Under the pieces are notes generated by a model. That model searched no databases, was not told where the DNA came from, and saw nothing but the letters and a program-made list of their open reading frames with translations. From an uncultured Flavobacteriaceae bacterium (GTDB lineage: Bacteria; Bacteroidota; Bacteroidia; Flavobacteriales; Flavobacteriaceae), in contig CANKUU010000010.1 in NCBI GenBank assembly GCA_947486785.1, forward strand, positions 1 through 61,271: a stretch of DNA of 61,271 nt, read 5' to 3'. The position numbers were made by a program, and so were the translations under genes. Below are positions 1-61,271 of this stretch, piece by piece. Within the stretch, counting starts at the first letter, position 1. The number at the start of each line of letters is the position of its first letter.

Positions 1-182
1 ACCTTCAATCAAATTTGAAACAACAAATACCACGCAGTTAACTCTTTTTTACTAATTCCTTATGTCGAACTCAGGTTTTTAGAATAATTAAAACGATTTT
101 ATCAAGAGACTAGAAGTATCCCTGAAAAAGTTAATTAACAAAATTATTTAGAATAAAGTATCGGTAATTGAAAAGTGCAAAT

Positions 183-210
183 AAAAAGGATGGTCTTATT
201 AGACCATCCT
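183..210 (-). terminator. Rho-independent terminator of the susCD operon
   Basis: Read on the minus strand, a perfect 10-bp stem (187-196 with 201-210, sequence AGGATGGTCT/AGACCATCCT) with a 4-nt loop is followed by a short run of T. It lies about 40 bp beyond the stop of the last gene of the leftward operon, which is where a terminator is expected. Positions 1-180 show no gene that can be supported. Confidence 0.85.
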
Positions 211-252
211 CAAAAAAACTAACTCAAAAGATATAATAGGATTTTTATATGT

Positions 253-1641
253 TTATTGAAAATCCATTATAAACTGTTTAAATTCCATAGAATTAAAGAT
301 TCCATTTGCATCATGTGCAACATTAGGAACAATAATTTTTCTATGATTATGGGTAGTCTGGTAAAACGTTTCCATGTAAGTAAACATATTTTCACCTCTT
401 GCAACTCTATTAGACCCAAGAAGCGTGGCTTGACAATCGCTGGTATTGAGCGTTCCAGTTGTAGAAGTATCATTACCTCCTAAAAAATAAGTAGTATTTC
501 TTGTAACCTGCTGTTCTTCAAGCGTAGCGGATGTAACATCATTAAGATAAGGAACGGCAAACTGAAATCCGTAAGGCCAAAAGTCGTATCCTTCACAATC
601 TGTTGGCACAAAAAAAGTCTGCGTACTTTCATTGAAACGTTGTCCATCAGGATAGTAAAAATATTGATTATTGGCTACAATATATTCATAAGCTACCGTT
701 GGATGAGAATTTTGAACCTTATTTGCCAATGCATAATGTTGCGTAAAAGCTGCACCTGACGAGTGACCCGCAACGAAGACGGTTTTTAGGTTAGGAAATT
801 TGGTCAAATCTGAAAACTTGTTCATTAATGAATCCATCACGGTAAATGAGCTTATTGCCGAATTACTATTACTTGCATTAGAACCTTCTCGCCATCTAAA
901 ATTATTCCAAACTAAGCCATTTTCCGGTGCGTCATCGTCTTTCTGAAAGTAAGGCGATATGATAAGTGTCTTTCTTTCAAGCTCTAAATCTCTTAACGAA
1001 TTTGTCATATAACGAAAATTATCATCTGCATTACGATCGGCACCGTGGACAACCACTACTACCTGTTCTATAAAATCAAAGACCTGCTCATCATTAGAGA
1101 TGAAGTCATAATTTGTATACAAATTAAAGGTAAGAGCAGCATTGTTACTATCCAAAAACGAGAGCTGCTTCAAGCAATCAGCACTTGCGTTTAGGCAAGG
1201 GGTAAGGGACATTGAGCTATCTTCTATGGTTGTAAAACTAAAATTGGTTGCCGCATTAAGCATTTGCCCATCTCTGCCTATTGCTCCTGAACTTACACCA
1301 AAGGTATACTCGGTAGCATATGCCATCTCCACTCCACTAATCACCACCTTAGAAGATTGGTTTTGATATTGAGCCGTGTAGGGCACATTCGCTGAACCAG
1401 CTTTTAAAAAAAAAGCACTTTCAAATTGGTCTGGACTTACCGCCGAAGAAAAAGCAATTTCAAAAGAACTATCAACCGGAACATTTTGTGCATTATCTGT
1501 AAGCGGGCTATCGTTAAATTTAATTGAAATTATGCTGAGGGACAACATATCAGAATCATCTTCTTTATTACCTCCGCAACCTATAAATCCTTGAACAATA
1601 AAAACAACCAAAAAGGCAATTATTAAACTTCTTTTATTCAT
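253..1641 (-). CDS. Ig-like plus alpha/beta-hydrolase lipoprotein (putative esterase)
   Basis: This is a predicted surface or periplasmic lipoprotein hydrolase of 462 residues. The signal peptide ends in a lipobox with Cys22. Residues about 35-140 resemble a bacterial Ig-like domain of the SbsA/Big_5 type, like the N-terminus of its upstream neighbour. Residues about 150-462 look like an alpha/beta hydrolase: strand plus HG oxyanion motif (VVVVHGADRN, 196-204), nucleophile motif GHSSG with Ser294, a possible acid at Asp391 (GGND) and a possible His443 (VAHD). It is the last gene of the leftward susC operon, 68 bp after the preceding gene and just before a terminator. The fold and the Ser motif are visible. 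The substrate is unknown, and esterase or depolymerase activity is inferred from the motif and the context. Confidence 0.8.
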   Translation of the reverse strand: MNKRSLIIAFLVVFIVQGFIGCGGNKEDDSDMLSLSIISIKFNDSPLTDNAQNVPVDSSFEIAFSSAVSPDQFESAFFLKAGSANVPYTAQYQNQSSKVVISGVEMAYATEYTFGVSSGAIGRDGQMLNAATNFSFTTIEDSSMSLTPCLNASADCLKQLSFLDSNNAALTFNLYTNYDFISNDEQVFDFIEQVVVVVHGADRNADDNFRYMTNSLRDLELERKTLIISPYFQKDDDAPENGLVWNNFRWREGSNASNSNSAISSFTVMDSLMNKFSDLTKFPNLKTVFVAGHSSGAAFTQHYALANKVQNSHPTVAYEYIVANNQYFYYPDGQRFNESTQTFFVPTDCEGYDFWPYGFQFAVPYLNDVTSATLEEQQVTRNTTYFLGGNDTSTTGTLNTSDCQATLLGSNRVARGENMFTYMETFYQTTHNHRKIIVPNVAHDANGIFNSMEFKQFIMDFQ

Positions 1642-1709
1642 TTTATTTTTTTTATTTACGTTAGTTAAAAAAATTGAAAATTATTTCCTTCTTAATAAAT
1701 TTAAAATAA

Positions 1710-3479
1710 TTAATTACAAGAAGGATAACTACAAGCAGAGTCCTGAGTATTTGTTGAACCAGCAGCGCAATCTAAATCTCCTGTCATAAATACACCATCT
1801 ACTTTATACGCCCATGTGCCAGAATATTCCCAGGCCTCTCCTGTTCCATCAACATTGGCATCACCATATGTTTCTACAATAACGTCCCCGTTGAACAGCT
1901 CAATAGCATCATCTCCGTTTTGGTTCATGGTTTCAGTCTCGATGATGTGTTCAAATGAACTTATACAGCTTCCAAAATAAGAGGCTAAAGTGGCCTGCTC
2001 GCGAGAAAGAAGAATGTCATCTCCTTCTTCAACGGCAATAGCGGGTAAGGTAAATTCAATACCATCCGTGCCGCCTCCATTATTGGCTACTCCAATACTA
2101 TATATACTTAAGTCAGCTATATTTTTTGTAGCTTTTAAATGAACAGCCTTACCGCCATTTGAGCCACTACCTTCCCATTTCAGGGCCATTACGCCTTGTA
2201 TCATTAGTGCTTCAGCACATATTGGATAGGGACAGGAAGAAGTATCAACTGTAGTAGATCCAACGGAGCAATCTACACCTCCAGTAGTCCAAAATCCATC
2301 AAATTTATATGCCCAAGAACCTTTATACTCCCAAGATTCTCCGGTGCCATCTACAGAATTATCTCCATAGGTTTCTATAACCGTATCACCTTGAAACAAT
2401 TCTATAGCATCATCGCCATTTTGATTTATTGCTGTCTCTGCAGTAATTAGATGCTCAAATTCGCTAACACAATTACCGAAATAGGCTGAAATTAATTCAA
2501 CTTCTCTAGCTACTAAAATATCATCTCCTGCAGAAACAGACATTGCAGGTAATGTATATTCGTTTCCGTCTGTACCGCCGCCATTGTTAGCGGTTCCTAA
2601 GCCATAAATACTCAAATCGGCAATATCTTGGTTGGCTATTAGGTGTATGGCCTTTCCGTCATTATTTCCCGCACCATCCCATGTGAGAGCCATAATTCCC
2701 TTTAAAGAAAGAGCAGGTAGTTGCTCAATAACTGCAAATGTGAGATTTTGTTCATTGTTTGTAGCATTGGATAAATCAGTTAATGAAACTTCTATCGTTT
2801 CATTGCCCTCATTTTCTCCATCCAATACCGTAGTAATTGAAAAGGAAACGGACAGCATCCCTTCGGGTATTGTAAACATTTTATCTCCAGTAATTATATA
2901 ATCAGCAGTCTCAGTAGCGGTTCCTTCAAAAACTAAAGTTCCGGTCACATCCTCATTACTCTCCTTACTTAAAGTTGCTGTAATAACTGCAGTTTCTCCA
3001 TTTTCGCTTAATTCGGTTGCATCTGTAGACAAGGTCAAATTTGGAATTACAAAGGACTCGGTAGAAAAAGCAATCGTCAATGGGTTTTCTAAAGTCTCAC
3101 CGTTAACTCCATATGCTCCTGCCGGTAAAGAAATCGTATAATCGGTTTGATACTCAAAAGGATTGTTTGGTGTTAAGGTAACCGTTGAATTGGTATTAGA
3201 AAAATCTATACCATAATCTACTGTTCCTGACCCAGAAGTTACATTCAAAGAAGAAGTTACTTTATCCGTATTCAAGCTATGAGAAAAGATAATTTCTATT
3301 GGGGATGCAACAGGAACATCCATAACAGCTGACGAAAAATTAGTTCCGCTAATATTTGATTTAAGTGCTGTTAAGTTGTTTTCTTCCAATGCTGTATCTT
3401 CATTATCGTCATTACAGCTAACAATTAACAATATCAGTAATACAGCTACATAGTTAATAAAGTTCATATAATTTTTCAT
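1710..3479 (-). CDS. Lipoprotein with Ig-like, Calx-beta and two lamin-tail-like repeats
   Basis: I choose the ATG at 3479 (589 aa) because it puts a proper lipoprotein signal at the N-terminus, with Cys22 after LLIVS. An upstream ATG at 3509 would overlap the previous stop as ATGA and give 599 aa. Numbering below is from 3509. Residues 50-150 look like an SbsA-type Ig domain and 155-262 like a Calx-beta domain (sheet protein with many Glu/Asp). Then come two tandem copies of a domain of about 165 residues (267-431 and 436-599). They share NGGGTDG, NQNGDDAIELF, VETYGD and a TGE-WEY segment, and each has several Cys. The repeats resemble bacterial lamin-tail (LTD) modules. It is probably a substrate-binding or structural surface protein of the SusCD complex, with no catalytic motif seen. 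Confidence 0.75.
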   Translation of the reverse strand: MKNYMNFINYVAVLLILLIVSCNDDNEDTALEENNLTALKSNISGTNFSSAVMDVPVASPIEIIFSHSLNTDKVTSSLNVTSGSGTVDYGIDFSNTNSTVTLTPNNPFEYQTDYTISLPAGAYGVNGETLENPLTIAFSTESFVIPNLTLSTDATELSENGETAVITATLSKESNEDVTGTLVFEGTATETADYIITGDKMFTIPEGMLSVSFSITTVLDGENEGNETIEVSLTDLSNATNNEQNLTFAVIEQLPALSLKGIMALTWDGAGNNDGKAIHLIANQDIADLSIYGLGTANNGGGTDGNEYTLPAMSVSAGDDILVAREVELISAYFGNCVSEFEHLITAETAINQNGDDAIELFQGDTVIETYGDNSVDGTGESWEYKGSWAYKFDGFWTTGGVDCSVGSTTVDTSSCPYPICAEALMIQGVMALKWEGSGSNGGKAVHLKATKNIADLSIYSIGVANNGGGTDGIEFTLPAIAVEEGDDILLSREQATLASYFGSCISSFEHIIETETMNQNGDDAIELFNGDVIVETYGDANVDGTGEAWEYSGTWAYKVDGVFMTGDLDCAAGSTNTQDSACSYPSCN

Positions 3480-3505
3480 GCTTAAAAGTTTAAGATTGAA
3501 GTTTA

Positions 3506-4990
3506 TCATTTGCTAATTTTGTTAGTTATAAAGGTGCTAAAATCATTTGGGTCGAAATCCCAAATTAACGGTAATAAATAATATACCATAAGGGTTAAAA
3601 ATAGAATTGAAAATACATTCATCCATATTCCACTTTTTACCATATCGGATATTTTCAGGTACCCAGAACCAAAGACCACGGCATTTGGTGGAGTAGCAAC
3701 AGGTAACATGAAGGCACAAGAAGCTGCTACAGTTGTAGCAACCATAAGTATATAAGGATTAATTTCTAATGAAATGGCAATAGGCGCAAGAACAGGAAGT
3801 AACATCGCTGTTGTTGCTAAATTAGAAGTTACCTCGGTAATAAAATTTACAGCGGCTACAACAACAAGAATCAAGATTAAAAGCGTAAGACCTTGTAATA
3901 AGTTCATTTGACTACCAATCCAAGAGGCAAGCCCAGTTGTTTCAAAACCTGAAGCCAATGCCATACCGCCGCCAAAAAGTAGAATTATACCCCAGGGTAA
4001 CTTTACAGCATCATCCCAACCAATAAGCGGCTGCTTTCTGTCACTTCCGGGTATTGTAAATAATAAAATACCGGCAAACATGGCTATTATGGTGTCATCA
4101 ATGGCAGGCAGAAATTGCTGTAGTAGAAAAGACCTACTAATCCAGGCGAAAGCAGTAAGAATAAAAATACCTAAAATAATTTTTTCTTCCTTTTTAATAG
4201 GACCAATTTGATGAAGTAACTTGTTTATTTCAGCTCTTCCCCCCGGAAACTCCTTTTGTTTGAATTTGAAAGCAATTCGGGTCAAATATAACCAAGCTAT
4301 AAATAATAAAGGAATTGCTATAGGTAAACCCCATTTAGCCCATTGCCAGAACGTAATTTCAATACCATAAATTTCTTCTACATATCCTGCAAAAACTAGG
4401 TTTGGAGGGGTTCCAATCAAGGTTGCAATTCCTCCAATAGAAGCGCTATATGCAATACCCAACATAAGTGCTTTGCCAAAAATTAGGTTTTCGTCAGCCT
4501 TTGTCGCAGGGTTGTCTCTCAATTGTGATACGATTGACATGCCTATAGGCAACATCATTACTGCGGTAGCCGTATTTGATATCCACATTGAAAGGAAAGC
4601 GGTGGCCGCCATAAATCCTAAAATAATTTTTGTTACGTTGGTTCCAATAATTCGGATAACGTAGAGTGCAATACGCTTGTGTAGATTCCATTTTTCAATA
4701 GCAATTGCCAACATAAAACCACCCATATATAGAAAAATATACTTATGCCCAAAAGATGCGGTGGTAGTCTGCAAATCAACTGCACCAGTCAATGGAAAAA
4801 GTACAATAGGCAGTAGTGCGGTTACTGCAATAGGAACCGCCTCTGAAACCCACCAAATTGCCATCCATAAAGTAATTCCAAGCATGTCGAAAGCACTTTC
4901 AGGCATTCCAGCAGGTGTCTTTAAAGATTGCAAGACAAGAAAAGCCAACGGGCCAGCTACCAAAAAAATGCTATTTTTTGTAATCTTCAT
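3506..4990 (-). CDS. SLC13/DASS-family sodium:anion symporter
   Basis: This inner-membrane carrier of 494 residues belongs to the divalent anion:Na+ symporter family, whose members import di- or tricarboxylates or sulfate with sodium. Evidence is about 11-12 hydrophobic segments, the first SNT motif (SNTATAVMMLP, 138-148), a GTPPN hairpin near 193-197 and a TPPN near 433-436. The second SNT site reads SNL (389-391, in TSNLATTAMLLP), a change at the site that helps bind Na+ and substrate. The gene overlaps its upstream neighbour by 4 nt and abuts the next, so it is translated with the SusCD and hydrolase genes. This suggests that the released product is an organic acid or other anion. The family is firm, the substrate inferred. 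Confidence 0.88.
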   Translation of the reverse strand: MKITKNSIFLVAGPLAFLVLQSLKTPAGMPESAFDMLGITLWMAIWWVSEAVPIAVTALLPIVLFPLTGAVDLQTTTASFGHKYIFLYMGGFMLAIAIEKWNLHKRIALYVIRIIGTNVTKIILGFMAATAFLSMWISNTATAVMMLPIGMSIVSQLRDNPATKADENLIFGKALMLGIAYSASIGGIATLIGTPPNLVFAGYVEEIYGIEITFWQWAKWGLPIAIPLLFIAWLYLTRIAFKFKQKEFPGGRAEINKLLHQIGPIKKEEKIILGIFILTAFAWISRSFLLQQFLPAIDDTIIAMFAGILLFTIPGSDRKQPLIGWDDAVKLPWGIILLFGGGMALASGFETTGLASWIGSQMNLLQGLTLLILILVVVAAVNFITEVTSNLATTAMLLPVLAPIAISLEINPYILMVATTVAASCAFMLPVATPPNAVVFGSGYLKISDMVKSGIWMNVFSILFLTLMVYYLLPLIWDFDPNDFSTFITNKISK

Positions 4991-5763
4991 TTAATTGTTT
5001 TGTAAAATTCAAAATCCGCTTCTGTTACTATTTGCCTAAGAAAGTTTCCTGTGGTAGGTAATACAAAAGATAAGTACAGTTTCTCCCCTTTTTTATCTAA
5101 AGTGATTAAACGATTTGGAATATCTTCAACAGATTGTTTTGTGAGTGATTTGGTTAGTATAAGCGAAATTAGATATGCACCATCTGAAGAAGGGTGCTTA
5201 TCATCAAAGTATAGCTCCAAATCTGGCCTTGCCTTCCTTGCATTCATCCATATAGGACCTACCGGAAAAATTTGCGCATTCAATTCACTCGCTAGCTTCA
5301 TGTACGCCTTGGTGATAGTATCTTGCATTAAAGGGTTTGATTTGTACGCCCATGTTAAGTAAAAAATTGGCTCTGCGCCTTTAGAACGAACGAGCTTAGC
5401 GAATTTTCTACCATATTCTTGAAAACGTTCTGGTGTATTTATGGTACTAAGACTATGGTCGCCAAAGACAACAAAATCCCAATCTTCTTCTTCAATTCGT
5501 TTTCTAGTCTTTGTTCCTTTTTGGCTCTTCCAATGCTGTTCCAAATTACTACCTCCAACTGTAGATTGATATGCGTCAATAGAAACGCCCTGCGTTTCTG
5601 CCATGGCACTTACCAGTTGTGGCATATTCCAAAAAAAGGTAAAACTGTTTCCTACAAAGAGTATTTTTACAGGTTTTTTTTCTTGTGAGCTTAGACCCTG
5701 TGATACTAATAATAGTAGAGCGAACAAAAGAAAACCGTTATGTTTCAAATTTTTGAACTTCAT
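4987..5763 (-). CDS. Secreted SGNH/GDSL-type hydrolase
   Basis: The protein has 258 residues with a cleavable-looking signal peptide (1-26, ending in SQG-LSSQ). SGNH-type blocks are visible: GNSFT with Ser40 (block I), VGGSN with Gly71 (block II), and DDKHPSSDG with Asp188 and His190 (block V). Block III reads GDHS (101-104) rather than GxND, as in several Bacteroidota SGNH branches. The family includes esterases and acetyl hydrolases acting on decorated polymers. It starts 5 bp after susD and overlaps the anion symporter by 4 nt. It is likely a periplasmic esterase that removes or splits an ester in the imported substrate. The exact substrate is unknown. Confidence 0.82.
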   Translation of the reverse strand: MKFKNLKHNGFLLFALLLLVSQGLSSQEKKPVKILFVGNSFTFFWNMPQLVSAMAETQGVSIDAYQSTVGGSNLEQHWKSQKGTKTRKRIEEEDWDFVVFGDHSLSTINTPERFQEYGRKFAKLVRSKGAEPIFYLTWAYKSNPLMQDTITKAYMKLASELNAQIFPVGPIWMNARKARPDLELYFDDKHPSSDGAYLISLILTKSLTKQSVEDIPNRLITLDKKGEKLYLSFVLPTTGNFLRQIVTEADFEFYKTIK

Positions 5764-5768
5764 TATGA

Positions 5769-7187
5769 TTATTGGTTTATGTCCGTTTTTTCAAAGAAAT
5801 TAGGAATAGGAGTTGGCGTATTTTCATTTCTGTCAATTTCTGATTGCGGATAAAGAAAACGCTGCGGCAATTCATTTCCTGTATTTGGAATGACAGGTAC
5901 TCTAACAATAGTTTCGCTTTCGGTTCTTCTTGTATCGTTGAACGATTCAATTTGTCCAAAAAAGGTAATATACCGTTCTTCCAGAATTTCGCGTAAAAGT
6001 GCATTATCCCTGCTTATATTGTCGGGATTCTCTATACCTCCGTTTTCAAAATCTGTCAGTTCGTATGGCTCGTAGGAAACTTGTGTCGGATCTACGTTGG
6101 TTAGGTATCCTCCTGTATCCATAAAGGCTCTATACCTGTTTAATCTAGTTAGACCCGTATCAAAACCACTAATTCTAAATCCTGCTTCTGCCAGTATCAG
6201 AAGGTTTTCTTCAAAGGTTACCAAAGGCACAGAAGCATTCTGAGCGGCAAAACCATTAGTAATGTTTGGTTGTATGCCTGTACTGTTTGTGGTAAATAAA
6301 AAATTGTACCTACCTGTTTCATTTGTTTTCGCATTACCTCGATAATTTGTCGGAATCGGATTGGTTGTATTTGGGTCGATAAGACTAGCCATAAAATCAG
6401 AAACCACAAGGTCTGCCTGCCGTACCTCGATCGCAAAAAATTGGTAATTAAGATTTGAATTTTCTTCTGCGCTTCCATGGGGGCCGTACATACTGTTTTC
6501 AATGGTGCTAATTCCATTGGAAGCAGCTTCAAAAGCTTCTTGATAGTTTTTGACATGTAAGTAGAAACGAGCTTTTAGGGTATAGGCGGCTTCTATCCAA
6601 GCGATCGAATTACCATCGAAATAAATATCTGATCCAGCTACCGGCCTGCCGGTACCTTGGTTTAATAAAGCAATGGCATTGTCAAGTCTAGTTTGGATTT
6701 TGTTGTAAACAGCAGTTTGTTGTTCGAAGATAGGATTTAAGTTTTCAAGAGTACCTGCCTCTTCAAAAGGAATATCACCATAAAGAGACGCAATAGTTCC
6801 GGCTGCTAATGCTTGTAATACGAGAGCAATACCTTTAGATACGGCACCAACACCATCATTTTCCGCGATGTTTTCAGCAATAAGTGCGTTTCTATAAGAA
6901 TCTACAAAACCATCGTTCCATAAAGCATCAAAATCACTTGTAGTAACTGAATATTGAGAATAACCTAGATGCTGCCTATCTATACCGGTATATTGACCTG
7001 AAAAAATAGACGCTCTTCTGGCAGACTCTCCACTTTGAAAGAGCATAGTGCCAACTTCTGCTCCGGTTAATACAGTTCCGAAAGAACTTTCTGTTAAATT
7101 ATTAGGATCATCGTTTAGGTCATCAACAATTTTGTTGCATGATGAACCTAGTATAATAAGTGTTAAAAGTGCTATACAGTATTTCAT
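5769..7187 (-). CDS. SusD/RagB-family nutrient-binding lipoprotein
   Basis: This outer-membrane surface lipoprotein of 472 residues forms the lid of a SusC transporter. It has a lipobox signal (GSSC, Cys17), then a SusD-like start (LNDDPNNLTESSF), a TPR-like helical body (AYTLKARFYLHVKNYQEAF, about 195-213) and a C-terminal RYITFFGQIESFNDTRR block typical of the family. It starts 16 bp after susC, the usual susC-susD order. It reads like the SusD-like branch common with non-glycan or small-substrate SusC partners, but this cannot be proved by eye. Confidence 0.92.
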   Translation of the reverse strand: MKYCIALLTLIILGSSCNKIVDDLNDDPNNLTESSFGTVLTGAEVGTMLFQSGESARRASIFSGQYTGIDRQHLGYSQYSVTTSDFDALWNDGFVDSYRNALIAENIAENDGVGAVSKGIALVLQALAAGTIASLYGDIPFEEAGTLENLNPIFEQQTAVYNKIQTRLDNAIALLNQGTGRPVAGSDIYFDGNSIAWIEAAYTLKARFYLHVKNYQEAFEAASNGISTIENSMYGPHGSAEENSNLNYQFFAIEVRQADLVVSDFMASLIDPNTTNPIPTNYRGNAKTNETGRYNFLFTTNSTGIQPNITNGFAAQNASVPLVTFEENLLILAEAGFRISGFDTGLTRLNRYRAFMDTGGYLTNVDPTQVSYEPYELTDFENGGIENPDNISRDNALLREILEERYITFFGQIESFNDTRRTESETIVRVPVIPNTGNELPQRFLYPQSEIDRNENTPTPIPNFFEKTDINQ

Positions 7188-7203
7188 TGTTATGAGTTTT
7201 TTA

Positions 7204-10200
7204 TTAAAAATTTAGCGTTACACTTGCCAAGTAAGATCTTGTGCTAGGATTGTTGAAGTATTCTATTCCCCTTGCAGCACTCACACCCGAAAGGTTAGTG
7301 TCTGGATCGTTTCCTTCGAATTTTGTCCATAAAAATAAATTTCTACCTGTAAGTGAAAATTCAGCAGATCCAATACCTATAAAATTTTTCAGCCATTCAT
7401 TTTTTAATGTATATCCAATACTGAGTTCCCTTATACGTGACCAAGAACCATCTTCAATATATAACTCGTCATTACCATTGCTAAAAAATCCTCCGTCACC
7501 ATTATACCAAGATTCGGTAAGTGCCACTGGTCCAGCCCCAAAGTCTGCTACATTTCCTCTGAATACTTCTCCTATGTTTATAATATTGCCCGTAGAAGTA
7601 AAATAATTACGTGTGGCGGTAACTTCATTGGCGGTGTCATGCCAAATTCCTAAATCTCGTAAAACTGATTTTGTTCCAGCAAAGATATCCGCACCTTGAA
7701 AGGTCTCGAATAATACAGATAGTCGAATGTTCTTATAGGTAAAATTTGAAATAAGTGAACCTTGCCAATCTGGGTTTGGGTCACCAATTACACCCTCTAC
7801 TTGATCTTGTTCTGGAAAACCAAACTCGTCAAATACAATAGAACCATCTTCGTTACGAAGTGTGCGAGACCCCCATAAGACTCCTAACGCTTCACCTTCC
7901 ACAGCTCTTGAACTTATTGCAGATAAGCCCCCCAAATTAAGAGATTCGACACCTGCTAAATCGGTTACCCTATTCTTAACTTGGGTGAAGGTTGCATCCA
8001 TTGACCAGGTGAAGTCTTCGGTAGAAATTATACGATACCCGAGATCTAATTCGTAGCCTTTATTTTCTATTTCAGCGCCATTTCTGTAAACAGAGGAGTA
8101 TCCCGTAGAGTTTGCCTGAGGGAAATCAAGTAACACATCTTCTGTAACATTTGAAAAATACGTTCCGCTTATGGATAGTCTGTCATTAAAAAATCGTAGA
8201 TCCATACCCAATTCGATTTCCTTTTTTCTTTCCGGTTTTAGGTTTATACCTCCTCGACCTGAACTTGGTACAAATCCGCCGTTTCCGAATAAGCCAAGAT
8301 TTAAACCTCCGCCTAATGCATCATTAAAAGTGGGAGAAACAAATACGTCAGCCGTATTGTAACGTGCAGGCTGCACACCCACTTCCCCGTAAGATGCTCT
8401 TAATTTTCCAAAAGATAAAAACTTGCTATCCTTAAGTGGTTTTAATTGGGAAAACTGCCAAGTCAAAGAGGTAGAAGGAAACACGAACGGTTTATTGTCA
8501 ACATCTCCAAAGGTAGAAGCAGATTCCGCTCTTATAGTCCCATTCAAAAAAAGCATATCGTACATTGAAAACGATACCGACGAATATACCCCAGCCGTAC
8601 GTTCTTGACCTTGCGAACTTGTAGTAGTGATATTTTCGGGTAAAATGTTATCAATATCGCGAATACCGCTAGCTACATCCAAAAACTGGATAAAATTAGT
8701 ACCTACCGCGCCATTTACAACTCTTTTCCTGTCATTGTAATTAAAACCTACTAGAAAATCACCACTAACATCATTTGTAAAATCAAAAGTAGTCTTAGCG
8801 ATATAATCCATATTGAAAATTGTGTTCGTTGCCAGTTCTTGACCTAATAGCCCAGAGCCAAAAGCACCCGAAGCTGAACCTGGAGTAAAGAATTCGTTTC
8901 TCTTTTCGCTATAATGGTCTAATCCAACTCTTCCTATTAAGGTGAGCCAAGAGTTTGGGGTTGCCGTTAGTTCTACATTGGTAATAAAACGATCTACATT
9001 GGCCAAGTTCTCTTGCTCGTTTATGGTCCAAAGCGGATTATTATAGGTAGGCGTGCCATCTGCCCCCAAAGGTTCTCGGTAAGACCTGTGTCTATTTGGT
9101 ATGGGGGTAGCATCGTTATTTGCAAAATAGTTGCCACGATAACCGCTAATATCAAAATCTAAAGGATTTCGTAGTAACCCAAGATAAAGTCCAGAGCTAT
9201 TGGCGCCCTTTTCAATTCGATTAGACTGGGTATGTGTGTAGGAAGAACTTATTTTTAAACTAATAGCATCAGTGAAATTATGTCTGGCGTTGAAACGTAA
9301 TGTAGTTCTGTTGTAATCTGAATTATTTTTGATGATACCTTGTTGGGTTAGATTTCCTAAACTAAAGAACATAGAACTTTTTTGGTTACCACCACTAACA
9401 CTAAGGTTGTTTTCGATAAAATGTCCGTTAGCAAAAATTTGGTCAAAATTTCTATCATGAAATACCTCTCTGGAATTTTTATTCAATATCGGATAAAAAA
9501 TATTACCTCTCTGATCTATATAAAACTCACCATTTGTATTTAACTCATCCAAACCGCCAGATCTATCTGATACGCGATCGCCCCAAGAATCTCGAGCTCT
9601 TTGATTGTAAATACCATTATCTCCCTGCCCGAATTTTGTCTGAAGTGGAAATCTTCTATTGATTTCATCATACGAGTAGGTTGTTTTTAGGCTTACCTCC
9701 ATTTTATTGTTAAACTTTCCGCTTTTTGTGGTAATGTTTATGACACCTCCCAAGGCTTGCGTTCCCCATAAAGCAGCTGCAGAAGCCCCTTTTAATACCG
9801 TAAGTGTTTCTATGTCGTTCGGATTAATATCATTAAGTCTTGATTCTTGGCTAACTCCGCCACGATTACTATTGCCTCGGGTATCGTTACTTATAGGAAC
9901 ACCATCTACTATAATCAATGGTTGACTATTACGAGTGATAGATGACAAACCTCTAATTTGAATATAAGAACCCGCACCGGGATCACCAGAGTTTCTGGAA
10001 ATACGTACACCAGAAGATTTTCCCGACAATGCACCTAGAACACTAGTCTCCCCAGATTCTGCTAACGTATTCCCTTCTACGGTAGAACTAGCATAACCTA
10101 AGTCGTCTTTTCGCTCTTTAAAACCCAAGGCAGTTACTACTACCTCATCTAATGCTTGCAAATCTTCTTGCATGGTTACATTTAGCGTGGTTTGTGTACC

Positions 10201-10452
10201 TACTTCTACATTCACGGTCTTGAAGCCCAAATAACTAAATAATAAGGTAGAAGATTGAGTTGAAGTTGTAATGGAAAAAAGCCCATCAAAATCTGAGGTT
10301 ACACCATTTGTAGTGTTTTTTTCGATTATAGCAACACCTGCCAAAGGTTGACCGTTTTCATCTGTTACCGACCCAGTAACGGTTTTTTGAGAGGCAACCG
10401 TTTGAATCGTTAGGACTGAAAGTAGCAAGAGTACATAACGTCTGATATTCAT
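7204..10452 (-). CDS. SusC/RagA-family TonB-linked outer-membrane transporter
   Basis: This 1082-residue outer-membrane beta-barrel imports ligand captured by the SusD lid, powered by TonB/ExbBD. Order: signal peptide (1-21), carboxypeptidase-regulatory-like domain (about 24-100, starting VTGSVTDENGQPLAGVAI), TonB-box-like DEVVVTALG near 104-112, plug domain with the SusC motifs (SGDPGAGSYIQIRGLSS, IIVDGVPISN, VLKGASAAALWG), then a long barrel ending in aromatic NF. Length is normal for the family. It is the first gene of the leftward operon, and a divergent regulator-like gene lies 179 bp upstream. No N-terminal anti-sigma-interacting extension (STN) is seen, so control through an ECF/FecR pair is unlikely. 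Confidence 0.95.
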   Translation of the reverse strand: MNIRRYVLLLLSVLTIQTVASQKTVTGSVTDENGQPLAGVAIIEKNTTNGVTSDFDGLFSITTSTQSSTLLFSYLGFKTVNVEVGTQTTLNVTMQEDLQALDEVVVTALGFKERKDDLGYASSTVEGNTLAESGETSVLGALSGKSSGVRISRNSGDPGAGSYIQIRGLSSITRNSQPLIIVDGVPISNDTRGNSNRGGVSQESRLNDINPNDIETLTVLKGASAAALWGTQALGGVINITTKSGKFNNKMEVSLKTTYSYDEINRRFPLQTKFGQGDNGIYNQRARDSWGDRVSDRSGGLDELNTNGEFYIDQRGNIFYPILNKNSREVFHDRNFDQIFANGHFIENNLSVSGGNQKSSMFFSLGNLTQQGIIKNNSDYNRTTLRFNARHNFTDAISLKISSSYTHTQSNRIEKGANSSGLYLGLLRNPLDFDISGYRGNYFANNDATPIPNRHRSYREPLGADGTPTYNNPLWTINEQENLANVDRFITNVELTATPNSWLTLIGRVGLDHYSEKRNEFFTPGSASGAFGSGLLGQELATNTIFNMDYIAKTTFDFTNDVSGDFLVGFNYNDRKRVVNGAVGTNFIQFLDVASGIRDIDNILPENITTTSSQGQERTAGVYSSVSFSMYDMLFLNGTIRAESASTFGDVDNKPFVFPSTSLTWQFSQLKPLKDSKFLSFGKLRASYGEVGVQPARYNTADVFVSPTFNDALGGGLNLGLFGNGGFVPSSGRGGINLKPERKKEIELGMDLRFFNDRLSISGTYFSNVTEDVLLDFPQANSTGYSSVYRNGAEIENKGYELDLGYRIISTEDFTWSMDATFTQVKNRVTDLAGVESLNLGGLSAISSRAVEGEALGVLWGSRTLRNEDGSIVFDEFGFPEQDQVEGVIGDPNPDWQGSLISNFTYKNIRLSVLFETFQGADIFAGTKSVLRDLGIWHDTANEVTATRNYFTSTGNIINIGEVFRGNVADFGAGPVALTESWYNGDGGFFSNGNDELYIEDGSWSRIRELSIGYTLKNEWLKNFIGIGSAEFSLTGRNLFLWTKFEGNDPDTNLSGVSAARGIEYFNNPSTRSYLASVTLNF

Positions 10453-10580
10453 TTTAATTTGGTTTTAAATTGTTAATTTTGAATCGATAAAAGCAGCAAA
10501 CGACAAATCAGTTAATTTGTTATTAGTGGAATATAATGGCTGATACTTTAACAATTATATAACAATAACATTATATTTTT

Positions 10581-10620
10581 ATCACTTTAGTGATTTTTAT
10601 CGATTTTTATCGATTTTTCA
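10581..10620. promoter_or_regulatory. Array of small dyads between susC and the divergent regulator gene
   Basis: The segment starts with a 6-bp inverted repeat ATCACT-TT-AGTGAT (10581-10594). It continues as three 10-bp units (10591-10600, 10601-10610, 10611-10620) of the form (T/C)GATTTTTAT. This creates overlapping dyads TGAT-N4-ATCG and CGAT-N4-ATCG on the same face of the helix. It ends 11 bp before the ATG at 10632 and about 130 bp before susC. It is a good candidate operator, perhaps for autoregulation. Function is inferred only from symmetry and position. Confidence 0.5.
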
Positions 10621-10631
10621 ACCAGTAATGA

Positions 10632-11786
10632 ATGAACAAAAAAGAAGAAATAAATAAAATTCATGCAGATTTTGTCTCGCGACTTGAAAAACATTACGGT
10701 AGTTTTAATTCCGTAAGTAATAAGTTTGAGTCTACTAGCAATTCTAAAATTGCAAGAGATTTATTTTATAGTGATTCTCAATTTTCAAGATTAATCAACA
10801 ACACAGCTTCAGAAGGTGAATTGAAACGCGCCATACGAAATGTGCAGCGGTTATTGGATGTGCATGAACTTCGTCAAAAAGAAACTGATTCTGGTGCAGT
10901 TTCGAGTAAATCTATTTTTAGTCGTAAGACCTTAATTTGGATATCAGGGCTTTTATTGCTTGCCCTGATTATTTCCCTATTTTACCCAAAAAAGGCCATC
11001 GACACCATAAAAAGTGAAAATATAACGGAGCAATCACGTTATGACATGTTACAATGGGGCTTTGAAAATAATTATATAAAACCGTATGTAAAACTGAAGG
11101 AGCTGCCAGAAGATTGTTATTATCCATGTTACAAATATCAAGGAAAATGGAAACTAAAGAACGAGTATAAAATTCCTTTCTTTAGGGAACGTAATGGCTT
11201 TCATTATGTAGCAAAAGAAGCAGTAATGTACGCCAGGTGTATGGATGAACGTAGCGACCGCGGCGAATCATTTGAGGGATACGAATATCAAAAACATGAG
11301 ATTTGGTACGATAAAATGGAGGTGCCTTTAGATTCATTTCTAACAAAAGATATCAACTCAAAATTAAAATCCTCTTACATACAATCGAATTTTGAGAAAG
11401 ATTCAAACTTTGTTAAAATAGCATTTGTACATACTTTTTTTAAAACCGAATTTAAGATCGATAGCAGTCAAATTTTCAGATCAGGCAAAGCCATTGGTCG
11501 AGATATCGAATTTGTTTCCTTGGAACTGCTCGAAAAGCAATCCTTATCAAGCGAAATCTTAAATGAATTGAGAAGGGAGACCAATTCGATAGCAAAAAAT
11601 ATTTTAGAAGATTTTTCAAAACCTATTACCTGTAATCCATCTACTGCACCTAATATAGACTTTAACCAAATCGAAAAAGGTGATGAACTTAGTTTTGATT
11701 GTCAGTTTAGCGCAGGTCGTTTTCTAGTAGATTATACTAAATCATATGTTTTTGAGGATCAGTATATCAGTACCAATTGTCGATAA
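10632..11786 (+). CDS. Membrane-anchored putative one-component regulator of the susCD locus
   Basis: This is a 384-residue protein that I cannot assign to a named family. The first 85 residues are charged and helical. Within them, NSKIARDLFYSDSQFSRLIN (37-56) resembles the helix-turn-helix of XRE-type domains. A single membrane span follows at about 100-118. The remaining 265 residues would lie outside the cytoplasm and hold six Cys (162, 166, 203, 334, 357, 383), which fits disulfides in the periplasm. This is the architecture of ToxR/CadC-like sensors. It is divergent from susC with a dyad array between them, so a sensing and regulatory role for that operon is a reasonable inference. DNA binding is not proved. 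Confidence 0.6.
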   Translation: MNKKEEINKIHADFVSRLEKHYGSFNSVSNKFESTSNSKIARDLFYSDSQFSRLINNTASEGELKRAIRNVQRLLDVHELRQKETDSGAVSSKSIFSRKTLIWISGLLLLALIISLFYPKKAIDTIKSENITEQSRYDMLQWGFENNYIKPYVKLKELPEDCYYPCYKYQGKWKLKNEYKIPFFRERNGFHYVAKEAVMYARCMDERSDRGESFEGYEYQKHEIWYDKMEVPLDSFLTKDINSKLKSSYIQSNFEKDSNFVKIAFVHTFFKTEFKIDSSQIFRSGKAIGRDIEFVSLELLEKQSLSSEILNELRRETNSIAKNILEDFSKPITCNPSTAPNIDFNQIEKGDELSFDCQFSAGRFLVDYTKSYVFEDQYISTNCR

Positions 11787-12282
11787 TATGGGCATAATCG
11801 TCTCTCAACTCCAGTAGCCTGTTGAAAGAGACCGACTGCACCTTACTCAGTAAACAGATCATCGATGAGTTATATCTATTATATCTACTACATAGGTAGT
11901 TTTATAAGCACTCCAAGAGATATGCAAAGGTGAAATTGCGTAGGATTGATTAAGTACAATATCCGAATAATTAAAAAGAACACGGAAACCTTTGTCCTGA
12001 TATGCATGTAACCCTGTCATAGCCGGCGCTACTATTTAAAGATGAATTGCTATTGAATTTGCGCCCTAACCGCCACTTATACTTAGTAGGTAGGGAGACT
12101 AAAAAAGGGTGAAGTTTAAAGTTAAGCTCGTATATGAAAACTATGCATGTAGCTAACCTTAATTATAGGAACAAATTTAGTTTTTTAAGATTTAGATAGC
12201 TAATATCTCAAAATGCGCTAGTATCAGTTCTTTAGAACACAAAGTAAAACCCCTATTTATTTTGACATAGTTTTACAGAAAC
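11787..12282. other. Non-coding gap before tRNA-Leu
   Basis: No gene can be supported here. The segment is slightly less AT-rich than other gaps. It holds one imperfect hairpin (11800-11809 with 11821-11832, GTCTCTCAAC/GTTGAAAGAGAC, 2-nt bulge) just after the upstream stop. The hairpin has no T-run, so it is not a clear terminator. Confidence 0.4.
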
Positions 12283-12310
12283 AAAAAAAGCCAACTCCTA
12301 AAAGTTGGCT
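12283..12310 (-). terminator. Terminator of tRNA-Leu
   Basis: On the minus strand a perfect 8-bp stem (AGCCAACT at 12289-12296 with AGTTGGCT at 12303-12310) is followed by seven T (12283-12289, partly paired). It lies just downstream of the minus-strand tRNA. Confidence 0.8.
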
Positions 12311-12322
12311 TTTCTCTGTTTG

Positions 12323-12404
12323 TACAGGCGGAGAGACTCGAACTCTCACACCTTGCGGCACTAGATCCTAAGTCTAGCGTGTCTACCAATTCCACCACGC
12401 CTGC
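12323..12404 (-). tRNA. tRNA-Leu (anticodon TAG)
   Basis: The minus strand folds as an 82-nt class II tRNA. The acceptor arm is GCAGGCG with CGCCTGT (a G-U first pair), with discriminator A. The D-arm contains TGGTAGAC. The anticodon stem CTAGA/TCTAG encloses loop CTTAGGA with anticodon TAG. A long variable arm (TGCCGCAAGGTG) and a T-arm GAGTTCGAGTCTC follow. The 3' CCA is not encoded, as is common in Bacteroidota. It decodes CUN leucine codons. Confidence 0.95.
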
Positions 12405-12518
12405 AAAATTTGTTTTAAACAGGCTGCAAATATAAAGTAAAAAATCAATTCTATAAATAGTATCGCTTCAAAAAAAATCTTTTTAGTACATTTAATGTTT
12501 TATATCTAAAAAACTTCA

Positions 12519-13907
12519 ATGAATAACCTCAAAGAATATATTACAAATAACAAAGAACGATTTTTAAACGAAATTATAGCTTTACTTAAAATACCATCCG
12601 TCAGCGCTGACCCCGCATTTTCTCAAGATGTTATAAATGCCGCAGAATCGGTTAAAAATTCGCTTGAAGATGCAGGATGTGATCTTGCAGAAATTCACGA
12701 AACAGATGGTTATCCAATAGTTTATGGTGAAAAAATAATAGATAAAGATTTACCTACCATTCTAGTTTATGGCCACTATGATGTGCAACCTGCAGACCCG
12801 GTAGAACTTTGGGATTCACCCCCGTATGAACCCGTTATCAAAAAAACAACTATTCATCCAGAGGGTGCAATTTTTGCTCGTGGTGCTTGTGACGATAAAG
12901 GGCAAATGTTTATGCATGTAAAAGCCCTCGAATTTATGACCAAAACCAACCAATTGCCCTGCAATGTTAAGTTTATGATCGAAGGCGAAGAAGAAGTAGG
13001 TAGTAATAATTTAGCTGTTTATGTGGCAAAGAATAAAGAAAAATTAGCCAACGATATTATTTTAATTTCAGACACGGGTATGATTGCCAATGATGTACCC
13101 TCGATAACAACTGGCTTACGAGGCTTGAGCTATGTTGAAGTTGAAGTTACCGGTCCCAATAGAGATTTACATTCTGGTTTATATGGTGGCGCCGTTGCAA
13201 ACCCTATAAATATTTTAACTAAAATGATTGCCAGTTTGCAAGATGAAAACAATCATATTACTATACCCGGATTTTATGACAAGGTAGAAGAGCTTTCAAA
13301 AGAGGAGCGTGAAGAAATGGCGAAAGCCCCTTTCTCTTTAGACGCGTACAAAAAAGCATTAGACATTAATGCTGTTTATGGCGAAGATGGGTACACTACA
13401 AATGAACGAAATTCAATACGACCAACTTTAGATGTGAATGGCATTTGGGGTGGTTATATCGGTGAAGGAGCAAAAACTGTAATAGCGAGTAAAGCATATG
13501 CTAAAATATCGATGCGCTTGGTACCCAACCAAGATTGGAAAGAAATTACAGCACTTTTTAAATCACACTTTGAAAATATCGCCCCAAAAGGGGTTACAGT
13601 TAAAGTAACACCCCACCATGGAGGACAGGGTTATGTTACGCCCATTGACACCATCGGATATCAAGCGGCATCAAAAGCCTACGAAACCACCTTTGGCAAA
13701 AAACCAATTCCTCAGCGAAGCGGTGGTAGTATTCCAATAGTAGCGCTGTTTGAACAAGAACTTAACAGTAAAACTATTTTAATGGGCTTTGGTTTAAACA
13801 GCGACGCCATTCATTCTCCGAATGAGCATTTTGGGGTTTGGAACTATTTAAAAGGAATTGAAACTATACCTTATTTTTATGAGTATTTTACCAATATGAA
13901 TGCCTAA
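12519..13907 (+). CDS. M20-family dipeptidase/peptidase
   Basis: This cytosolic zinc metallopeptidase of 462 residues belongs to the M20 family and is closest in appearance to CNDP/dipeptidase members. Metal-site motifs are in order: GHYDVQPAD (first His/Asp), RGACDDKGQ (bridging Asp), EGEEEVGS (catalytic and metal Glu), DTGM, and a C-terminal AIHSPNEHFG His. The dimerisation-domain signature HSGLYGGAVANP is also present. It likely cleaves di- or short peptides for amino-acid recycling. It is monocistronic, with a strong hairpin terminator directly after the stop. Confidence 0.93.
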   Translation: MNNLKEYITNNKERFLNEIIALLKIPSVSADPAFSQDVINAAESVKNSLEDAGCDLAEIHETDGYPIVYGEKIIDKDLPTILVYGHYDVQPADPVELWDSPPYEPVIKKTTIHPEGAIFARGACDDKGQMFMHVKALEFMTKTNQLPCNVKFMIEGEEEVGSNNLAVYVAKNKEKLANDIILISDTGMIANDVPSITTGLRGLSYVEVEVTGPNRDLHSGLYGGAVANPINILTKMIASLQDENNHITIPGFYDKVEELSKEEREEMAKAPFSLDAYKKALDINAVYGEDGYTTNERNSIRPTLDVNGIWGGYIGEGAKTVIASKAYAKISMRLVPNQDWKEITALFKSHFENIAPKGVTVKVTPHHGGQGYVTPIDTIGYQAASKAYETTFGKKPIPQRSGGSIPIVALFEQELNSKTILMGFGLNSDAIHSPNEHFGVWNYLKGIETIPYFYEYFTNMNA

Positions 13908-13922
13908 TAAATTTTAAAATAA

Positions 13923-13964
13923 AAACCCAAATTTTAATTTAACAGCTTTTTAAAATTTGGGTTT
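13923..13964. terminator. Bidirectional terminator between convergent genes
   Basis: A perfect 15-bp stem (AAACCCAAATTTTAA at 13923-13937 with its complement at 13950-13964) has a 12-nt loop, with A-rich and T-rich flanks. It separates the peptidase gene (+) from the PhnA-like gene (-). Confidence 0.85.
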
Positions 13965-13988
13965 CTTTTAGTAAGTCTTAAAAATATT

Positions 13989-14567
13989 TTAAATTTTCTT
14001 CACATATTTTGTAATAATTACGGTTAGGGTAGGCCCAACTTTACCCTCAATATACTCGGCATTCTCACGATCTAATGAAATTCGGCGCACAGCAGTACCT
14101 TGTTTTGCGACTTGACTTGAGCCTTTAATTTTAAGGTCTTTTATCAAAACCACACTATCTCCGTTTTGCAACACAACACCGTTTACATCGCGATGAATTA
14201 TTTTTTCATCTTCCTCTTCACCTTCTCCTGTAGCCTCGGCCCATTGCAACGTATCGCTCTCTAAATACATCATATCAAGTAAATCTTGTGACCAACCTTC
14301 AGCTTTTAAACGCGATAACATACGCCAAGCAACCACCTTTACTGCATCATGCTCGCTCCACATACTATCATTTAAGCAACGCCAATGATTAGCATCTGTA
14401 GTCTCTGCATTTTCAATTTGTCCAATGCATGTAGCACAGCCCAAAAGGCTTCTATCTAAACCAACTACAGTTTTAGGGGGTACTTCATAAACTTGTAAAT
14501 CTTCTGTTGACCCACATAATTCACATTGTGAGCCACTTCTTGCTTGTAATTCTTCTAATAAATTCAT
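13989..14567 (-). CDS. yjdM: PhnA/YjdM-family zinc-ribbon protein
   Basis: The protein has 192 residues. The N-terminus carries a zinc ribbon (CELC at 15-18 and CATC at 44-47). The C-terminus has the PhnA/YjdM domain (DVNGVVLQNGDSVVLIKDLK, then VAKQGTAVRRI), an SH3-like barrel. The family is historically called alkylphosphonate utilisation protein PhnA but is not part of the C-P lyase pathway, and its role is unresolved. It is longer than E. coli YjdM (about 111 aa), with an inserted acidic linker. It stands alone on the minus strand. Confidence 0.9.
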   Translation of the reverse strand: MNLLEELQARSGSQCELCGSTEDLQVYEVPPKTVVGLDRSLLGCATCIGQIENAETTDANHWRCLNDSMWSEHDAVKVVAWRMLSRLKAEGWSQDLLDMMYLESDTLQWAEATGEGEEEDEKIIHRDVNGVVLQNGDSVVLIKDLKIKGSSQVAKQGTAVRRISLDRENAEYIEGKVGPTLTVIITKYVKKI

Positions 14568-14705
14568 TGTAAATACTATTATGAATTACAAATCTATGAT
14601 TTATAAGGGGTATGTAATGGCCAAACTGAATCTAATTTTCAATTGCAGTACTATAAACTACTTTTTTTCGTTATCCACAGACCTACTTATTAAATATTTT
14701 CCCAA

Positions 14706-15248
14706 ATGACTATTTCAAAGCAACAAACAGCTTTATTTTTTCGATTAAGTTTATCAATAACCGTATTTGGCGCACTTTTTAAATTTATTTCATTGGCTTT
14801 GATTATCATAGGCGCAGTAGGAATGATGGTTTTTCATAGCCTTCAGTTTTTACACAAAAAAGAAAGATTAGCCTTAGATTATGCAAGGCAGCTTCTTATT
14901 GTTACTTTTTCATGTAATTACATCATTAGCCTACTACAATTGCCTTTTGGTAATGCACTCACCTTAGTGACAAAAATAGCGCTCATCGTTTTTATTTTTA
15001 TTTATTGTAAAAACATACTGTCCACTTTTAAAGAACAATTACAAGCTAATTTTTTACTACAGAACATTGCCACAGAAAACCTATCGCATATACTTGCAGA
15101 TCTTGCCATAGTTTATATTGTAATTGCTTCATTATTTAAAATACTTCATTGGGAATTTGGAATACTAAACGCAAACGTTCTGCTTGCTATTGGCCTTTTT
15201 ACAGCTCTAATTTCAATTGTATCTAGTTCAAAAAAATTAGAAAGCTAA
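14706..15248 (+). CDS. Integral membrane protein of unknown function
   Basis: This is a 180-residue, highly hydrophobic protein with five to six predicted membrane spans, arranged as pairs. A FKILHW-type motif (residues about 144-149), seen in several Bacteroidota membrane proteins, precedes the last spans. I do not recognise a family with certainty. The ATG at 14706 is preceded by AT-rich DNA and is divergent from the PhnA-like gene. No functional context. Confidence 0.65.
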   Translation: MTISKQQTALFFRLSLSITVFGALFKFISLALIIIGAVGMMVFHSLQFLHKKERLALDYARQLLIVTFSCNYIISLLQLPFGNALTLVTKIALIVFIFIYCKNILSTFKEQLQANFLLQNIATENLSHILADLAIVYIVIASLFKILHWEFGILNANVLLAIGLFTALISIVSSSKKLES

Positions 15249-15869
15249 CTAAAGATAAAGGTTGATTTAGAAAAAGCTATATTTTTTTTTACAAAAACTT
15301 ACTTATTATTTACCTGTTAAGGTACTCCTTAAATACCTGATTAGTAATAAATAATAGTTTTTAAGCGACTAAGAATCATCGAAATTGTAATCTGTTTTTA
15401 TGGCCTACCATTGTAGCCCATAAGATCAGAAAAATTTAAACTAAGAATGAGAGACATAATTCATCAAAAATTTATCTATAACCTTTCAAAATAAAAGGCT
15501 GCTGTAAAAACATATGATATTATTTTTCCTAACTGTATCTTTTACCAAAGCTATCAGAACAAGAACCTCTACCTGCTAGCTTATCTTTATTTTCTTGAGG
15601 AAAAAGAAACTAATTTTAATGGTAGGATATACATTACTACCATAAAGATGTATAAATGAAATCTTCAAATGGCAAACCATTATTAGAAAAAATAGCTGTA
15701 AATAACGCAGATTTATAGGTAATAGTGTTAACCAAAATTACCCCTTAAAACATTCTAAAATATAGCGCTTTAAGTTTGTAACAATTAATCAAATTTAGAT
15801 ACTAATTAGTTACAAATAGGAGTTCTTGCAATAGTCTCCTAGGGTCATTCATCAATCAAATCAATCATC
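15249..15869. other. 621-bp gap without a supported gene
   Basis: Very AT-rich, with many stops in all frames. I see no coding signal, tRNA, repeat array or strong terminator. Confidence 0.5.
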
Positions 15870-16973
15870 ATGTTAAAGCATTTTTTTCTGGTCTGCTCAG
15901 GGGCAGACACCACCATTATAAAATCGTGCTCAGAAAGCGAGCAAAACAAATATGTAGGTATTGGAGCCACTATATTTTTTACTGCAATAATGGCTTTTAT
16001 TTCCAGTAGTTTTGCACTATATACGGTTTTTGAGGAGTTATTCAGCGCTATCTTCTTTGGACTAATTTGGAGTCTTCTAATTTTTAATCTTGATAGATTT
16101 ATTGTATCTACAATTAAAAAACAAGACCGTTTTAAAGATGAGTTTTTAAAAACTATTCCTAGAATTATTTTAGCGGTAATTATAGCAACTGTAATTTCAA
16201 AACCCTTAGAACTTAAGATTTTTGAAAAAGAAATAAATCAAGTACTTCTCGAAGAAAAAAACACCTTGACGCTTGCCAATAAAAACCAATTGCAACTACA
16301 GTATTCCCCTATGATTAAAAAATTACAACAAAACATAAGCGATTTAAAAATTGAAATAAGCGAACAAGAAGCGAAAACAAATACCCTTTACAATATATAC
16401 ATATCAGAAGCTGAAGGAAAAGCAGGAACTCAGATTTTAGGCAAAGGCCCCGTTTATAAAGAAAAAAGAGAAAAACATGATGCCGCCCTTACAACGCTAA
16501 TAGAATTGAAAGAAAAAAACGCTAAAAAAATATCAGATCTTGAAACTCAAATTAGCACCTTGGATACAAACTACGCGAATGCAGTTAAAAAATCTCAGCC
16601 TATAATTGATAATTTTGATGGTCTTATGGCGCGTATAACGGCTCTTGGCAAATTACCATTTCTACCGTCATTTTTCATATTTTTGTTGTTTTTAGCTATA
16701 GAGACCTCACCTATAATAGCTAAATTATTAGCCCCAAAAGGAACTTACGACATTAAATTAGAAGACCAAGAAAATGCAATTAATACTTGGGTGACTCAAA
16801 AAATAAAACAACGTGAGCAGTTACTTAATACAGACATTTCGCTAAACGAAAAAATTTATAGCGAAATTAAAGAAGAAGAAAATGTTTATGCTTACAAAAA
16901 GAAAAAAACAGTTGAATTACTAAAACTACAGGCTGACACATTTCATTCTGTTCAAACTAAAAATTTACAGTAA
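15870..16973 (+). CDS. DUF4407-family membrane protein
   Basis: The protein has 367 residues. The N-terminus has two hydrophobic hairpins (about 30-50 and 55-75) with the DUF4407-type segment FFGLIWSLLIFNLDRF, then a third span near 95-110. A long central coiled coil (about 120-250) is rich in Lys/Glu/Gln, and a last span (about 260-280) is followed by a charged tail. Such architecture suggests a membrane-anchored periplasmic or cytoplasmic coiled-coil scaffold. The function of DUF4407 is unknown. It appears monocistronic. Confidence 0.85.
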   Translation: MLKHFFLVCSGADTTIIKSCSESEQNKYVGIGATIFFTAIMAFISSSFALYTVFEELFSAIFFGLIWSLLIFNLDRFIVSTIKKQDRFKDEFLKTIPRIILAVIIATVISKPLELKIFEKEINQVLLEEKNTLTLANKNQLQLQYSPMIKKLQQNISDLKIEISEQEAKTNTLYNIYISEAEGKAGTQILGKGPVYKEKREKHDAALTTLIELKEKNAKKISDLETQISTLDTNYANAVKKSQPIIDNFDGLMARITALGKLPFLPSFFIFLLFLAIETSPIIAKLLAPKGTYDIKLEDQENAINTWVTQKIKQREQLLNTDISLNEKIYSEIKEEENVYAYKKKKTVELLKLQADTFHSVQTKNLQ

Positions 16974-17027
16974 TCATAGCTTAAATAAAAGTGATAATTA
17001 GAGGCGTTACGATACCCTTACTGCCAT

Positions 17028-18029
17028 TTAGTTGCCTTTTATTCGATACCATAAGCTTTTAACCAATGTAATGGCATCACCACGTAATTTAGGATTTTCA
17101 CGTATTTCGAGTCCCTGATCAGAGCCAAAGATTTCGTAACTAAAAGCAAATCTATTTTCATCTGGCCTTAAACTTAATAACCCAAATCTAAGATCATTAA
17201 AAAACAATTTATCCTTGTCTTGCGCCATAGTATACCACCCATCAGTAATACCAATTAAGCGCATTATTTTATCATTGGTAGCTAAACTACCCAGCAGATC
17301 ATGATGCTTTTGAAAAGATTTAAATTTGATCGGTTTAGAATCAAAAAAAGAATAATTTCCAATTAAGTAAGCGTCTTCAGTATCTACATTTGCAGTCCAC
17401 AATATGGTGTTAAATGGCGCCGGACGAATATCAACGTCGTTATAAGAAATACCCATTTCATGAAGGCTATTTACAAACTGTTTAAAAGCTATACCTTTTA
17501 AAATAAGTGTAATACACAAATACGTAGAGCTAGTTATAAGGCCAAGGTTGTTGTACACCCGTCTTTTGGTTGAACCACGTTTTTGTCGCATCGCCAAAAT
17601 TAAAAACGTTAAAAAAGGTAAGGTGTATAGTGGATCAATTACAAAAATACTTTGAAATGCTAATCTTGTTTTAAAGGGCCAAAACAATTGTGTACCCCAC
17701 GTGGTAAAGGCATCCAATACCGGATGAGTAAATAAAGCCCAGAACATCAAAATAGTCCAATCTTTAGAGCTAGCACTAAATTTTTGATTCAACTTCCAAG
17801 CCAACCAGCCCAAAATAGGTGCAAATAAGATAGAAAAAAAAATAGAGTGACTAAAGCCTCTATGCAATTCTGTAGCGGTAACGGTGTCTACAAACCATCT
17901 TGCTAAAACATCTAAATCAGGAATAGTTCCACCGATAGCTCCGTAAAGCATTGCCCTATTACCCACCTTTTTGCCCAAGACAGCTTCGCCAACCGCAGCA
18001 CCTAATACTATTTGTGTTAATGAATCCAT
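17028..18029 (-). CDS. YdjM/DUF457-family membrane-bound metal-dependent hydrolase
   Basis: This is a 333-residue inner-membrane protein. Motifs of the YdjM-type membrane hydrolases are clear: MDSLTQIVLGAAVGEAVLG at the start, GGTIPDLDVLARW (Asp ligands), HRGFSHSI (His motif, about 57-64) and HPVLDAFTTWGTQ (about 102-114). About four to five membrane spans are followed by a soluble C-terminal region of about 140 residues. The family resembles phospholipase C-like metal sites but its substrates are not established. It lies downstream of a MutS-like gene on the same strand, 89 bp away. Confidence 0.85.
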   Translation of the reverse strand: MDSLTQIVLGAAVGEAVLGKKVGNRAMLYGAIGGTIPDLDVLARWFVDTVTATELHRGFSHSIFFSILFAPILGWLAWKLNQKFSASSKDWTILMFWALFTHPVLDAFTTWGTQLFWPFKTRLAFQSIFVIDPLYTLPFLTFLILAMRQKRGSTKRRVYNNLGLITSSTYLCITLILKGIAFKQFVNSLHEMGISYNDVDIRPAPFNTILWTANVDTEDAYLIGNYSFFDSKPIKFKSFQKHHDLLGSLATNDKIMRLIGITDGWYTMAQDKDKLFFNDLRFGLLSLRPDENRFAFSYEIFGSDQGLEIRENPKLRGDAITLVKSLWYRIKGN

Positions 18030-18118
18030 ACTTCAACATCTTAAACTAACGTGGTTTTATGTAACAAGCTCTAGTTAAAATTAATACAATGCTATCACTT
18101 TTCGCATGAATATAAATT

Positions 18119-19891
18119 TTAATCTACAATATTCATCTTCTTTAGTAAAAAAGAAGCATTCATATTTTTACAAATTCCTGTTTTAAATTTATAATCGAAA
18201 TGCAATTCATTATCAATAATTTCAGCATCAAAATAATGATTCTCTATTTGAGGTAGCGTATGTGCAGCTTCACAAAGACTCAAATCATGCGTAGCAATAA
18301 TTCCTGTAGATTTAGAGTCTACTAATTTTTCAACAAATTTTCGAGACCCCTCAGCCTTATCGGTACTATTTGTGCCTTTTAAAATTTCATCTAAAACAAT
18401 AAAGTATCGATCTTTCTTTATTTGATCGACAATGAATTTTAACCGCTTTAACTCAGAAAAGAAATACGATTCATCATCAGTTAATGAATCTGTTGTACGC
18501 ATGCTAGTAATTAACTTTGTTGGATGATAAACCACTTCTTTTGCACAAACAGGCAGGCCAATATTTGCCATTACAATATGTAGTGAAACGGTTCGTAAAA
18601 AGGTGCTTTTACCCGCCATATTAGCACCTGTGATGATAAAAAACTGTTCATTATCTATCTTAAAATTATTTAAAACACTTTTTTCTGGATCTACTAAAGG
18701 ATGCCCCGCATCGATAGATTGTAACACGCCCTTATCGGCACTAATTTTTGGAAATGTATAGTTTGGATGATTAAAAACGAAAGTGCCTAAACTTATATAT
18801 GCATCAAAAAAGGCTACTAGCTCAAACCAATCTTGTACCGCACTACCATACTTTTTAATCCATTCTTCTAATTGATATGAGGTTGCTAATCCTCTTAAAA
18901 AATATCCGTTACCAAATATTAAATAAAAAACATTGTTGTTTTGATCTATCTGCCCCAAAAGCTTCGAAAAATCCTTTAAAATTAAGGAAGCCTTTTTGCC
19001 CTCACTTTGTATTAATTCTTTTTTTTCTTTTAAAAGCTGTGATTTAAAATCAATTTCTTCTATACACTGTAAAAGTTTGTTGTATTGCTGAAAAGTAGAT
19101 TGAATTTTAGAACTATGATGTCCTAAATTTCTGATCTTACCTAAATACAATCCCGAAATTACAAATCCTATTAAGAGTTGAAGTAAAAGCATCCAACCAG
19201 ACAAGTATCCTAAAAAGTAGAGTGCAAATAAAACTAAGGATAGGATAGAAAAACATAAAGACAAATAACGCATTATTTTTGGCACAAAAGGCGAATAATC
19301 CGAAAGCCATTTTTGAATTGATTTAGTACTTGTTTTTGTTTGGGTTAAAGATGCTATTGCTGAAAATTTTTGACGCCATTCTGGTTCTTTAGAAAGTTCT
19401 ACTATAGCTTGCTGTTTTTCGACAATGTTGTCTATGGCATTTGCTTTATACATGCTAGCTAAGGCTTTACTGCCTTCTTCTAAGACCGTACGATTGCTGT
19501 ACTGATAAAAAGAACCTTTACCGAAAAGGTCAACATCTTGACTATAAAAATGAGTAGGATCCTTAAATTCTTCACCATCCGAAAGATCATAAAAATCGCG
19601 TTTCAAGACCTTAATTTCAGTTTCATTAATCTGCTTTAAAGCCAATAAAATATCGCGTTTGTATTGTAAATTGGTATGTCTAGAAATTAATAATAGAAAA
19701 AGAACGACAGCAACTAAAGCAATTGCTAACACCAATTTAGAATTACCAAAAAGAAAACTAATTGCTATGGCGGCACCTATAAAAACCAACAACCTTAAGA
19801 TACTTGAAACCACTAATTGCTCTTTAACTTTTGACAAAGCAGCAGCATGTTGTTTGATTTGATCTTCGTAGAAGCTTGCTAGATGCGACAT
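18119..19891 (-). CDS. Membrane-anchored MutS-like ATPase
   Basis: The 590 residues end in an ABC-type MutS ATPase domain: Walker A GANMAGKST (422-430), Walker B FIVLDE (497-502), followed by ILKGTNSTDK and the GIIATHD switch segment. Unlike true MutS it lacks the mismatch-recognition and connector domains. Instead it has two pairs of membrane spans (about 30-70 and 212-250) and a short core-like helical part (about 265-400). This branch is common in Bacteroidota and its role is unknown. DNA mismatch repair is doubtful because of the membrane anchors. The gene starts a two-gene minus-strand pair with the YdjM-like gene. Confidence 0.88.
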   Translation of the reverse strand: MSHLASFYEDQIKQHAAALSKVKEQLVVSSILRLLVFIGAAIAISFLFGNSKLVLAIALVAVVLFLLLISRHTNLQYKRDILLALKQINETEIKVLKRDFYDLSDGEEFKDPTHFYSQDVDLFGKGSFYQYSNRTVLEEGSKALASMYKANAIDNIVEKQQAIVELSKEPEWRQKFSAIASLTQTKTSTKSIQKWLSDYSPFVPKIMRYLSLCFSILSLVLFALYFLGYLSGWMLLLQLLIGFVISGLYLGKIRNLGHHSSKIQSTFQQYNKLLQCIEEIDFKSQLLKEKKELIQSEGKKASLILKDFSKLLGQIDQNNNVFYLIFGNGYFLRGLATSYQLEEWIKKYGSAVQDWFELVAFFDAYISLGTFVFNHPNYTFPKISADKGVLQSIDAGHPLVDPEKSVLNNFKIDNEQFFIITGANMAGKSTFLRTVSLHIVMANIGLPVCAKEVVYHPTKLITSMRTTDSLTDDESYFFSELKRLKFIVDQIKKDRYFIVLDEILKGTNSTDKAEGSRKFVEKLVDSKSTGIIATHDLSLCEAAHTLPQIENHYFDAEIIDNELHFDYKFKTGICKNMNASFLLKKMNIVD

Positions 19892-20394
19892 AGGAATAAA
19901 CTAATTTAAAAAGGCAAATATAGCTATAATGCATAAGCTATAGTGCTTTGTACTAAACATTACTATGTGCCCCAATTGATAGCATTAACACCAGGCAAAA
20001 TGGGTTAAACCAGAACAAAAAGGTAAATTATACCGGGTATCTAAAGAATTACTATAGTTTTAGGTCTCTGTCTTAATAGGTGTAACTGTTGATCTTAAAC
20101 AACTCAAAAAATTTCTATTCGCTTTACGTATAACTTTTTTAAACATTTTAATGATACAACATCTTTTAGCGCTCTTTTATAAAAACGCATCAAACCATAT
20201 CTTGCCCTTACTTTAAGCTAAAAACGAATCAGTTATTTTCTACCCTTTACCATTAAATTAGATTCTTTTTAGTCTTAATCTTTCTACATCTCTACAACGC
20301 AGGTAGTAAAAGGAAATTGATTCATTTAAACTGCTAAATTTATGGAGATATCGTGTAAACCTTCTTAAAAATGTTAAGAAGAAAATTATAGCAT
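19892..20394. other. 503-bp gap without a supported gene
   Basis: No coding signal seen. A perfect 8-bp hairpin (CTTCTTAA at 20361-20368 with TTAAGAAG at 20374-20381) lies just after the stop of the YjbR-like gene on the minus strand. It may end that transcript, although no T-run follows. Confidence 0.4.
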
Positions 20395-20754
20395 TTAGCT
20401 TAAAGTAGCTAACTCTAACTTTAGTTTCTTGGTAAGTTTAGAAACTACCAAATCATAGGAGTGATCTATAAGTTGGAGTATCAAATTTGACGGCAATTGT
20501 TCTATAATTAGCGTATTCCAATGTTTTTTACTCATATGAAAACCAGGTATTATTGCACCGTCGTAAGTTTCACGAAGTTCAATAGCCTTTTCTGGGTCAC
20601 ACTTTAAGTTCACACTTGCAGGTATATTTTCTAAACCTGAAAGGGCAAACATTTTTCCCATTACTTTAAACACTAAGGTTTTCTCATCAAAAGGAAAATC
20701 TTCGGTGACACCTTTTTTTGCAATACAATAATTTCTAAATTCTTCAATATTCAT
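20395..20754 (-). CDS. MmcQ/YjbR-family protein
   Basis: I place the start at the ATG at 20754 (119 aa, MNIEEFRNYC), because the longer frame begins with TTG at 20766. Family features are an N-terminal FRNYC-type helix, FPFDEKTLVFKVMGKMFAL, the conserved NLKCDP segment, and the C-terminal motif GFHMSKKHWNTL. MmcQ/YjbR proteins adopt a CyaY-like double-wing DNA-binding fold. Their cellular function is not known. It is the last gene in a minus-strand run from 25084 to 20395. Confidence 0.9.
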   Translation of the reverse strand: MNIEEFRNYCIAKKGVTEDFPFDEKTLVFKVMGKMFALSGLENIPASVNLKCDPEKAIELRETYDGAIIPGFHMSKKHWNTLIIEQLPSNLILQLIDHSYDLVVSKLTKKLKLELATLS

Positions 20755-20786
20755 CCTATGCGACAAAGTTTACCTAATAAATTTAC

Positions 20787-21110
20787 TTAAATTTCTTTTG
20801 AATCGTAAACCACAACCTTACCCCATAATTGACTTGACTCTTTAATGAAAATTTGATGAGGCTCCTCTTCTTGATAGCTAAGCTGCGCAGCTGCCGAATC
20901 GAAAGTTACAATTAACGAATAGGTAAAAGAACCATCTACAACAGCTCTACTAGCAGGCATAGGTGTTCCTATAAATTTTGTTTTTGCATACTTAGAATGT
21001 TTTAAAAACTTTTTTAATGAAGCCTCAAAAGCCATGCAATCTTCTTGACTATTTGGGTTTTTGAGCCAAAAATAAACAACATGCACAAAAGTGGAGTCAA
21101 ATTCTTTCAT
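20787..21110 (-). CDS. Dabb-domain (stress-response A/B barrel) protein
   Basis: This 107-residue protein covers a single dimeric alpha/beta-barrel (Dabb) domain: FVHVVYFWLKN at the start, a central helix with FLKHSKYAKTKFIGTP, then SFTYSLIVTFDS and HQIFIKESSQLWGKVVVYD at the end. Dabb proteins are small dimers, some with a role in stress response or as ring-modifying enzymes. There is no evidence here for a specific substrate. It lies 32 bp before the YjbR-like gene and likely shares its transcript. Confidence 0.88.
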   Translation of the reverse strand: MKEFDSTFVHVVYFWLKNPNSQEDCMAFEASLKKFLKHSKYAKTKFIGTPMPASRAVVDGSFTYSLIVTFDSAAAQLSYQEEEPHQIFIKESSQLWGKVVVYDSKEI

Positions 21111-21182
21111 TGTAAGGTTATCCTAAATTAACAGTAAAATTTAAGCTTTTTAAATAAGCGTAAAATTAGTTATTGAAAACGA

Positions 21183-21809
21183 TTATTCTTCAGCAGAAGT
21201 AATTCTCTTTTTATCACCAATTTCTAAAGCCGAATAATCTAATTTCCAGCCTATAGTAGCAACAATAGATTCCATAAGCAAAACTGCTTGTAGCGCCTCT
21301 TTTCTTGCAGTAGCCATCAAGCCACTTTCTGGTATTTTTTCTAAAATGTGATTCTTCGCCTCATTATTTAAAGTTGTTAAATCATCAGGAGAGAAAGAAT
21401 TAAACATTCCGTTTTTAATATCGTAGAATTCTAACTCTGGCTGAACAGACAGCACTTCAGGCTGCGGAAAATTGGTTAAAATTATTCGTTTACTATCTAC
21501 ATCAGATGTAATTTCAACCTTCTTTAAATCATAGCCTATTTGCGCTTTTGCATTTATTACCACCAAAGCCTTTTTCTTACTAGATACCAAACTTAAAAAA
21601 CGTTCTTTGGTATTTTCATATTTATAGATTTCAGCAAAATCACCTTCAACAGTAATTAATTTACTCACACTTCTAATTTTTTCTAATAACACCGTAGATT
21701 GATGAATAGTAACTTCTTTACTTTGCTTTCTTTTAAAGAACGTGTAGGCCCAATAGGTAGTAAATACTCCTAAAACTAATCCTAAAAAGGTATCAAAAAT
21801 ACTATCCAT
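21183..21809 (-). CDS. DUF4230-domain membrane-anchored protein
   Basis: The protein has 208 residues with an N-terminal hydrophobic segment (about 6-22) that anchors it in the membrane, followed by a KRKQSK positive stop. The rest matches the DUF4230 pattern: LLEKIRSVSKLITVEGDF, KALVVINAKAQIGYDLKKV and ILTNFPQPEVLSVQPE, with mixed alpha/beta and no enzyme motifs. The function is unknown. It is part of the minus-strand run, with about 70 bp to the next gene. Confidence 0.87.
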   Translation of the reverse strand: MDSIFDTFLGLVLGVFTTYWAYTFFKRKQSKEVTIHQSTVLLEKIRSVSKLITVEGDFAEIYKYENTKERFLSLVSSKKKALVVINAKAQIGYDLKKVEITSDVDSKRIILTNFPQPEVLSVQPELEFYDIKNGMFNSFSPDDLTTLNNEAKNHILEKIPESGLMATARKEALQAVLLMESIVATIGWKLDYSALEIGDKKRITSAEE

Positions 21810-22013
21810 TTTCTTAAACTATTGTGCCAAAAGGCTTGTTTTATATAAGTAACGTATTTGCTTAAAAATTATATCGTTTAATCTATAGTGATGTATTAAA
21901 ATAGAATAATTAAGCTTGGCCGCACAAATGGTATTACAAGAATAACACCAAAAATAAGTAAATATCGTACGCGTATTAAATTGGTTTATTTTTTAAAAAA
22001 AATGGAATAGGCA

Positions 22014-22751
22014 CTAGTCTTCTATTTTATATAAAACTGGACGACTGGGGCTAGCATCATTTTCGAATGGCGCTACTTGAAGATTTAAAAAATAAGTGCC
22101 ATCTTTAATACTGTTGGGCACATAAATAAGTTCAGTAATAGTAGCGTTTTTACGCAGTTTTTTGTCGTAATTCCAAAAAGCTTTATGACACAACAACGCC
22201 CCTGAATCTTTTTCTTTATCAACAGAAGGCAAATCTATAAGTAAGTGATTTACCCCTTGACTTACTAAAAATTTAGCGGCTTCTTCTAGCATATATGTTG
22301 GATTACTATGCGAATATTGCCGGGTTAATTTTGATCGTGTATTTGGAAGTGTTCGTATTATAACCGCTTCTCTTTTTTTGTTACCAAGGGCGTATTTCAA
22401 CTGCTTTTTAGAGAGTACAAAATCATCTTGATACTTTTCTGGCGCTATTGTAATAAGTTCTGCTTTAAAGAAAAATTGATTTAGACATTTATTAATTGAA
22501 TACAACTCTTCTGTAATATGCCCCACACATTCTGTATGTGTGCCATGTGCGTGCGGATTAAAACAAATATCATTAAAATTGATAGATGCACCCGCTGCAA
22601 CTGCGCCAATAAATTCTTCTTCTTTATGAGGTGTAATTGTAGGATGACTAACGTACCATGCATTAACATTAGCAGCGTTGCCCCTCAAAGGCATAGATAT
22701 ATCTAATGGTTTAGATAAATTGATATAATAATTATTGATTTTTGCTTTCAT
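22014..22751 (-). CDS. Cyclase-family (kynurenine formamidase-like) metal hydrolase
   Basis: The 245-residue protein belongs to the cyclase family, which includes bacterial kynurenine formamidase. The metal-site motif reads HAHGTHTECVGH (67-78), where the usual Asp of HxGTHxD is Glu74. A second region, VNHLLIDLPSVDKEKDSGA followed by CHKAFWNYD, matches the family's downstream metal and catalytic segment. It likely cleaves an arylformamide or a related amide. No other kynurenine-pathway gene is near, so the substrate remains open. It sits 64 bp after hemW. Confidence 0.85.
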   Translation of the reverse strand: MKAKINNYYINLSKPLDISMPLRGNAANVNAWYVSHPTITPHKEEEFIGAVAAGASINFNDICFNPHAHGTHTECVGHITEELYSINKCLNQFFFKAELITIAPEKYQDDFVLSKKQLKYALGNKKREAVIIRTLPNTRSKLTRQYSHSNPTYMLEEAAKFLVSQGVNHLLIDLPSVDKEKDSGALLCHKAFWNYDKKLRKNATITELIYVPNSIKDGTYFLNLQVAPFENDASPSRPVLYKIED

Positions 22752-22815
22752 ATACTATTGTCTTTATAAGCTATAGACTGCAACAAAGTTTCGACTTCTT
22801 ATCAGAAGTTTAAAA

Positions 22816-23955
22816 TTAGGTTTCTTCTAATTTAATCATAAACAAATCGCTAGCGATACCATCTGTTAAAAATCGCCCTTTTTTTGTAGTTACAAGGGTT
22901 TCTTCTTTAAGTATCAGTAAATTTTGTGTCAGAAATTTTTTGCTTTGCTTAAGCAAATAATGGTAATACTCTTCACCAAAAAGAGCTTTAACTTTTACCA
23001 TAGAAACGCCCCAAATAGTTCTTAAACCCGTCATAACAAATTCGTTATAAGCATCGGTAGTTGTTAGCAGCTCTGAAGTTTGCGGCAATATTTCTTTTTC
23101 AATAGACGCTATGTATTTTGAATTATTACGAACATTCCAACTACGACTCCTTCCATTAAACGAATGCGCTGATGGCCCAATTCCTATATATTTCTTTTGA
23201 AGCCAATAGGCGGTATTATTTTTGGAAAAAAAACCAGGCTTTGCAAAATTTGATATCTCATAGCCTATAAAACCAGATTCCTCTAAAGTGTTCGTAAGAA
23301 CATTAAAATGAGAAAGGGCAACTTCATCGTCTACAGATGGCACAATACCTTTTTTTATAAAATGTGCTAAGACTGTTCTTGGTTCTACGGTAAGGGCATA
23401 ACTAGAAATATGAGAAATATCGAAAGATAATGCCTTTTGAATGTTCTGTTTCCAGCGATCAGTACTCATTTTAGGAATTCCGTAGATTAAATCGATAGAG
23501 ATATTATCAAAATATTTTTTTGCTCTACGTATACTATATTCGGCATCAAAAGAAGTGTGAGCCCTATTCATCAGCTTTAAATCATCTTCAAAAAAAGACT
23601 GAACGCCTATACTTAATCGGTTGATACGACTCAAAGCAAGTTGCTCTATTTGATTTCCAAATAAGTCGTCGGGGTTAGCTTCGAGTGTAATTTCTGGAGT
23701 ATTAACTACCTTATAGTACTTAAAAACGGTTTTTATAATGCTGTTAATTTCTTCAACTGTTAAAAGGGAGGGTGTTCCGCCGCCAAAATATATAGTTTCT
23801 ACGTTTTGATCTGAAAATTCATCTTTACGAAGTATTAGCTCTTTTTTTAAGGCCAAAACCATCTCTTCTCTCTTCGACAACGAAGTTGAAAAATGGAAAT
23901 CGCAATAATAGCAAGCTTGCTTACAAAAAGGAATGTGAATATAAATTCCGCTCAT
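22816..23955 (-). CDS. hemW: HemW-type radical SAM protein (haem chaperone)
   Basis: The 379-residue radical SAM protein carries the [4Fe-4S] motif CKQACYYC (Cys11, 15, 18) followed by DFHF, the HemW-type ending rather than the CxC of HemN. Other motifs: YFGGGTPS, EANPDD, RLSIGVQSF, and the C-terminal HemW/HemN domain with GLRTIWGV. HemW is thought to insert haem into respiratory enzymes rather than oxidise coproporphyrinogen. A true HemN is encoded at 47754-49115. It lies 44 bp after ruvC. Confidence 0.93.
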   Translation of the reverse strand: MSGIYIHIPFCKQACYYCDFHFSTSLSKREEMVLALKKELILRKDEFSDQNVETIYFGGGTPSLLTVEEINSIIKTVFKYYKVVNTPEITLEANPDDLFGNQIEQLALSRINRLSIGVQSFFEDDLKLMNRAHTSFDAEYSIRRAKKYFDNISIDLIYGIPKMSTDRWKQNIQKALSFDISHISSYALTVEPRTVLAHFIKKGIVPSVDDEVALSHFNVLTNTLEESGFIGYEISNFAKPGFFSKNNTAYWLQKKYIGIGPSAHSFNGRSRSWNVRNNSKYIASIEKEILPQTSELLTTTDAYNEFVMTGLRTIWGVSMVKVKALFGEEYYHYLLKQSKKFLTQNLLILKEETLVTTKKGRFLTDGIASDLFMIKLEET

Positions 23956-23999
23956 AAAAAATTTAAAAAAAAAGAAATAAAATAGGTGTAAAAAACATC

Positions 24000-24554
24000 T
24001 TATTTCTTAACTCGTGATTTATTTTGTTTTACGAAGGCATCCCAGCCAGTATAGCTTTTACCCGACGCTATACGTCCTTCATTATAAAAGTGGCAAACCG
24101 CAGCCGCAAGGCCGTCAGTGGCATCTAAATTTTTAGGTAATGTTTTTAGGTCTAAAACACTTTGCAGCATTTTGGCAACTTGCTCTTTACTTGCGTTACC
24201 GTTGCCTGTTATTGCCATTTTTATCTTCTTAGGAAGGTATTCTGTTATTGGTATTTCTCTTGATAAGCCTGCTGCCATAGCAACTCCTTGTGCACGGCCA
24301 AGCTTTAACATAGATTGTACATTTTTACCAAAAAAAGGAGCTTCAATAGCTATTTCATCTGGATGATACGTGTCAATAAGCTCAATAGTACGCTCAAAAA
24401 TGAGTTTTAGTTTGGTGTAAGGATCTTTGTACTTATTTAATAAAAGTTCGTTCATTTGAACAAACTTCATTTTTTTATTTACCACACTTATGAGGCCAAA
24501 ACCCATTATTGTTGTACCCGGATCGATACCTAAAATTATTTTTTCGTTTACCAA
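24000..24554 (-). CDS. ruvC: Holliday-junction resolvase RuvC (TTG start)
   Basis: RuvC is the endonuclease that resolves Holliday junctions with RuvAB. The first catalytic Asp is in GIDPGTTIMGFGLI, a Glu is in IAIEAPFF, and the final Asp pair is in LDATDGLAAAVCH. There is no ATG before the GIDPG block. The frame can start at TTG 24587 or TTG 24554. I prefer 24554 (184 aa, starting MVNEKIILGIDPG), because RuvC normally has only a few residues before this block. It follows the lipoprotein gene by about 53 bp. Confidence 0.92.
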   Translation of the reverse strand: MVNEKIILGIDPGTTIMGFGLISVVNKKMKFVQMNELLLNKYKDPYTKLKLIFERTIELIDTYHPDEIAIEAPFFGKNVQSMLKLGRAQGVAMAAGLSREIPITEYLPKKIKMAITGNGNASKEQVAKMLQSVLDLKTLPKNLDATDGLAAAVCHFYNEGRIASGKSYTGWDAFVKQNKSRVKK

Positions 24555-24607
24555 TATAAAATTACTTTTCGCTTTTGTAACTACCAATACGTTATTAACT
24601 TCAACAA

Positions 24608-25084
24608 CTATTTCGAATTCAATAAAATCGGCATTCTAAATTTTGTATTAACAGGCACACCTCGTTTAAGTGCAGGATATATAGTTGGCAAACTCTTTAA
24701 ACTCTTAGTTAATAAAGCTACAAACTCTTTCTTTTGACGTCCTAAAATCTCTTTATTTTCAATAGCAACAATATGCACATTGCCGTCATTCTTGATGCGA
24801 AAATCTAAATAAATAACAGAATCTACTTCTTTTTCGCTTTTTAAACTAAACGCCTTTAAATCAGCTGATAGATGCGATAGTATTTTTTTTTCAAAACAAA
24901 TTCTTTGCAAGGTTTTTGTTACCGTCTCATCACAATCACTAAACAAAGGGTAAGCATCAACGTCGCTCCAATCAATTTGCAGCAATTTTTCATTCACTAA
25001 CTTTTGCATCTTTTCCTCTTTCGTATCAAAAAGACTACAAGAAGTAATGCTACATAAAATAACTATCCAAAAAAGCCTTTGCAT
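24608..25084 (-). CDS. Small lipoprotein with TonB-C-like domain
   Basis: This is a 158-residue protein with a lipobox signal (SITSC, Cys16). The C-terminal part (about 85-155: IKNDGNVHIVAIENKEI, LLTKSLKSLPTIYPA, GVPVNTKFRMPI) has the rhythm of a TonB C-terminal domain, as in many Bacteroidota TonB-like lipoproteins. It lacks the membrane anchor and Pro-rich spacer of an energy-transducing TonB. The function is unknown. It is the first gene of the minus-strand run that includes ruvC and hemW. Confidence 0.75.
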   Translation of the reverse strand: MQRLFWIVILCSITSCSLFDTKEEKMQKLVNEKLLQIDWSDVDAYPLFSDCDETVTKTLQRICFEKKILSHLSADLKAFSLKSEKEVDSVIYLDFRIKNDGNVHIVAIENKEILGRQKKEFVALLTKSLKSLPTIYPALKRGVPVNTKFRMPILLNSK

Positions 25085-25380
25085 GCACCTTAATTCTTTG
25101 GATGAAATTACAATTTTTTAGGGAAATGCCCTCTCTTAAAACAATATAGAAAACGAAATATTCATTTTTACACCTGCCAAGTCGCTCTGCGCATTGCAAA
25201 GATGAATTTTCTACAAGAAATAGAATCTAAAATGAAGCGCAACGATTATTATTTTAGAATGTAAATAAGCGCAATAAGTCTATAAATATTTTAATTTAAA
25301 TAATAGATTTCAAGTGCTCCTTTTTCTTTAATAAATGTAACAAACACCTTAAATAGTCGACTAATGGTTTAAATTCAATT

Positions 25381-25893
25381 ATGGATATTGTTTTACTTTT
25401 TTTTGGTGCACTTTTTATTCTTGTTGGTATTGTCGGTAGCTTTTTGCCCATTTTACCCGGCCCTCCTCTGAGTTGGGTAGGTCTATTATTACTCTTTCTT
25501 ACCAAAGCGGTTACTGATAATTGGTGGTTTTTAGGTATTCTTGGGGCCATAGCACTTTTAGTTTTTGCATTAGATTATATCATACCTGCTATGGGGACTA
25601 AAAAATTTGGCGGCACCAAAGCAGGTATGATAGGCACCACAATAGGGCTAATAGTAGGAATTTTAGCACCCATACCGTTAGGTATTATAATTGGTCCTTT
25701 TGTAGGCGCTTTTTTAGGTGAGCTTTCTAACAAAGCAGATAGTACAACGGCGCTTAAAGCTGCTTTTGGTTCTTTTCTTGGCTTTTTAACGGGTGCGTTT
25801 ATGAAGTTTGTAGTCGCCATGATATTTTTAGGCGTTTTTATAAAAACGGTATGGGAATATAAAGAGGGTTTATTTCCTTTTTTTTATTCATAA
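25381..25893 (+). CDS. DUF456-family membrane protein
   Basis: The 170-residue protein is almost wholly hydrophobic with about five spans. Features of DUF456: GSFLPILPGPPLSWVG near the start, a central conserved MGTKKFGGTKAGMIG loop (residues about 72-86), and Gly-zipper helices (GLIVGILAPIPLGIIIGPF, then FVGAFLGELS). Function unknown, perhaps a small membrane carrier or structural protein. It is divergent from the lipoprotein-ruvC run. Confidence 0.88.
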   Translation: MDIVLLFFGALFILVGIVGSFLPILPGPPLSWVGLLLLFLTKAVTDNWWFLGILGAIALLVFALDYIIPAMGTKKFGGTKAGMIGTTIGLIVGILAPIPLGIIIGPFVGAFLGELSNKADSTTALKAAFGSFLGFLTGAFMKFVVAMIFLGVFIKTVWEYKEGLFPFFYS

Positions 25894-26163
25894 AACACAA
25901 TTGCATAGCTACAGCCCTATTTATAAAAAACCCTGTTTGTATTTGGTCTACTACTAAAACGCGTAAAATTAAGCTTATAATAATACCTAAATTTAATTAC
26001 TACCTTTCTTATTAGCTGACTTTGTAAAAAAGCAATGGGTTACCTCTTTTATTGGACCTAAACTTTCATTACCCTTTAATGATTGTTGATACAAAAAACG
26101 AGTCCGATGCTATTAATCCTAGAGTATAGACTTCTAAAAAATTATGCTTTAAAAACAAAGATA

Positions 26164-26718
26164 TTAATCCATCCAAACTACTTTATCGGCAATGGGTTTT
26201 CTTGTAGAATTGGCAGGTTCATCGTCGTAATAACCCATATAAAAAAAGCCCAAACATTTTTCGCCTTCGTTAAAATTGAAAAAATCACCCATGTATTTGA
26301 TAAGTCCGGGGGAGCTCCAATAACATCCAATTCCCATTTCTGTGCAGCAAAGCCACATATTCTGCACAGCCATAGCCGTTGCAGCAACTTCTTCCCACTC
26401 AGGCACACTTTCTGCAAGATCTCTTTGCATACAAACCGCTATAATTGCCCCAGCTTTTGTAGGATTTTCAATGAGTTTTTTAACTTTAAACTCTTTCGGC
26501 TTTGGTTCGTTTTCTAAATACTTCAAAGATAAAAATAGCCCCAATTTTGATTGCGACTCACCTTGTAAAACTCTAAAACGCCAAGGTTCTGTTTTTTTGT
26601 GATTCGGAGCCCAATTAGCAGCTTCTAAAATCTGTTCTATTATTGCTTTAGAAATGGGCTTATCAATATATTGTGCAGGAAATACAGAACGTCTCTTTCT
26701 AATTAAATCAAAAATCAT
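26164..26718 (-). CDS. Nitroreductase-family FMN oxidoreductase
   Basis: The 184-residue protein has the size and motifs of the YdjA-like nitroreductases: LIRKRRSVFPAQYIDKPI (FMN phosphate site), AANWAPNHKKTEPWRF, a central VAATAMAVQNMWLCCTEMGIGCYW helix pair, and the C-terminal GFFYMGYYDD. Members are dimeric FMN enzymes that reduce nitroaromatics, quinones or other acceptors with NAD(P)H. Its physiological substrate is not evident. It is monocistronic, downstream of the LysR gene on the same strand. Confidence 0.92.
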   Translation of the reverse strand: MIFDLIRKRRSVFPAQYIDKPISKAIIEQILEAANWAPNHKKTEPWRFRVLQGESQSKLGLFLSLKYLENEPKPKEFKVKKLIENPTKAGAIIAVCMQRDLAESVPEWEEVAATAMAVQNMWLCCTEMGIGCYWSSPGLIKYMGDFFNFNEGEKCLGFFYMGYYDDEPANSTRKPIADKVVWMD

Positions 26719-26857
26719 AACAAAATTCTTTTGTGTGTTACTTGCCCCATCTGAGCATAAAAATGCTGTAAAAATACCTCATTTAATTGTGATTAATGCA
26801 CCCGCACCATCTAATAAAGATTTTAGAATTTTTTGGCGGTTATTTCATATCATATTT

Positions 26858-27748
26858 TTAAGCCTCCCCTAAAATTAAATCCATACACCGATGCAGGGCG
26901 GGGTTTCTGTTTTCTTTTTTCCAAATTACAGAAAGTACTGCCTTCTGTTTTATATTTTTCAATTCAATAAATTTAACATCCATCTTAAAACCGAACTGCA
27001 ATGCTGTAGGCACAATAGCAATACCCAAGTGATTCTCTACAAGTTTAAATATGGTTTGGGCATGCACCGATTTATGCGAAATATTAGGCGTAAAACCAGC
27101 ATCTTCACAAATACTCATAATTGTAGCGTAATATAGGGGACTATAATCTTTTGAAAACAAAATAAAATCTTCCTCAGATAACTGGCTAATATTTTTAAAC
27201 TGTGCTTCGTTAATAGGATGATTTTTGGGCAGCACAATCGAAAAAGTATCTTCGAAAACTGGGTAAATAGATACACCTTTGGGTGCTGAGGCCACACGTA
27301 CAAAACCAAGATCTAATCTATTCTTCTCTATGGCATCAAGCTGGGCTTGGTTAGTTAGCTCCTCTAAGCTTGTTTTTACCTTCGAATGACTTTTCTTTAA
27401 CTTAAGTAATAATTGAGGAACTACGTTTTGCATGGCAGAGCCTAAAAACCCAATTCTTATTTCTCCCACAACACCCCTATCGATAAGTTTTAACTGTTTT
27501 TCTGTACGTTCTAAATGATTCAAAAGTAGCTGTAATTCATCTTTTAGATATTTCCCTGCAGGGGTAAGTCTTACTTTTCTATTACTACGAATAAACAATT
27601 GAGCATCTAGTATTTCCTCCATCTGTTTAATTTGCCGACTTAAACCAGGCTGTGAAATATAAAGTTTTTCGGCAGCCTTTCGATAATGTAATTCATCGGC
27701 AACCGCCAAAAAGTACTTAAAATGTCGCAATTCTAATTGATAACTCAT
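26858..27748 (-). CDS. LysR-family transcriptional regulator divergent from hut
   Basis: The 296 residues show a typical N-terminal winged HTH (MSYQLELRHFKYFLAVADEL, then AEKLYISQPGLSRQIKQME) and a two-lobed LysR substrate-binding domain (about 90-290). It is transcribed away from hutH with only 78 bp between the two start codons, the classic arrangement in which LysR proteins control the neighbour and themselves. It is the likely regulator of histidine degradation, perhaps sensing urocanate or another intermediate. The ligand is not known from sequence. Confidence 0.9.
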   Translation of the reverse strand: MSYQLELRHFKYFLAVADELHYRKAAEKLYISQPGLSRQIKQMEEILDAQLFIRSNRKVRLTPAGKYLKDELQLLLNHLERTEKQLKLIDRGVVGEIRIGFLGSAMQNVVPQLLLKLKKSHSKVKTSLEELTNQAQLDAIEKNRLDLGFVRVASAPKGVSIYPVFEDTFSIVLPKNHPINEAQFKNISQLSEEDFILFSKDYSPLYYATIMSICEDAGFTPNISHKSVHAQTIFKLVENHLGIAIVPTALQFGFKMDVKFIELKNIKQKAVLSVIWKKENRNPALHRCMDLILGEA

Positions 27749-27816
27749 AGTAATTGATTATTAACCTAATTGGTATTGGTAATTATCAAAAGTACATTGT
27801 ATTTTTATTCAAACAA

Positions 27817-27828
27817 ATATGATCATAT
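27817..27828. promoter_or_regulatory. 12-bp palindrome overlapping the hutH start codon
   Basis: ATATGATCATAT is a perfect palindrome that overlaps the chosen ATG of hutH (27827-27829). It lies in the 78-bp divergent region with the LysR gene. A role as a binding site is possible. The local AT-rich base composition makes chance plausible too. Confidence 0.3.
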
Positions 27829-29407
27829 GAATTCAGTATCAAAAACCTTTAGTTTGGGCGAAGATTGGTTAACTTCGGGTACAGCAATTGCCATTGCTAA
27901 TGGTAAAATGAAAATAACCTTATCAGAAGGCAGCAGAAAAAAAATAAATTCGAGCTGGCGTGTAGTACAAAATATAGTAGAAAAAGGCCACCCCGTTTAT
28001 GGCATAAACACAGGATTTGGACCTTTATGTACTACTAAAATATCGAAAGAAGAGACTACTGTACTACAAACCAATATTTTACAAAGCCATAGCGTTGGTG
28101 TCGGAGACCCTATTGATGCTGAAATAGCAAAACTAATGCTAATATTAAAAGCACAGTCGTTAGCAAAAGGCTTTTCTGGCATTGCTGAAAGCACTTTAGA
28201 TCGTATTATATGGCATATACAGCATGATGCTATTCCGGTAGTACCTGCACAAGGTTCTGTTGGTGCTTCTGGAGATTTAGCACCACTTTCACACTTATTT
28301 TTACCCTTAATTGGTTTAGGTAAAGTAGTGTATCAAGGGGAAACCCTTGATGCCGCTTCTTTTTTAAAAAAAGCAAAACTATCACCGCTGCAACTAGGGC
28401 CAAAAGAGGGGCTTGCCTTAATAAATGGCACCCAATTTATAGCGGCTCATGCCTTAAAAGTGGTAGAAAAATTACATTCTTGCCTTACACAAGCCGATGT
28501 TATTAGTACGATGATGATTGAGGGGCTGCAAGGCTCTGTTAAGCCATTTTATGAAGAACTACATGCACTACGCCCCTATAAAGGTAATATTCATGTCGCA
28601 AAAAGAGTAAAACAGCTTTTAAAAGGTTCAGAAATATTGGAAGACCACATTGACTGTGAACGGGTACAAGACCCTTATTCTTTACGTTGTATTCCACAAG
28701 TACATGGCGCATCTCGTAATGCTTGGTTGCACCTCAAAGAATTACTAGAGGTAGAATTAAACTCGGTAACTGATAATCCGGTAATTATTGATGAAGAGCT
28801 CACTATTAGCGGAGGCAATTTTCATGGGCAACCTTTAGCTTTAGCTCTAGATTATGCATGCCTTGCTGCATCTGAAATAGGTAATATTTCAGATCGACGC
28901 ATCTATCTTTCTTTAGAAGGAAATAGCCCTGGGGTGCCCAAATTGTTAATGAAAGATACCGGTATTAATTCGGGCTATATGATTTTGCAATATACTACAG
29001 CAGCCTTGGCTAGTGAAAACAAAGGACTATGTTTTCCGTCGAGTGCAGATAGCATACCCACTTCATTAGGGCAAGAAGATCATGTAAGCATGGGATCAAT
29101 TGGGGGTAGAAAAGCCCTTCAAGTTATTGGCAATGTTGAAAAAATACTTGCCATAGAACTACTCACAGCAGCGCAAGCTTTTGAGTTTAGAAAGCCAATG
29201 AAATCGGGTCCTTTCTTAGATGAAATTCACAAAGAAGTTCGTAAAAAAGTACCTTTTGCAGAAAAAGATCGCGTATTTGCTGACGATATTGAAAAGGGTA
29301 TTGAAATGATTAAAAATAAAACAATTCTTAAGGTGCTAGATAAAGTTAGCAGCGAAAAGAATATTTCATTGAATACACCATATACTAATGAATTTGAAGT
29401 ATACTAA
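27827..29407 (+). CDS. hutH: Histidine ammonia-lyase HutH
   Basis: HutH deaminates histidine to urocanate, the first step of degradation. The Ala-Ser-Gly that forms the MIO cofactor lies in GASGDLAPL (residues 147-149 from the ATG at 27827). Other family blocks: YGINTGFGPL near the N-terminus, NGTQFIAAHAL, QDPYSLRCIPQVHGASR, NPVI and ISGGNFHGQPLALALD. The start is the ATG at 27827 (526 aa). The longer frame begins with TTG at 27770, inside the LysR-hutH promoter region. hutI follows after 3 bp, so the two are one operon. Confidence 0.96.
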   Translation: MNSVSKTFSLGEDWLTSGTAIAIANGKMKITLSEGSRKKINSSWRVVQNIVEKGHPVYGINTGFGPLCTTKISKEETTVLQTNILQSHSVGVGDPIDAEIAKLMLILKAQSLAKGFSGIAESTLDRIIWHIQHDAIPVVPAQGSVGASGDLAPLSHLFLPLIGLGKVVYQGETLDAASFLKKAKLSPLQLGPKEGLALINGTQFIAAHALKVVEKLHSCLTQADVISTMMIEGLQGSVKPFYEELHALRPYKGNIHVAKRVKQLLKGSEILEDHIDCERVQDPYSLRCIPQVHGASRNAWLHLKELLEVELNSVTDNPVIIDEELTISGGNFHGQPLALALDYACLAASEIGNISDRRIYLSLEGNSPGVPKLLMKDTGINSGYMILQYTTAALASENKGLCFPSSADSIPTSLGQEDHVSMGSIGGRKALQVIGNVEKILAIELLTAAQAFEFRKPMKSGPFLDEIHKEVRKKVPFAEKDRVFADDIEKGIEMIKNKTILKVLDKVSSEKNISLNTPYTNEFEVY

Positions 29408-29410
29408 CTT

Positions 29411-30667
29411 ATGAATACAACCCAACTTATAGGCCCTTTTAAGCAATTAATTAGCATGGCCAAACTACCTCTTAAAGGTGCGATTACTGATGAAGAACTT
29501 CTTATTTTAGAGGATGCTGGTATCATTGTTGAAAATGGAAAAATTAAAAAAATAGGAAATTTTAATGCTTTAGTTAAAAGTGAACCAGAAATAACCGTTC
29601 ATGAATTACAAGGAAATCATACTTGTATACCCGGACTTATAGATGCTCATACACATATCTGTTTTGGAGGCACTAGAGCCAACGATTATGCCATGCGAAA
29701 CGCTGGAAAATCGTATTTAGAAATTGCAAAATCGGGTGGCGGCATTTGGGATACGGTTACCCAAACTCGCAAAGCGAGTCAAAAAGAACTAGTACAACGA
29801 ACTACAAAACTAGCACAGCGTCATTTAAAAAACGGAGTTACTACTATTGAGGTAAAAAGTGGTTACGGCTTATCTGTAGATGAAGAGCTAAAAATGCTTC
29901 GAGCAATTTCAGAAACAAACCAAAAGGTGTCGGCAGATTTAATTCCTACTTGTTTGGCAGCCCATATGTTACCAAAAGACTATACAGGTACGCATAGCGA
30001 ATACCTAAACGGTATCGCAAAAAACCTATTCCCAATCTTAAAAGAAGAAAAACTTGCCAATAGAATTGATGCTTTTGTAGAAGAAAGTGCATTTTCTGCA
30101 GCCCAGATTACACCTTATTTTAAAAAGGCTATAAATTTAGGCTTTGATATTACCATACATGCCGATCAGTTTTCTACCTCAGGTAGTAAAGCTGCTGTTG
30201 AGCTAGGTGCCCTTAGTGCAGATCACCTTGAAGCTAGCACACAAGAAGAGATTAATTTATTAGCAAATAGCGCTGTAATTGCAACTGCCCTACCAGGTGC
30301 CTCTATTGGGCTGGGCTGCGCATTTACTCCCGCTCGTAAAATTCTTGATGCCGGAGGAAGTTTAGCCATTGCTAGCGACCACAACCCGGGCTCGGCACCT
30401 ATGGGAGATTTACTAACGCAGGCTTCAATATTAGGAACTTTTGAAAAACTAAGTAATGCAGAAGTACTTGCCGGCATTACGTTTAGGGCAGCGGCGGCAT
30501 TAAATTTGAAAGATCGCGGTCAATTAACAAAAGGATTTTTAGCAGATTTTATAGTTTTTCACACCAACAATTATCAAGAAATATTATATCAACAAGGAAA
30601 TTTAAAGCCATGTATGGTTTGGAAAAAAGGTCAGTTGGTTTATGATAAACATAAAGCAAAATTTTAG
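29411..30667 (+). CDS. hutI: Imidazolonepropionase HutI
   Basis: HutI hydrolyses imidazolone-5-propanoate to N-formimino-L-glutamate, the third step of the pathway. This 418-residue amidohydrolase has the metal motif DAHTH, then FGGTRANDYAMRNAGKSYLEI, GGGIWDTV, VEVKSGYGL (as IEVKSGYGL), ITIHADQF (as DITIHADQF), ASDHNPGSAP. All match the HutI family closely. It is the second gene of the operon, 3 bp after hutH. Confidence 0.96.
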   Translation: MNTTQLIGPFKQLISMAKLPLKGAITDEELLILEDAGIIVENGKIKKIGNFNALVKSEPEITVHELQGNHTCIPGLIDAHTHICFGGTRANDYAMRNAGKSYLEIAKSGGGIWDTVTQTRKASQKELVQRTTKLAQRHLKNGVTTIEVKSGYGLSVDEELKMLRAISETNQKVSADLIPTCLAAHMLPKDYTGTHSEYLNGIAKNLFPILKEEKLANRIDAFVEESAFSAAQITPYFKKAINLGFDITIHADQFSTSGSKAAVELGALSADHLEASTQEEINLLANSAVIATALPGASIGLGCAFTPARKILDAGGSLAIASDHNPGSAPMGDLLTQASILGTFEKLSNAEVLAGITFRAAAALNLKDRGQLTKGFLADFIVFHTNNYQEILYQQGNLKPCMVWKKGQLVYDKHKAKF

Positions 30668-30701
30668 CAAAAAAATCATCGCTCAAAAAAAACCTATTAT
30701 C

Positions 30702-32702
30702 ATGAATTTTAAACAACAAATACTCCAAGGAATACCCTCAGTATTGCCTTTAAACAAAGAATTTAACAGTAATGTTAGTCATGCTCCAAAACGAAAAGAT
30801 ATATTGTCTTTAGAAGAAAAGAAGCTTGCAATTCGTAATGCATTGCGGTATTTTCCTAAACCATGGCATAACGAACTAGCTCAGGAATTTGCTGCAGAAC
30901 TACAGAAATATGGTCGTATTTACATGTATCGTTTTAAGCCAGAATATGCTATTTACGCGCGTTCTATAAACGAATATCCTGCTGAAAGCCAGCAAGCGGC
31001 GGCAATAATGATGATGATTCAAAACAACCTAGATCCTGCGGTAGCTCAGCATCCTGATGAACTAATTACCTATGGAGGCAATGGGGCAGTATTTCAAAAC
31101 TGGGCACAATATCTCTTGGTTATGAAGTATTTAGCAATGATGACAGAAGAACAAACACTTGATATATATTCTGGGCACCCTATGGGTTTATTTCCATCCT
31201 CTAAAGAAGCACCAAGAGTGGTGGTAACTAACGGCATAATGATTCCAAACTACTCTAAACCTGATGATTGGGAAAAATATAATGCACTAGGCGTAACACA
31301 ATACGGTCAAATGACTGCGGGTTCATTTATGTACATTGGGCCGCAAGGCATTGTGCACGGAACAGCAATAACGGTGATGAATGCGTTTCGTAAGGTTTTA
31401 AAAAAGAATGAAAGTCCATCTGGAAAAATATTTTTAACCGCTGGTTTAGGAGGCATGAGCGGTGCCCAACCAAAAGCAGGCAATATTGCTGGATGTATTA
31501 CAATTTGTGCAGAAGTAAATCGTGCAGCAGCAAAAAAGAGACACGAGCAAGGTTGGGTAGATGAGCTAATTGATAATATTGATGATTTAGTGCTGCGATC
31601 TACTGCCGCAGTTAAAGCAAAAGAAACTGTTTCTTTAGCGTTTATTGGCAATATCGTAGCGGTATGGGAGCGCTTTGACAAAGAAAATATATTTATTCAC
31701 TTAGGCTCAGATCAAACCTCACTTCATAACCCTTGGGCTGGTGGCTACTATCCGGTGGATCTCAGTTTTGAGGAAGCAAATAAAATGATGAGCGAACAGC
31801 CAGAGGTTTTCAAAGAAAAAGTACAAGAATCTTTAAGACGCCATGCCGCAGCAATAAACAATCATACCAAAAAAGGAACCTACTTTTTTGATTATGGAAA
31901 TGCCTTTTTGTTAGAGGCGTCAAGAGCTAAAGCTGACGTATTAGCCGAAAACCAAATTGATTTTAAATATCCGTCTTATGTACAAGATATTTTAGGACCC
32001 ATGTGTTTTGATTATGGCTTTGGACCCTTTCGATGGGTTTGTAGCTCGGCAAAACAAGAAGATCTTCGCAAAACAGATGCTATTGCATTGGCGGTAATGG
32101 AAGAAATAAAAATGGATGCTCCGGAAGAAATTCAGCAACAAATGCAAGACAATATCACTTGGATTCGTGAGGCAGAAAAAAATAAATTAGTGGTTGGCTC
32201 ACAAGCTAGAATACTTTATGCAGATGCCGAAGGGCGTAGTAAAATTGCTGAAGCATTTAACAAGGCTGTACGTTCTGGTGAAATAACTGCTCCGGTGATT
32301 TTAGGAAGAGATCATCATGATGTTAGTGGTACCGATTCTCCTTATCGAGAAACAAGTAATATTTATGACGGCAGCAAGTTTACTGCAGACATGGCAATAC
32401 ATAACGTAATTGGTGATAGCTTTAGAGGTGCTACCTGGGTTTCTATTCATAACGGCGGCGGTGTCGGTTGGGGCGAAGTTATGAACGGTGGTTTCGGATT
32501 AGTGCTCGACGGTTCAACCGATGCATCTCGAAAATTAAAAAATATGCTCTTCTATGATGTTAATAACGGCATATCAAGACGAAGTTGGGCAAGAAACAAA
32601 GAAGCGCTATTTGCTATAAAAAGAGAGCTAGAAAGAACACCAGAGTTAAAGATTACTTTGCCAAACTTGGTTGAAGACAATTTGATTGAAAACTTATTTT
32701 AA
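30702..32702 (+). CDS. hutU: Urocanate hydratase HutU
   Basis: HutU converts urocanate to imidazolonepropionate using tightly bound NAD+. I place the start at ATG 30702 (666 aa, MNFKQQILQGIPS). A longer frame starts at 30642 inside hutI. The family blocks are clear: YGGNGAVFQNWAQY, GQMTAGSFMYIGPQGIVHGT, AGLGGMSGAQPKA, QTSLHNPW, DYGNAFLLEA and GGGVGWGEVMNGGFG. It is longer than the E. coli-type enzyme (about 560 aa), as in the other branch of the family with an extra N-terminal and insert region. Gap to hutI is 34 bp. Confidence 0.95.
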   Translation: MNFKQQILQGIPSVLPLNKEFNSNVSHAPKRKDILSLEEKKLAIRNALRYFPKPWHNELAQEFAAELQKYGRIYMYRFKPEYAIYARSINEYPAESQQAAAIMMMIQNNLDPAVAQHPDELITYGGNGAVFQNWAQYLLVMKYLAMMTEEQTLDIYSGHPMGLFPSSKEAPRVVVTNGIMIPNYSKPDDWEKYNALGVTQYGQMTAGSFMYIGPQGIVHGTAITVMNAFRKVLKKNESPSGKIFLTAGLGGMSGAQPKAGNIAGCITICAEVNRAAAKKRHEQGWVDELIDNIDDLVLRSTAAVKAKETVSLAFIGNIVAVWERFDKENIFIHLGSDQTSLHNPWAGGYYPVDLSFEEANKMMSEQPEVFKEKVQESLRRHAAAINNHTKKGTYFFDYGNAFLLEASRAKADVLAENQIDFKYPSYVQDILGPMCFDYGFGPFRWVCSSAKQEDLRKTDAIALAVMEEIKMDAPEEIQQQMQDNITWIREAEKNKLVVGSQARILYADAEGRSKIAEAFNKAVRSGEITAPVILGRDHHDVSGTDSPYRETSNIYDGSKFTADMAIHNVIGDSFRGATWVSIHNGGGVGWGEVMNGGFGLVLDGSTDASRKLKNMLFYDVNNGISRRSWARNKEALFAIKRELERTPELKITLPNLVEDNLIENLF

Positions 32703-32713
32703 ATGACGAACGC

Positions 32714-33682
32714 ATGAACCACTATACCCCAGCATATAAAGAATCTTGGACTGGCCGAAAATCAGAGCATAAGCTTTATTTGCATGAAAAAATTGAATGT
32801 ATCAATCTCTTGAATGCACAGCACTTAACCAAAACAGGTAAAAGCTTTGGATTGTTAGGTTACGCCTGTGATGTAGGGGTAAAAAGAAACCAAGGAAGAG
32901 TGGGTGCACGTAAAGGTCCGGAAGAAATACGAAAAGTTTTGGGTAAACTACCAAACCACTTACTAGACGCTACAAGTGTATTAGACTGCGGTACCGTAAA
33001 CTGCATAGGTAGTAGCATGGAAAATGCACAGCATGAATTAAAAGCTTGTGTTATTCAGCTTTTAAAAAACAACACTTTTCCCATTATTTTGGGGGGTGGG
33101 CACGATATTGCCTACGGGCACTTCAAAGGCTTAAAAGCTTACCTAGGTAATACCCCATCAATAGGTATAATTAATTTTGATGCCCATTTTGATTTACGTT
33201 CAAACGAAAACGGAAATAATTCAGGAACGCCCTTTTATCAAATAGCTGCGGATTGTAAAACTGAAGGTACTGATTTTAACTATTTATGTTTGGGTATACG
33301 GCAAGATGCTAATGATAGCACTTTATTTAAAACAGCCAATCAACTCGGTGCTCATTACATCAAAAATGATGAATTTACCATTCAAAATATCGATACTGTT
33401 TTACAAAAACTAGCACACTTTATGGGTAGCGTAGATTACCTATATGTAACCATAGATCTTGATGGTTTTTCCTCTGCCTTTGCGCCGGGGGTAAGCGCAC
33501 CATCTCCTATGGGTTTTTCACCAGAAATTGTACTTAAAGCACTAGAAGCAATAATTAATTCAAAAAAATTAATTAGCATCGACTTTGCAGAACTAAATCC
33601 GAACTACGACATAGATAATTGCACGTCAAAATTAGCAGCATCTTTAGTTCATTTTTTACTTCATAAAATTACTTTAAGCTAG
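32714..33682 (+). CDS. hutG: Formimidoylglutamase HutG (arginase family)
   Basis: HutG hydrolyses N-formimino-glutamate to glutamate and formamide with Mn2+. The 322 residues contain the arginase-fold metal motifs GGGHDIAYG (His/Asp), NFDAHFDLR (Asp-x-His-x-Asp) and TIDLDGFSSAFAPGVSAP (Asp-x-Asp). This completes the four-step route from histidine to glutamate within one operon. It is the last gene, 11 bp after hutU. Confidence 0.94.
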   Translation: MNHYTPAYKESWTGRKSEHKLYLHEKIECINLLNAQHLTKTGKSFGLLGYACDVGVKRNQGRVGARKGPEEIRKVLGKLPNHLLDATSVLDCGTVNCIGSSMENAQHELKACVIQLLKNNTFPIILGGGHDIAYGHFKGLKAYLGNTPSIGIINFDAHFDLRSNENGNNSGTPFYQIAADCKTEGTDFNYLCLGIRQDANDSTLFKTANQLGAHYIKNDEFTIQNIDTVLQKLAHFMGSVDYLYVTIDLDGFSSAFAPGVSAPSPMGFSPEIVLKALEAIINSKKLISIDFAELNPNYDIDNCTSKLAASLVHFLLHKITLS

Positions 33683-33839
33683 AATTTATAGATCATAAAT
33701 AAATTTTTCGTCATGATATGAAAGATTTTTCTGTGCGTTAAAGTAGTTCAACACCTCATTTTTAGTTCTTATCGAGAATTCTACCATATTCATCGTGGTA
33801 TCTATAATTTGCATGCTCTAACTAACCATTAGCTATAAA

Positions 33840-33983
33840 ATGAAAAATAATAGGTACGAAGAAAAAGCCGCTAAGGCAAGAAAATCTTGGCAACGCCTTA
33901 AAGAAGAACAACAAATGTTTGAAAAAGAGGAAAAAAACGTAAAGAAAATGAGCGAAAGACAAAACAAAAAACAACTTCACTAG
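33840..33983 (+). CDS. Small basic, Lys/Glu-rich peptide (hypothetical)
   Basis: A 47-residue frame runs from ATG 33840 to TAG 33983. It is a single charged helix rich in Lys, Glu, Gln and Arg (KNNRYEEKAAKARKSWQRLK at residues 2-21), with no Cys. It could be a small nucleic-acid-binding or coiled-coil peptide. Chance cannot be ruled out in AT-rich DNA. It lies about 160 bp after hutG and before a hairpin cluster. Confidence 0.4.
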   Translation: MKNNRYEEKAAKARKSWQRLKEEQQMFEKEEKNVKKMSERQNKKQLH

Positions 33984-34020
33984 CCTCATTCATCTAATTT
34001 TGTCTTTAGAAAAAATGCAT

Positions 34021-34050
34021 AAAAAAAGCCTTCCAACTTGGAAAGCCTTT
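34021..34050 (-). terminator. Hairpin with T-run on the minus strand
   Basis: The minus strand folds as an 11-bp stem (34040-34050 with 34024-34034, two G-U pairs, loop of 5) followed by a run of T (34021-34027). On the plus strand the two G-U pairs become mismatches, so it fits a minus-strand terminator. It lies 320 bp beyond the HARE-HTH gene. Confidence 0.55.
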
Positions 34051-34170
34051 CATTGGCCCATTACGTGTAAAAGTTATGGGTTACAACACAACAATACAAA
34101 TATAACAAAGGTTTAGATACCGCCAAATTATATTTATTTATCACTATTAGTAAATAAGAGGTTAAAACCT

Positions 34171-34197
34171 AAAAGCTACTTTCAATTTTAGCTTTTT
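34171..34197 (+). terminator. Weak plus-strand hairpin with T-tract
   Basis: Stem AAAAGCTA (34171-34178) with TAGCTTTT (34189-34196), a 10-nt loop, and T's at the 3' side. It may terminate transcripts from the hut operon or the small ORF. Confidence 0.3.
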
Positions 34198-34295
34198 AAC
34201 AAACATCTTAAAACCTAGTTTAAAGCTTTATTTTAATGGCCTTTAGCAGTAAGAATAACCCGAAATTAATACGCACTAATTTTAAGATTTAGCAC

Positions 34296-34327
34296 TTCGT
34301 CAAATTATAAATTTGGCGAACTTTTTT
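34296..34327 (+). terminator. Plus-strand terminator
   Basis: An 11-bp stem (TTCGTCAAATT at 34296-34306 with AATTTGGCGAA at 34310-34320, one U-G pair) with a 3-nt loop is followed by C and six T. It ends plus-strand transcription before the convergent HARE-HTH gene. Confidence 0.65.
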
Positions 34328-34369
34328 AAAATTCACCAACTTTTGGCTTGGCCCTTTACCTGCATTATT

Positions 34370-35350
34370 TTATACCGTGCGATCTGCATTTTTTTCTATA
34401 GGTATATGTTTTTCTTTACAATACTTTTCACTTTCTGTTTCACTTTTAAAGTACTTATCACAGAATTCATCAAGTTCTTTTTCTGTGGATTGAATATACT
34501 TTTCGTTCGCAGTTAGTAGTTTTTCAGTTTGTTCGATAAACTTGTCAAAATCAGAATTTATTTTACTTAATTTATCTATTGTTTTAAAATCTAGATCTTT
34601 ATATTTTGCTTGATACAAGACTTTACTTTCAAAAGGATTCGGATTTAATTCTATTATACCAATTCCAAAAGATTGATTTAGTCTTTCCATTTCTTCCTTT
34701 AGACTATCACTAATTTCAAATGCTACCAAATAACCGTAATTAGCCCAACTTGAGTTTGAAACTGCTTGAAAAAATGTTTTCTTTAGTTCATAGTCGGTAT
34801 TTATTTCTCTCTTAAGCTCGTAAGAAGAAATTTTGAACGTATCCGTTCTGTTAACTGCATTTAAAAGATTTTGAGTTACTTTAGATTGTAGTTTTAAAAA
34901 CTTAATACCAACCATATCTGGGTGAATCCATTTTTGGTGATGGTCTTTGCTATTTTTAGAACTTTCGTGAAAAATAGTTTTTGGAAAAACTTCAGTGCTT
35001 TTTAAATAACTGCTTAACAACATATGTAAATCTCTTTCTCCATAAACTTTAGACTTTGAAGATTTTTTTGGTTGTTCTTCTTCTGTAGTTACTAATTCAT
35101 TTAAGTTAAATTCTTGCTCATCCCTTGTAAGATAGTATGAAAAACTTCCGCCTTTACCTTTTATTCGTTTTATCCTAGTATCGCCATTACGAATAAAATC
35201 ACCCAAAAGTGCTGAAACGGTAGAAGCAGGTGTTCTTGCTTGCTTAAAATCATAATAGCCCTTTTTGGTTATATGTTCATAAATTTCAATATAATTTGAA
35301 ACGGCTTTTAAGTCATTTAAACTTTCAAGAATTGCCTCTTTAATTGTCAT
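34370..35350 (-). CDS. HARE-HTH plus PD-(D/E)XK-like protein (HrgA/COG2958-like)
   Basis: The N-terminal 75 residues match the HARE winged-helix domain: MTIKEAILESL, YIEIYEHITKKGYY, ARTPASTVSALLGDFIRNG and FSYYL. A Ser/Lys/Glu-rich linker (about 85-103) follows. The C-terminal part looks like a PD-(D/E)XK nuclease fold: HPDMVG (Asp145), SYELKRE with Glu178-x-Lys180, and a QAVSNSSWANYGYLVAF helix (195-211). This is the layout of HrgA/HrgC-type proteins, first described near restriction genes. No methyltransferase or other defence gene is adjacent. Role in restriction or modified-DNA recognition is an inference. Confidence 0.75.
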   Translation of the reverse strand: MTIKEAILESLNDLKAVSNYIEIYEHITKKGYYDFKQARTPASTVSALLGDFIRNGDTRIKRIKGKGGSFSYYLTRDEQEFNLNELVTTEEEQPKKSSKSKVYGERDLHMLLSSYLKSTEVFPKTIFHESSKNSKDHHQKWIHPDMVGIKFLKLQSKVTQNLLNAVNRTDTFKISSYELKREINTDYELKKTFFQAVSNSSWANYGYLVAFEISDSLKEEMERLNQSFGIGIIELNPNPFESKVLYQAKYKDLDFKTIDKLSKINSDFDKFIEQTEKLLTANEKYIQSTEKELDEFCDKYFKSETESEKYCKEKHIPIEKNADRTV

Positions 35351-35398
35351 AGAGTGTAGTTTTCTTTAATTACAGCTAACGATTAGAAAAAATAAGCC

Positions 35399-36079
35399 TT
35401 AAAATAGCTCTTGCATAATTTTCTGATCAATTAAACCAATTTTTTTACCTGAGGTTTTTATAAACCCATTTTTTTTAAACTCAGAAATTATTCGAATACA
35501 AGACTCGGTAGCAGTGCCAACTACACTTGCATAATCTTCTCTAGATAAGGATAATCGCAGAAAACCATCTTCATCTTCTCCGTAATTTTTTTTTAAGAAC
35601 AAAAAAGCTTCGGCCATACGTTGCCTAACCGTTTTTTGTGCCATATTTACAATGCCCTCATCTGCTTCTTTAAGCTCACTAGACATTTGTTTTAATACCT
35701 CAATTGCAAAATTTGGTGTCGAATTCAAAGCGGTTGATATAATATCTTTTGGTATAAAACAAACCTCCATATCGCTAACCGCAACGGCACTTAGATTTGT
35801 AGATTCTTCTGCAATTACAGATCGCTGGCCAATAACCTCACCTCTACCGGTTAATTTAATAATTTGACTTTTACCGTTTGAGCTAAGTTTTGATAATTTA
35901 GAAACTCCTTCACGAACGCAAAATACACCATCTAACTTTTCTCCCTCCTCAAAAATTGCATCGCCCTTTTTAATAGTTTTCGAGATTTTAGAATCTGAAA
36001 CTTTCTTTAAATCCGCTTTACTCATTGCGCGAATAGAATTGAACTGACGTACTATACAATTTTTGCACTTATTTTCCAT
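35399..36079 (-). CDS. FNR-like Crp/Fnr-family oxygen-responsive regulator
   Basis: The protein has 226 residues: a Crp/Fnr sensor domain and an HTH. The N-terminus KCKNCIVRQF holds Cys5 and Cys8 aligned by eye with E. coli FNR Cys20 and Cys23. Cys107 in MEVCFIPK aligns with FNR Cys122 (MVCEIPF). The position of FNR Cys29 is Asn14. The recognition helix TESCIRI keeps the Glu and Arg of the E-xx-SR motif that contacts TTGAT. It is divergent from ccoI with an FNR box between them, and probably controls the cbb3 genes and hemN. Whether it binds a [4Fe-4S] cluster with three Cys is uncertain. Confidence 0.88.
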   Translation of the reverse strand: MENKCKNCIVRQFNSIRAMSKADLKKVSDSKISKTIKKGDAIFEEGEKLDGVFCVREGVSKLSKLSSNGKSQIIKLTGRGEVIGQRSVIAEESTNLSAVAVSDMEVCFIPKDIISTALNSTPNFAIEVLKQMSSELKEADEGIVNMAQKTVRQRMAEAFLFLKKNYGEDEDGFLRLSLSREDYASVVGTATESCIRIISEFKKNGFIKTSGKKIGLIDQKIMQELF

Positions 36080-36129
36080 AACAAAAAATATTTAAACAAC
36101 CGAGAGCCACTTGCAATATAAGCAAAACC

Positions 36130-36178
36130 TGATAAATATCATGTTTTAATAATTCTACCTTTTGCAATTTTACCAAAG
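36130..36178 (+). promoter_or_regulatory. FNR-box promoter of ccoI
   Basis: A perfect dyad TGAT-AAAT-ATCA (36130-36141, centre 36135.5) is followed, exactly 30.5 bp from the centre, by AATTTTACCAAAG (36166-36178). If the dyad sits at -41.5, this element falls at about -11 to -4, as expected for a class II activated promoter. The ccoI ATG is 61.5 bp from the centre. The same spacing is seen at ccoS and hemN. Confidence 0.75.
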
Positions 36179-36196
36179 GTTAAATTCGAAGAGATT

Positions 36197-38593
36197 ATGG
36201 ATAGTCAGAATTGCTACCATTGTGGAGATGTATGTGATGAAAGCCTCATCCTATTCGATAAAAAAAAATTCTGTTGCAACGGGTGCAAAACTGTTTATCA
36301 AATCTTCTCAGAAAATGACTTAACATACTACTACGACTTAAAATCGGCAGCAGGCGCCACCCCAATAACCGTAGAAGGCAAATACGATTTTCTTGACACT
36401 ACCTCCATTGTTGAAAAACTGATCGAATTTAACGATGAACAACTACAAATCATCAACTTATTTATTCCTCACATACATTGTAGTTCTTGTATTTGGATTC
36501 TAGAAAATTTAAATAAACTAAATTCTTTTATCCTAAACTCTCAAGTAGATTTTCCAAAGAAAACGGTTCGTATCACCTATAATCATACCAAATTTTCACT
36601 TAAAAAAATAGTAGTTTTACTCAGCCGAATCGGTTATGAACCAAAAATTTCTTTAGACGACTACGACAATAAAAAAAAGCCTGTAGACCGCAGCCTACTT
36701 TACAAAATAGGCCTGGCAGGCTTTGCTTTTGGCAATGTCATGTTTTTGTCTTTCCCAGATTATTTTGATTTAGCATCTAGTCAAACATCGGGAGGTGAAT
36801 TTTGGCTTAATAAATATCAACATGTTTTTAGATGGATGATGTTTTTTTTCTCTGTGCCAGTAGTTTCTTATGCTGCCAAAGACTATTTTATTTCGGCATA
36901 TAAAGGAGTACGATCTAAATTATTAAATATTGATGTACCCATAGCCTTGGGTATTCTTGTACTTTTTATTCGAAGCACCTTGGATATTGTCTTTAATTGG
37001 GGTCCTGGTTTTTTTGATTCGCTAACAGGTCTCGTTTTCTTTTTGCTTTTAGGTAAATTTTTTCAACAAAAAACCTATGCCTTTCTCTCTTTTGAACGTG
37101 ATTATAAATCATATTTTCCAATTGCCGTTACTCGTATTAATACGAAAAAACAAGAAGAAACCACCCAAGTCCATGATATTAAACCAGGCGATAAATTGCT
37201 TATAAGAAACGAAGAACTAATTCCTGTTGATGGTATATTGCTTAGCGAAAAAGCTACTATACAGTATAGTTTTGTTACAGGAGAGTCTGAACCTGTTCAC
37301 AAAACATCAGGTGAAAAAATATATGCAGGTGGCAAACAATTGAACGGAGCAATTGAAATGAATGTGCTAAAGACCGTTTCGCAAAGTTATTTAACACAGC
37401 TATGGAGTAATTCAGTTTTTCAAACCAACAGGTCAGATTCTTTTCAAACTCTTACCGATAGAATTGGAAAACGATTTACTATATCTGTTTTAACAATTGC
37501 TATTATCGCTACTACATTTTGGTTATTTTATGATGCTTCAAAAGCCTTAAACGTTTTTACTGCGGTTTTAATAATTGCTTGTCCTTGTGCTATTTCTTTA
37601 GCCGCACCCTTTACTTTAGGTAACATGCTTCGAATATTTGGAAAAAAGAAATTTTACTTAAAAGACACACAAAGTATAGAGCAATTAGCTCAGGTTGATA
37701 CTGCTATTTTCGATAAAACCGGAACAATTACTACCAATCAAACAAGTTCTATCTCCTATGAAGGAATACCCTTAAATTCTGAAGAAGAATCTCTATTAAA
37801 AAATACTATTCGTGCATCAAACCATCCTTTAAGTCGGGCTTTATACGACCTATTGGCCGAACAAAATATTGTAACTTTAGATGACTATGAAGAACATCAC
37901 GGTAAAGGTATCGAAAGCGCAAAAGATGGTACTAAACTAAAAATTGGCTCTGCCGATTTTGTAGGTGAACAACAAGCTAAAAAAGCTTTTGACACCTCGG
38001 TACACATAAGCAGTAATGCTAATTACAAAGGAAAATTTGTATTTCACAATCAATATAGAGAAGGTTTGCCCGACCTTTTTAAAGCGATGAAAGAGTCTAT
38101 TGATTTAGCTATTTTATCTGGCGACAACCCGAGTGAAAAAGAACGATTGCAAAAATTATTACCTCCATTAACGCCGCTTTATTTTAATCAAAAGCCGAAA
38201 CATAAATTAGAGTTTATAAAAAAATTACAACAACAAGAAAAAAAAGTGCTTATGGTAGGCGACGGTTTAAATGATGCTGGAGCGTTAACGCAAAGCGATG
38301 TTGGCATTGCTATTTCAGAAAATACAAATGTATTTTCGCCTGCCTGCGATGGCATATTAGATGCCACAAAGTTTCAACAGCTTTACGCGTATATACAAGC
38401 CTCAAAACAAGCTGTAAAGATTATTAAACTTAGTTTTATACTCTCGCTAGCCTATAATATTTTTGGGTTATATTTTGCCATATCGGGGCAACTTACCCCA
38501 GTAATTGCGGCCATTTTAATGCCTTTAAGCTCAATAAGTGTTGTTGCTTTTGCAACGGTAATGACAAATATTCTTGGAAAAAAATTAAAATAA
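36197..38593 (+). CDS. ccoI: CcoI/FixI copper-transporting P-type ATPase
   Basis: This 798-residue P1B ATPase supplies copper for cbb3 oxidase assembly. The N-terminus has the Cys-rich CYHCGDVCDES and FCCNGCKTVYQIF metal-binding domain, then an HMA-like domain with HIHCSSC (about 93-99). Membrane helices include the CPC motif (ACPCAISLA). Catalytic motifs: TGES, FDKTGTITTN, HP (NHPLSR), GDGLNDAGAL. All are intact and the length is normal for CcoI. It is the first gene after the FNR box and is followed by ccoS after 72 bp. Confidence 0.96.
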   Translation: MDSQNCYHCGDVCDESLILFDKKKFCCNGCKTVYQIFSENDLTYYYDLKSAAGATPITVEGKYDFLDTTSIVEKLIEFNDEQLQIINLFIPHIHCSSCIWILENLNKLNSFILNSQVDFPKKTVRITYNHTKFSLKKIVVLLSRIGYEPKISLDDYDNKKKPVDRSLLYKIGLAGFAFGNVMFLSFPDYFDLASSQTSGGEFWLNKYQHVFRWMMFFFSVPVVSYAAKDYFISAYKGVRSKLLNIDVPIALGILVLFIRSTLDIVFNWGPGFFDSLTGLVFFLLLGKFFQQKTYAFLSFERDYKSYFPIAVTRINTKKQEETTQVHDIKPGDKLLIRNEELIPVDGILLSEKATIQYSFVTGESEPVHKTSGEKIYAGGKQLNGAIEMNVLKTVSQSYLTQLWSNSVFQTNRSDSFQTLTDRIGKRFTISVLTIAIIATTFWLFYDASKALNVFTAVLIIACPCAISLAAPFTLGNMLRIFGKKKFYLKDTQSIEQLAQVDTAIFDKTGTITTNQTSSISYEGIPLNSEEESLLKNTIRASNHPLSRALYDLLAEQNIVTLDDYEEHHGKGIESAKDGTKLKIGSADFVGEQQAKKAFDTSVHISSNANYKGKFVFHNQYREGLPDLFKAMKESIDLAILSGDNPSEKERLQKLLPPLTPLYFNQKPKHKLEFIKKLQQQEKKVLMVGDGLNDAGALTQSDVGIAISENTNVFSPACDGILDATKFQQLYAYIQASKQAVKIIKLSFILSLAYNIFGLYFAISGQLTPVIAAILMPLSSISVVAFATVMTNILGKKLK

Positions 38594-38603
38594 TTAAAAT
38601 TTA

Positions 38604-38651
38604 TGATATAAATCATGTTAATTAACCAACAGCAAGTGTAATTTTACAAAG
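38604..38651 (+). promoter_or_regulatory. FNR-box promoter of ccoS-ccoNOQP
   Basis: A perfect dyad TGAT-ATAA-ATCA (38604-38615, centre 38609.5) has AATTTTACAAAG (38640-38651) starting 30.5 bp from its centre, as at ccoI. The ccoS ATG is 56.5 bp from the centre. This gives the oxidase structural genes their own oxygen-controlled promoter inside the cluster. Confidence 0.75.
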
Positions 38652-38665
38652 AAAACAATTTAAGA

Positions 38666-38869
38666 ATGAGTGTCATTTATCTCTTACTAGCAATCAGCAT
38701 TGTAGTAGCAATTCTTTTTTTTATTGCCTTCATTGTTTCCGTAAAAAGCGGGCAATACGATGATTCTTACACCCCTTCTGTTCGTATGCTTTTTGAAGAT
38801 GAGTTGGTTGTTAAAAAAACAAGCAGCGAAGAAAAACCAAAGAAATTAAAAATAAAACCAACTAAATAA
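38666..38869 (+). CDS. ccoS: CcoS cbb3 oxidase assembly protein
   Basis: The 67-residue protein has one N-terminal membrane span (MSVIYLLLAISIVVAILFF) then the short CcoS motif SGQYDD and SVRMLFEDE. CcoS is needed for cofactor (haem/copper) insertion into CcoN. The Lys-rich tail is long for CcoS. It lies 12 bp before ccoNO. Confidence 0.92.
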   Translation: MSVIYLLLAISIVVAILFFIAFIVSVKSGQYDDSYTPSVRMLFEDELVVKKTSSEEKPKKLKIKPTK

Positions 38870-38881
38870 ACTAAAATAATT

Positions 38882-41071
38882 ATGGAAGTACAGCAGTTCT
38901 ATTACGATAACAAAATCGTAAAAAACTTCCTCTACGCAACAATGCTTTGGGGAATTGTAGGAATGTCCGTCGGCCTTTTATTAGCCATCATGTTTATGTT
39001 TCCAAATATAACTGACGGTATTTCTTGGTTAAGTTTTGGGCGCCTAAGACCCTTACACACCAACGCGGTAATATTTGCTTTTGTTGGAAATGCTATTTTT
39101 GCCGGGGTCTACTATTCTAGTCAGCGGCTTTTAAAAGCCCGAATGTTTAGCGATGTTCTAAGTAAAATTAATTTTTGGGGATGGCAAGCCATAATTGTTG
39201 CAGCAGCAATTACCTTACCCCTCGGCTACACCACATCTAAAGAATATGCCGAGCTTGAATGGCCTATTGATATCGCAATTGCGATAATTTGGGTTGCTTT
39301 TGGAGTAAACCTTATCGGCACCATATTAAAAAGACGTCAAAGGCATATGTATGTTGCCATATGGTTTTATTTAGGCACTTTTGTTACGGTAGCCGTATTA
39401 CACATTTTTAATAGTTTAGCATTACCCGTTGGAGCCTTAAAAAGTTACTCGGTATATGCAGGTGTTCAAGATGCTTTGGTACAATGGTGGTATGGCCACA
39501 ATGCCGTAGCCTTCTTTTTAACTACGCCGTTCTTAGGCCTTATGTACTATTTTGTACCTAAAGCTGCCAATAGACCTGTTTATTCCTATAAGCTTTCTAT
39601 TGTACATTTTTGGTCACTCATATTTATCTATATTTGGGCTGGCCCACATCATTTATTATATTCTTCTTTACCTGATTGGGCACAAAATTTAGGGGTTGCT
39701 TTTTCTATAATGCTTATTGCTCCCTCTTGGGGTGGTATGATTAATGGTTTGCTTACCCTGCGCGGCGCTTGGGATAAAGTTAGAACTGACCCTACCCTAA
39801 AATTTATGGTAGTTGCCATTACCGGATACGGAATGGCTACTTTTGAAGGCCCACTATTATCACTAAAAAATGTAAATGCAATCGCTCATTTTAGTGATTG
39901 GATTATTGCTCATGTTCATGTAGGCGCTTTAGCTTGGAATGGTTTTTTAACCTTTGGTATGATTTATTGGATGGTTCCTAAACTAACCAAAAACAGATTG
40001 TATTCAAAAGGCTTAGCTAACTTTCATTTTTGGATAGGCACCTTAGGTATTATTTTATACGCCTTACCCATGTATGTTGCTGGTTTTACGCAAGCCTTAA
40101 TGTGGAAAGAATTTAATCCAGACGGCAACTTAGCTTATGGTAATTTTGTAGAAACTATTACCCAAATTATGCCCATGTATTGGATGCGAGCTATCGGGGG
40201 GTCTCTATACATTGTTGGCGCTTGTGTGATGATTTACAACGTAGTGCTCACCATAAAATCTGGTAGTACTATTGAAGATGAGCTAGCAGAAGCTGCTGCT
40301 TTATCTAGAGTGTCAAAAAAGAGAACAGCTGGCGAAACTTTTCATACTTGGTTAGAGCGAAAGCCTGTGCAACTCACAATACTTGCTACAATTGCTATTT
40401 TAATTGGTGGTATAGTGCAAATAGTACCTACCATTTTAGTGAAATCAAATATTCCAACAATAACCAGCGTTAAACCGTATACACCCTTAGAACTAGAGGG
40501 ACGTGATTTATATATTAGAGAAGGCTGTATTGGCTGTCACTCTCAAATGGTTCGGCCATTTAGAAGCGAAGTGGCGCGGTATGGCGAATATTCTAAAGCA
40601 GGTGAATTTGTTTATGACCACCCGTTTTTATGGGGCAGTAAACGAACGGGGCCAGATTTACTTCGTGTAGGTGGAAAATATACTGACAGCTGGCACTTTA
40701 AGCATTTGTATGCGCCGCAATCGATAGAAGAAAAATCGATCATGCCAGCATACGCTTGGCTTACACGCAACAAACATGACCGCAGTAATATAAAAGACAA
40801 GATGCAAGTAATGGCTTCCCTAGGGGTACCTTACTCCGAGACTGATATTGCAAATGCAGAAAAATCAATAGAAGAACAGGCTACTGGTATTGTTGATCGC
40901 TTAAAGGAAGATCCTGATTTAAAAAGATCTTTTGAAGAGAATAAAGCTGCCGGAGGAGACAGTTATATCCCTATGAAAGATCGCGAAATTGTAGCGCTAA
41001 TAGCGTATTTACAGCGATTAGGAACTGATATAAAGGTGAAAGAAACCGGAGAAGAGCTAACAAACAAGTAA
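38882..41071 (+). CDS. ccoNO: Fused CcoNO cbb3 cytochrome c oxidase subunit I/II
   Basis: This is one 729-residue chain. The first about 480 residues are CcoN, the catalytic haem-copper subunit with 12 spans (VQWWYGHNAVAFFLTTPFLG and IIAHVHVGALAWNGF, with His ligands). The rest is CcoO, a membrane-anchored monohaem cytochrome with EGCIGCHSQMVRPF (haem motif 549-553). The fusion is typical of Bacteroidota. The complex reduces O2 to water with high affinity and pumps protons. Axial Met and conserved Trp/Tyr segments (GPDLLRVGG, MPAYAWLT) are seen. Confidence 0.96.
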   Translation: MEVQQFYYDNKIVKNFLYATMLWGIVGMSVGLLLAIMFMFPNITDGISWLSFGRLRPLHTNAVIFAFVGNAIFAGVYYSSQRLLKARMFSDVLSKINFWGWQAIIVAAAITLPLGYTTSKEYAELEWPIDIAIAIIWVAFGVNLIGTILKRRQRHMYVAIWFYLGTFVTVAVLHIFNSLALPVGALKSYSVYAGVQDALVQWWYGHNAVAFFLTTPFLGLMYYFVPKAANRPVYSYKLSIVHFWSLIFIYIWAGPHHLLYSSLPDWAQNLGVAFSIMLIAPSWGGMINGLLTLRGAWDKVRTDPTLKFMVVAITGYGMATFEGPLLSLKNVNAIAHFSDWIIAHVHVGALAWNGFLTFGMIYWMVPKLTKNRLYSKGLANFHFWIGTLGIILYALPMYVAGFTQALMWKEFNPDGNLAYGNFVETITQIMPMYWMRAIGGSLYIVGACVMIYNVVLTIKSGSTIEDELAEAAALSRVSKKRTAGETFHTWLERKPVQLTILATIAILIGGIVQIVPTILVKSNIPTITSVKPYTPLELEGRDLYIREGCIGCHSQMVRPFRSEVARYGEYSKAGEFVYDHPFLWGSKRTGPDLLRVGGKYTDSWHFKHLYAPQSIEEKSIMPAYAWLTRNKHDRSNIKDKMQVMASLGVPYSETDIANAEKSIEEQATGIVDRLKEDPDLKRSFEENKAAGGDSYIPMKDREIVALIAYLQRLGTDIKVKETGEELTNK

Positions 41072-41101
41072 TAAACTAATAAGATCTTATAAACAAAAAT
41101 C

Positions 41102-41293
41102 ATGCTGAAATTTGTAAAAGGATATATGGAAAACATCGAAGGCGTTGCAACCTATCCAATGATATCATTGCTTATTTTTTTCATCTTTTTCGTTGTTCTA
41201 TTTTGGTGGGTATTAACCGCATCAAAATCACATATTAAAGAAATGAGTGAAATGCCTTTAGAAAAAGACAACCTAGAAAACCACAACTTATGA
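41102..41293 (+). CDS. ccoQ: CcoQ-like small cbb3 oxidase subunit
   Basis: A 63-residue protein with one membrane span (about 20-41, MISLLIFFIFFVVLFWWVLT) and a charged C-tail with an acidic DNLENH end. This fits CcoQ, a small subunit that stabilises CcoP and CcoNO. It lies between ccoNO and ccoP and overlaps ccoP by 4 nt (ATGA), which indicates translational coupling. The assignment rests mainly on position and size. Confidence 0.85.
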   Translation: MLKFVKGYMENIEGVATYPMISLLIFFIFFVVLFWWVLTASKSHIKEMSEMPLEKDNLENHNL

Positions 41294-42258
41294 AAAATAC
41301 AAAACCTTGGTGGTTATATATAACCATTACCTTCTTTGTCATTTTAATTATGACGGAGTATTTTATAGACTCTGGAAACAAAATCGCTATACTAACAGAG
41401 CCAGCCGCACTGCTTTTTATGGTAATTGTATTGGTTATTCTTATAGCTATTTCTTTAGTAATTACTGCCGTAGAAAATGTAACCTATCTAACCCTCTCTA
41501 AAGAAGCAAAAGAAAGATACCTAGAGAAAAAAGAAGCTGCTGCAGGATGGGCTTGGGGTAAAAAAACCTACCAAAAATTACTAGGAGCAAAACCTATAGA
41601 AGCAGAAACAGAAATTATTTTAGATCATAATTATGACGGTATTCGAGAGCTCGATAATAAACTTCCGCCTTGGTGGGTATATATGTTTTACGGAACTATA
41701 ATATTTGCGATTGTTTATGTTGTTCGTTTTGAAGTTTATGGTGACTACACACAAGCAGAAGAGTATGAACAGCAAGTAGCACAAGCTGAAATTGAAATAG
41801 AAGAATACAAAAGAACAGCCAAAGATTTGGTAGATGTAAATACCGTTTCTTTATTAACAGACGCTTCAGATATCAACGCGGGTAAAACTATTTTCCAAGC
41901 CAATTGTGTTGCCTGTCATATGGCTGATGGTGGGGGTGGAATTGGCCCTAATTTAACCGACGAATATTGGATTCTAGGCGGAGGAATAAAAAATGTATTT
42001 AATACCATCTCAGAGGGGGGTCGTGACGGCAAAGGTATGGTTGCTTGGAAACAGAACCTAAAACCTGCTGAAATGGCTCAGGTGGCAAGTTATATTTTGA
42101 CAGAAATTAACGGAAAAACACCTGCCAATCCGAAAGCTGCAGAAGGTGATATTTGGTTAGATCCGAATGAGCCAAAAGCTTCAAAGGAAACTACTCCATC
42201 AGAAACAAATAACGCAACAGTTGTACTAGATTCAATTGCAGAAGTGCCGAATGAGTAA
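41290..42258 (+). CDS. ccoP: CcoP, monohaem cbb3 oxidase subunit III
   Basis: The 322-residue subunit brings electrons to CcoNO. Two N-terminal spans and a further anchor (LPPWWVYMFYGTIIFAIVYV, about 120-139, the conserved CcoP segment) precede one cytochrome c domain with CVACH (206-210), IGPNLTDEYW and a Met ligand region (KGMVAWK). Only one CxxCH is present, against two in proteobacterial CcoP, which is usual in Bacteroidota. The C-terminal 40 residues are a low-complexity acidic tail. Confidence 0.95.
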   Translation: MKNTKPWWLYITITFFVILIMTEYFIDSGNKIAILTEPAALLFMVIVLVILIAISLVITAVENVTYLTLSKEAKERYLEKKEAAAGWAWGKKTYQKLLGAKPIEAETEIILDHNYDGIRELDNKLPPWWVYMFYGTIIFAIVYVVRFEVYGDYTQAEEYEQQVAQAEIEIEEYKRTAKDLVDVNTVSLLTDASDINAGKTIFQANCVACHMADGGGGIGPNLTDEYWILGGGIKNVFNTISEGGRDGKGMVAWKQNLKPAEMAQVASYILTEINGKTPANPKAAEGDIWLDPNEPKASKETTPSETNNATVVLDSIAEVPNE

Positions 42259-42316
42259 AAAAATTATGAAAGTTGGTGTTTCTCGTTTTTAAAAGTGTGC
42301 TTGAGGAAGAAAAGAG

Positions 42317-43735
42317 ATGAGTGAAGAACAAGAAAATTTTAGAGATACCATAGGAACCATAAATGAAGAAGGTAAACGTGCTTGGGTTTTTCCTAAAAAA
42401 CCTAGTGGTAAATTTTGGAAATACCGCAAATATGTAAGTTACTTTCTGTTATCATTTTTAATCTTGTCACCGTTTATTAAAATTAACGGTAACCAATTTC
42501 TAATGTTTAACGTTCTAGAACGTAGATTCAATATCTTCAGTTTTCCATTTTGGCCTCAAGACTTTCATTTATTTGTTATTTCAATGCTTATTGGGGTGGT
42601 TTTCGTCGCTTTATTTACAGTAGCTTTTGGGCGAATTTTCTGTGGATGGATGTGCCCTCAAACTATTTTTATGGAAATGGTTTTTCGCCGAATTGAATTT
42701 TGGATAGATGGCGACAGAGGCGCACAAATTAAACTTAATCGTCAAGTTTGGAATGCCGAAAAAATAAGGAAGCGTTTAACCAAGTGGACCATCTTTTTTA
42801 TCATATCTTTTTTAATAGCTAATGTCTTTTTAGCCTACCTAATTGGCAGCGATAATTTAATACAGTATATAAGCGATGGCCCTTCGTCTCATATCAGCAC
42901 CATGGTCTCACTACTCATTTTTACGGCTGTATTCTATTTTATTTTTGCTTGGTTTCGCGAACAGGTGTGTATTATTGCTTGCCCCTACGGCAGAATGCAA
43001 GGCGTACTACTTGATAACAAATCAATAGTTGTAGCTTATGACCACAAAAGAGGTGAAGCTGAAAAAGGCAGAAAAAAGTTTCGTAAAAATGAAGATCGGG
43101 CAGCATTAGGTCATGGTGATTGTATTGACTGTAATCAATGTGTAAATGTGTGTCCTACAAATATTGATATACGAAATGGCACCCAATTAGAGTGTATTAA
43201 CTGTACCGCTTGTATTGATGAGTGTGATAGCATCATGGAAAAGGTAAACTTACCTAAAGGTCTTATAAGATATGCTAGTGAAGATGAAATTACGAAAAAA
43301 GAGAAATTTAAATTTACACCACGCTTAAAAGGCTATTCGGCAATTTTGGTTATATTGATTGGTCTTCTAATTGGTATGTTATTTTTAAGAAATGACCTAG
43401 AGGCCGACATTCTAAGGCTGCCAGGGCAACAATACCGGAAAAAAGAAGGCAATATTATTAGCAATGTATACACCTTTAAATTGATCAATAAAACCACTAA
43501 AGATGTAACCGATGTACACTTTAAACTTCTTTCACACGAAGGTAAAATTTCATTGGTTAGACACGAAGATTTTAATGTTTTAGCCCAAAATTTAGCAGAA
43601 GGCACCTTATTTATCGACATTAATAATGATAATATTAAAAGTGACAAGGAAAAGGTTAAAATTGGTGTGTATAGCGGCGATAAATTAATTGAAACTACTT
43701 CCGCTGCCTTTTTAGCGCCTCGCAATTACAAATAA
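42317..43735 (+). CDS. ccoG: CcoG (FixG/RdxA) cbb3 oxidase accessory protein
   Basis: The 472-residue membrane iron-sulfur protein reduces Cu(II) for cbb3 assembly. Visible are GRIFCGWMCPQTIFME and EQVCIIACPYGRMQG, then two [4Fe-4S] ferredoxin motifs (CIDCNQCVNVCP and CINCTACIDECD), with several membrane spans and a C-terminal Ig-like domain (about 350-470). Spacing to ccoP is 58 bp, so it is likely in the same transcript. Confidence 0.95.
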   Translation: MSEEQENFRDTIGTINEEGKRAWVFPKKPSGKFWKYRKYVSYFLLSFLILSPFIKINGNQFLMFNVLERRFNIFSFPFWPQDFHLFVISMLIGVVFVALFTVAFGRIFCGWMCPQTIFMEMVFRRIEFWIDGDRGAQIKLNRQVWNAEKIRKRLTKWTIFFIISFLIANVFLAYLIGSDNLIQYISDGPSSHISTMVSLLIFTAVFYFIFAWFREQVCIIACPYGRMQGVLLDNKSIVVAYDHKRGEAEKGRKKFRKNEDRAALGHGDCIDCNQCVNVCPTNIDIRNGTQLECINCTACIDECDSIMEKVNLPKGLIRYASEDEITKKEKFKFTPRLKGYSAILVILIGLLIGMLFLRNDLEADILRLPGQQYRKKEGNIISNVYTFKLINKTTKDVTDVHFKLLSHEGKISLVRHEDFNVLAQNLAEGTLFIDINNDNIKSDKEKVKIGVYSGDKLIETTSAAFLAPRNYK

Positions 43736-43787
43736 CAAAATAAATTGTTCTTTAATTTAATTCTTAACGCCTACTTAAACACAAACA

Positions 43788-44231
43788 ATGAAAATAAACT
43801 GGGGTTCTGCAGTCGTATTAGCATTTATCGCTTTCATTAGCTTTATTCTTTTCTTTGTAATTCAAATGAGTATGGACAGTGCTAAACATGATTTAGTTAC
43901 TGAAGATTATTACAAAGCTGAGCTAGGCTACCAAAACGAAATAGATGCAGAAAACAACGCCAAAAAAAATGCATTACAGTTAACAATTAAACAAACAGAA
44001 AAAGGATTTTTAATTGATTTTCCAAGTAATTTCGACTACCAAAAAATCAAAGGAGAAGTATCACTATACCGCCCTTCTGATAAAAATTTAGATTTTAAAA
44101 TAACGCTAAAGCTTAGCAATACGCAACTACTCATACCCTATAAAAAATTGACAAAAGGGCGGTGGAACATTAAAGTATTTTGGCACTATAATGGCGAGGC
44201 ATATTTACACAAAGAGCAGATTACGTATTAA
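43788..44231 (+). CDS. ccoH: CcoH/FixH-family protein
   Basis: A 147-residue protein has one N-terminal span (about 5-26) and a periplasmic Ig-like domain. The conserved FixH start is visible: MKINWGSAVVLAFIAF, then SMDSAKHDLVTEDYYKAELGYQ. FixH/CcoH helps assemble the cbb3 oxidase and is encoded next to ccoG as usual. The gap to ccoG is 52 bp. Confidence 0.9.
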   Translation: MKINWGSAVVLAFIAFISFILFFVIQMSMDSAKHDLVTEDYYKAELGYQNEIDAENNAKKNALQLTIKQTEKGFLIDFPSNFDYQKIKGEVSLYRPSDKNLDFKITLKLSNTQLLIPYKKLTKGRWNIKVFWHYNGEAYLHKEQITY

Positions 44232-44300
44232 ATGATTAGAGCCTCGTATTACGGGGTACTATTTTAATATAGCTACTGGCTTATCTTGTATTACAAAATT

Positions 44301-45005
44301 ATGATACTATCAGCAATCGTTTTAGGATTAATGGGCAGTTTACATTGTGTAGGCATGTGCGGACCAATTGCGTTTATGCTGCCTGTAGACAGAGATAATA
44401 ATTTAAAAAAACTTTTCCAAATCGCTGTATATCACTTTGGTCGTTTACTGGCTTACAGTAGTATGGGTGTAGTTTTTGGCTTCCTAGGAAAAGGACTTTA
44501 CGTCTTCGGAATACAGCAGAAACTTTCTATTATTGTAGGCTTACTAATGATTATTATAGTGCTAATACCAAAGAAAACTTTTAACAAATACAACCTATCA
44601 AAACCAATTTACAGGATATTGTCAAAAGTAAAAACTAATTTAGGAAAAGCACTACAAAAAAAAACAGCCGATACTTTTTTAACCATCGGGTTTCTAAATG
44701 GATTTCTACCTTGTGGTTTGGTATACATGGCCTTAATTGGAGCAATTGCCATGGCAACACCCATAGAAGGGGGTATTTATATGATTCTCTTCGGTTTTGG
44801 CACTATTCCACTAATGACCTCGGCCATTTATTTAAGTAATTTTTTAAAAGGAGCCGTAAAGAAAAAGGTGCAACGTTTAATTCCTGTTTTCGTGGTTACT
44901 ATGGGCTTACTATTTATTATTAGAGGTCTTGGCCTTGGCATTCCATACGTGTCGCCTAAACCAGTAACAGAGGTTGTGTCGAGTACTATCGATTGTCAAA
45001 ACTAA
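44301..45005 (+). CDS. TauE/SafE-like (COG2836-type) membrane protein
   Basis: I start at ATG 44301 (234 aa). A longer frame begins with TTG at 44286. The sequence begins with a span and the motif GSLHCVGMCGPIAFML (two Cys and one His in a metal-site-like arrangement), followed by five more spans, one with GFLNGFLPCGLVYMAL. This is the branch often annotated as sulfite exporter TauE/SafE and found next to cbb3 genes in Bacteroidota. A role in copper or thiol handling for oxidase assembly is suggested by the motifs and position and is not proved. Confidence 0.82.
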   Translation: MILSAIVLGLMGSLHCVGMCGPIAFMLPVDRDNNLKKLFQIAVYHFGRLLAYSSMGVVFGFLGKGLYVFGIQQKLSIIVGLLMIIIVLIPKKTFNKYNLSKPIYRILSKVKTNLGKALQKKTADTFLTIGFLNGFLPCGLVYMALIGAIAMATPIEGGIYMILFGFGTIPLMTSAIYLSNFLKGAVKKKVQRLIPVFVVTMGLLFIIRGLGLGIPYVSPKPVTEVVSSTIDCQN

Positions 45006-45022
45006 ACACTAAAATTAGTGAC

Positions 45023-45517
45023 ATGAAAACCTTACCCAATGATATTGTTCTAAGACCCCGATTTCAAATAGAAGTTGCAGGAGCTACAGATCAACTACTT
45101 AGCATTTTTGAAAACGCTGAAACTCCTCCTTTTTTAGTAAAACGATTAGAAGAACATGTTTTTATTAAATATAATAAAAAGCAGCACCATTTTTGGTCAC
45201 CGCAACTACATCTTGAGTTAGAAAGCATTAACAACATAAGCAGTCGTATTTACGCAGTTTTTGGACCCAATCCAACATTATGGACCTTTTTTATGTTCAT
45301 TCACTTTATTATTGGCACCCTTTTTATAATTACAGCGATATGGGCTTATTCAAGCGCATCATTAGATAAAAGTTACCATTCACAAGTTAGCCTTATGCTT
45401 TTTTTAACGGTTTTATGGTTCTTACTCTATTTTTTGGGCCGAATAGGAAAGAAAAAGGGTAGACCTCAAATGCAAGAACTTTATGAATTTATGATGGGTA
45501 CTTTAACAAAACCATAG
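45023..45517 (+). CDS. Membrane protein of unknown function, end of cbb3 cluster
   Basis: I start at ATG 45023 (164 aa). The frame from TTG 44993 would overlap the previous gene by 13 bp. Residues 1-90 are soluble (DIVLRPRFQIEVAGATDQLL, FIKYNKKQHHFWSPQLHLEL). Residues 91-150 hold two spans (LWTFFMFIHFIIGTLFIITAI, VSLMLFLTVLWFLLYFLG) with GPNPT before the first, and a basic C-tail follows. I recognise no family. It begins 17 bp after the TauE/SafE-like gene and is the last gene of the cluster. Confidence 0.75.
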   Translation: MKTLPNDIVLRPRFQIEVAGATDQLLSIFENAETPPFLVKRLEEHVFIKYNKKQHHFWSPQLHLELESINNISSRIYAVFGPNPTLWTFFMFIHFIIGTLFIITAIWAYSSASLDKSYHSQVSLMLFLTVLWFLLYFLGRIGKKKGRPQMQELYEFMMGTLTKP

Positions 45518-46373
45518 CACTAAACGCAAAACAAACCGCTATACATTTAGGAAAAAGTGATTACCTAGTATTCAACAATATGAATTATGATAGTGCCAGC
45601 TAAATACTTTACGAATGACCGTTTAGCAAGCTACTAATCGCACTTCTTACCATGAGAAGAAGTTTCCTTTAGATCAAAGTAGATGCTCAAAAAGTAATAC
45701 GTCTTTAACTAGATCTTGTATAGTGATTCAAAACCCAGAAAAAAAAACCAAAAATAGCTAAAAAGACACTTTTTCTCGAACAATAAAAAGGTCAAAAAAA
45801 AATCCGCCTTAGACCACCAAAAGCAAACATAAATACCTAGAGCCTAATCTTAACTCTAATTAATTGAACCTAAATTATAGCATACCCAAAAACTAGTGGT
45901 TTTAAAATTAAAGCACTGCCATTAAAAAGCAAACTTTTAAAAAAACATTTTCAAAAGCAAATAAATACAACATAAGAGCTATTTTTAAGCATTAAGATTT
46001 TTCACGACGCTACATATTAGCACTAAACATTACCGATACCATAAATAAGCACCTTATTTTTTTACTGAACCTTAATAAAATTTGAACCAAAGACTATAAT
46101 TTAGTCCAAAGAAAGCTCACAGAAGAATTTTGTCTTAACCAATGAAAACAATGAGCTTATGATTTTGCACCACCTATTCATGTAATGAATATATTATTTA
46201 AATTTTAAAGAATTTGTTTTAACGTAATTAGCTTTACCCAATAAAAAGGCTAATTCTTTTCGGTGTATTTTACAGCCGTTTAAAATTAAAATATTGAACC
46301 TACCTAAAGACATAAGTGTTAGTATTTTAACAAATCGGTATAAGTTGTAATAACTTATTTAACCTTTGCTACC
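45518..46373. other. 856-bp gap without a supported gene
   Basis: Very AT-rich. A hairpin ACTTCTT/AAGAAGT (45642-45663, 8-nt loop) followed by TTTCCTTT lies 125 bp after the upstream stop and may be its terminator. The end of the gap carries the dyad at 46340-46358. I see no ORF with coding character, tRNA or repeat. Confidence 0.45.
46340..46358. promoter_or_regulatory. Perfect inverted repeat before the globin gene
   Basis: ATAAGTT-GTAAT-AACTTAT has two 7-bp arms and a 5-bp spacer and ends 15 bp before the start codon of the globin gene. It differs from the FNR boxes of the cbb3 and hemN promoters, so a different regulator, for example a nitrosative-stress sensor, is possible. Only symmetry and position support it. 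Confidence 0.5.
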
Positions 46374-46766
46374 ATGAGCCATAAAAAAGACATTGAGAAC
46401 AGAGCTGATATTGCCTTACTCGTGCGCACTTTTTACCTTAAAATTCGAAGTGATGCTGTTTTAGGTCCTATTTTTAATAAAATTATTACCCATTGGGAAC
46501 CCCATTTTGAACTTCTTACAGACTTCTGGGAAAGTCAACTACTCTTAAAACGCAAGTATCACGGCAACCCTGTTCTAGCTCATCAAGAGGTAGATACTAA
46601 AATGAATTATAACCTAACCTCTGAACATTTTGGATTATGGCTAAATCTTTGGTTTGAAACCATAACAGAGCTATTTGACGGTGAAACTGCTTTTATTGCA
46701 AAAAACAGAGCTCAAAAAATGAGTACAATGTTGTTTTTAAATATTTACAAAAATCGCCAGAAATAA
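46374..46766 (+). CDS. Group III truncated haemoglobin
   Basis: The 130-residue protein matches group III (P-type) truncated globins in length and motifs: LVRTFYLKIRSDAVLGPIFNKI, HWEPHFELLTDFWES, YHGNPVLAHQ, and the proximal-His region SEHFGLWLNLWFE. Such globins bind O2, NO or peroxide-related ligands and often serve in nitrosative or microaerobic stress. It is next to the cbb3, universal stress and hemN genes, which fits low-oxygen physiology. Confidence 0.92.
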   Translation: MSHKKDIENRADIALLVRTFYLKIRSDAVLGPIFNKIITHWEPHFELLTDFWESQLLLKRKYHGNPVLAHQEVDTKMNYNLTSEHFGLWLNLWFETITELFDGETAFIAKNRAQKMSTMLFLNIYKNRQK

Positions 46767-46794
46767 TATGGGTTTATCGAGAATTAAATACATA

Positions 46795-46832
46795 AAAAAG
46801 AGAGGTCAAAAAAAAATTAACTTCTCTTTTTT
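46795..46832. terminator. Bidirectional terminator between globin and uspA
   Basis: A 12-bp stem (AAAAAGAGAGGT at 46795-46806 with its complement up to 46831, one G-U pair) with an A-rich loop, flanked by A-run and T-run. It serves both the globin gene (+) and the minus-strand universal stress gene. Confidence 0.8.
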
Positions 46833-46902
46833 ATTAAAAATATTGTAAAATCTGCAATGGGTTTAAGCATACAAGCCTAAAAAAAAAACCAACTATTACA
46901 AC

Positions 46903-47724
46903 TTAAATTTTAAAGGTTACCACAGGTATTTTTGAGTGGTTTGCTAGGTCTTCTCCAATACTACCCATAAAAAAATGAGACAAGCCTTTGCGACCATGAG
47001 TAGGTATACCAATCATATCGGCATTAACAGTTTCGCTGTAATTCATAATTCCCTTTTCAACATTGTAGTCATTATAAACTTCCACCTGCTTACCTTCTTT
47101 AGCAAGCGCCAAAAATTTATTAATTCGCTCGTAGGCATCTTTAGAACTCAAAAAATTATCTCCAGGTGTATTTATGTAGACTGGCTCAAAATCTGCTTTT
47201 AATAATTCGGCAAAATTCTTAGCTTTTTTATATGCCAATAAACTATCTTCCTTAAAATCACTTGCAAAAACAAAACGTTCTACCTTAAAATTTTCCAATT
47301 CATTCTTAACGACCATAACGGGTATGTCAGAATTTCTAACCACTTTTTCAGCATTTGAGCCAACAAATAATTCTTTCATACCATCAGAACCGTGCGAGCC
47401 CATAACAATCAATTCTACTTGATGCTCTTTAGCCACATCATTTAACTCACTAAAGACCTTAAAATGCTTAATGATTGGTGTTATTGTTAGCTTTTCTAAA
47501 TAGGGTTTATTCAAAAATTCACTAAAACGCTTTTCCGCTAATTTTATTAAAAAGACAGTTTGCTTAGGATGAAAACCCTCTGAAGATGTTAGCGCTGCTT
47601 GATTTAGTTCTAACATGTGAATAGCCAAAATTTCAGATCCATGCTTTTTTGCTAATGTAGCTGCAACTTTTAAAGCATATTCTGATTGATCAGAAAAATC
47701 TATGGGAACTATTATTTTTTTCAT
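46903..47724 (-). CDS. Tandem-domain universal stress protein
   Basis: The 273 residues consist of two Usp domains. The first (1-145) begins MKKIIVPIDFSDQSEYAL and has the ATP-binding motif G-2x-G-9x-GS (GSHGSDGMKELFVGS). The second (about 150-273) starts FVFASDFKEDSLLAYKKA and ends with THGRKGLSHFFMGS, where the first Gly is a Pro. Such proteins aid survival under stress, including hypoxia. It is 29 bp after hemN and so shares the FNR-box promoter of hemN. Confidence 0.92.
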   Translation of the reverse strand: MKKIIVPIDFSDQSEYALKVAATLAKKHGSEILAIHMLELNQAALTSSEGFHPKQTVFLIKLAEKRFSEFLNKPYLEKLTITPIIKHFKVFSELNDVAKEHQVELIVMGSHGSDGMKELFVGSNAEKVVRNSDIPVMVVKNELENFKVERFVFASDFKEDSLLAYKKAKNFAELLKADFEPVYINTPGDNFLSSKDAYERINKFLALAKEGKQVEVYNDYNVEKGIMNYSETVNADMIGIPTHGRKGLSHFFMGSIGEDLANHSKIPVVTFKI

Positions 47725-47753
47725 AAAACTTATATTTTTAGGATTATCATTGG

Positions 47754-49115
47754 TTATATCGTCATTGAAAACAATTGAGTTTCAGGTGCTTTTCTATGCA
47801 ATAACGCATCAAAAGCCATACAAATATTTCTAATAAAGGGTCTTCCTTTTTCTGTTACCTGTATTTCGTTATCATTAAAAACTACCATTTCATCTATCTC
47901 CATTTCGGTAAGCCTACTTTTAATTAAATCGATATCTAAAAAAGGCTGCTGATCTACCGTCCACTTTGTTGTAAATTGGCACATTAAATTTAGAATGTGC
48001 TTTCTAATAATTTCATCTTCTTCAGTTAAAATATGTCCACGATAGATAGGAATAAGACCATTATCAACCAAATGTTGGTATTCTTCTAAGTTCTTCACAT
48101 TCTGTGCAAACCCAAACCAACTATCGCTTATACTAGAAACGCCCAAACCAACCATAAGTTGTGTTTTAGATGCAGTATACCCCATAAAATTTCGATGTAA
48201 GTCTCCTTTTTGCATTGCGTGGTAAAGCTTATCGGTTTTTAAAGCAAAATGATCCATGCCTATTTCGCGATATCCTACCTCACTTAAAAGTTCTTTCCCT
48301 TTTTCATATTGCTCTCTTTTTTCATCAGCCGAAGGCAAATCTTCACTTTTATATCCTCGCTGTCCATTACCTGTCAACCAAGGTACATGAGCATAACTGT
48401 AAAAGGCCAATCGATCTGGCATTATTTCAGCAGTTTTTGTAATGGTATTTTTAACGTGCTCCAAGGTTTGATGCGGCAATCCAAAAATAATATCATGCCC
48501 TACGGAAGTATAGCCAATTTCACGTGCCATTTTTGTAGCATTTTCAACATTTTTAAAAGATTGTATGCGATGAATTGCTTTCTGAACCTTTTCATTATAA
48601 TCTTGTATACCATAGCTAACTCTTCTAAAACCAACATCATATAAAGTTTGAAGATGCTCACGACTGGTATTATTCGGATGCCCTTCAAAACTAAACTCAT
48701 AACCTATGGCCTTGTCTGCGCGAGCGAATATCTCATCCACTAAAAATCGTAAATTTTCAGGCGAAAAGAAGGTTGGCGTACCACCACCCAAATGCAATTC
48801 TTTTATTTGGGGCTTTTCTTTAAAAATCGCACAATACAAAGCCCACTCTTTAAGAATAGCTTTTATATATGGGTTTTCTAATTCATGCCTTTTAGTAATA
48901 CGTTTATGACAACCACAGAAGGTGCATAAACTTTCACAAAAAGGCAAGTGTATATACAAGCTAATGCCTTCTAAACTATTACTCAAATCAAAACTTCGCT
49001 TTACAGTAGTAAACCATTTTTTACCGCTAAAAGTATCTCCGTTCCAGTAAGGTACGGTAGGATAACTGGTATATCTTGGTCCTGAAACATTATACTTTTG
49101 TACTAGTGTTGCCAT
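47754..49115 (-). CDS. hemN: Oxygen-independent coproporphyrinogen III oxidase HemN
   Basis: HemN decarboxylates coproporphyrinogen III without O2, so haem can be made under hypoxia. The 453-residue radical SAM protein has CESLCTFCGC (Cys60, 64, 67, 69, the HemN-type CX3CX2CXC), preceded by YNVSGPRYTSYPTVPYW. Also seen are HLGGGTPTFF, FEGHPNNTS and YSYAHVPWL. An FNR box lies 55.5 bp upstream (centre 49170.5) and uspA follows 29 bp downstream. Confidence 0.95.
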   Translation of the reverse strand: MATLVQKYNVSGPRYTSYPTVPYWNGDTFSGKKWFTTVKRSFDLSNSLEGISLYIHLPFCESLCTFCGCHKRITKRHELENPYIKAILKEWALYCAIFKEKPQIKELHLGGGTPTFFSPENLRFLVDEIFARADKAIGYEFSFEGHPNNTSREHLQTLYDVGFRRVSYGIQDYNEKVQKAIHRIQSFKNVENATKMAREIGYTSVGHDIIFGLPHQTLEHVKNTITKTAEIMPDRLAFYSYAHVPWLTGNGQRGYKSEDLPSADEKREQYEKGKELLSEVGYREIGMDHFALKTDKLYHAMQKGDLHRNFMGYTASKTQLMVGLGVSSISDSWFGFAQNVKNLEEYQHLVDNGLIPIYRGHILTEEDEIIRKHILNLMCQFTTKWTVDQQPFLDIDLIKSRLTEMEIDEMVVFNDNEIQVTEKGRPFIRNICMAFDALLHRKAPETQLFSMTI

Positions 49116-49130
49116 TTTTGTTGCTATTTT

Positions 49131-49176
49131 CTACAAAATTATGTGGATAAGGAAGCCAAAACAATGACAAATATCA
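49131..49176 (-). promoter_or_regulatory. FNR-box promoter of hemN
   Basis: The plus-strand dyad TGAC-AAAT-ATCA (49165-49176) has one mismatch to TGAT-N4-ATCA. On the minus strand, AATTTTGTAG starts at 49140, 30.5 bp from the centre at 49170.5, the same spacing as the ccoI and ccoS promoters. The hemN ATG is 55.5 bp from the centre. Confidence 0.7.
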
Positions 49177-49301
49177 GTTTGGCTTACGACCTAAAAACAC
49201 GTTAACTGAAAATAAAATATCGACAAAATCAATATTTTGATTTACAAACGATTTCTTTGCTTACAAAATCTTAATTTTACGGTTTAATTTAAAATTGCAA
49301 T

Positions 49302-50186
49302 ATGACTTTACTATTAATGGCTGCTGGAAGTGGAAGCCGATATGGAAAACTAAAACAATTTGATGATTTAGGACCTAAGGGCGAATTTTTAATGGAATTC
49401 GGCATTTATGATGCCCTAAAAAACAATTTTGATCATATTGTAGTAATTACCAAAAAGGAAAATGTTACTTTTCTCAAAAGTCATTTAGAAGATCGTTTAC
49501 CGTCTAAAGTTAAACTAGACGTACTACCGCAAGAATTAAGCGATTTACCCGATGGCGTAGATTTTAAAGGAGTACGTAAAAAACCTTGGGGTACAGCACA
49601 TGCAGTTTGGACGGCAAGAAAGGTGATTAATGGCCCATTTGCTGTTATAAATGCTGATGATTTCTATGGCCATTCTGCCTACCAAAATGCAGCTAAATTT
49701 ATGCAACAACACCCTAGCGACAACACCTATGCCCTATTGGGTTATACGTTAAAAAACACCCTTTCAGAAAACGGAAGTGTATCTAGAGGGGTATGTGAGG
49801 TTAATGAAGATGATTTAAAATCAGTAGAGGAGCGATTAAAACTTGAGCAAGTAGGTGATCAAGTTGTTGATCATGATTCGGGAAAAAGATATACGGGTAA
49901 CGAACAGGTTAGCATGAATTTTTGGGTATGTAAACCCTCTATTTTTGATAAAATTGAGTCTGAATTTCGCACTTTTCTATCAGATGATAATCGCATTGCC
50001 AACAGCGAACTTTATTTACCTATAATTATTCAACAAATGCTTCAAGCTGAAGAGGTTCGCGTAAAATTGATACCTTCGGGCGGAGAATGGTTTGGGGTTA
50101 CCTATGCTAGCGATAAAGAAAAAGCACTAAAAAAATTACAAGACAAGACGAATAACAATGAATATATTTCTCCGTTATGGTCATAA
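49302..50186 (+). CDS. Sugar-1-phosphate nucleotidyltransferase-like protein
   Basis: The 294-residue protein has a Rossmann-like nucleotidyltransferase start, LLLMAAGSGSRYGKLKQFDD, then GPKGEFLMEF, KKPWGTAHAVWTAR and FAVINADDFYG, where the Asp-Asp binds metal, and a C-terminal SGGEWFGVTYASD. It probably attaches a nucleotide to a sugar phosphate. It overlaps the downstream kinase-like gene by 10 bp, so the pair is translationally coupled. Confidence 0.85.
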   Translation: MTLLLMAAGSGSRYGKLKQFDDLGPKGEFLMEFGIYDALKNNFDHIVVITKKENVTFLKSHLEDRLPSKVKLDVLPQELSDLPDGVDFKGVRKKPWGTAHAVWTARKVINGPFAVINADDFYGHSAYQNAAKFMQQHPSDNTYALLGYTLKNTLSENGSVSRGVCEVNEDDLKSVEERLKLEQVGDQVVDHDSGKRYTGNEQVSMNFWVCKPSIFDKIESEFRTFLSDDNRIANSELYLPIIIQQMLQAEEVRVKLIPSGGEWFGVTYASDKEKALKKLQDKTNNNEYISPLWS

Positions 50187-51256
50187 ATTCGGGCACCCAA
50201 TCGACCCAAGAACTACATAAAATACTATCTGCTTTTAAAATTAGCGACAACGTATATACGTTTAAAGCGATAACGGATGGTTTTATTAATGATACGTTTT
50301 TGGTATGTGCAAATGAGTTGCCCGTGTATATTCTTCAACGAATAAATCATAAGATTTTTGTTAATGTAGAGGGTCTGATGTCAAATATTGACAAGGTACT
50401 TAAACAAGCAAAAGCTAAAGATTATGCTCAAATAAAACTAGTAACTACTCACGGTGGTAAAACCTATGCCTCTCTTTCAAATGGCTACTGGCGGGTAATG
50501 ACTTATATTACTAATAGTACCGCGTATAATACAACCACCGAACCAGAAATTGCTTTTGAAGCGGGCCGAATTACAGGTAGGTTTCATAGTTTACTTGCAA
50601 ACACTAGTACGCATCATTTTATTGATACAATTCCAAAATTTCATGATATAGACCTTCGTAAGATGCAATTTTTAGCTGCTTTATCAAGAGCATCAAAAAA
50701 TAAAATTGACATTGCAACAACTGCTATTTCTTTTGCACAGCAAACTCTTGCTAAATTAGAAGCTATAGAAAACAAACAGTTACCGCTTCGCATTTGCCAC
50801 AATGACACCAAATTAAATAACATACTTTTTTCTAAAAAAACAAACAAAGCGCTTTGTCTTATTGATTTAGATACGATAATGAAAGGGTATTTTCACTACG
50901 ACTTTGGAGATGCCATTAGAACTATAGTAAACACAGCTGCGGAAGACGAAAAAGAACACTCAAAAATTACTTTTGAGAAAAAGCTTTTCGAAGCCTTTGT
51001 TCGCGGCTTAGCGCACAACGATTTATTTTTAACAAAAGAAGAAGTAGAAGCTTTACCTTTTGGTGTTGTTTTAATGCCTTTTTTACATGGTATTAGGGCT
51101 CTAAGCGATTATTTAAACGGTAATATTTACTATAAAGTAGCCTATGAAAATCAAAACCTAGATCGTTGTTTAAGTTTGTTTGATTTTACGCAAAAGGCAA
51201 TCGACCAATTCGAATATATGGAGCGTGTAGTACTTCAGCAATTATTAAACAAATAG
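50177..51256 (+). CDS. APH-fold kinase, NahK-like (putative sugar 1-kinase)
   Basis: The 359-residue aminoglycoside-phosphotransferase-fold kinase has the Brenner motif ICHNDTKLNNILF (catalytic Asp) and LIDLDTIMKGYFHYDFGD (metal Asp). The N-terminal LQRINHKIFVNVEGLMSNI closely resembles N-acetylhexosamine 1-kinase (NahK). With the overlapping nucleotidyltransferase this suggests a salvage pair, sugar to sugar-1-phosphate to NDP-sugar. The exact sugar is an inference. Confidence 0.85.
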   Translation: MVINSGTQSTQELHKILSAFKISDNVYTFKAITDGFINDTFLVCANELPVYILQRINHKIFVNVEGLMSNIDKVLKQAKAKDYAQIKLVTTHGGKTYASLSNGYWRVMTYITNSTAYNTTTEPEIAFEAGRITGRFHSLLANTSTHHFIDTIPKFHDIDLRKMQFLAALSRASKNKIDIATTAISFAQQTLAKLEAIENKQLPLRICHNDTKLNNILFSKKTNKALCLIDLDTIMKGYFHYDFGDAIRTIVNTAAEDEKEHSKITFEKKLFEAFVRGLAHNDLFLTKEEVEALPFGVVLMPFLHGIRALSDYLNGNIYYKVAYENQNLDRCLSLFDFTQKAIDQFEYMERVVLQQLLNK

Positions 51257-51263
51257 TCTTAAT

Positions 51264-52172
51264 TTACGCTTCATTAGGGCCGTCTAGCTCTAAAGCTTTT
51301 TTCTGATTTTTCCAAAAAGCGTCTTGCTGTGCAGACAAATCATTTTTTAGAACTAAAGTCTGGTATGGATAGGGTATCTCGATACCTGCTCTATCAAATG
51401 CTTTTTTAATACTTTTTAGCACATCCCATTGTAAAGCTAAAGCTGAATCGTAATCATTTGTCCAAGCAAAAGCACGAAGTGTAATACTATAATCGCCCAG
51501 ACTTACCAATTTTATGGGTACTACGGGCACCTCATCTTCTTTCTCTTGATCCGTTCTATTATCTAAACATAGTGGATGTTTACGAATTTCGTCTTTAATA
51601 ATCTGTTCTGCCAAATCCATATCTGCATCATAAGCGATACCAATTTCTATAAATTTTCTAATTTTCTTATCAGAAAAACAATTATTAATTATGGTATCAT
51701 CGCTCATGATATTATTTGGCACCACTACCCTACGGTATTCATAGTCACGAATAACCGTATGCCTAAGGGTTATTTCTTCGACAACACCTTTTCTATTATT
51801 TGATACCTCAATAGCATCACCAACTCTAAAGGGCTTAAAAATTAAAATAAAAATTCCTGCGATAATATTTGAGAATGCTTTTTGAGAAGCAAAACCGATT
51901 ACTGCAGCCAACACACCGGCGCCAGCAAAAAGGGCAGTACCTAGCGAATTAAAATAAGGTATTTTACTAAAGATCCAAAAAAGACCAAATGAGAAACAAA
52001 TAAAACTAACTGAATTTTTTAAAAAAATAAAGTTGGTAGGGTCTGCATGTAATTGATTACTATTTCTTTGAATATAGAATGTTAAGGCTTTACGAGACAA
52101 AAATGAGATTGTCCATGCGGCAGCTAAAGTAGCTGCTATTAAAATACCGTATTCTATAAATTTACTATTCAT
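51264..52172 (-). CDS. MscS-family mechanosensitive channel
   Basis: The 302-residue protein has about three N-terminal spans. It then has the pore helix and MscS signature, GAGVLAAVIGFASQKAFSN with IFILIFKPFRVGD, followed by the cytoplasmic beta/alpha domain with VVVPNNIM. It releases solutes under osmotic downshock. It stands alone between the kinase gene (convergent, 7 bp) and the esterase lipoprotein gene (37 bp). Confidence 0.94.
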   Translation of the reverse strand: MNSKFIEYGILIAATLAAAWTISFLSRKALTFYIQRNSNQLHADPTNFIFLKNSVSFICFSFGLFWIFSKIPYFNSLGTALFAGAGVLAAVIGFASQKAFSNIIAGIFILIFKPFRVGDAIEVSNNRKGVVEEITLRHTVIRDYEYRRVVVPNNIMSDDTIINNCFSDKKIRKFIEIGIAYDADMDLAEQIIKDEIRKHPLCLDNRTDQEKEDEVPVVPIKLVSLGDYSITLRAFAWTNDYDSALALQWDVLKSIKKAFDRAGIEIPYPYQTLVLKNDLSAQQDAFWKNQKKALELDGPNEA

Positions 52173-52209
52173 TCTGGTCTAGTCTTAAATATATTAAAAG
52201 AATACTTTG

Positions 52210-53829
52210 TTAATTTTCTAACAAATTAATCATACCCCTACCTAAAGCATCACCCGCTAACATATAGGTCTCTGCGTTATGAAAATAATGAAATTCTTGA
52301 CCGCTAGGGCCAGAATTTCTCCAGTAACCTCTCATTTCAACGGTTTTTACATTTCCTTGAAATTCTGGGTAATTACCTTTTTCCTCGCTAACGTTCAACT
52401 GAGCATTAGCAACTTCTAAGCCATGCCCTGACAACTGCCAGCCATTAAACGCAATAGTGCCTAAAACAAATGGAGCGTTATCAGCGATTTTACCGGGGTA
52501 TCTATTCTTATAATATGAACGAAGCGATTTTATTAAGCGAACTAAATTTTCTTCATATTTACTAGCAGCAACTTCTTGTTGGTCTTTATGGCCTTGCCAC
52601 CAAACAAAACCAGCAATTTCAAAACCTCTATTAGCCCATTGCGGATACTGAGAAGCAAAATTATCTAAAACATCAACCACATTAACTACCGAATTGATAT
52701 TCCAAAAATCTTGCCAATTAGCTCCTACTTCGGGTTCATTATCAGCGCTAGCAGTATGTGTAGATTTACTCGTATAAGTTAAATTACCGTGTTTTACAAA
52801 AACCTTATCTTCGTAATTAGTTCCACTAGCCCAAACTGTATTACATCCAAAATCTTCTTCATCTAGAAAAAAATCATCATATTGTTTTCCAGCATACCAT
52901 ACAAAAGGGGCAGGATTTGAGCCTGTATCCCAAGAATCTCTAGAATCTCCATAACCGCTATAGGTTTTGCCATCACTATCATTCTCAAAACGAGGACTTC
53001 CTGGAGGCAGACAATCCCAAATTAAACTTCTATTTCCTTGAGAACTTTTTAAAACTAAAACTGGAGTATCATGGTAATAACCCATTACCATTCCAAAACC
53101 AAGTTCTGGTCCAAACTTATCACCTGCCATAAGAGGTTTTAGAGGACTATTACCTCTGTCAGTTATAACACCTCTATAATGCACATCATCGTAGCTTACC
53201 CATGAACCATCTTCGTTTAAAAGATGAGGAAATTTATTTTGTTGAGTAGTCATTGTTGTTAAGGTGCCTGGCTCATCACCATTTACTCTTCCAAAACCAA
53301 CCATATTAGATTGCCCTGAAAGAATATACACCTTTACAGGCATATTGTTTGATGCTTCTGCACCGTTTGGCTCAGGTAATGGATAGGGTACGTTAGGGCG
53401 AATATCCCTGTCTAAAGGATCGGTAAATGAGGCTACTACTTCATACCAATCTCCTACCCCATCGGCATCAGAATCTTTTCGATAAGGGTCTGTACCTGTG
53501 TCATTTGCATCCACAAACACACCTGTATTTGTTTCAACAACATCTGGAAGTCCGTCAAAATCATCATCTAAATTATTTGGATCATCCTCATATATCGTCT
53601 GATTATCCTCATGATTACCTCCTTCATTATTATCTCCTTCATTGTTATCGCCACCATTGTTATCGCCACCATTATTGCTGTCGTTGTTATCCCCAGTAGT
53701 ATTTCCTCCATCAATATCAGGTTCATTGCCTACAAGCGAATCAGTATCTGCCGAGCAGGCAACACTTAGAGCGAGTAAGAGGCATAAAAAAAGGATTCGG
53801 TTAACGTAAAAAGTCTTTTTTTTATTCAT
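52210..53829 (-). CDS. SASA/CE6-like esterase lipoprotein with acidic repeat linker
   Basis: The 539-residue surface lipoprotein has Cys25 after LSVA. Residues 35-85 are a Gly/Asp/Asn/Glu repeat linker. Residues 85-140 resemble calcium-binding type-3 thrombospondin repeats (DDDFDGLPDVVETNTG, DSDADGVGDWYE). From 165 on it is a SASA-type SGNH domain with GQSNMVGFGR (catalytic Ser) and WWQGHKDQQE as the family's WQG block. It probably removes acetyl groups from polysaccharides or sialate-like sugars. The 15-bp DNA repeat in the linker may vary in number. Confidence 0.86.
   Translation of the reverse strand: MNKKKTFYVNRILFLCLLLALSVACSADTDSLVGNEPDIDGGNTTGDNNDSNNGGDNNGGDNNEGDNNEGGNHEDNQTIYEDDPNNLDDDFDGLPDVVETNTGVFVDANDTGTDPYRKDSDADGVGDWYEVVASFTDPLDRDIRPNVPYPLPEPNGAEASNNMPVKVYILSGQSNMVGFGRVNGDEPGTLTTMTTQQNKFPHLLNEDGSWVSYDDVHYRGVITDRGNSPLKPLMAGDKFGPELGFGMVMGYYHDTPVLVLKSSQGNRSLIWDCLPPGSPRFENDSDGKTYSGYGDSRDSWDTGSNPAPFVWYAGKQYDDFFLDEEDFGCNTVWASGTNYEDKVFVKHGNLTYTSKSTHTASADNEPEVGANWQDFWNINSVVNVVDVLDNFASQYPQWANRGFEIAGFVWWQGHKDQQEVAASKYEENLVRLIKSLRSYYKNRYPGKIADNAPFVLGTIAFNGWQLSGHGLEVANAQLNVSEEKGNYPEFQGNVKTVEMRGYWRNSGPSGQEFHYFHNAETYMLAGDALGRGMINLLEN
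53611..53685. repeat. 15-bp tandem repeat in esterase linker (VNTR)
   Basis: Five units of 15 bp (53611, 53626, 53641, 53656, 53671). Two central ones are identical (ATTGTTATCGCCACC) and the others diverge. They encode the GGDNN/EGDNN linker, stay in frame and may change copy number. Confidence 0.75.
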
Positions 53830-54254
53830 CAGGTATTTAATTTGGGTTGTTTTAACTTTTATAAATCTTAGTACTACACTTTAAAGAATTAAAATCTTCA
53901 ATGAGTTGGTTAAATTATTACTTAAACATCAAGATTACAACACCTTAATAAAATAAAATGGTTGTAGGACTCTAAATCAACGACTTAAAATATAAAATAG
54001 TATTTCTAAAAAATGGTTTTAGACCTATGACCTATTTTTATCGAATTTTGGATAGAAATACCAATTGCTGACAAGAATTTTATCGGTTTTGCTAAGCAGT
54101 ACGGTAGTAAATAAGTTGTTCGCTTTCGTTTCTGTTTTGATTACGAACAGATTAGAAATAAATTGTAATTTTATCGAAAGCCTTATATTATTTTGTACTA
54201 TTTAATACACATCCACGTTTTAGTTTGTGTAACGAATATGTTAATTTACATTTC
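53830..54254. other. Divergent promoter region, no gene
   Basis: The 425 bp hold the promoters of the esterase (-) and metallopeptidase (+) lipoproteins. Three copies of TTTTATCG(A/G) are seen (54035-54050, 54077-54091, 54167-54180), similar to the repeats at 10591-10620. The motif is short and AT-rich, so chance is possible. Confidence 0.4.
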
Positions 54255-55331
54255 ATGATAAATCAAATAAGAATTTTTAGATTACTTACATTGTGTTTGA
54301 TAGTATTTTGTTTTACCGACTGTAATAGAGATGATTCTTTGCAAGATTCATTCACAGATAATCAGGAGACTATAGATGACGATATAGATAATGATACTGA
54401 TGACAACGAGAATAATGACAATACAAATGATCAAGAGCCTACAGGTGACGACATAGATGGTGATACGGATGACAATGAAAATAATGACGACACAGATGAT
54501 TCGGAAGATGGTGATGGAGAAATCACAGAAATTACGCTATATAAGGTTGTAGAAGGCAACATAACAAAAGTTAAAGATTATGAAGTAACTGGTTCTAGTC
54601 TTGAGTTTCAAAATGATATTGCCAAACATCAAGAAATTTGGGAGCTCACTAAGAAAGTAATTCCGCAGAACCAGATGAATTTGATAACTGAATTTTTAAT
54701 TTTTTCCGGCGGTTCGTCAGGTATAGCAGGTTATGTAGTTGAAAAAGTGGATGACTTATCAAAATGGCATTTTGCTATAGCTATTGATTATGCCTATGAA
54801 GGTGGGTTTAATAAGGATGGCGAACTTGTACACACGTTAATTCATGAATTTGGTCATGTTTTAACTCTAAATATTACTCAGGTAGACGCTACGATAAGCG
54901 ATGAAGATTGCATGAATTATTTCACAGGTGAAGGTTGTGCTAAACCTGAGGCCTATATCAATCTATTACAAACAAGGTTTTGGGCTGATATTGAAGATGA
55001 GTTTAATGCTATATCTACAGAAGAAGAGCATGCCGCTTTTTACACTAAATACCGAGATAGATTTGTAACTAATTATGCTGCTACCAATCCAGGTGAAGAT
55101 ATCGCTGAAGTTTTTGCAAGATTTGTTATTCGTGCAGGCGGCGTAAATGGTAATGCAATTACTGAACAAAAAATTCAGTTAATGTACGATGCCGAAGAAC
55201 TTACTGCTGTACGTGATTATATTCGTCAAAATGATATTGTTGCAAAGAGATCTACTTTTTTACCTGCTGAAAAATTAAAACGAATACATTTTTGCGGCAC
55301 GACTCGTAAAAGAGCTAATTCTAAATTTTAA
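54255..55331 (+). CDS. Putative HExxH zinc metallopeptidase lipoprotein
   Basis: I start at ATG 54255 (358 aa). A longer frame would start at TTG 54225. The lipobox is at Cys23 (CFTDC). Residues 40-90 are a linker rich in Asp/Asn/Glu with an 18-residue unit present twice. The zinc motif is HEFGH (197-201), and the segment GEDIAEVFARF about 100 residues later may give the third ligand (Glu). The C-terminal part has KRSTFLP. It looks like a secreted or surface peptidase. No prodomain is visible. Confidence 0.75.
   Translation: MINQIRIFRLLTLCLIVFCFTDCNRDDSLQDSFTDNQETIDDDIDNDTDDNENNDNTNDQEPTGDDIDGDTDDNENNDDTDDSEDGDGEITEITLYKVVEGNITKVKDYEVTGSSLEFQNDIAKHQEIWELTKKVIPQNQMNLITEFLIFSGGSSGIAGYVVEKVDDLSKWHFAIAIDYAYEGGFNKDGELVHTLIHEFGHVLTLNITQVDATISDEDCMNYFTGEGCAKPEAYINLLQTRFWADIEDEFNAISTEEEHAAFYTKYRDRFVTNYAATNPGEDIAEVFARFVIRAGGVNGNAITEQKIQLMYDAEELTAVRDYIRQNDIVAKRSTFLPAEKLKRIHFCGTTRKRANSKF
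54378..54500. repeat. Duplicated 54-bp unit in acidic linker
   Basis: Two copies of a 54-bp unit (54378-54431 and 54447-54500), 15 bp apart, each encoding an 18-residue Asp/Asn-rich segment. They are close but not identical, so this is an older duplication than the VNTR of the divergent gene. Confidence 0.7.
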
Positions 55332-55333
55332 TT

Positions 55334-55750
55334 ATGAAGTACATGATTCTAATTCTAGTGTTTAGTTTATTTTCATGTAGAAGTGCTAAAAAGCACCCTG
55401 ATATGAAAAAAGAAACTTTTGCGTTATTTTCAAAAGGAAAATGTTTAGGCAACTGCCCCGTTTATGATATCACCATATTTACAGATGGTAGCTATCGGTA
55501 TGTTGGTGTTGACAAAGTAAAACATAAAGGCGAAAAATTAGGTACGCTCTCTATCGATCAGCTGGCTGAACTAAAAACACTTTTGAGTAAGGACTTAAAT
55601 AAAACAGAAGCGTTCAAGAGAATTCGCGATAAACCAATTACCTCATTCATCTTTAAAGAGCAAACACATCGTTTTTACCCTTCAAAAACGAGCCCTGAAT
55701 TATTAGAGATTAATGGCTGGTTTAATAAATTGACCGCGTCATTCGAATAA
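55334..55750 (+). CDS. DUF6438-type lipoprotein
   Basis: The 138-residue protein has a lipobox (LFSC, Cys15) and the conserved block SKGKCLGNCPVYDITIF (two Cys, residues about 34-50), then DGSYRYVG, typical of DUF6438. It starts 2 bp after the metallopeptidase gene and is likely co-transcribed with it. The function is unknown. Confidence 0.8.
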   Translation: MKYMILILVFSLFSCRSAKKHPDMKKETFALFSKGKCLGNCPVYDITIFTDGSYRYVGVDKVKHKGEKLGTLSIDQLAELKTLLSKDLNKTEAFKRIRDKPITSFIFKEQTHRFYPSKTSPELLEINGWFNKLTASFE

Positions 55751-56242
55751 TTACCTTTGTTATAAAAAATCGACAATAATACGTACAAAATAAGCATCTA
55801 TGCATTAAAACTGGCACGCTTGCTCTTCCAAAACAGGAAGTTTGGAAGAAAATAAATTTTGGCTAAATTGTTAGATCTTTTTTCAAAATTCGTTTTTAAA
55901 AAAATTATACCTAGGTTTTTTTAAAACTGTCGAAATGTTTTTAACCAGTACTACCTCTAATGGAAATAAATCACTTTTACTTTTTTTCTTTGATTAACTA
56001 CCACCATCCACCTTTTAGGTAGATTTTTTCCTAGAAATTAGGTATTATCTAAAACCTATCATAATTCTACAATCGCATTAGCACTTACCTATTTGAAAAA
56101 TATTCTTGAGAAATACTACATCATAAATGAGCTTAGAAAAGATAAGGCTAACTATGACTTGCAATTACTAAATTAGGCGAAAAAAGAAAGAAAAAATCAC
56201 AAAAAAGTACAGTTTATTTTAACAAGAATAAAAAGACGATAA
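55751..56242. other. 492-bp gap between convergent genes
   Basis: No gene can be supported. A hairpin TCTTCCAAAAC/GTTTGGAAGA (55824-55849) lies 74 bp after the DUF6438 stop and could terminate it, although no T-run follows. A second hairpin AATCAATT/AATTGATT (56241-56260) overlaps the stop of the AraC gene. Confidence 0.4.
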
Positions 56243-57148
56243 TCAATTTTCTAATTGATTACGATATACTTTTGGTGATACTCCCATATGCTTTTTAAAT
56301 AATCTAGAAAAATAGAGTGGATCTTGAAAACCAACTCTAAAACTTATTTCCTTGATATTAAAATCGCTATACTTGAGATACTCACAAGCCCTTTGTACTT
56401 TTTTAAGATTAAAAAAATGAATTAAAGAATAACCGGTACGCTTTTTAAAGAGACCAAATATATAGGATTGAGAGTAGTTGAACCTTGAAGTTATTTCTTG
56501 AGATTTTAGTGGCTTCTCTACATTATCTTCTAAGAAAGCAATAATCCTATTTACTATTTTTCCATCACCTATTTCAGAGGTCACAGTTTCGTAGTCATGA
56601 TAAATAAAAGTAGCTAAAAAAGATAAGCCCAGAATATTTGCTAATTCTAGTTGAGTTTCTAAATAATTATTTTTTAGTATCGTATAAATTTGATCGAATT
56701 TTTTAATAATTACACTCTCATAAGGTACAGGCATTGCTCTTGCTCCCTTAACATTATACCTTGCAAATAAATCAGCCGCAGCAGCACCATCAAAATGCAT
56801 CCAATAAATAGACCACGGTTTTCTTTCATTTGAACCATAAGTATGTGGCGTCTTCTTGGGTATTATTATAAAATGATTTGGAGAAACAATTATTCTTCGT
56901 TTATTTATTTTCAACCAACCTTCACCCGCTGTACAGTAAATAAAAATATATTGCTTTGCGCCTTCGGTACGCATTCTTAGGTGGTGATTAGCCTTTGGAT
57001 AAAATCCAATATTGGTGATGAAAAATGATTTGGTTACGTTACTTTTCTTCAGAACTTTTTTCACGTTATCAGGCAGAATTATCGAGCGCTGCCCTAAAAA
57101 TCCATCTCTTAACGTAGTATTTTCCATGTTTATTTTATGATCGTCCAT
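56243..57148 (-). CDS. AraC-family transcriptional regulator
   Basis: I start at ATG 57148 (301 aa). The frame extends to a TTG at 57154. The N-terminus is a cupin-like ligand-binding domain of AraC type (VSPNHFIIIPKKTPHTYGSN) and the C-terminus two HTHs (SRFNYSQSYIFGLFKKRTG, then ISFRVGFQDPLYFSRLFKK, ending GVSPKVYRNQ). It is divergent from the sugar-porter gene with 130 bp between, and probably activates it in response to the sugar. Confidence 0.92.
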   Translation of the reverse strand: MDDHKINMENTTLRDGFLGQRSIILPDNVKKVLKKSNVTKSFFITNIGFYPKANHHLRMRTEGAKQYIFIYCTAGEGWLKINKRRIIVSPNHFIIIPKKTPHTYGSNERKPWSIYWMHFDGAAAADLFARYNVKGARAMPVPYESVIIKKFDQIYTILKNNYLETQLELANILGLSFLATFIYHDYETVTSEIGDGKIVNRIIAFLEDNVEKPLKSQEITSRFNYSQSYIFGLFKKRTGYSLIHFFNLKKVQRACEYLKYSDFNIKEISFRVGFQDPLYFSRLFKKHMGVSPKVYRNQLEN

Positions 57149-57278
57149 ACTCAAACTGTGTTAAAAAATGTAATTTTCCGTTTTGTTTTGATTCACTTTT
57201 TTGAAAGTAAGTTTCTGATAAATAGTGAAGTCCTTTACAATAATATGAAATTAAATCATCTATATATCAGCCGTAAAC

Positions 57279-58676
57279 ATGAAAGTTGAAAAGCTTAATT
57301 TAACGTATATACTTTTCTTGGCATTAGTTTCTGCTATGGGAGGTTTTCTTTTTGGATATGATTGGGTAGTTATAGGTGGCGCAAAGCCTTTTTATGAACC
57401 CTATTTTTCAATAACAAATTTACCTGCCGCGCAAGGTTGGGCACTTAGTAGTGCCTTAGTGGGCTGTATTGTTGGCGCTTCAATATCTGGGGTTTTAGCT
57501 GACAAATATGGTCGAAAAATACCGCTAGTATTAGCTGCAGTTTTGTTCATTATTTCTGCCTTTGGTACTGGCTACAGTAGCAGTTTTACTGAATTTATTG
57601 TTTACAGAATTGTTGGAGGTGTTGGTATAGGACTCGCCTCTACGATTTCACCAATGTATATTGCTGAAATTTCACCTTCGAAATATAGAGGTCAATTTGT
57701 TGCATTAAACCAACTGACTATTGTGGTAGGTATCTTGGGCGCGCAAATTGTTAATTGGTGCATCGCTGAAACAGTACCTACCCAAGAAGCAGAAGCCTTA
57801 GCATTAGCTTCTTGGAATGTTAGCACGGGATGGCGCTGGATGTTTTGGGCAGAACTTGCGCCTGCACTACTGTTCTTTATTTTACTTTTTTTCATTCCTG
57901 AAAGCCCTAGATTTCTAGCAAGTAATAACAAAAAAGATAAAGCCCTTGATATCTTGTTTAAAATTGGTGGAGCGGCCTATGCTACAAAAGAAGTTAATGC
58001 AATTTGCCAAACGCCTCAAATTAAAACCACAGCTACCGAAAAGGATGATCGAAATTTTAACTCCAGATTATACCCTATAATGTTAATTGGTATTGTTTTA
58101 GCCATTTTTCAACAATGGTGTGGCATCAACATCATTTTCAATTATGCACAAGAAATTTTTTCAGCTGCCGGTTATAGCGTAGGAGATATGCTCTTTAATG
58201 TAGTAATAACCGGAGGGGTAAATTTGATTTTTACAGTTTTAGCCATACGTAAAGTTGATTCATGGGGACGTAGAAATTTATTGCTATTTGGTTCAATAGG
58301 TCTTGCTTTTGTTTATGCATTACTAGGAGGAGCCTATTATTTCGAATTTCAGGGATGGCCAATATTGCTCTTAGTTGTATGTGCAATAGCGATCTATGCC
58401 ATTTCATTAGCACCCGTTACATGGGTCGTTATTTCAGAAATATTTCCGACGAGAATACGCGGTCGGGCAATGTCTTTGGCAACATTTTCGTTGTGGGTTG
58501 CCTCTTTTGTTTTGGTATTTACCTTCCCCTTACTAAATGAGGCTCTTGGAGCATACGGAACCTTTTGGGCCTACAGTATAATCTGTATTTTAGGTTACTT
58601 TTTCATAAAAAATAAGTTGCCAGAAACCAAGGGTAAAAGCTTAGAAGAAATTGAAAATATTTTATTAAAAAAATAA
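57279..58676 (+). CDS. MFS sugar-porter (SP family) transporter
   Basis: The 465-residue protein has 12 membrane spans and the SP signatures: GGFLFGYDWVVIGGA, DKYGRKIP, GGVGIGLAST, PESPRFL, the QQWCGINIIFNYA segment of sugar binding, FPTRIRGRAMS and PETKGKSLEEIE. It resembles XylE/AraE-type H+:sugar symporters. It is the first gene of a unit with the DUF5107 protein, 10 bp before its ATG. Confidence 0.93.
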   Translation: MKVEKLNLTYILFLALVSAMGGFLFGYDWVVIGGAKPFYEPYFSITNLPAAQGWALSSALVGCIVGASISGVLADKYGRKIPLVLAAVLFIISAFGTGYSSSFTEFIVYRIVGGVGIGLASTISPMYIAEISPSKYRGQFVALNQLTIVVGILGAQIVNWCIAETVPTQEAEALALASWNVSTGWRWMFWAELAPALLFFILLFFIPESPRFLASNNKKDKALDILFKIGGAAYATKEVNAICQTPQIKTTATEKDDRNFNSRLYPIMLIGIVLAIFQQWCGINIIFNYAQEIFSAAGYSVGDMLFNVVITGGVNLIFTVLAIRKVDSWGRRNLLLFGSIGLAFVYALLGGAYYFEFQGWPILLLVVCAIAIYAISLAPVTWVVISEIFPTRIRGRAMSLATFSLWVASFVLVFTFPLLNEALGAYGTFWAYSIICILGYFFIKNKLPETKGKSLEEIENILLKK

Positions 58677-58686
58677 TTCGTCGCAA

Positions 58687-61271
58687 ATGGAGAAAGTAAG
58701 AGCCTGGAAAGAAAAGGTAACTATTCCTACATATGATATTGGTGAACCAGAAAAATATCCAGTTTTCTTAGACAAAAGAGTATATCAAGCGAGTAGTGGT
58801 GTGGTTTATCCGAATCCAGTAATTGAGTATATAAGTGATGAAAAGAAAGATAAAATTTGGGAAGCAATTTATCTAGAAAATTACTATATCAAAATTATGA
58901 TATTGCCTGAATTGGGCGGCAGAATTCAAATGGCCTATGATAAAATTAGAAAAAGACACTTTGTTTATTTTAATCATGTTATTAAGCCAGCATTAGTAGG
59001 ACTAACAGGGCCGTGGATTTCTGGCGGCATAGAATTTAACTGGCCACAACACCATAGGCCTAGTACGTATGAACCTATTGACGCAACGATTGAAGATAAT
59101 GAGGACGGAAGTAAGACCGTATGGGTTAGTGAAGTAGAGCGTATGTTCAGAACTAAAGGAATGGCAGGTTTTAGGCTATATGAAGATAAAGCTTATTTAG
59201 AAATTGAAGCTAAACTTTACAATCGTACTTCACAAGCACAAACATTTTTATGGTGGGCAAACCCTGCAGTAGCCGTTAATGAACACTATCAAAGTGTATT
59301 TCCACCAGACGTAAATGCCGTTTTTGATCATGGCAAGAGAGATGTCTCAGAGTTTCCGATAGCCAAAGGCGAATATTACAAAGTAAACTATGCCCCTGGC
59401 ACAGATATTTCAAAGTACAAAAATATACCCGTGCCTACATCGTATATGGCAATCACTTCAGATTATGACTTTATTGGCGGCTATGAAAACGATACAAAAG
59501 GTGGTCTATTACACGTAGCTAATCATCATATTTCTCCTGGAAAAAAACAATGGACATGGGGTAATGGCGAATTTGGAAAAGCATGGGATAGAAATTTAAC
59601 AGACTCTGATGGCCCTTACATAGAACTAATGTGCGGCGTTTATACCGATAACCAACCAGATTTTGCTTGGATGCACCCCTATGAGGAGAAAACCTTTAAG
59701 CAGTATTTTATGCCGTATTACAACGTTGGTATGGTAAAAAATGCTTCTACTGATGCGTTGGTAAATCTAGAAATTAATAACAATACTGTTCGGGCAAAGA
59801 TTCATGTTACCAGTTCTTTTCCGAATGCTACGGTATTACTGATAGATGATGAAGGTATAGTTTATGAAGAAACGAAAGATTTAAACCCCGAATTTGGTTA
59901 CGACGAGACCATTACGCATGCTGTTCCTGAAAATGGAAAACTGACCCTTGTTCTTAAAAACAAACATGATGATGTAGTAATATCTTGGACGTATCATGCT
60001 ACCACAGAAAAAAAGGAAATTCCAGAACCAGCTAAAGCGGCAAAACTACCGCAAGAAATAGACGATATGGAATCGCTCTATTTACAGGGGCAACATTTAG
60101 AACAGTATCGTCATGCCACCTATGACCCTACCTCTTATTATTTAGAGGGGCTCTCAAGAAACCCAAACGATGCCAGATGTAATAACGCAATGGGACTTTG
60201 GTATTTAAAAAGAGGAAGGGTTAAGCTTGCGCTTCCATATTTCGAAAGAGCCATAAAAACAATTACCACATACAATCCCAATCCGTACGATGGTGAACCT
60301 TTTTTCAATAAGGGATTAGCTTTAAAATTTTTAGGAAGAATAGATGAAGCCTATAAGTCATTTTACAAATGTATTTGGAATAGTGCTTGGCAAGATGCAG
60401 GTTACTTTAACTTAGCTCTTATAGACACACAAAAGGGCAACTATCATAAGGCATTAGAACTTGTAGAAAAGTCGCTCATCAAAAATTGGCATAATCACAA
60501 GGCAAGACATTTAAAAATAGCACTTCTAAGAAAATTAAATAAAACTACAGAAGCCACTATTTTAGCTAATGAGAGTATTACGCTAGATTCATTTAATTTT
60601 GGTGCACTTTATGAAAATTATCTTTTAGACAAGCTACCAAGTACACTATCAAAATTTAAAGCATTAATAAGAGATAACGTACATAACTACTTGGAGTATG
60701 CAATCGATTATGCCCAGGCAGGCCTTTTCGAAGAAGCCATAAGCATATTAGAGATTTATACTAGTAAAAAAGAGAAATATTATCCTATGGCTGCCTATTT
60801 TCTAGGCTGGTTTAGCGAGCAAATGGGTAATATAGAAAAAGCAAAAGAATACTATGCTAAAGGGCAAATTATGCCCTCGGATTACTGCTTTCCTAATCGC
60901 ATAGAAGCGGTACAAGTGCTCGAAGCAGCGATACATCTAAACCCAAATGATGGACGCGCACTTTATTACTTAGGCAATTTATGGTATGCAGCAAAGCAAG
61001 TTGAAAAAGCAAAAGAATGCTGGGAGCGTTCAATAAAATTAGATAAAAAAAATCCTATTTGTCAGCGTAATTTAGCTCTTCTTTATTACAACAAAACAAA
61101 ACAAAAAAACTTAACCGAAACGCACCTAAAACATGCCTTAGCGCTAGATGGAGATAACCCAAGATTGTTGATGGAATATGATCAGCTTCTTAAAAAACAA
61201 AATGTCTCCCTAGCGCAAAGAATTGAAAATCTTGATGAAAACTTATCTCTTGTGCAAGCTCGAGATGACCT
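58687..61271 (+). CDS. DUF5107 plus TPR protein (partial, cut by window end)
   Basis: An open frame runs from ATG 58687 to the window end without a stop (861 codons seen). The N-terminal half begins MEKVRAWKEKVTIPTYDIG and contains ILPELGGRIQM, GPWISGGIEFNWPQHHRP and GPYIELMCG, a mutarotase-like beta-sandwich of the DUF5107 type. From about residue 470 (NPNDARCNNAMGLWYLKRG) TPR repeats follow. It lies 10 bp after the sugar-porter stop and is probably a cytosolic sugar-handling or scaffold protein of that locus. The C-terminus is missing. Confidence 0.85.
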   Translation, partial: MEKVRAWKEKVTIPTYDIGEPEKYPVFLDKRVYQASSGVVYPNPVIEYISDEKKDKIWEAIYLENYYIKIMILPELGGRIQMAYDKIRKRHFVYFNHVIKPALVGLTGPWISGGIEFNWPQHHRPSTYEPIDATIEDNEDGSKTVWVSEVERMFRTKGMAGFRLYEDKAYLEIEAKLYNRTSQAQTFLWWANPAVAVNEHYQSVFPPDVNAVFDHGKRDVSEFPIAKGEYYKVNYAPGTDISKYKNIPVPTSYMAITSDYDFIGGYENDTKGGLLHVANHHISPGKKQWTWGNGEFGKAWDRNLTDSDGPYIELMCGVYTDNQPDFAWMHPYEEKTFKQYFMPYYNVGMVKNASTDALVNLEINNNTVRAKIHVTSSFPNATVLLIDDEGIVYEETKDLNPEFGYDETITHAVPENGKLTLVLKNKHDDVVISWTYHATTEKKEIPEPAKAAKLPQEIDDMESLYLQGQHLEQYRHATYDPTSYYLEGLSRNPNDARCNNAMGLWYLKRGRVKLALPYFERAIKTITTYNPNPYDGEPFFNKGLALKFLGRIDEAYKSFYKCIWNSAWQDAGYFNLALIDTQKGNYHKALELVEKSLIKNWHNHKARHLKIALLRKLNKTTEATILANESITLDSFNFGALYENYLLDKLPSTLSKFKALIRDNVHNYLEYAIDYAQAGLFEEAISILEIYTSKKEKYYPMAAYFLGWFSEQMGNIEKAKEYYAKGQIMPSDYCFPNRIEAVQVLEAAIHLNPNDGRALYYLGNLWYAAKQVEKAKECWERSIKLDKKNPICQRNLALLYYNKTKQKNLTETHLKHALALDGDNPRLLMEYDQLLKKQNVSLAQRIENLDENLSLVQARDD

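What the first reader, a model, noticed from the sequence alone, without database searches (positions are those of the whole stretch)
253..10452. SusCD operon with an anion symporter and two esterase-like hydrolases but no glycoside hydrolase
The sequence shows six co-directional genes with gaps of 16 and 5 bp, 4-nt overlaps and one 68-bp gap, ending in a terminator. SusC/SusD import ligands across the outer membrane. DASS symporters carry carboxylates or sulfate. Together with a secreted SGNH hydrolase and a surface alpha/beta hydrolase, this suggests a locus for an ester or organic-acid polymer (or an acid-substituted molecule), not a glycan. The substrate is an inference.
Basis: partly seen in the sequence, partly recalled or inferred. 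Interest (0 to 1): 0.72.

Follow-up and report, generated by a model that had tools for sequence, protein, structure and literature searches.

The report
Conserved SusCD locus without glycan enzymes
This bacterium carries a conserved seven-gene set that probably lets it cut up, import and eat an acid-rich polymer that is not a sugar, through an import system that is usually associated with sugars.

Summary
The six-gene operon is real, apart from a probably misplaced start codon in the fifth gene, and larger than described. A divergent membrane-anchored, regulator-like gene (10632-11786 +) belongs to it; the region between holds three 10-bp direct repeats (10586-10615), 25-26 bp from a promoter-like box in 6 of 6 close loci. 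The seven parts recur together in five further Flavobacteriaceae-type loci (one with a replaced hydrolase) and, rearranged, in two other families; a sixth relative shows six parts at a contig end. No operon gene that I scanned has a glycoside hydrolase or lyase match above cut-off; the rest are BLAST counterparts of the window's genes. The surface hydrolase is a distant relative of poly(aspartic acid) hydrolase PahZ1 and PHB depolymerase LpqC; in one locus a clear PahZ1-family enzyme replaces it. The symporter scores best with di/tricarboxylate carriers, by a modest margin. Some sister SusCD loci carry peptidases and amidohydrolases. Best reading: surface depolymerase, SusCD, periplasmic esterase and DASS form a route for a carboxylate-rich polyester; poly(beta-malate) is the boldest guess. 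Substrate and regulation are inferred. Against: a 62% SGNH homologue sits in a GH88/sulfatase locus, and polymalate hydrolases described in a review are not serine esterases.

The parts
186..211 (-). intrinsic terminator-like hairpin with T-rich tail, 3' end of the operon
   Evidence: 11-pair stem, 5 G-C pairs, T-rich tail
253..1641 (-). lipoprotein: Big_5 Ig-like domain plus alpha/beta hydrolase domain (GHSSG; S294/D391/H443 proposed triad), distant PahZ1/LpqC relative; proposed surface depolymerase
   Evidence: Big_5 39.5 bits; profile vs 6ve6 1.4e-6, 9o7u 7.4e-6, 3d0k 6.4e-5 for the whole chain, single stretches weak; Foldseek top hits 3d0k, 9o7u, 6ve6; S294 and H443 invariant, D391 in 6 of 7 rows
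1710..3509 (-). lipoprotein: Big_5, Calx-beta-like and two LTD-like repeats; proposed surface ligand-binding protein; likely true start 3479
   Evidence: homologue L072 hits PF00932 at 6.1e-32; start compared with six relatives
3506..4990 (-). DASS symporter, probably of the di/tricarboxylate type, inner membrane
   Evidence: TIGR00785 328.8 bits; best solved chains SLC13A2, A5, A3, then A1; SNT/SNL motifs
4987..5763 (-). secreted, probably periplasmic SGNH hydrolase, DUF4886 family
   Evidence: PF16227 44.2 bits; S40, D187, H190 invariant in 9 of 9 rows
5769..7187 (-). SusD-like outer-membrane lipoprotein (SusD-like_2)
   Evidence: PF12771 91.1 bits
7204..10452 (-). SusC/RagA TonB-dependent transporter
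   Evidence: TIGR04056 634.5 bits; in a clade of 8 locus SusC proteins with 100/100 support
10552..10559 (-). promoter-like box TATAATTG at fixed spacing from the repeats (Bacteroidota consensus TAnnTTTG is recalled, not from a call)
   Evidence: 26 nt after the last repeat in 5 of 6 close loci, 25 nt in one
10586..10615 (-). three direct 10-bp repeats (AATCGATAAA, AATCGATAAA, AATCACTAAA), proposed operator of the regulator-like gene
   Evidence: 16 of the 29 invariant columns of six aligned loci fall here; period 10 is the best of 8-14 in 10 of 10 regions tested; a pattern fitted to this site occurs once in the 3.57-Mb genome
10632..11786 (+). divergent regulator-like membrane protein: N-terminal helical (HTH-like) part, hydrophobic helix about 100-118, C-terminal beta-rich part with six conserved cysteines
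   Evidence: present beside the operon in 8 of 9 loci, the ninth (L036) being cut by its contig end; hydropathy and cysteines; low-confidence model

Best explanation
It is a SusCD nutrient-uptake locus specialised for a carboxylate-rich, non-glycan polymer or oligomer, most likely a polyester of small hydroxy-di(tri)carboxylic acids. The surface lipoprotein hydrolase (PahZ1/LpqC kin) cuts the polymer outside, the LTD/Big_5 lipoprotein holds it, SusCD imports oligomers through the outer membrane, the periplasmic DUF4886 SGNH hydrolase cuts them to monomers, and the DASS symporter brings the acid anion into the cell, where it can enter the TCA cycle without a dedicated catabolic enzyme. The divergent membrane-anchored protein senses the acid or oligomer in the periplasm and activates the operon from the 10-bp repeats. 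Shown: gene content, conservation, homology, repeats. Inferred: localisation, substrate, direction of regulation.
For: All seven parts are together in the window, L031, L032, L035 and L051, in L034 with a replaced hydrolase, and in families f63 (L072) and f3 (L073); L036 shows six at a contig end. No GH/PL above cut-off among the operon genes scanned. Surface hydrolase: profile and fold hits to PahZ1 and LpqC; in L034 a PahZ1-family enzyme stands in its place, 1.8e-51 to 6ve6. DASS scores best with SLC13A2, A5 and A3. A 26%-identical regulator homologue in G697 lies divergent to only a porin-like gene and a DASS gene, which links it to the anion. Some relatives of this SusCD sit with M14, AstE/AspA, amidohydrolase and M20 genes. 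Repeats.
Against: No substrate, expression or enzyme data. G236 has a 62% SGNH homologue in a SusCD locus with GH88 and three sulfatases, and SGNH homologues occur in 69 of 298 family genomes, mostly outside this locus. Hydrolase homologues in G371 and G437 lie outside such a locus. The single aligned stretches to PahZ1/LpqC are weak on their own (i-Evalues 0.03 to 2.8), and NCBIfam depolymerase scores are 12 to 28 bits against a cut-off of 150. PahZ1 cuts amides. The sulfate-type carrier SLC13A1 scores 341 bits against 383 for the best chain and also has SNT in the first hairpin. No family model confirms an HTH in the window protein. A GH2-like gene above cut-off lies on the other strand 2-3 kb past the Flavivirga operon. 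L052 lacks SusCD and LTD. L036 shows no repeats in the stretch held.
Confidence: 0.5

Rival explanations
1. The polymer is held by amide bonds: a poly- or oligo-(acidic amino acid) or N-acyl compound, cut by the PahZ1-like enzyme.
For: PahZ1 cleaves beta-Asp amide bonds (PMC4456602, passages); sister SusCD loci hold M14, M20, AstE/AspA-like and amidohydrolase genes and L050 a gamma-glutamyltranspeptidase; L052 has an M14 gene beside the hydrolase, SGNH and DASS.
Against: The nine focal operons show no peptidase or amidohydrolase among the genes scanned or assigned by BLAST, but a second, SGNH, hydrolase; DASS carriers take di/tricarboxylates rather than aspartate as a rule (recalled).
Confidence: 0.2
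2. The locus handles an acylated glycan: the two hydrolases strip acid groups (for example succinyl) and the DASS takes up the released acid, while the sugar is processed elsewhere.
For: Most characterised SGNH families include carbohydrate-active enzymes (PMC9487903, passages); G236 SGNH in a GH88/sulfatase locus.
Against: No glycan enzyme found in the nine operons (rest by BLAST); ten sister-locus neighbours scanned had no GH, although a GH31 gene lies divergent to L050.
Confidence: 0.15
3. The anion is sulfate and the substrate a sulfated compound.
For: Pfam names the family Na_sulph_symp; SLC13 member 1 (a sulfate carrier by recall) scores 341 bits against 383 for the best chain and shares SNT in the first hairpin.
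Against: SLC13A2, A5 and A3 score better; the second motif SNL is nearer SNV of A2/A5 than SNP of A1; no sulfatase among the focal operon genes scanned. Odds raised from 0.04 to 0.06 after I noted that SNT does not separate the two kinds.
Confidence: 0.06
4. The locus imports an ester- or citrate-type siderophore, with the surface hydrolase as a siderophore esterase.
For: Foldseek lists fungal siderophore hydrolases EstA/EstB lower down; a TonB-dependent transporter is present.
Against: Better hits are polymer hydrolases; a hydrolase on the cell surface would destroy the ligand before uptake; the regulator homologue also occurs with only a porin-like gene and a DASS gene. Iron genes were not searched for.
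Confidence: 0.04

Closest known systems
Sus-type utilisation locus / outer-membrane utilisome (PMC7618045, start of abstract in a search listing)
   Same: SusC, SusD, further surface lipoproteins and an enzyme in one operon
   Different: no glycoside hydrolase or lyase found; hydrolases of esterase type plus an anion symporter
PahZ1 poly(aspartic acid) hydrolase (Sphingomonas KT-1, Pedobacter KP-2) and LpqC PHB depolymerase
   Same: alpha/beta hydrolase fold, aligned Ser and His, shared C-terminal G..R..R region
   Different: 13-19% identity over the model, extra Big_5 domain, lipoprotein, encoded with SusCD; the L034 stand-in is much closer
RagAB importer (PMC11817032, start of abstract in a search listing)
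   Same: a SusCD-type pair for a non-glycan (protein/peptide) ligand
   Different: no DASS or esterase partners known to me (recalled)
Polymalate hydrolase of Comamonas acidovorans (PMC9210645, section 10 read)
   Same: bacterial, outer-membrane located; lets the bacterium use malate from the polymer
   Different: reported without serine-esterase activity, whereas this enzyme has a serine motif
ToxR/CadC-like one-component membrane regulators (recalled)
   Same: N-terminal helical part, one hydrophobic helix, C-terminal outer part
   Different: no Pfam model matches the window protein; cysteine-rich beta part; 10-bp triple repeat

Membership tests
Polysaccharide utilisation locus | adjacent SusC and SusD genes | tested here: met
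Polysaccharide utilisation locus | glycoside hydrolase or polysaccharide lyase in the operon | tested here: not met
   none above Pfam cut-off in the six window proteins or in the relatives' operon genes that were scanned; the other relatives' genes were assigned by BLAST to window genes. A methionine-synthase-like gene about 150 bp past the last L072 gene was judged by eye only
PahZ1/LpqC-type depolymerases | significant profile or fold similarity | tested here: met
   whole-chain E 1.4e-6 and 6.4e-5, single stretches weak; Foldseek 5.1e-11, TM 0.40-0.42 by query, 0.62-0.66 by target
PahZ1/LpqC-type depolymerases | Ser-Asp-His triad at aligned places | tested here: met
   S294 and H443 invariant, D391 in 6 of 7 rows, missing in L036; triad role by homology
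PahZ1/LpqC-type depolymerases | curated NCBIfam depolymerase cut-off | tested here: not met
   16.8 against 150 bits; relatives 12.1 to 28.4 bits or no match
PahZ1/LpqC-type depolymerases | depolymerase activity | not testable with these tools
   needs enzyme assay
DASS anion symporters | TIGR00785 cut-off | tested here: met
   328.8 against 198.6 bits
DASS dicarboxylate carriers | two Ser-Asn-Thr motifs (PMC7553777, passage) | tested here: inconclusive
   first SNT kept, second SNL; SLC13A2 and A5 have SNT/SNV, A3 SNT/SNT, A1 SNT/SNP, so the first motif does not tell carboxylate from sulfate
SGNH hydrolases, DUF4886 | PF16227 cut-off and catalytic Ser, Asp, His | tested here: met
   44.2 against 26.7; S40, D187, H190 in 9 of 9
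Known polymalate hydrolases | non-serine-esterase mechanism | tested here: not met
   serine-type GHSSG motif against PMC9210645 section 10
ToxR/CadC-like regulators | single transmembrane helix between a DNA-binding and an outer domain | tested here: inconclusive
   strongest hydrophobic stretch at residues 97-108 onward in 9 of 9, none comparable past residue 140; the part before it was not ranked; no HTH family for the window protein, HTH_Tnp_1 below cut-off for the L052 fragment

The most novel reading that the evidence does not exclude
The locus is a poly(beta-L-malate)-type (poly-hydroxydicarboxylate) utilisation system: a SusCD machine that imports a polyanionic polyester, a class of substrate for which I found no SusCD report (SusD with polymalic acid: 0 papers; SusD with polyester: 16 papers, none of which describes such a locus by title or start of abstract; TonB-dependent, SusD, polyhydroxyalkanoate and depolymerase: 1 paper, PMC7029141, not opened), under a new family of membrane-anchored regulators that read triple 10-bp repeats.
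Probability: 0.2. Interest if true: 0.8.

Novelty: new variant of a known kind. Interest (0 to 1): 0.6.

Why it matters
SusCD systems are read almost by default as glycan importers. A conserved SusCD set with depolymerase-like hydrolases and a carboxylate-type carrier, seen even in a 1.4-Mb assembly (G067, 87% complete, regulator side not held), would widen what Bacteroidota are thought to eat, give the DUF4886 family a likely role (no known activity in a 2022 review, PMC9487903, passages), and offer enzymes for polyester or poly-acid breakdown. It gives one clear, cheap test: growth on and induction by polymalate and related poly-acids.

Tried and rejected
A first scan for the operator assumed an 11-bp unit and gave weak results (shuffles reached the score in 1 to 269 of 500 over 11 regions); an autocorrelation over periods 8-14 then showed period 10 (for L072 the margin is small, 0.63 against 0.62 for period 8). 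A first genome pattern was badly set and found 0 sites; the second was fitted to the window's own site, so it shows uniqueness only. L036 was dropped because its contig ends before the regulator; the stretch held shows no repeats. The TAnnWTTG box was not found in the four distant regions L072, L073, L081 and L052.

The M20 peptidase at 12519-13907 (PahZ2 is an M20-like exopeptidase by recall) was considered as a partner and rejected: the genes beside the regulator in relatives do not look like M20 by length and N-terminus (they were not scanned). Sulfate, siderophore and acylated-glycan readings are kept as rivals with low weight. Distant SGNH homologues (28-40%) in L037-L050 lie among other genes, two of them beside a gamma-glutamyltranspeptidase gene (L049, L050), and were not counted as relatives of the locus; the part of the map between L040 and L042 was cut from the output and not read again. 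Hydrolase homologues in L074 and L075 lie outside such a locus.

The genome-contig scan confirmed 2 loci of 17 stretches matched. The regulator model is poor (pLDDT 55.6) and no fold search was completed with it.
Full report
Observation. The six minus-strand genes are there at the stated coordinates and spacings, followed by a terminator-like hairpin at 211-186. Families: SusC/RagA, SusD-like_2, DUF4886 SGNH hydrolase, DASS symporter, and two lipoproteins (by eye) with Big_5 domains, one with LTD-like repeats and one with an alpha/beta hydrolase domain. The LTD start is probably at 3479, not 3509.

The locus is bigger. A 384-aa gene at 10632-11786 on the plus strand diverges from SusC. It has relatives of 56-77% identity at the same place in L031, L032, L034, L035 and L051 and of about 26% in L072 and L073. 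The strongest hydrophobic stretch starts at residue 97-108 in 9 of 9 sequences, with none comparable past residue 140; the window protein has six cysteines, all beyond that stretch and invariant in the six close relatives. A two-sequence model (pLDDT 55.6) shows N-terminal helices, the hydrophobic helix and a beta-rich C-terminal part. I read it as a membrane-anchored one-component regulator; no family model confirms the HTH.

Operator. The 179-bp divergent region carries three 10-bp direct repeats (10586-10615). In an alignment of six loci, 16 of the 29 invariant columns fall in the repeats and 6 in the box described next. In 10 of 10 regions next to the regulator gene or its homologue, 10 is the best period among 8-14 (narrowly in L072); shuffles reached the period-10 score in 0 of 200 for seven regions, and in 5, 8 and 3 of 200 for L034, L072 and L081. 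In the six close loci a TAnnWTTG box follows the last repeat after 26, 25, 26, 26, 26 and 26 nt (window, L031, L032, L034, L035, L051). L031, L032 and L035 have further repeats upstream in the same register; L051 has a second repeat match out of register and further box matches at other distances. The box was not found in L072, L073, L081 and L052. A pattern fitted to the window site occurs once in the 3.57-Mb genome. L036 shows no repeats in the stretch held.

Distribution. Of 298 genomes sampled from the family, 6 including the window's have a SusD of 52% identity or more, and all six hold the locus (G174 with a replaced hydrolase, G067 without its regulator side). Of 14 genomes of the genus (9 of them at least 90% complete and at most 5% contaminated), 2 match at E 1e-60: the window's and G693, whose SusD is 42% identical and in a different setting. 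Of 395 genomes of the class, 4 have the regulator: G000, G174, G381 and G496, all with the locus. Of 395 of the order, 3 have it: G000, G174 and G697; of 193 of the phylum sample, 3. In the class sample 12 of 395 match the hydrolase profile, but only five cover the catalytic part: G000, G381, G496, and G371 and G437, where the gene lies outside such a locus. Gene order differs in L036, L072 and L073 while content is kept; in L073 the LTD-like protein is 1114 aa with a secretion tail, and a separate Big_5/GLUG protein is added. The SusC tree puts 8 of the 9 locus SusC proteins in one clade (100/100), with L072 of family f63 inside it; the SusC of L073 belongs to the sister group. The patchy spread suggests transfer between families (inference).

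No glycan enzymes. Scanned in relatives' operons: the L034 305-aa protein, L051 295-aa, three proteins each of L072 and L073 and two of L036, and six L052 proteins. None had a GH or PL hit above cut-off; one GH28 hit in the L072 LTD protein was 13.3 bits against 22.9. The other operon genes were assigned by BLAST to window genes. Outside the operons, a GH2-like gene (22.2 bits, cut-off 21) lies 2-3 kb past the L051 operon on the other strand, and a GH31 gene is divergent to the sister locus L050. The SGNH of G236, 62% identical, is in a locus with GH88 and three sulfatases and lacks the regulator, DASS, LTD and hydrolase genes in the 19.5 kb held. SGNH homologues at E 1e-10 occur in 69 of 298 family genomes, mostly outside this locus.

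Surface hydrolase. A profile of seven relatives finds PahZ1 of two species and LpqC in the PDB (1.4e-6, 7.4e-6, 6.4e-5 for the whole chain), through two aligned blocks that include the nucleophile and the C-terminal G..R..R region; each block alone is weak. The three-sequence model (pLDDT 69.4) gives LpqC and both PahZ1 structures as Foldseek's best hits. In L034 the gene is absent and a 305-aa protein next to LTD matches PahZ1 at 1.8e-51. PahZ1 cuts beta-Asp amides and is assumed to share ancestry with PHB depolymerases (PMC4456602, passages).

Symporter. The best solved chains are SLC13A2 (383 bits), A5 (367) and A3 (357.5), then SLC13A1 (341). The first hairpin motif is SNT in 10 of 10 homologues from the nine loci and L052, and in L081; the second is SNL in nine of the 10 and SNV in L036; the DASS genes of sister loci L118 and L122 have ANV and SNT instead (the L111 gene was not included). 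Two SNT motifs bind the carboxylates of the substrate in DASS proteins (PMC7553777, passage), but SLC13A1 also has the first SNT, so the motif alone does not exclude sulfate.

Regulator and anion. In G697 a regulator homologue (26%) is divergent to a porin-like gene (NF040900, 82 bits against a cut-off of 150) and a DASS gene (44%) only. This ties the regulator to the transported anion rather than to SusCD.

Sister SusCD loci. Of 22 sister loci (20 fetched, plus L050 and L079), 21 show a SusC of 37-46% identity to the window's, and in L124 the contig end cuts the pair; three carry a DASS gene in the operon (L111, L118, L122). Ten neighbour proteins scanned, from L118, L110 and L121 only, gave M14, M20, AstE/AspA, amidohydrolase, diaminopentanoate-dehydrogenase-like and DASS matches, and no GH; L079 has an amidohydrolase gene and L050 a gamma-glutamyltranspeptidase gene. 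The other neighbours were not scanned.

Synthesis. The parts form an ordered path: surface hydrolase and binding lipoprotein, SusCD, periplasmic SGNH hydrolase, inner-membrane carboxylate symporter, and a membrane-anchored regulator. The operon encodes no catabolic enzyme, which fits a monomer that enters the TCA cycle directly. Poly(beta-malate) is the natural polymer that fits best in my view: it is the ester analogue of beta-poly(aspartate), and its monomer is a typical dicarboxylate (recalled). Against it, the polymalate hydrolases described in PMC9210645 (section 10) are not serine esterases. I hold the class of substrate at 0.5 and polymalate at 0.2.

Literature. Ten searches of the held library were run. 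Those that bear on a SusCD route for polyesters or poly-acids list no paper that describes one by title or start of abstract. The nearest is PMC8767016 (passages), which only speculates that SusD proteins of two PET-hydrolysing Bacteroidetes help them attach to PET. Most subscription papers are not held.

Noticed in passing
window 27770-33682: Histidine-utilisation-like operon: aromatic amino acid lyase, amidohydrolase, urocanase and arginase-family gene.
   Followed up: no
window 15870-16973: DUF4407 protein, 333.6 bits.
   Followed up: no
window 52210-53829: Lipoprotein-like protein (by eye) with a SASA (sialate acetylesterase-type) domain, two stretches; no link to the operon seen.
   Followed up: no
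window 12322-12404: tRNA-Leu on the minus strand between the regulator-like gene and the M20 peptidase gene.
   Followed up: no
L118, L122, L111: Sister SusCD loci with a DASS gene; L118 also has AstE/AspA-like, M14, M20, amidohydrolase and 2,4-diaminopentanoate dehydrogenase-like genes, L122 an M14-like gene by BLAST: probably another non-glycan SusCD system.
   Followed up: partly
L049 62-2412 and L050 7629-10023: Distant SGNH gene directly after a gamma-glutamyltranspeptidase gene in two small genomes.
   Followed up: no
L052 703-12213 (uncultured Fulvivirga): The hydrolase, SGNH, DASS and a regulator fragment without SusCD, with two related uncharacterised 445- and 481-aa proteins, GLUG/Big_5 proteins and an M14 gene; perhaps another outer-membrane route.
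   Followed up: partly
L033 455-19499: SGNH homologue (62%) in a SusCD locus with GH88, three sulfatases and a GMC oxidoreductase.
   Followed up: partly
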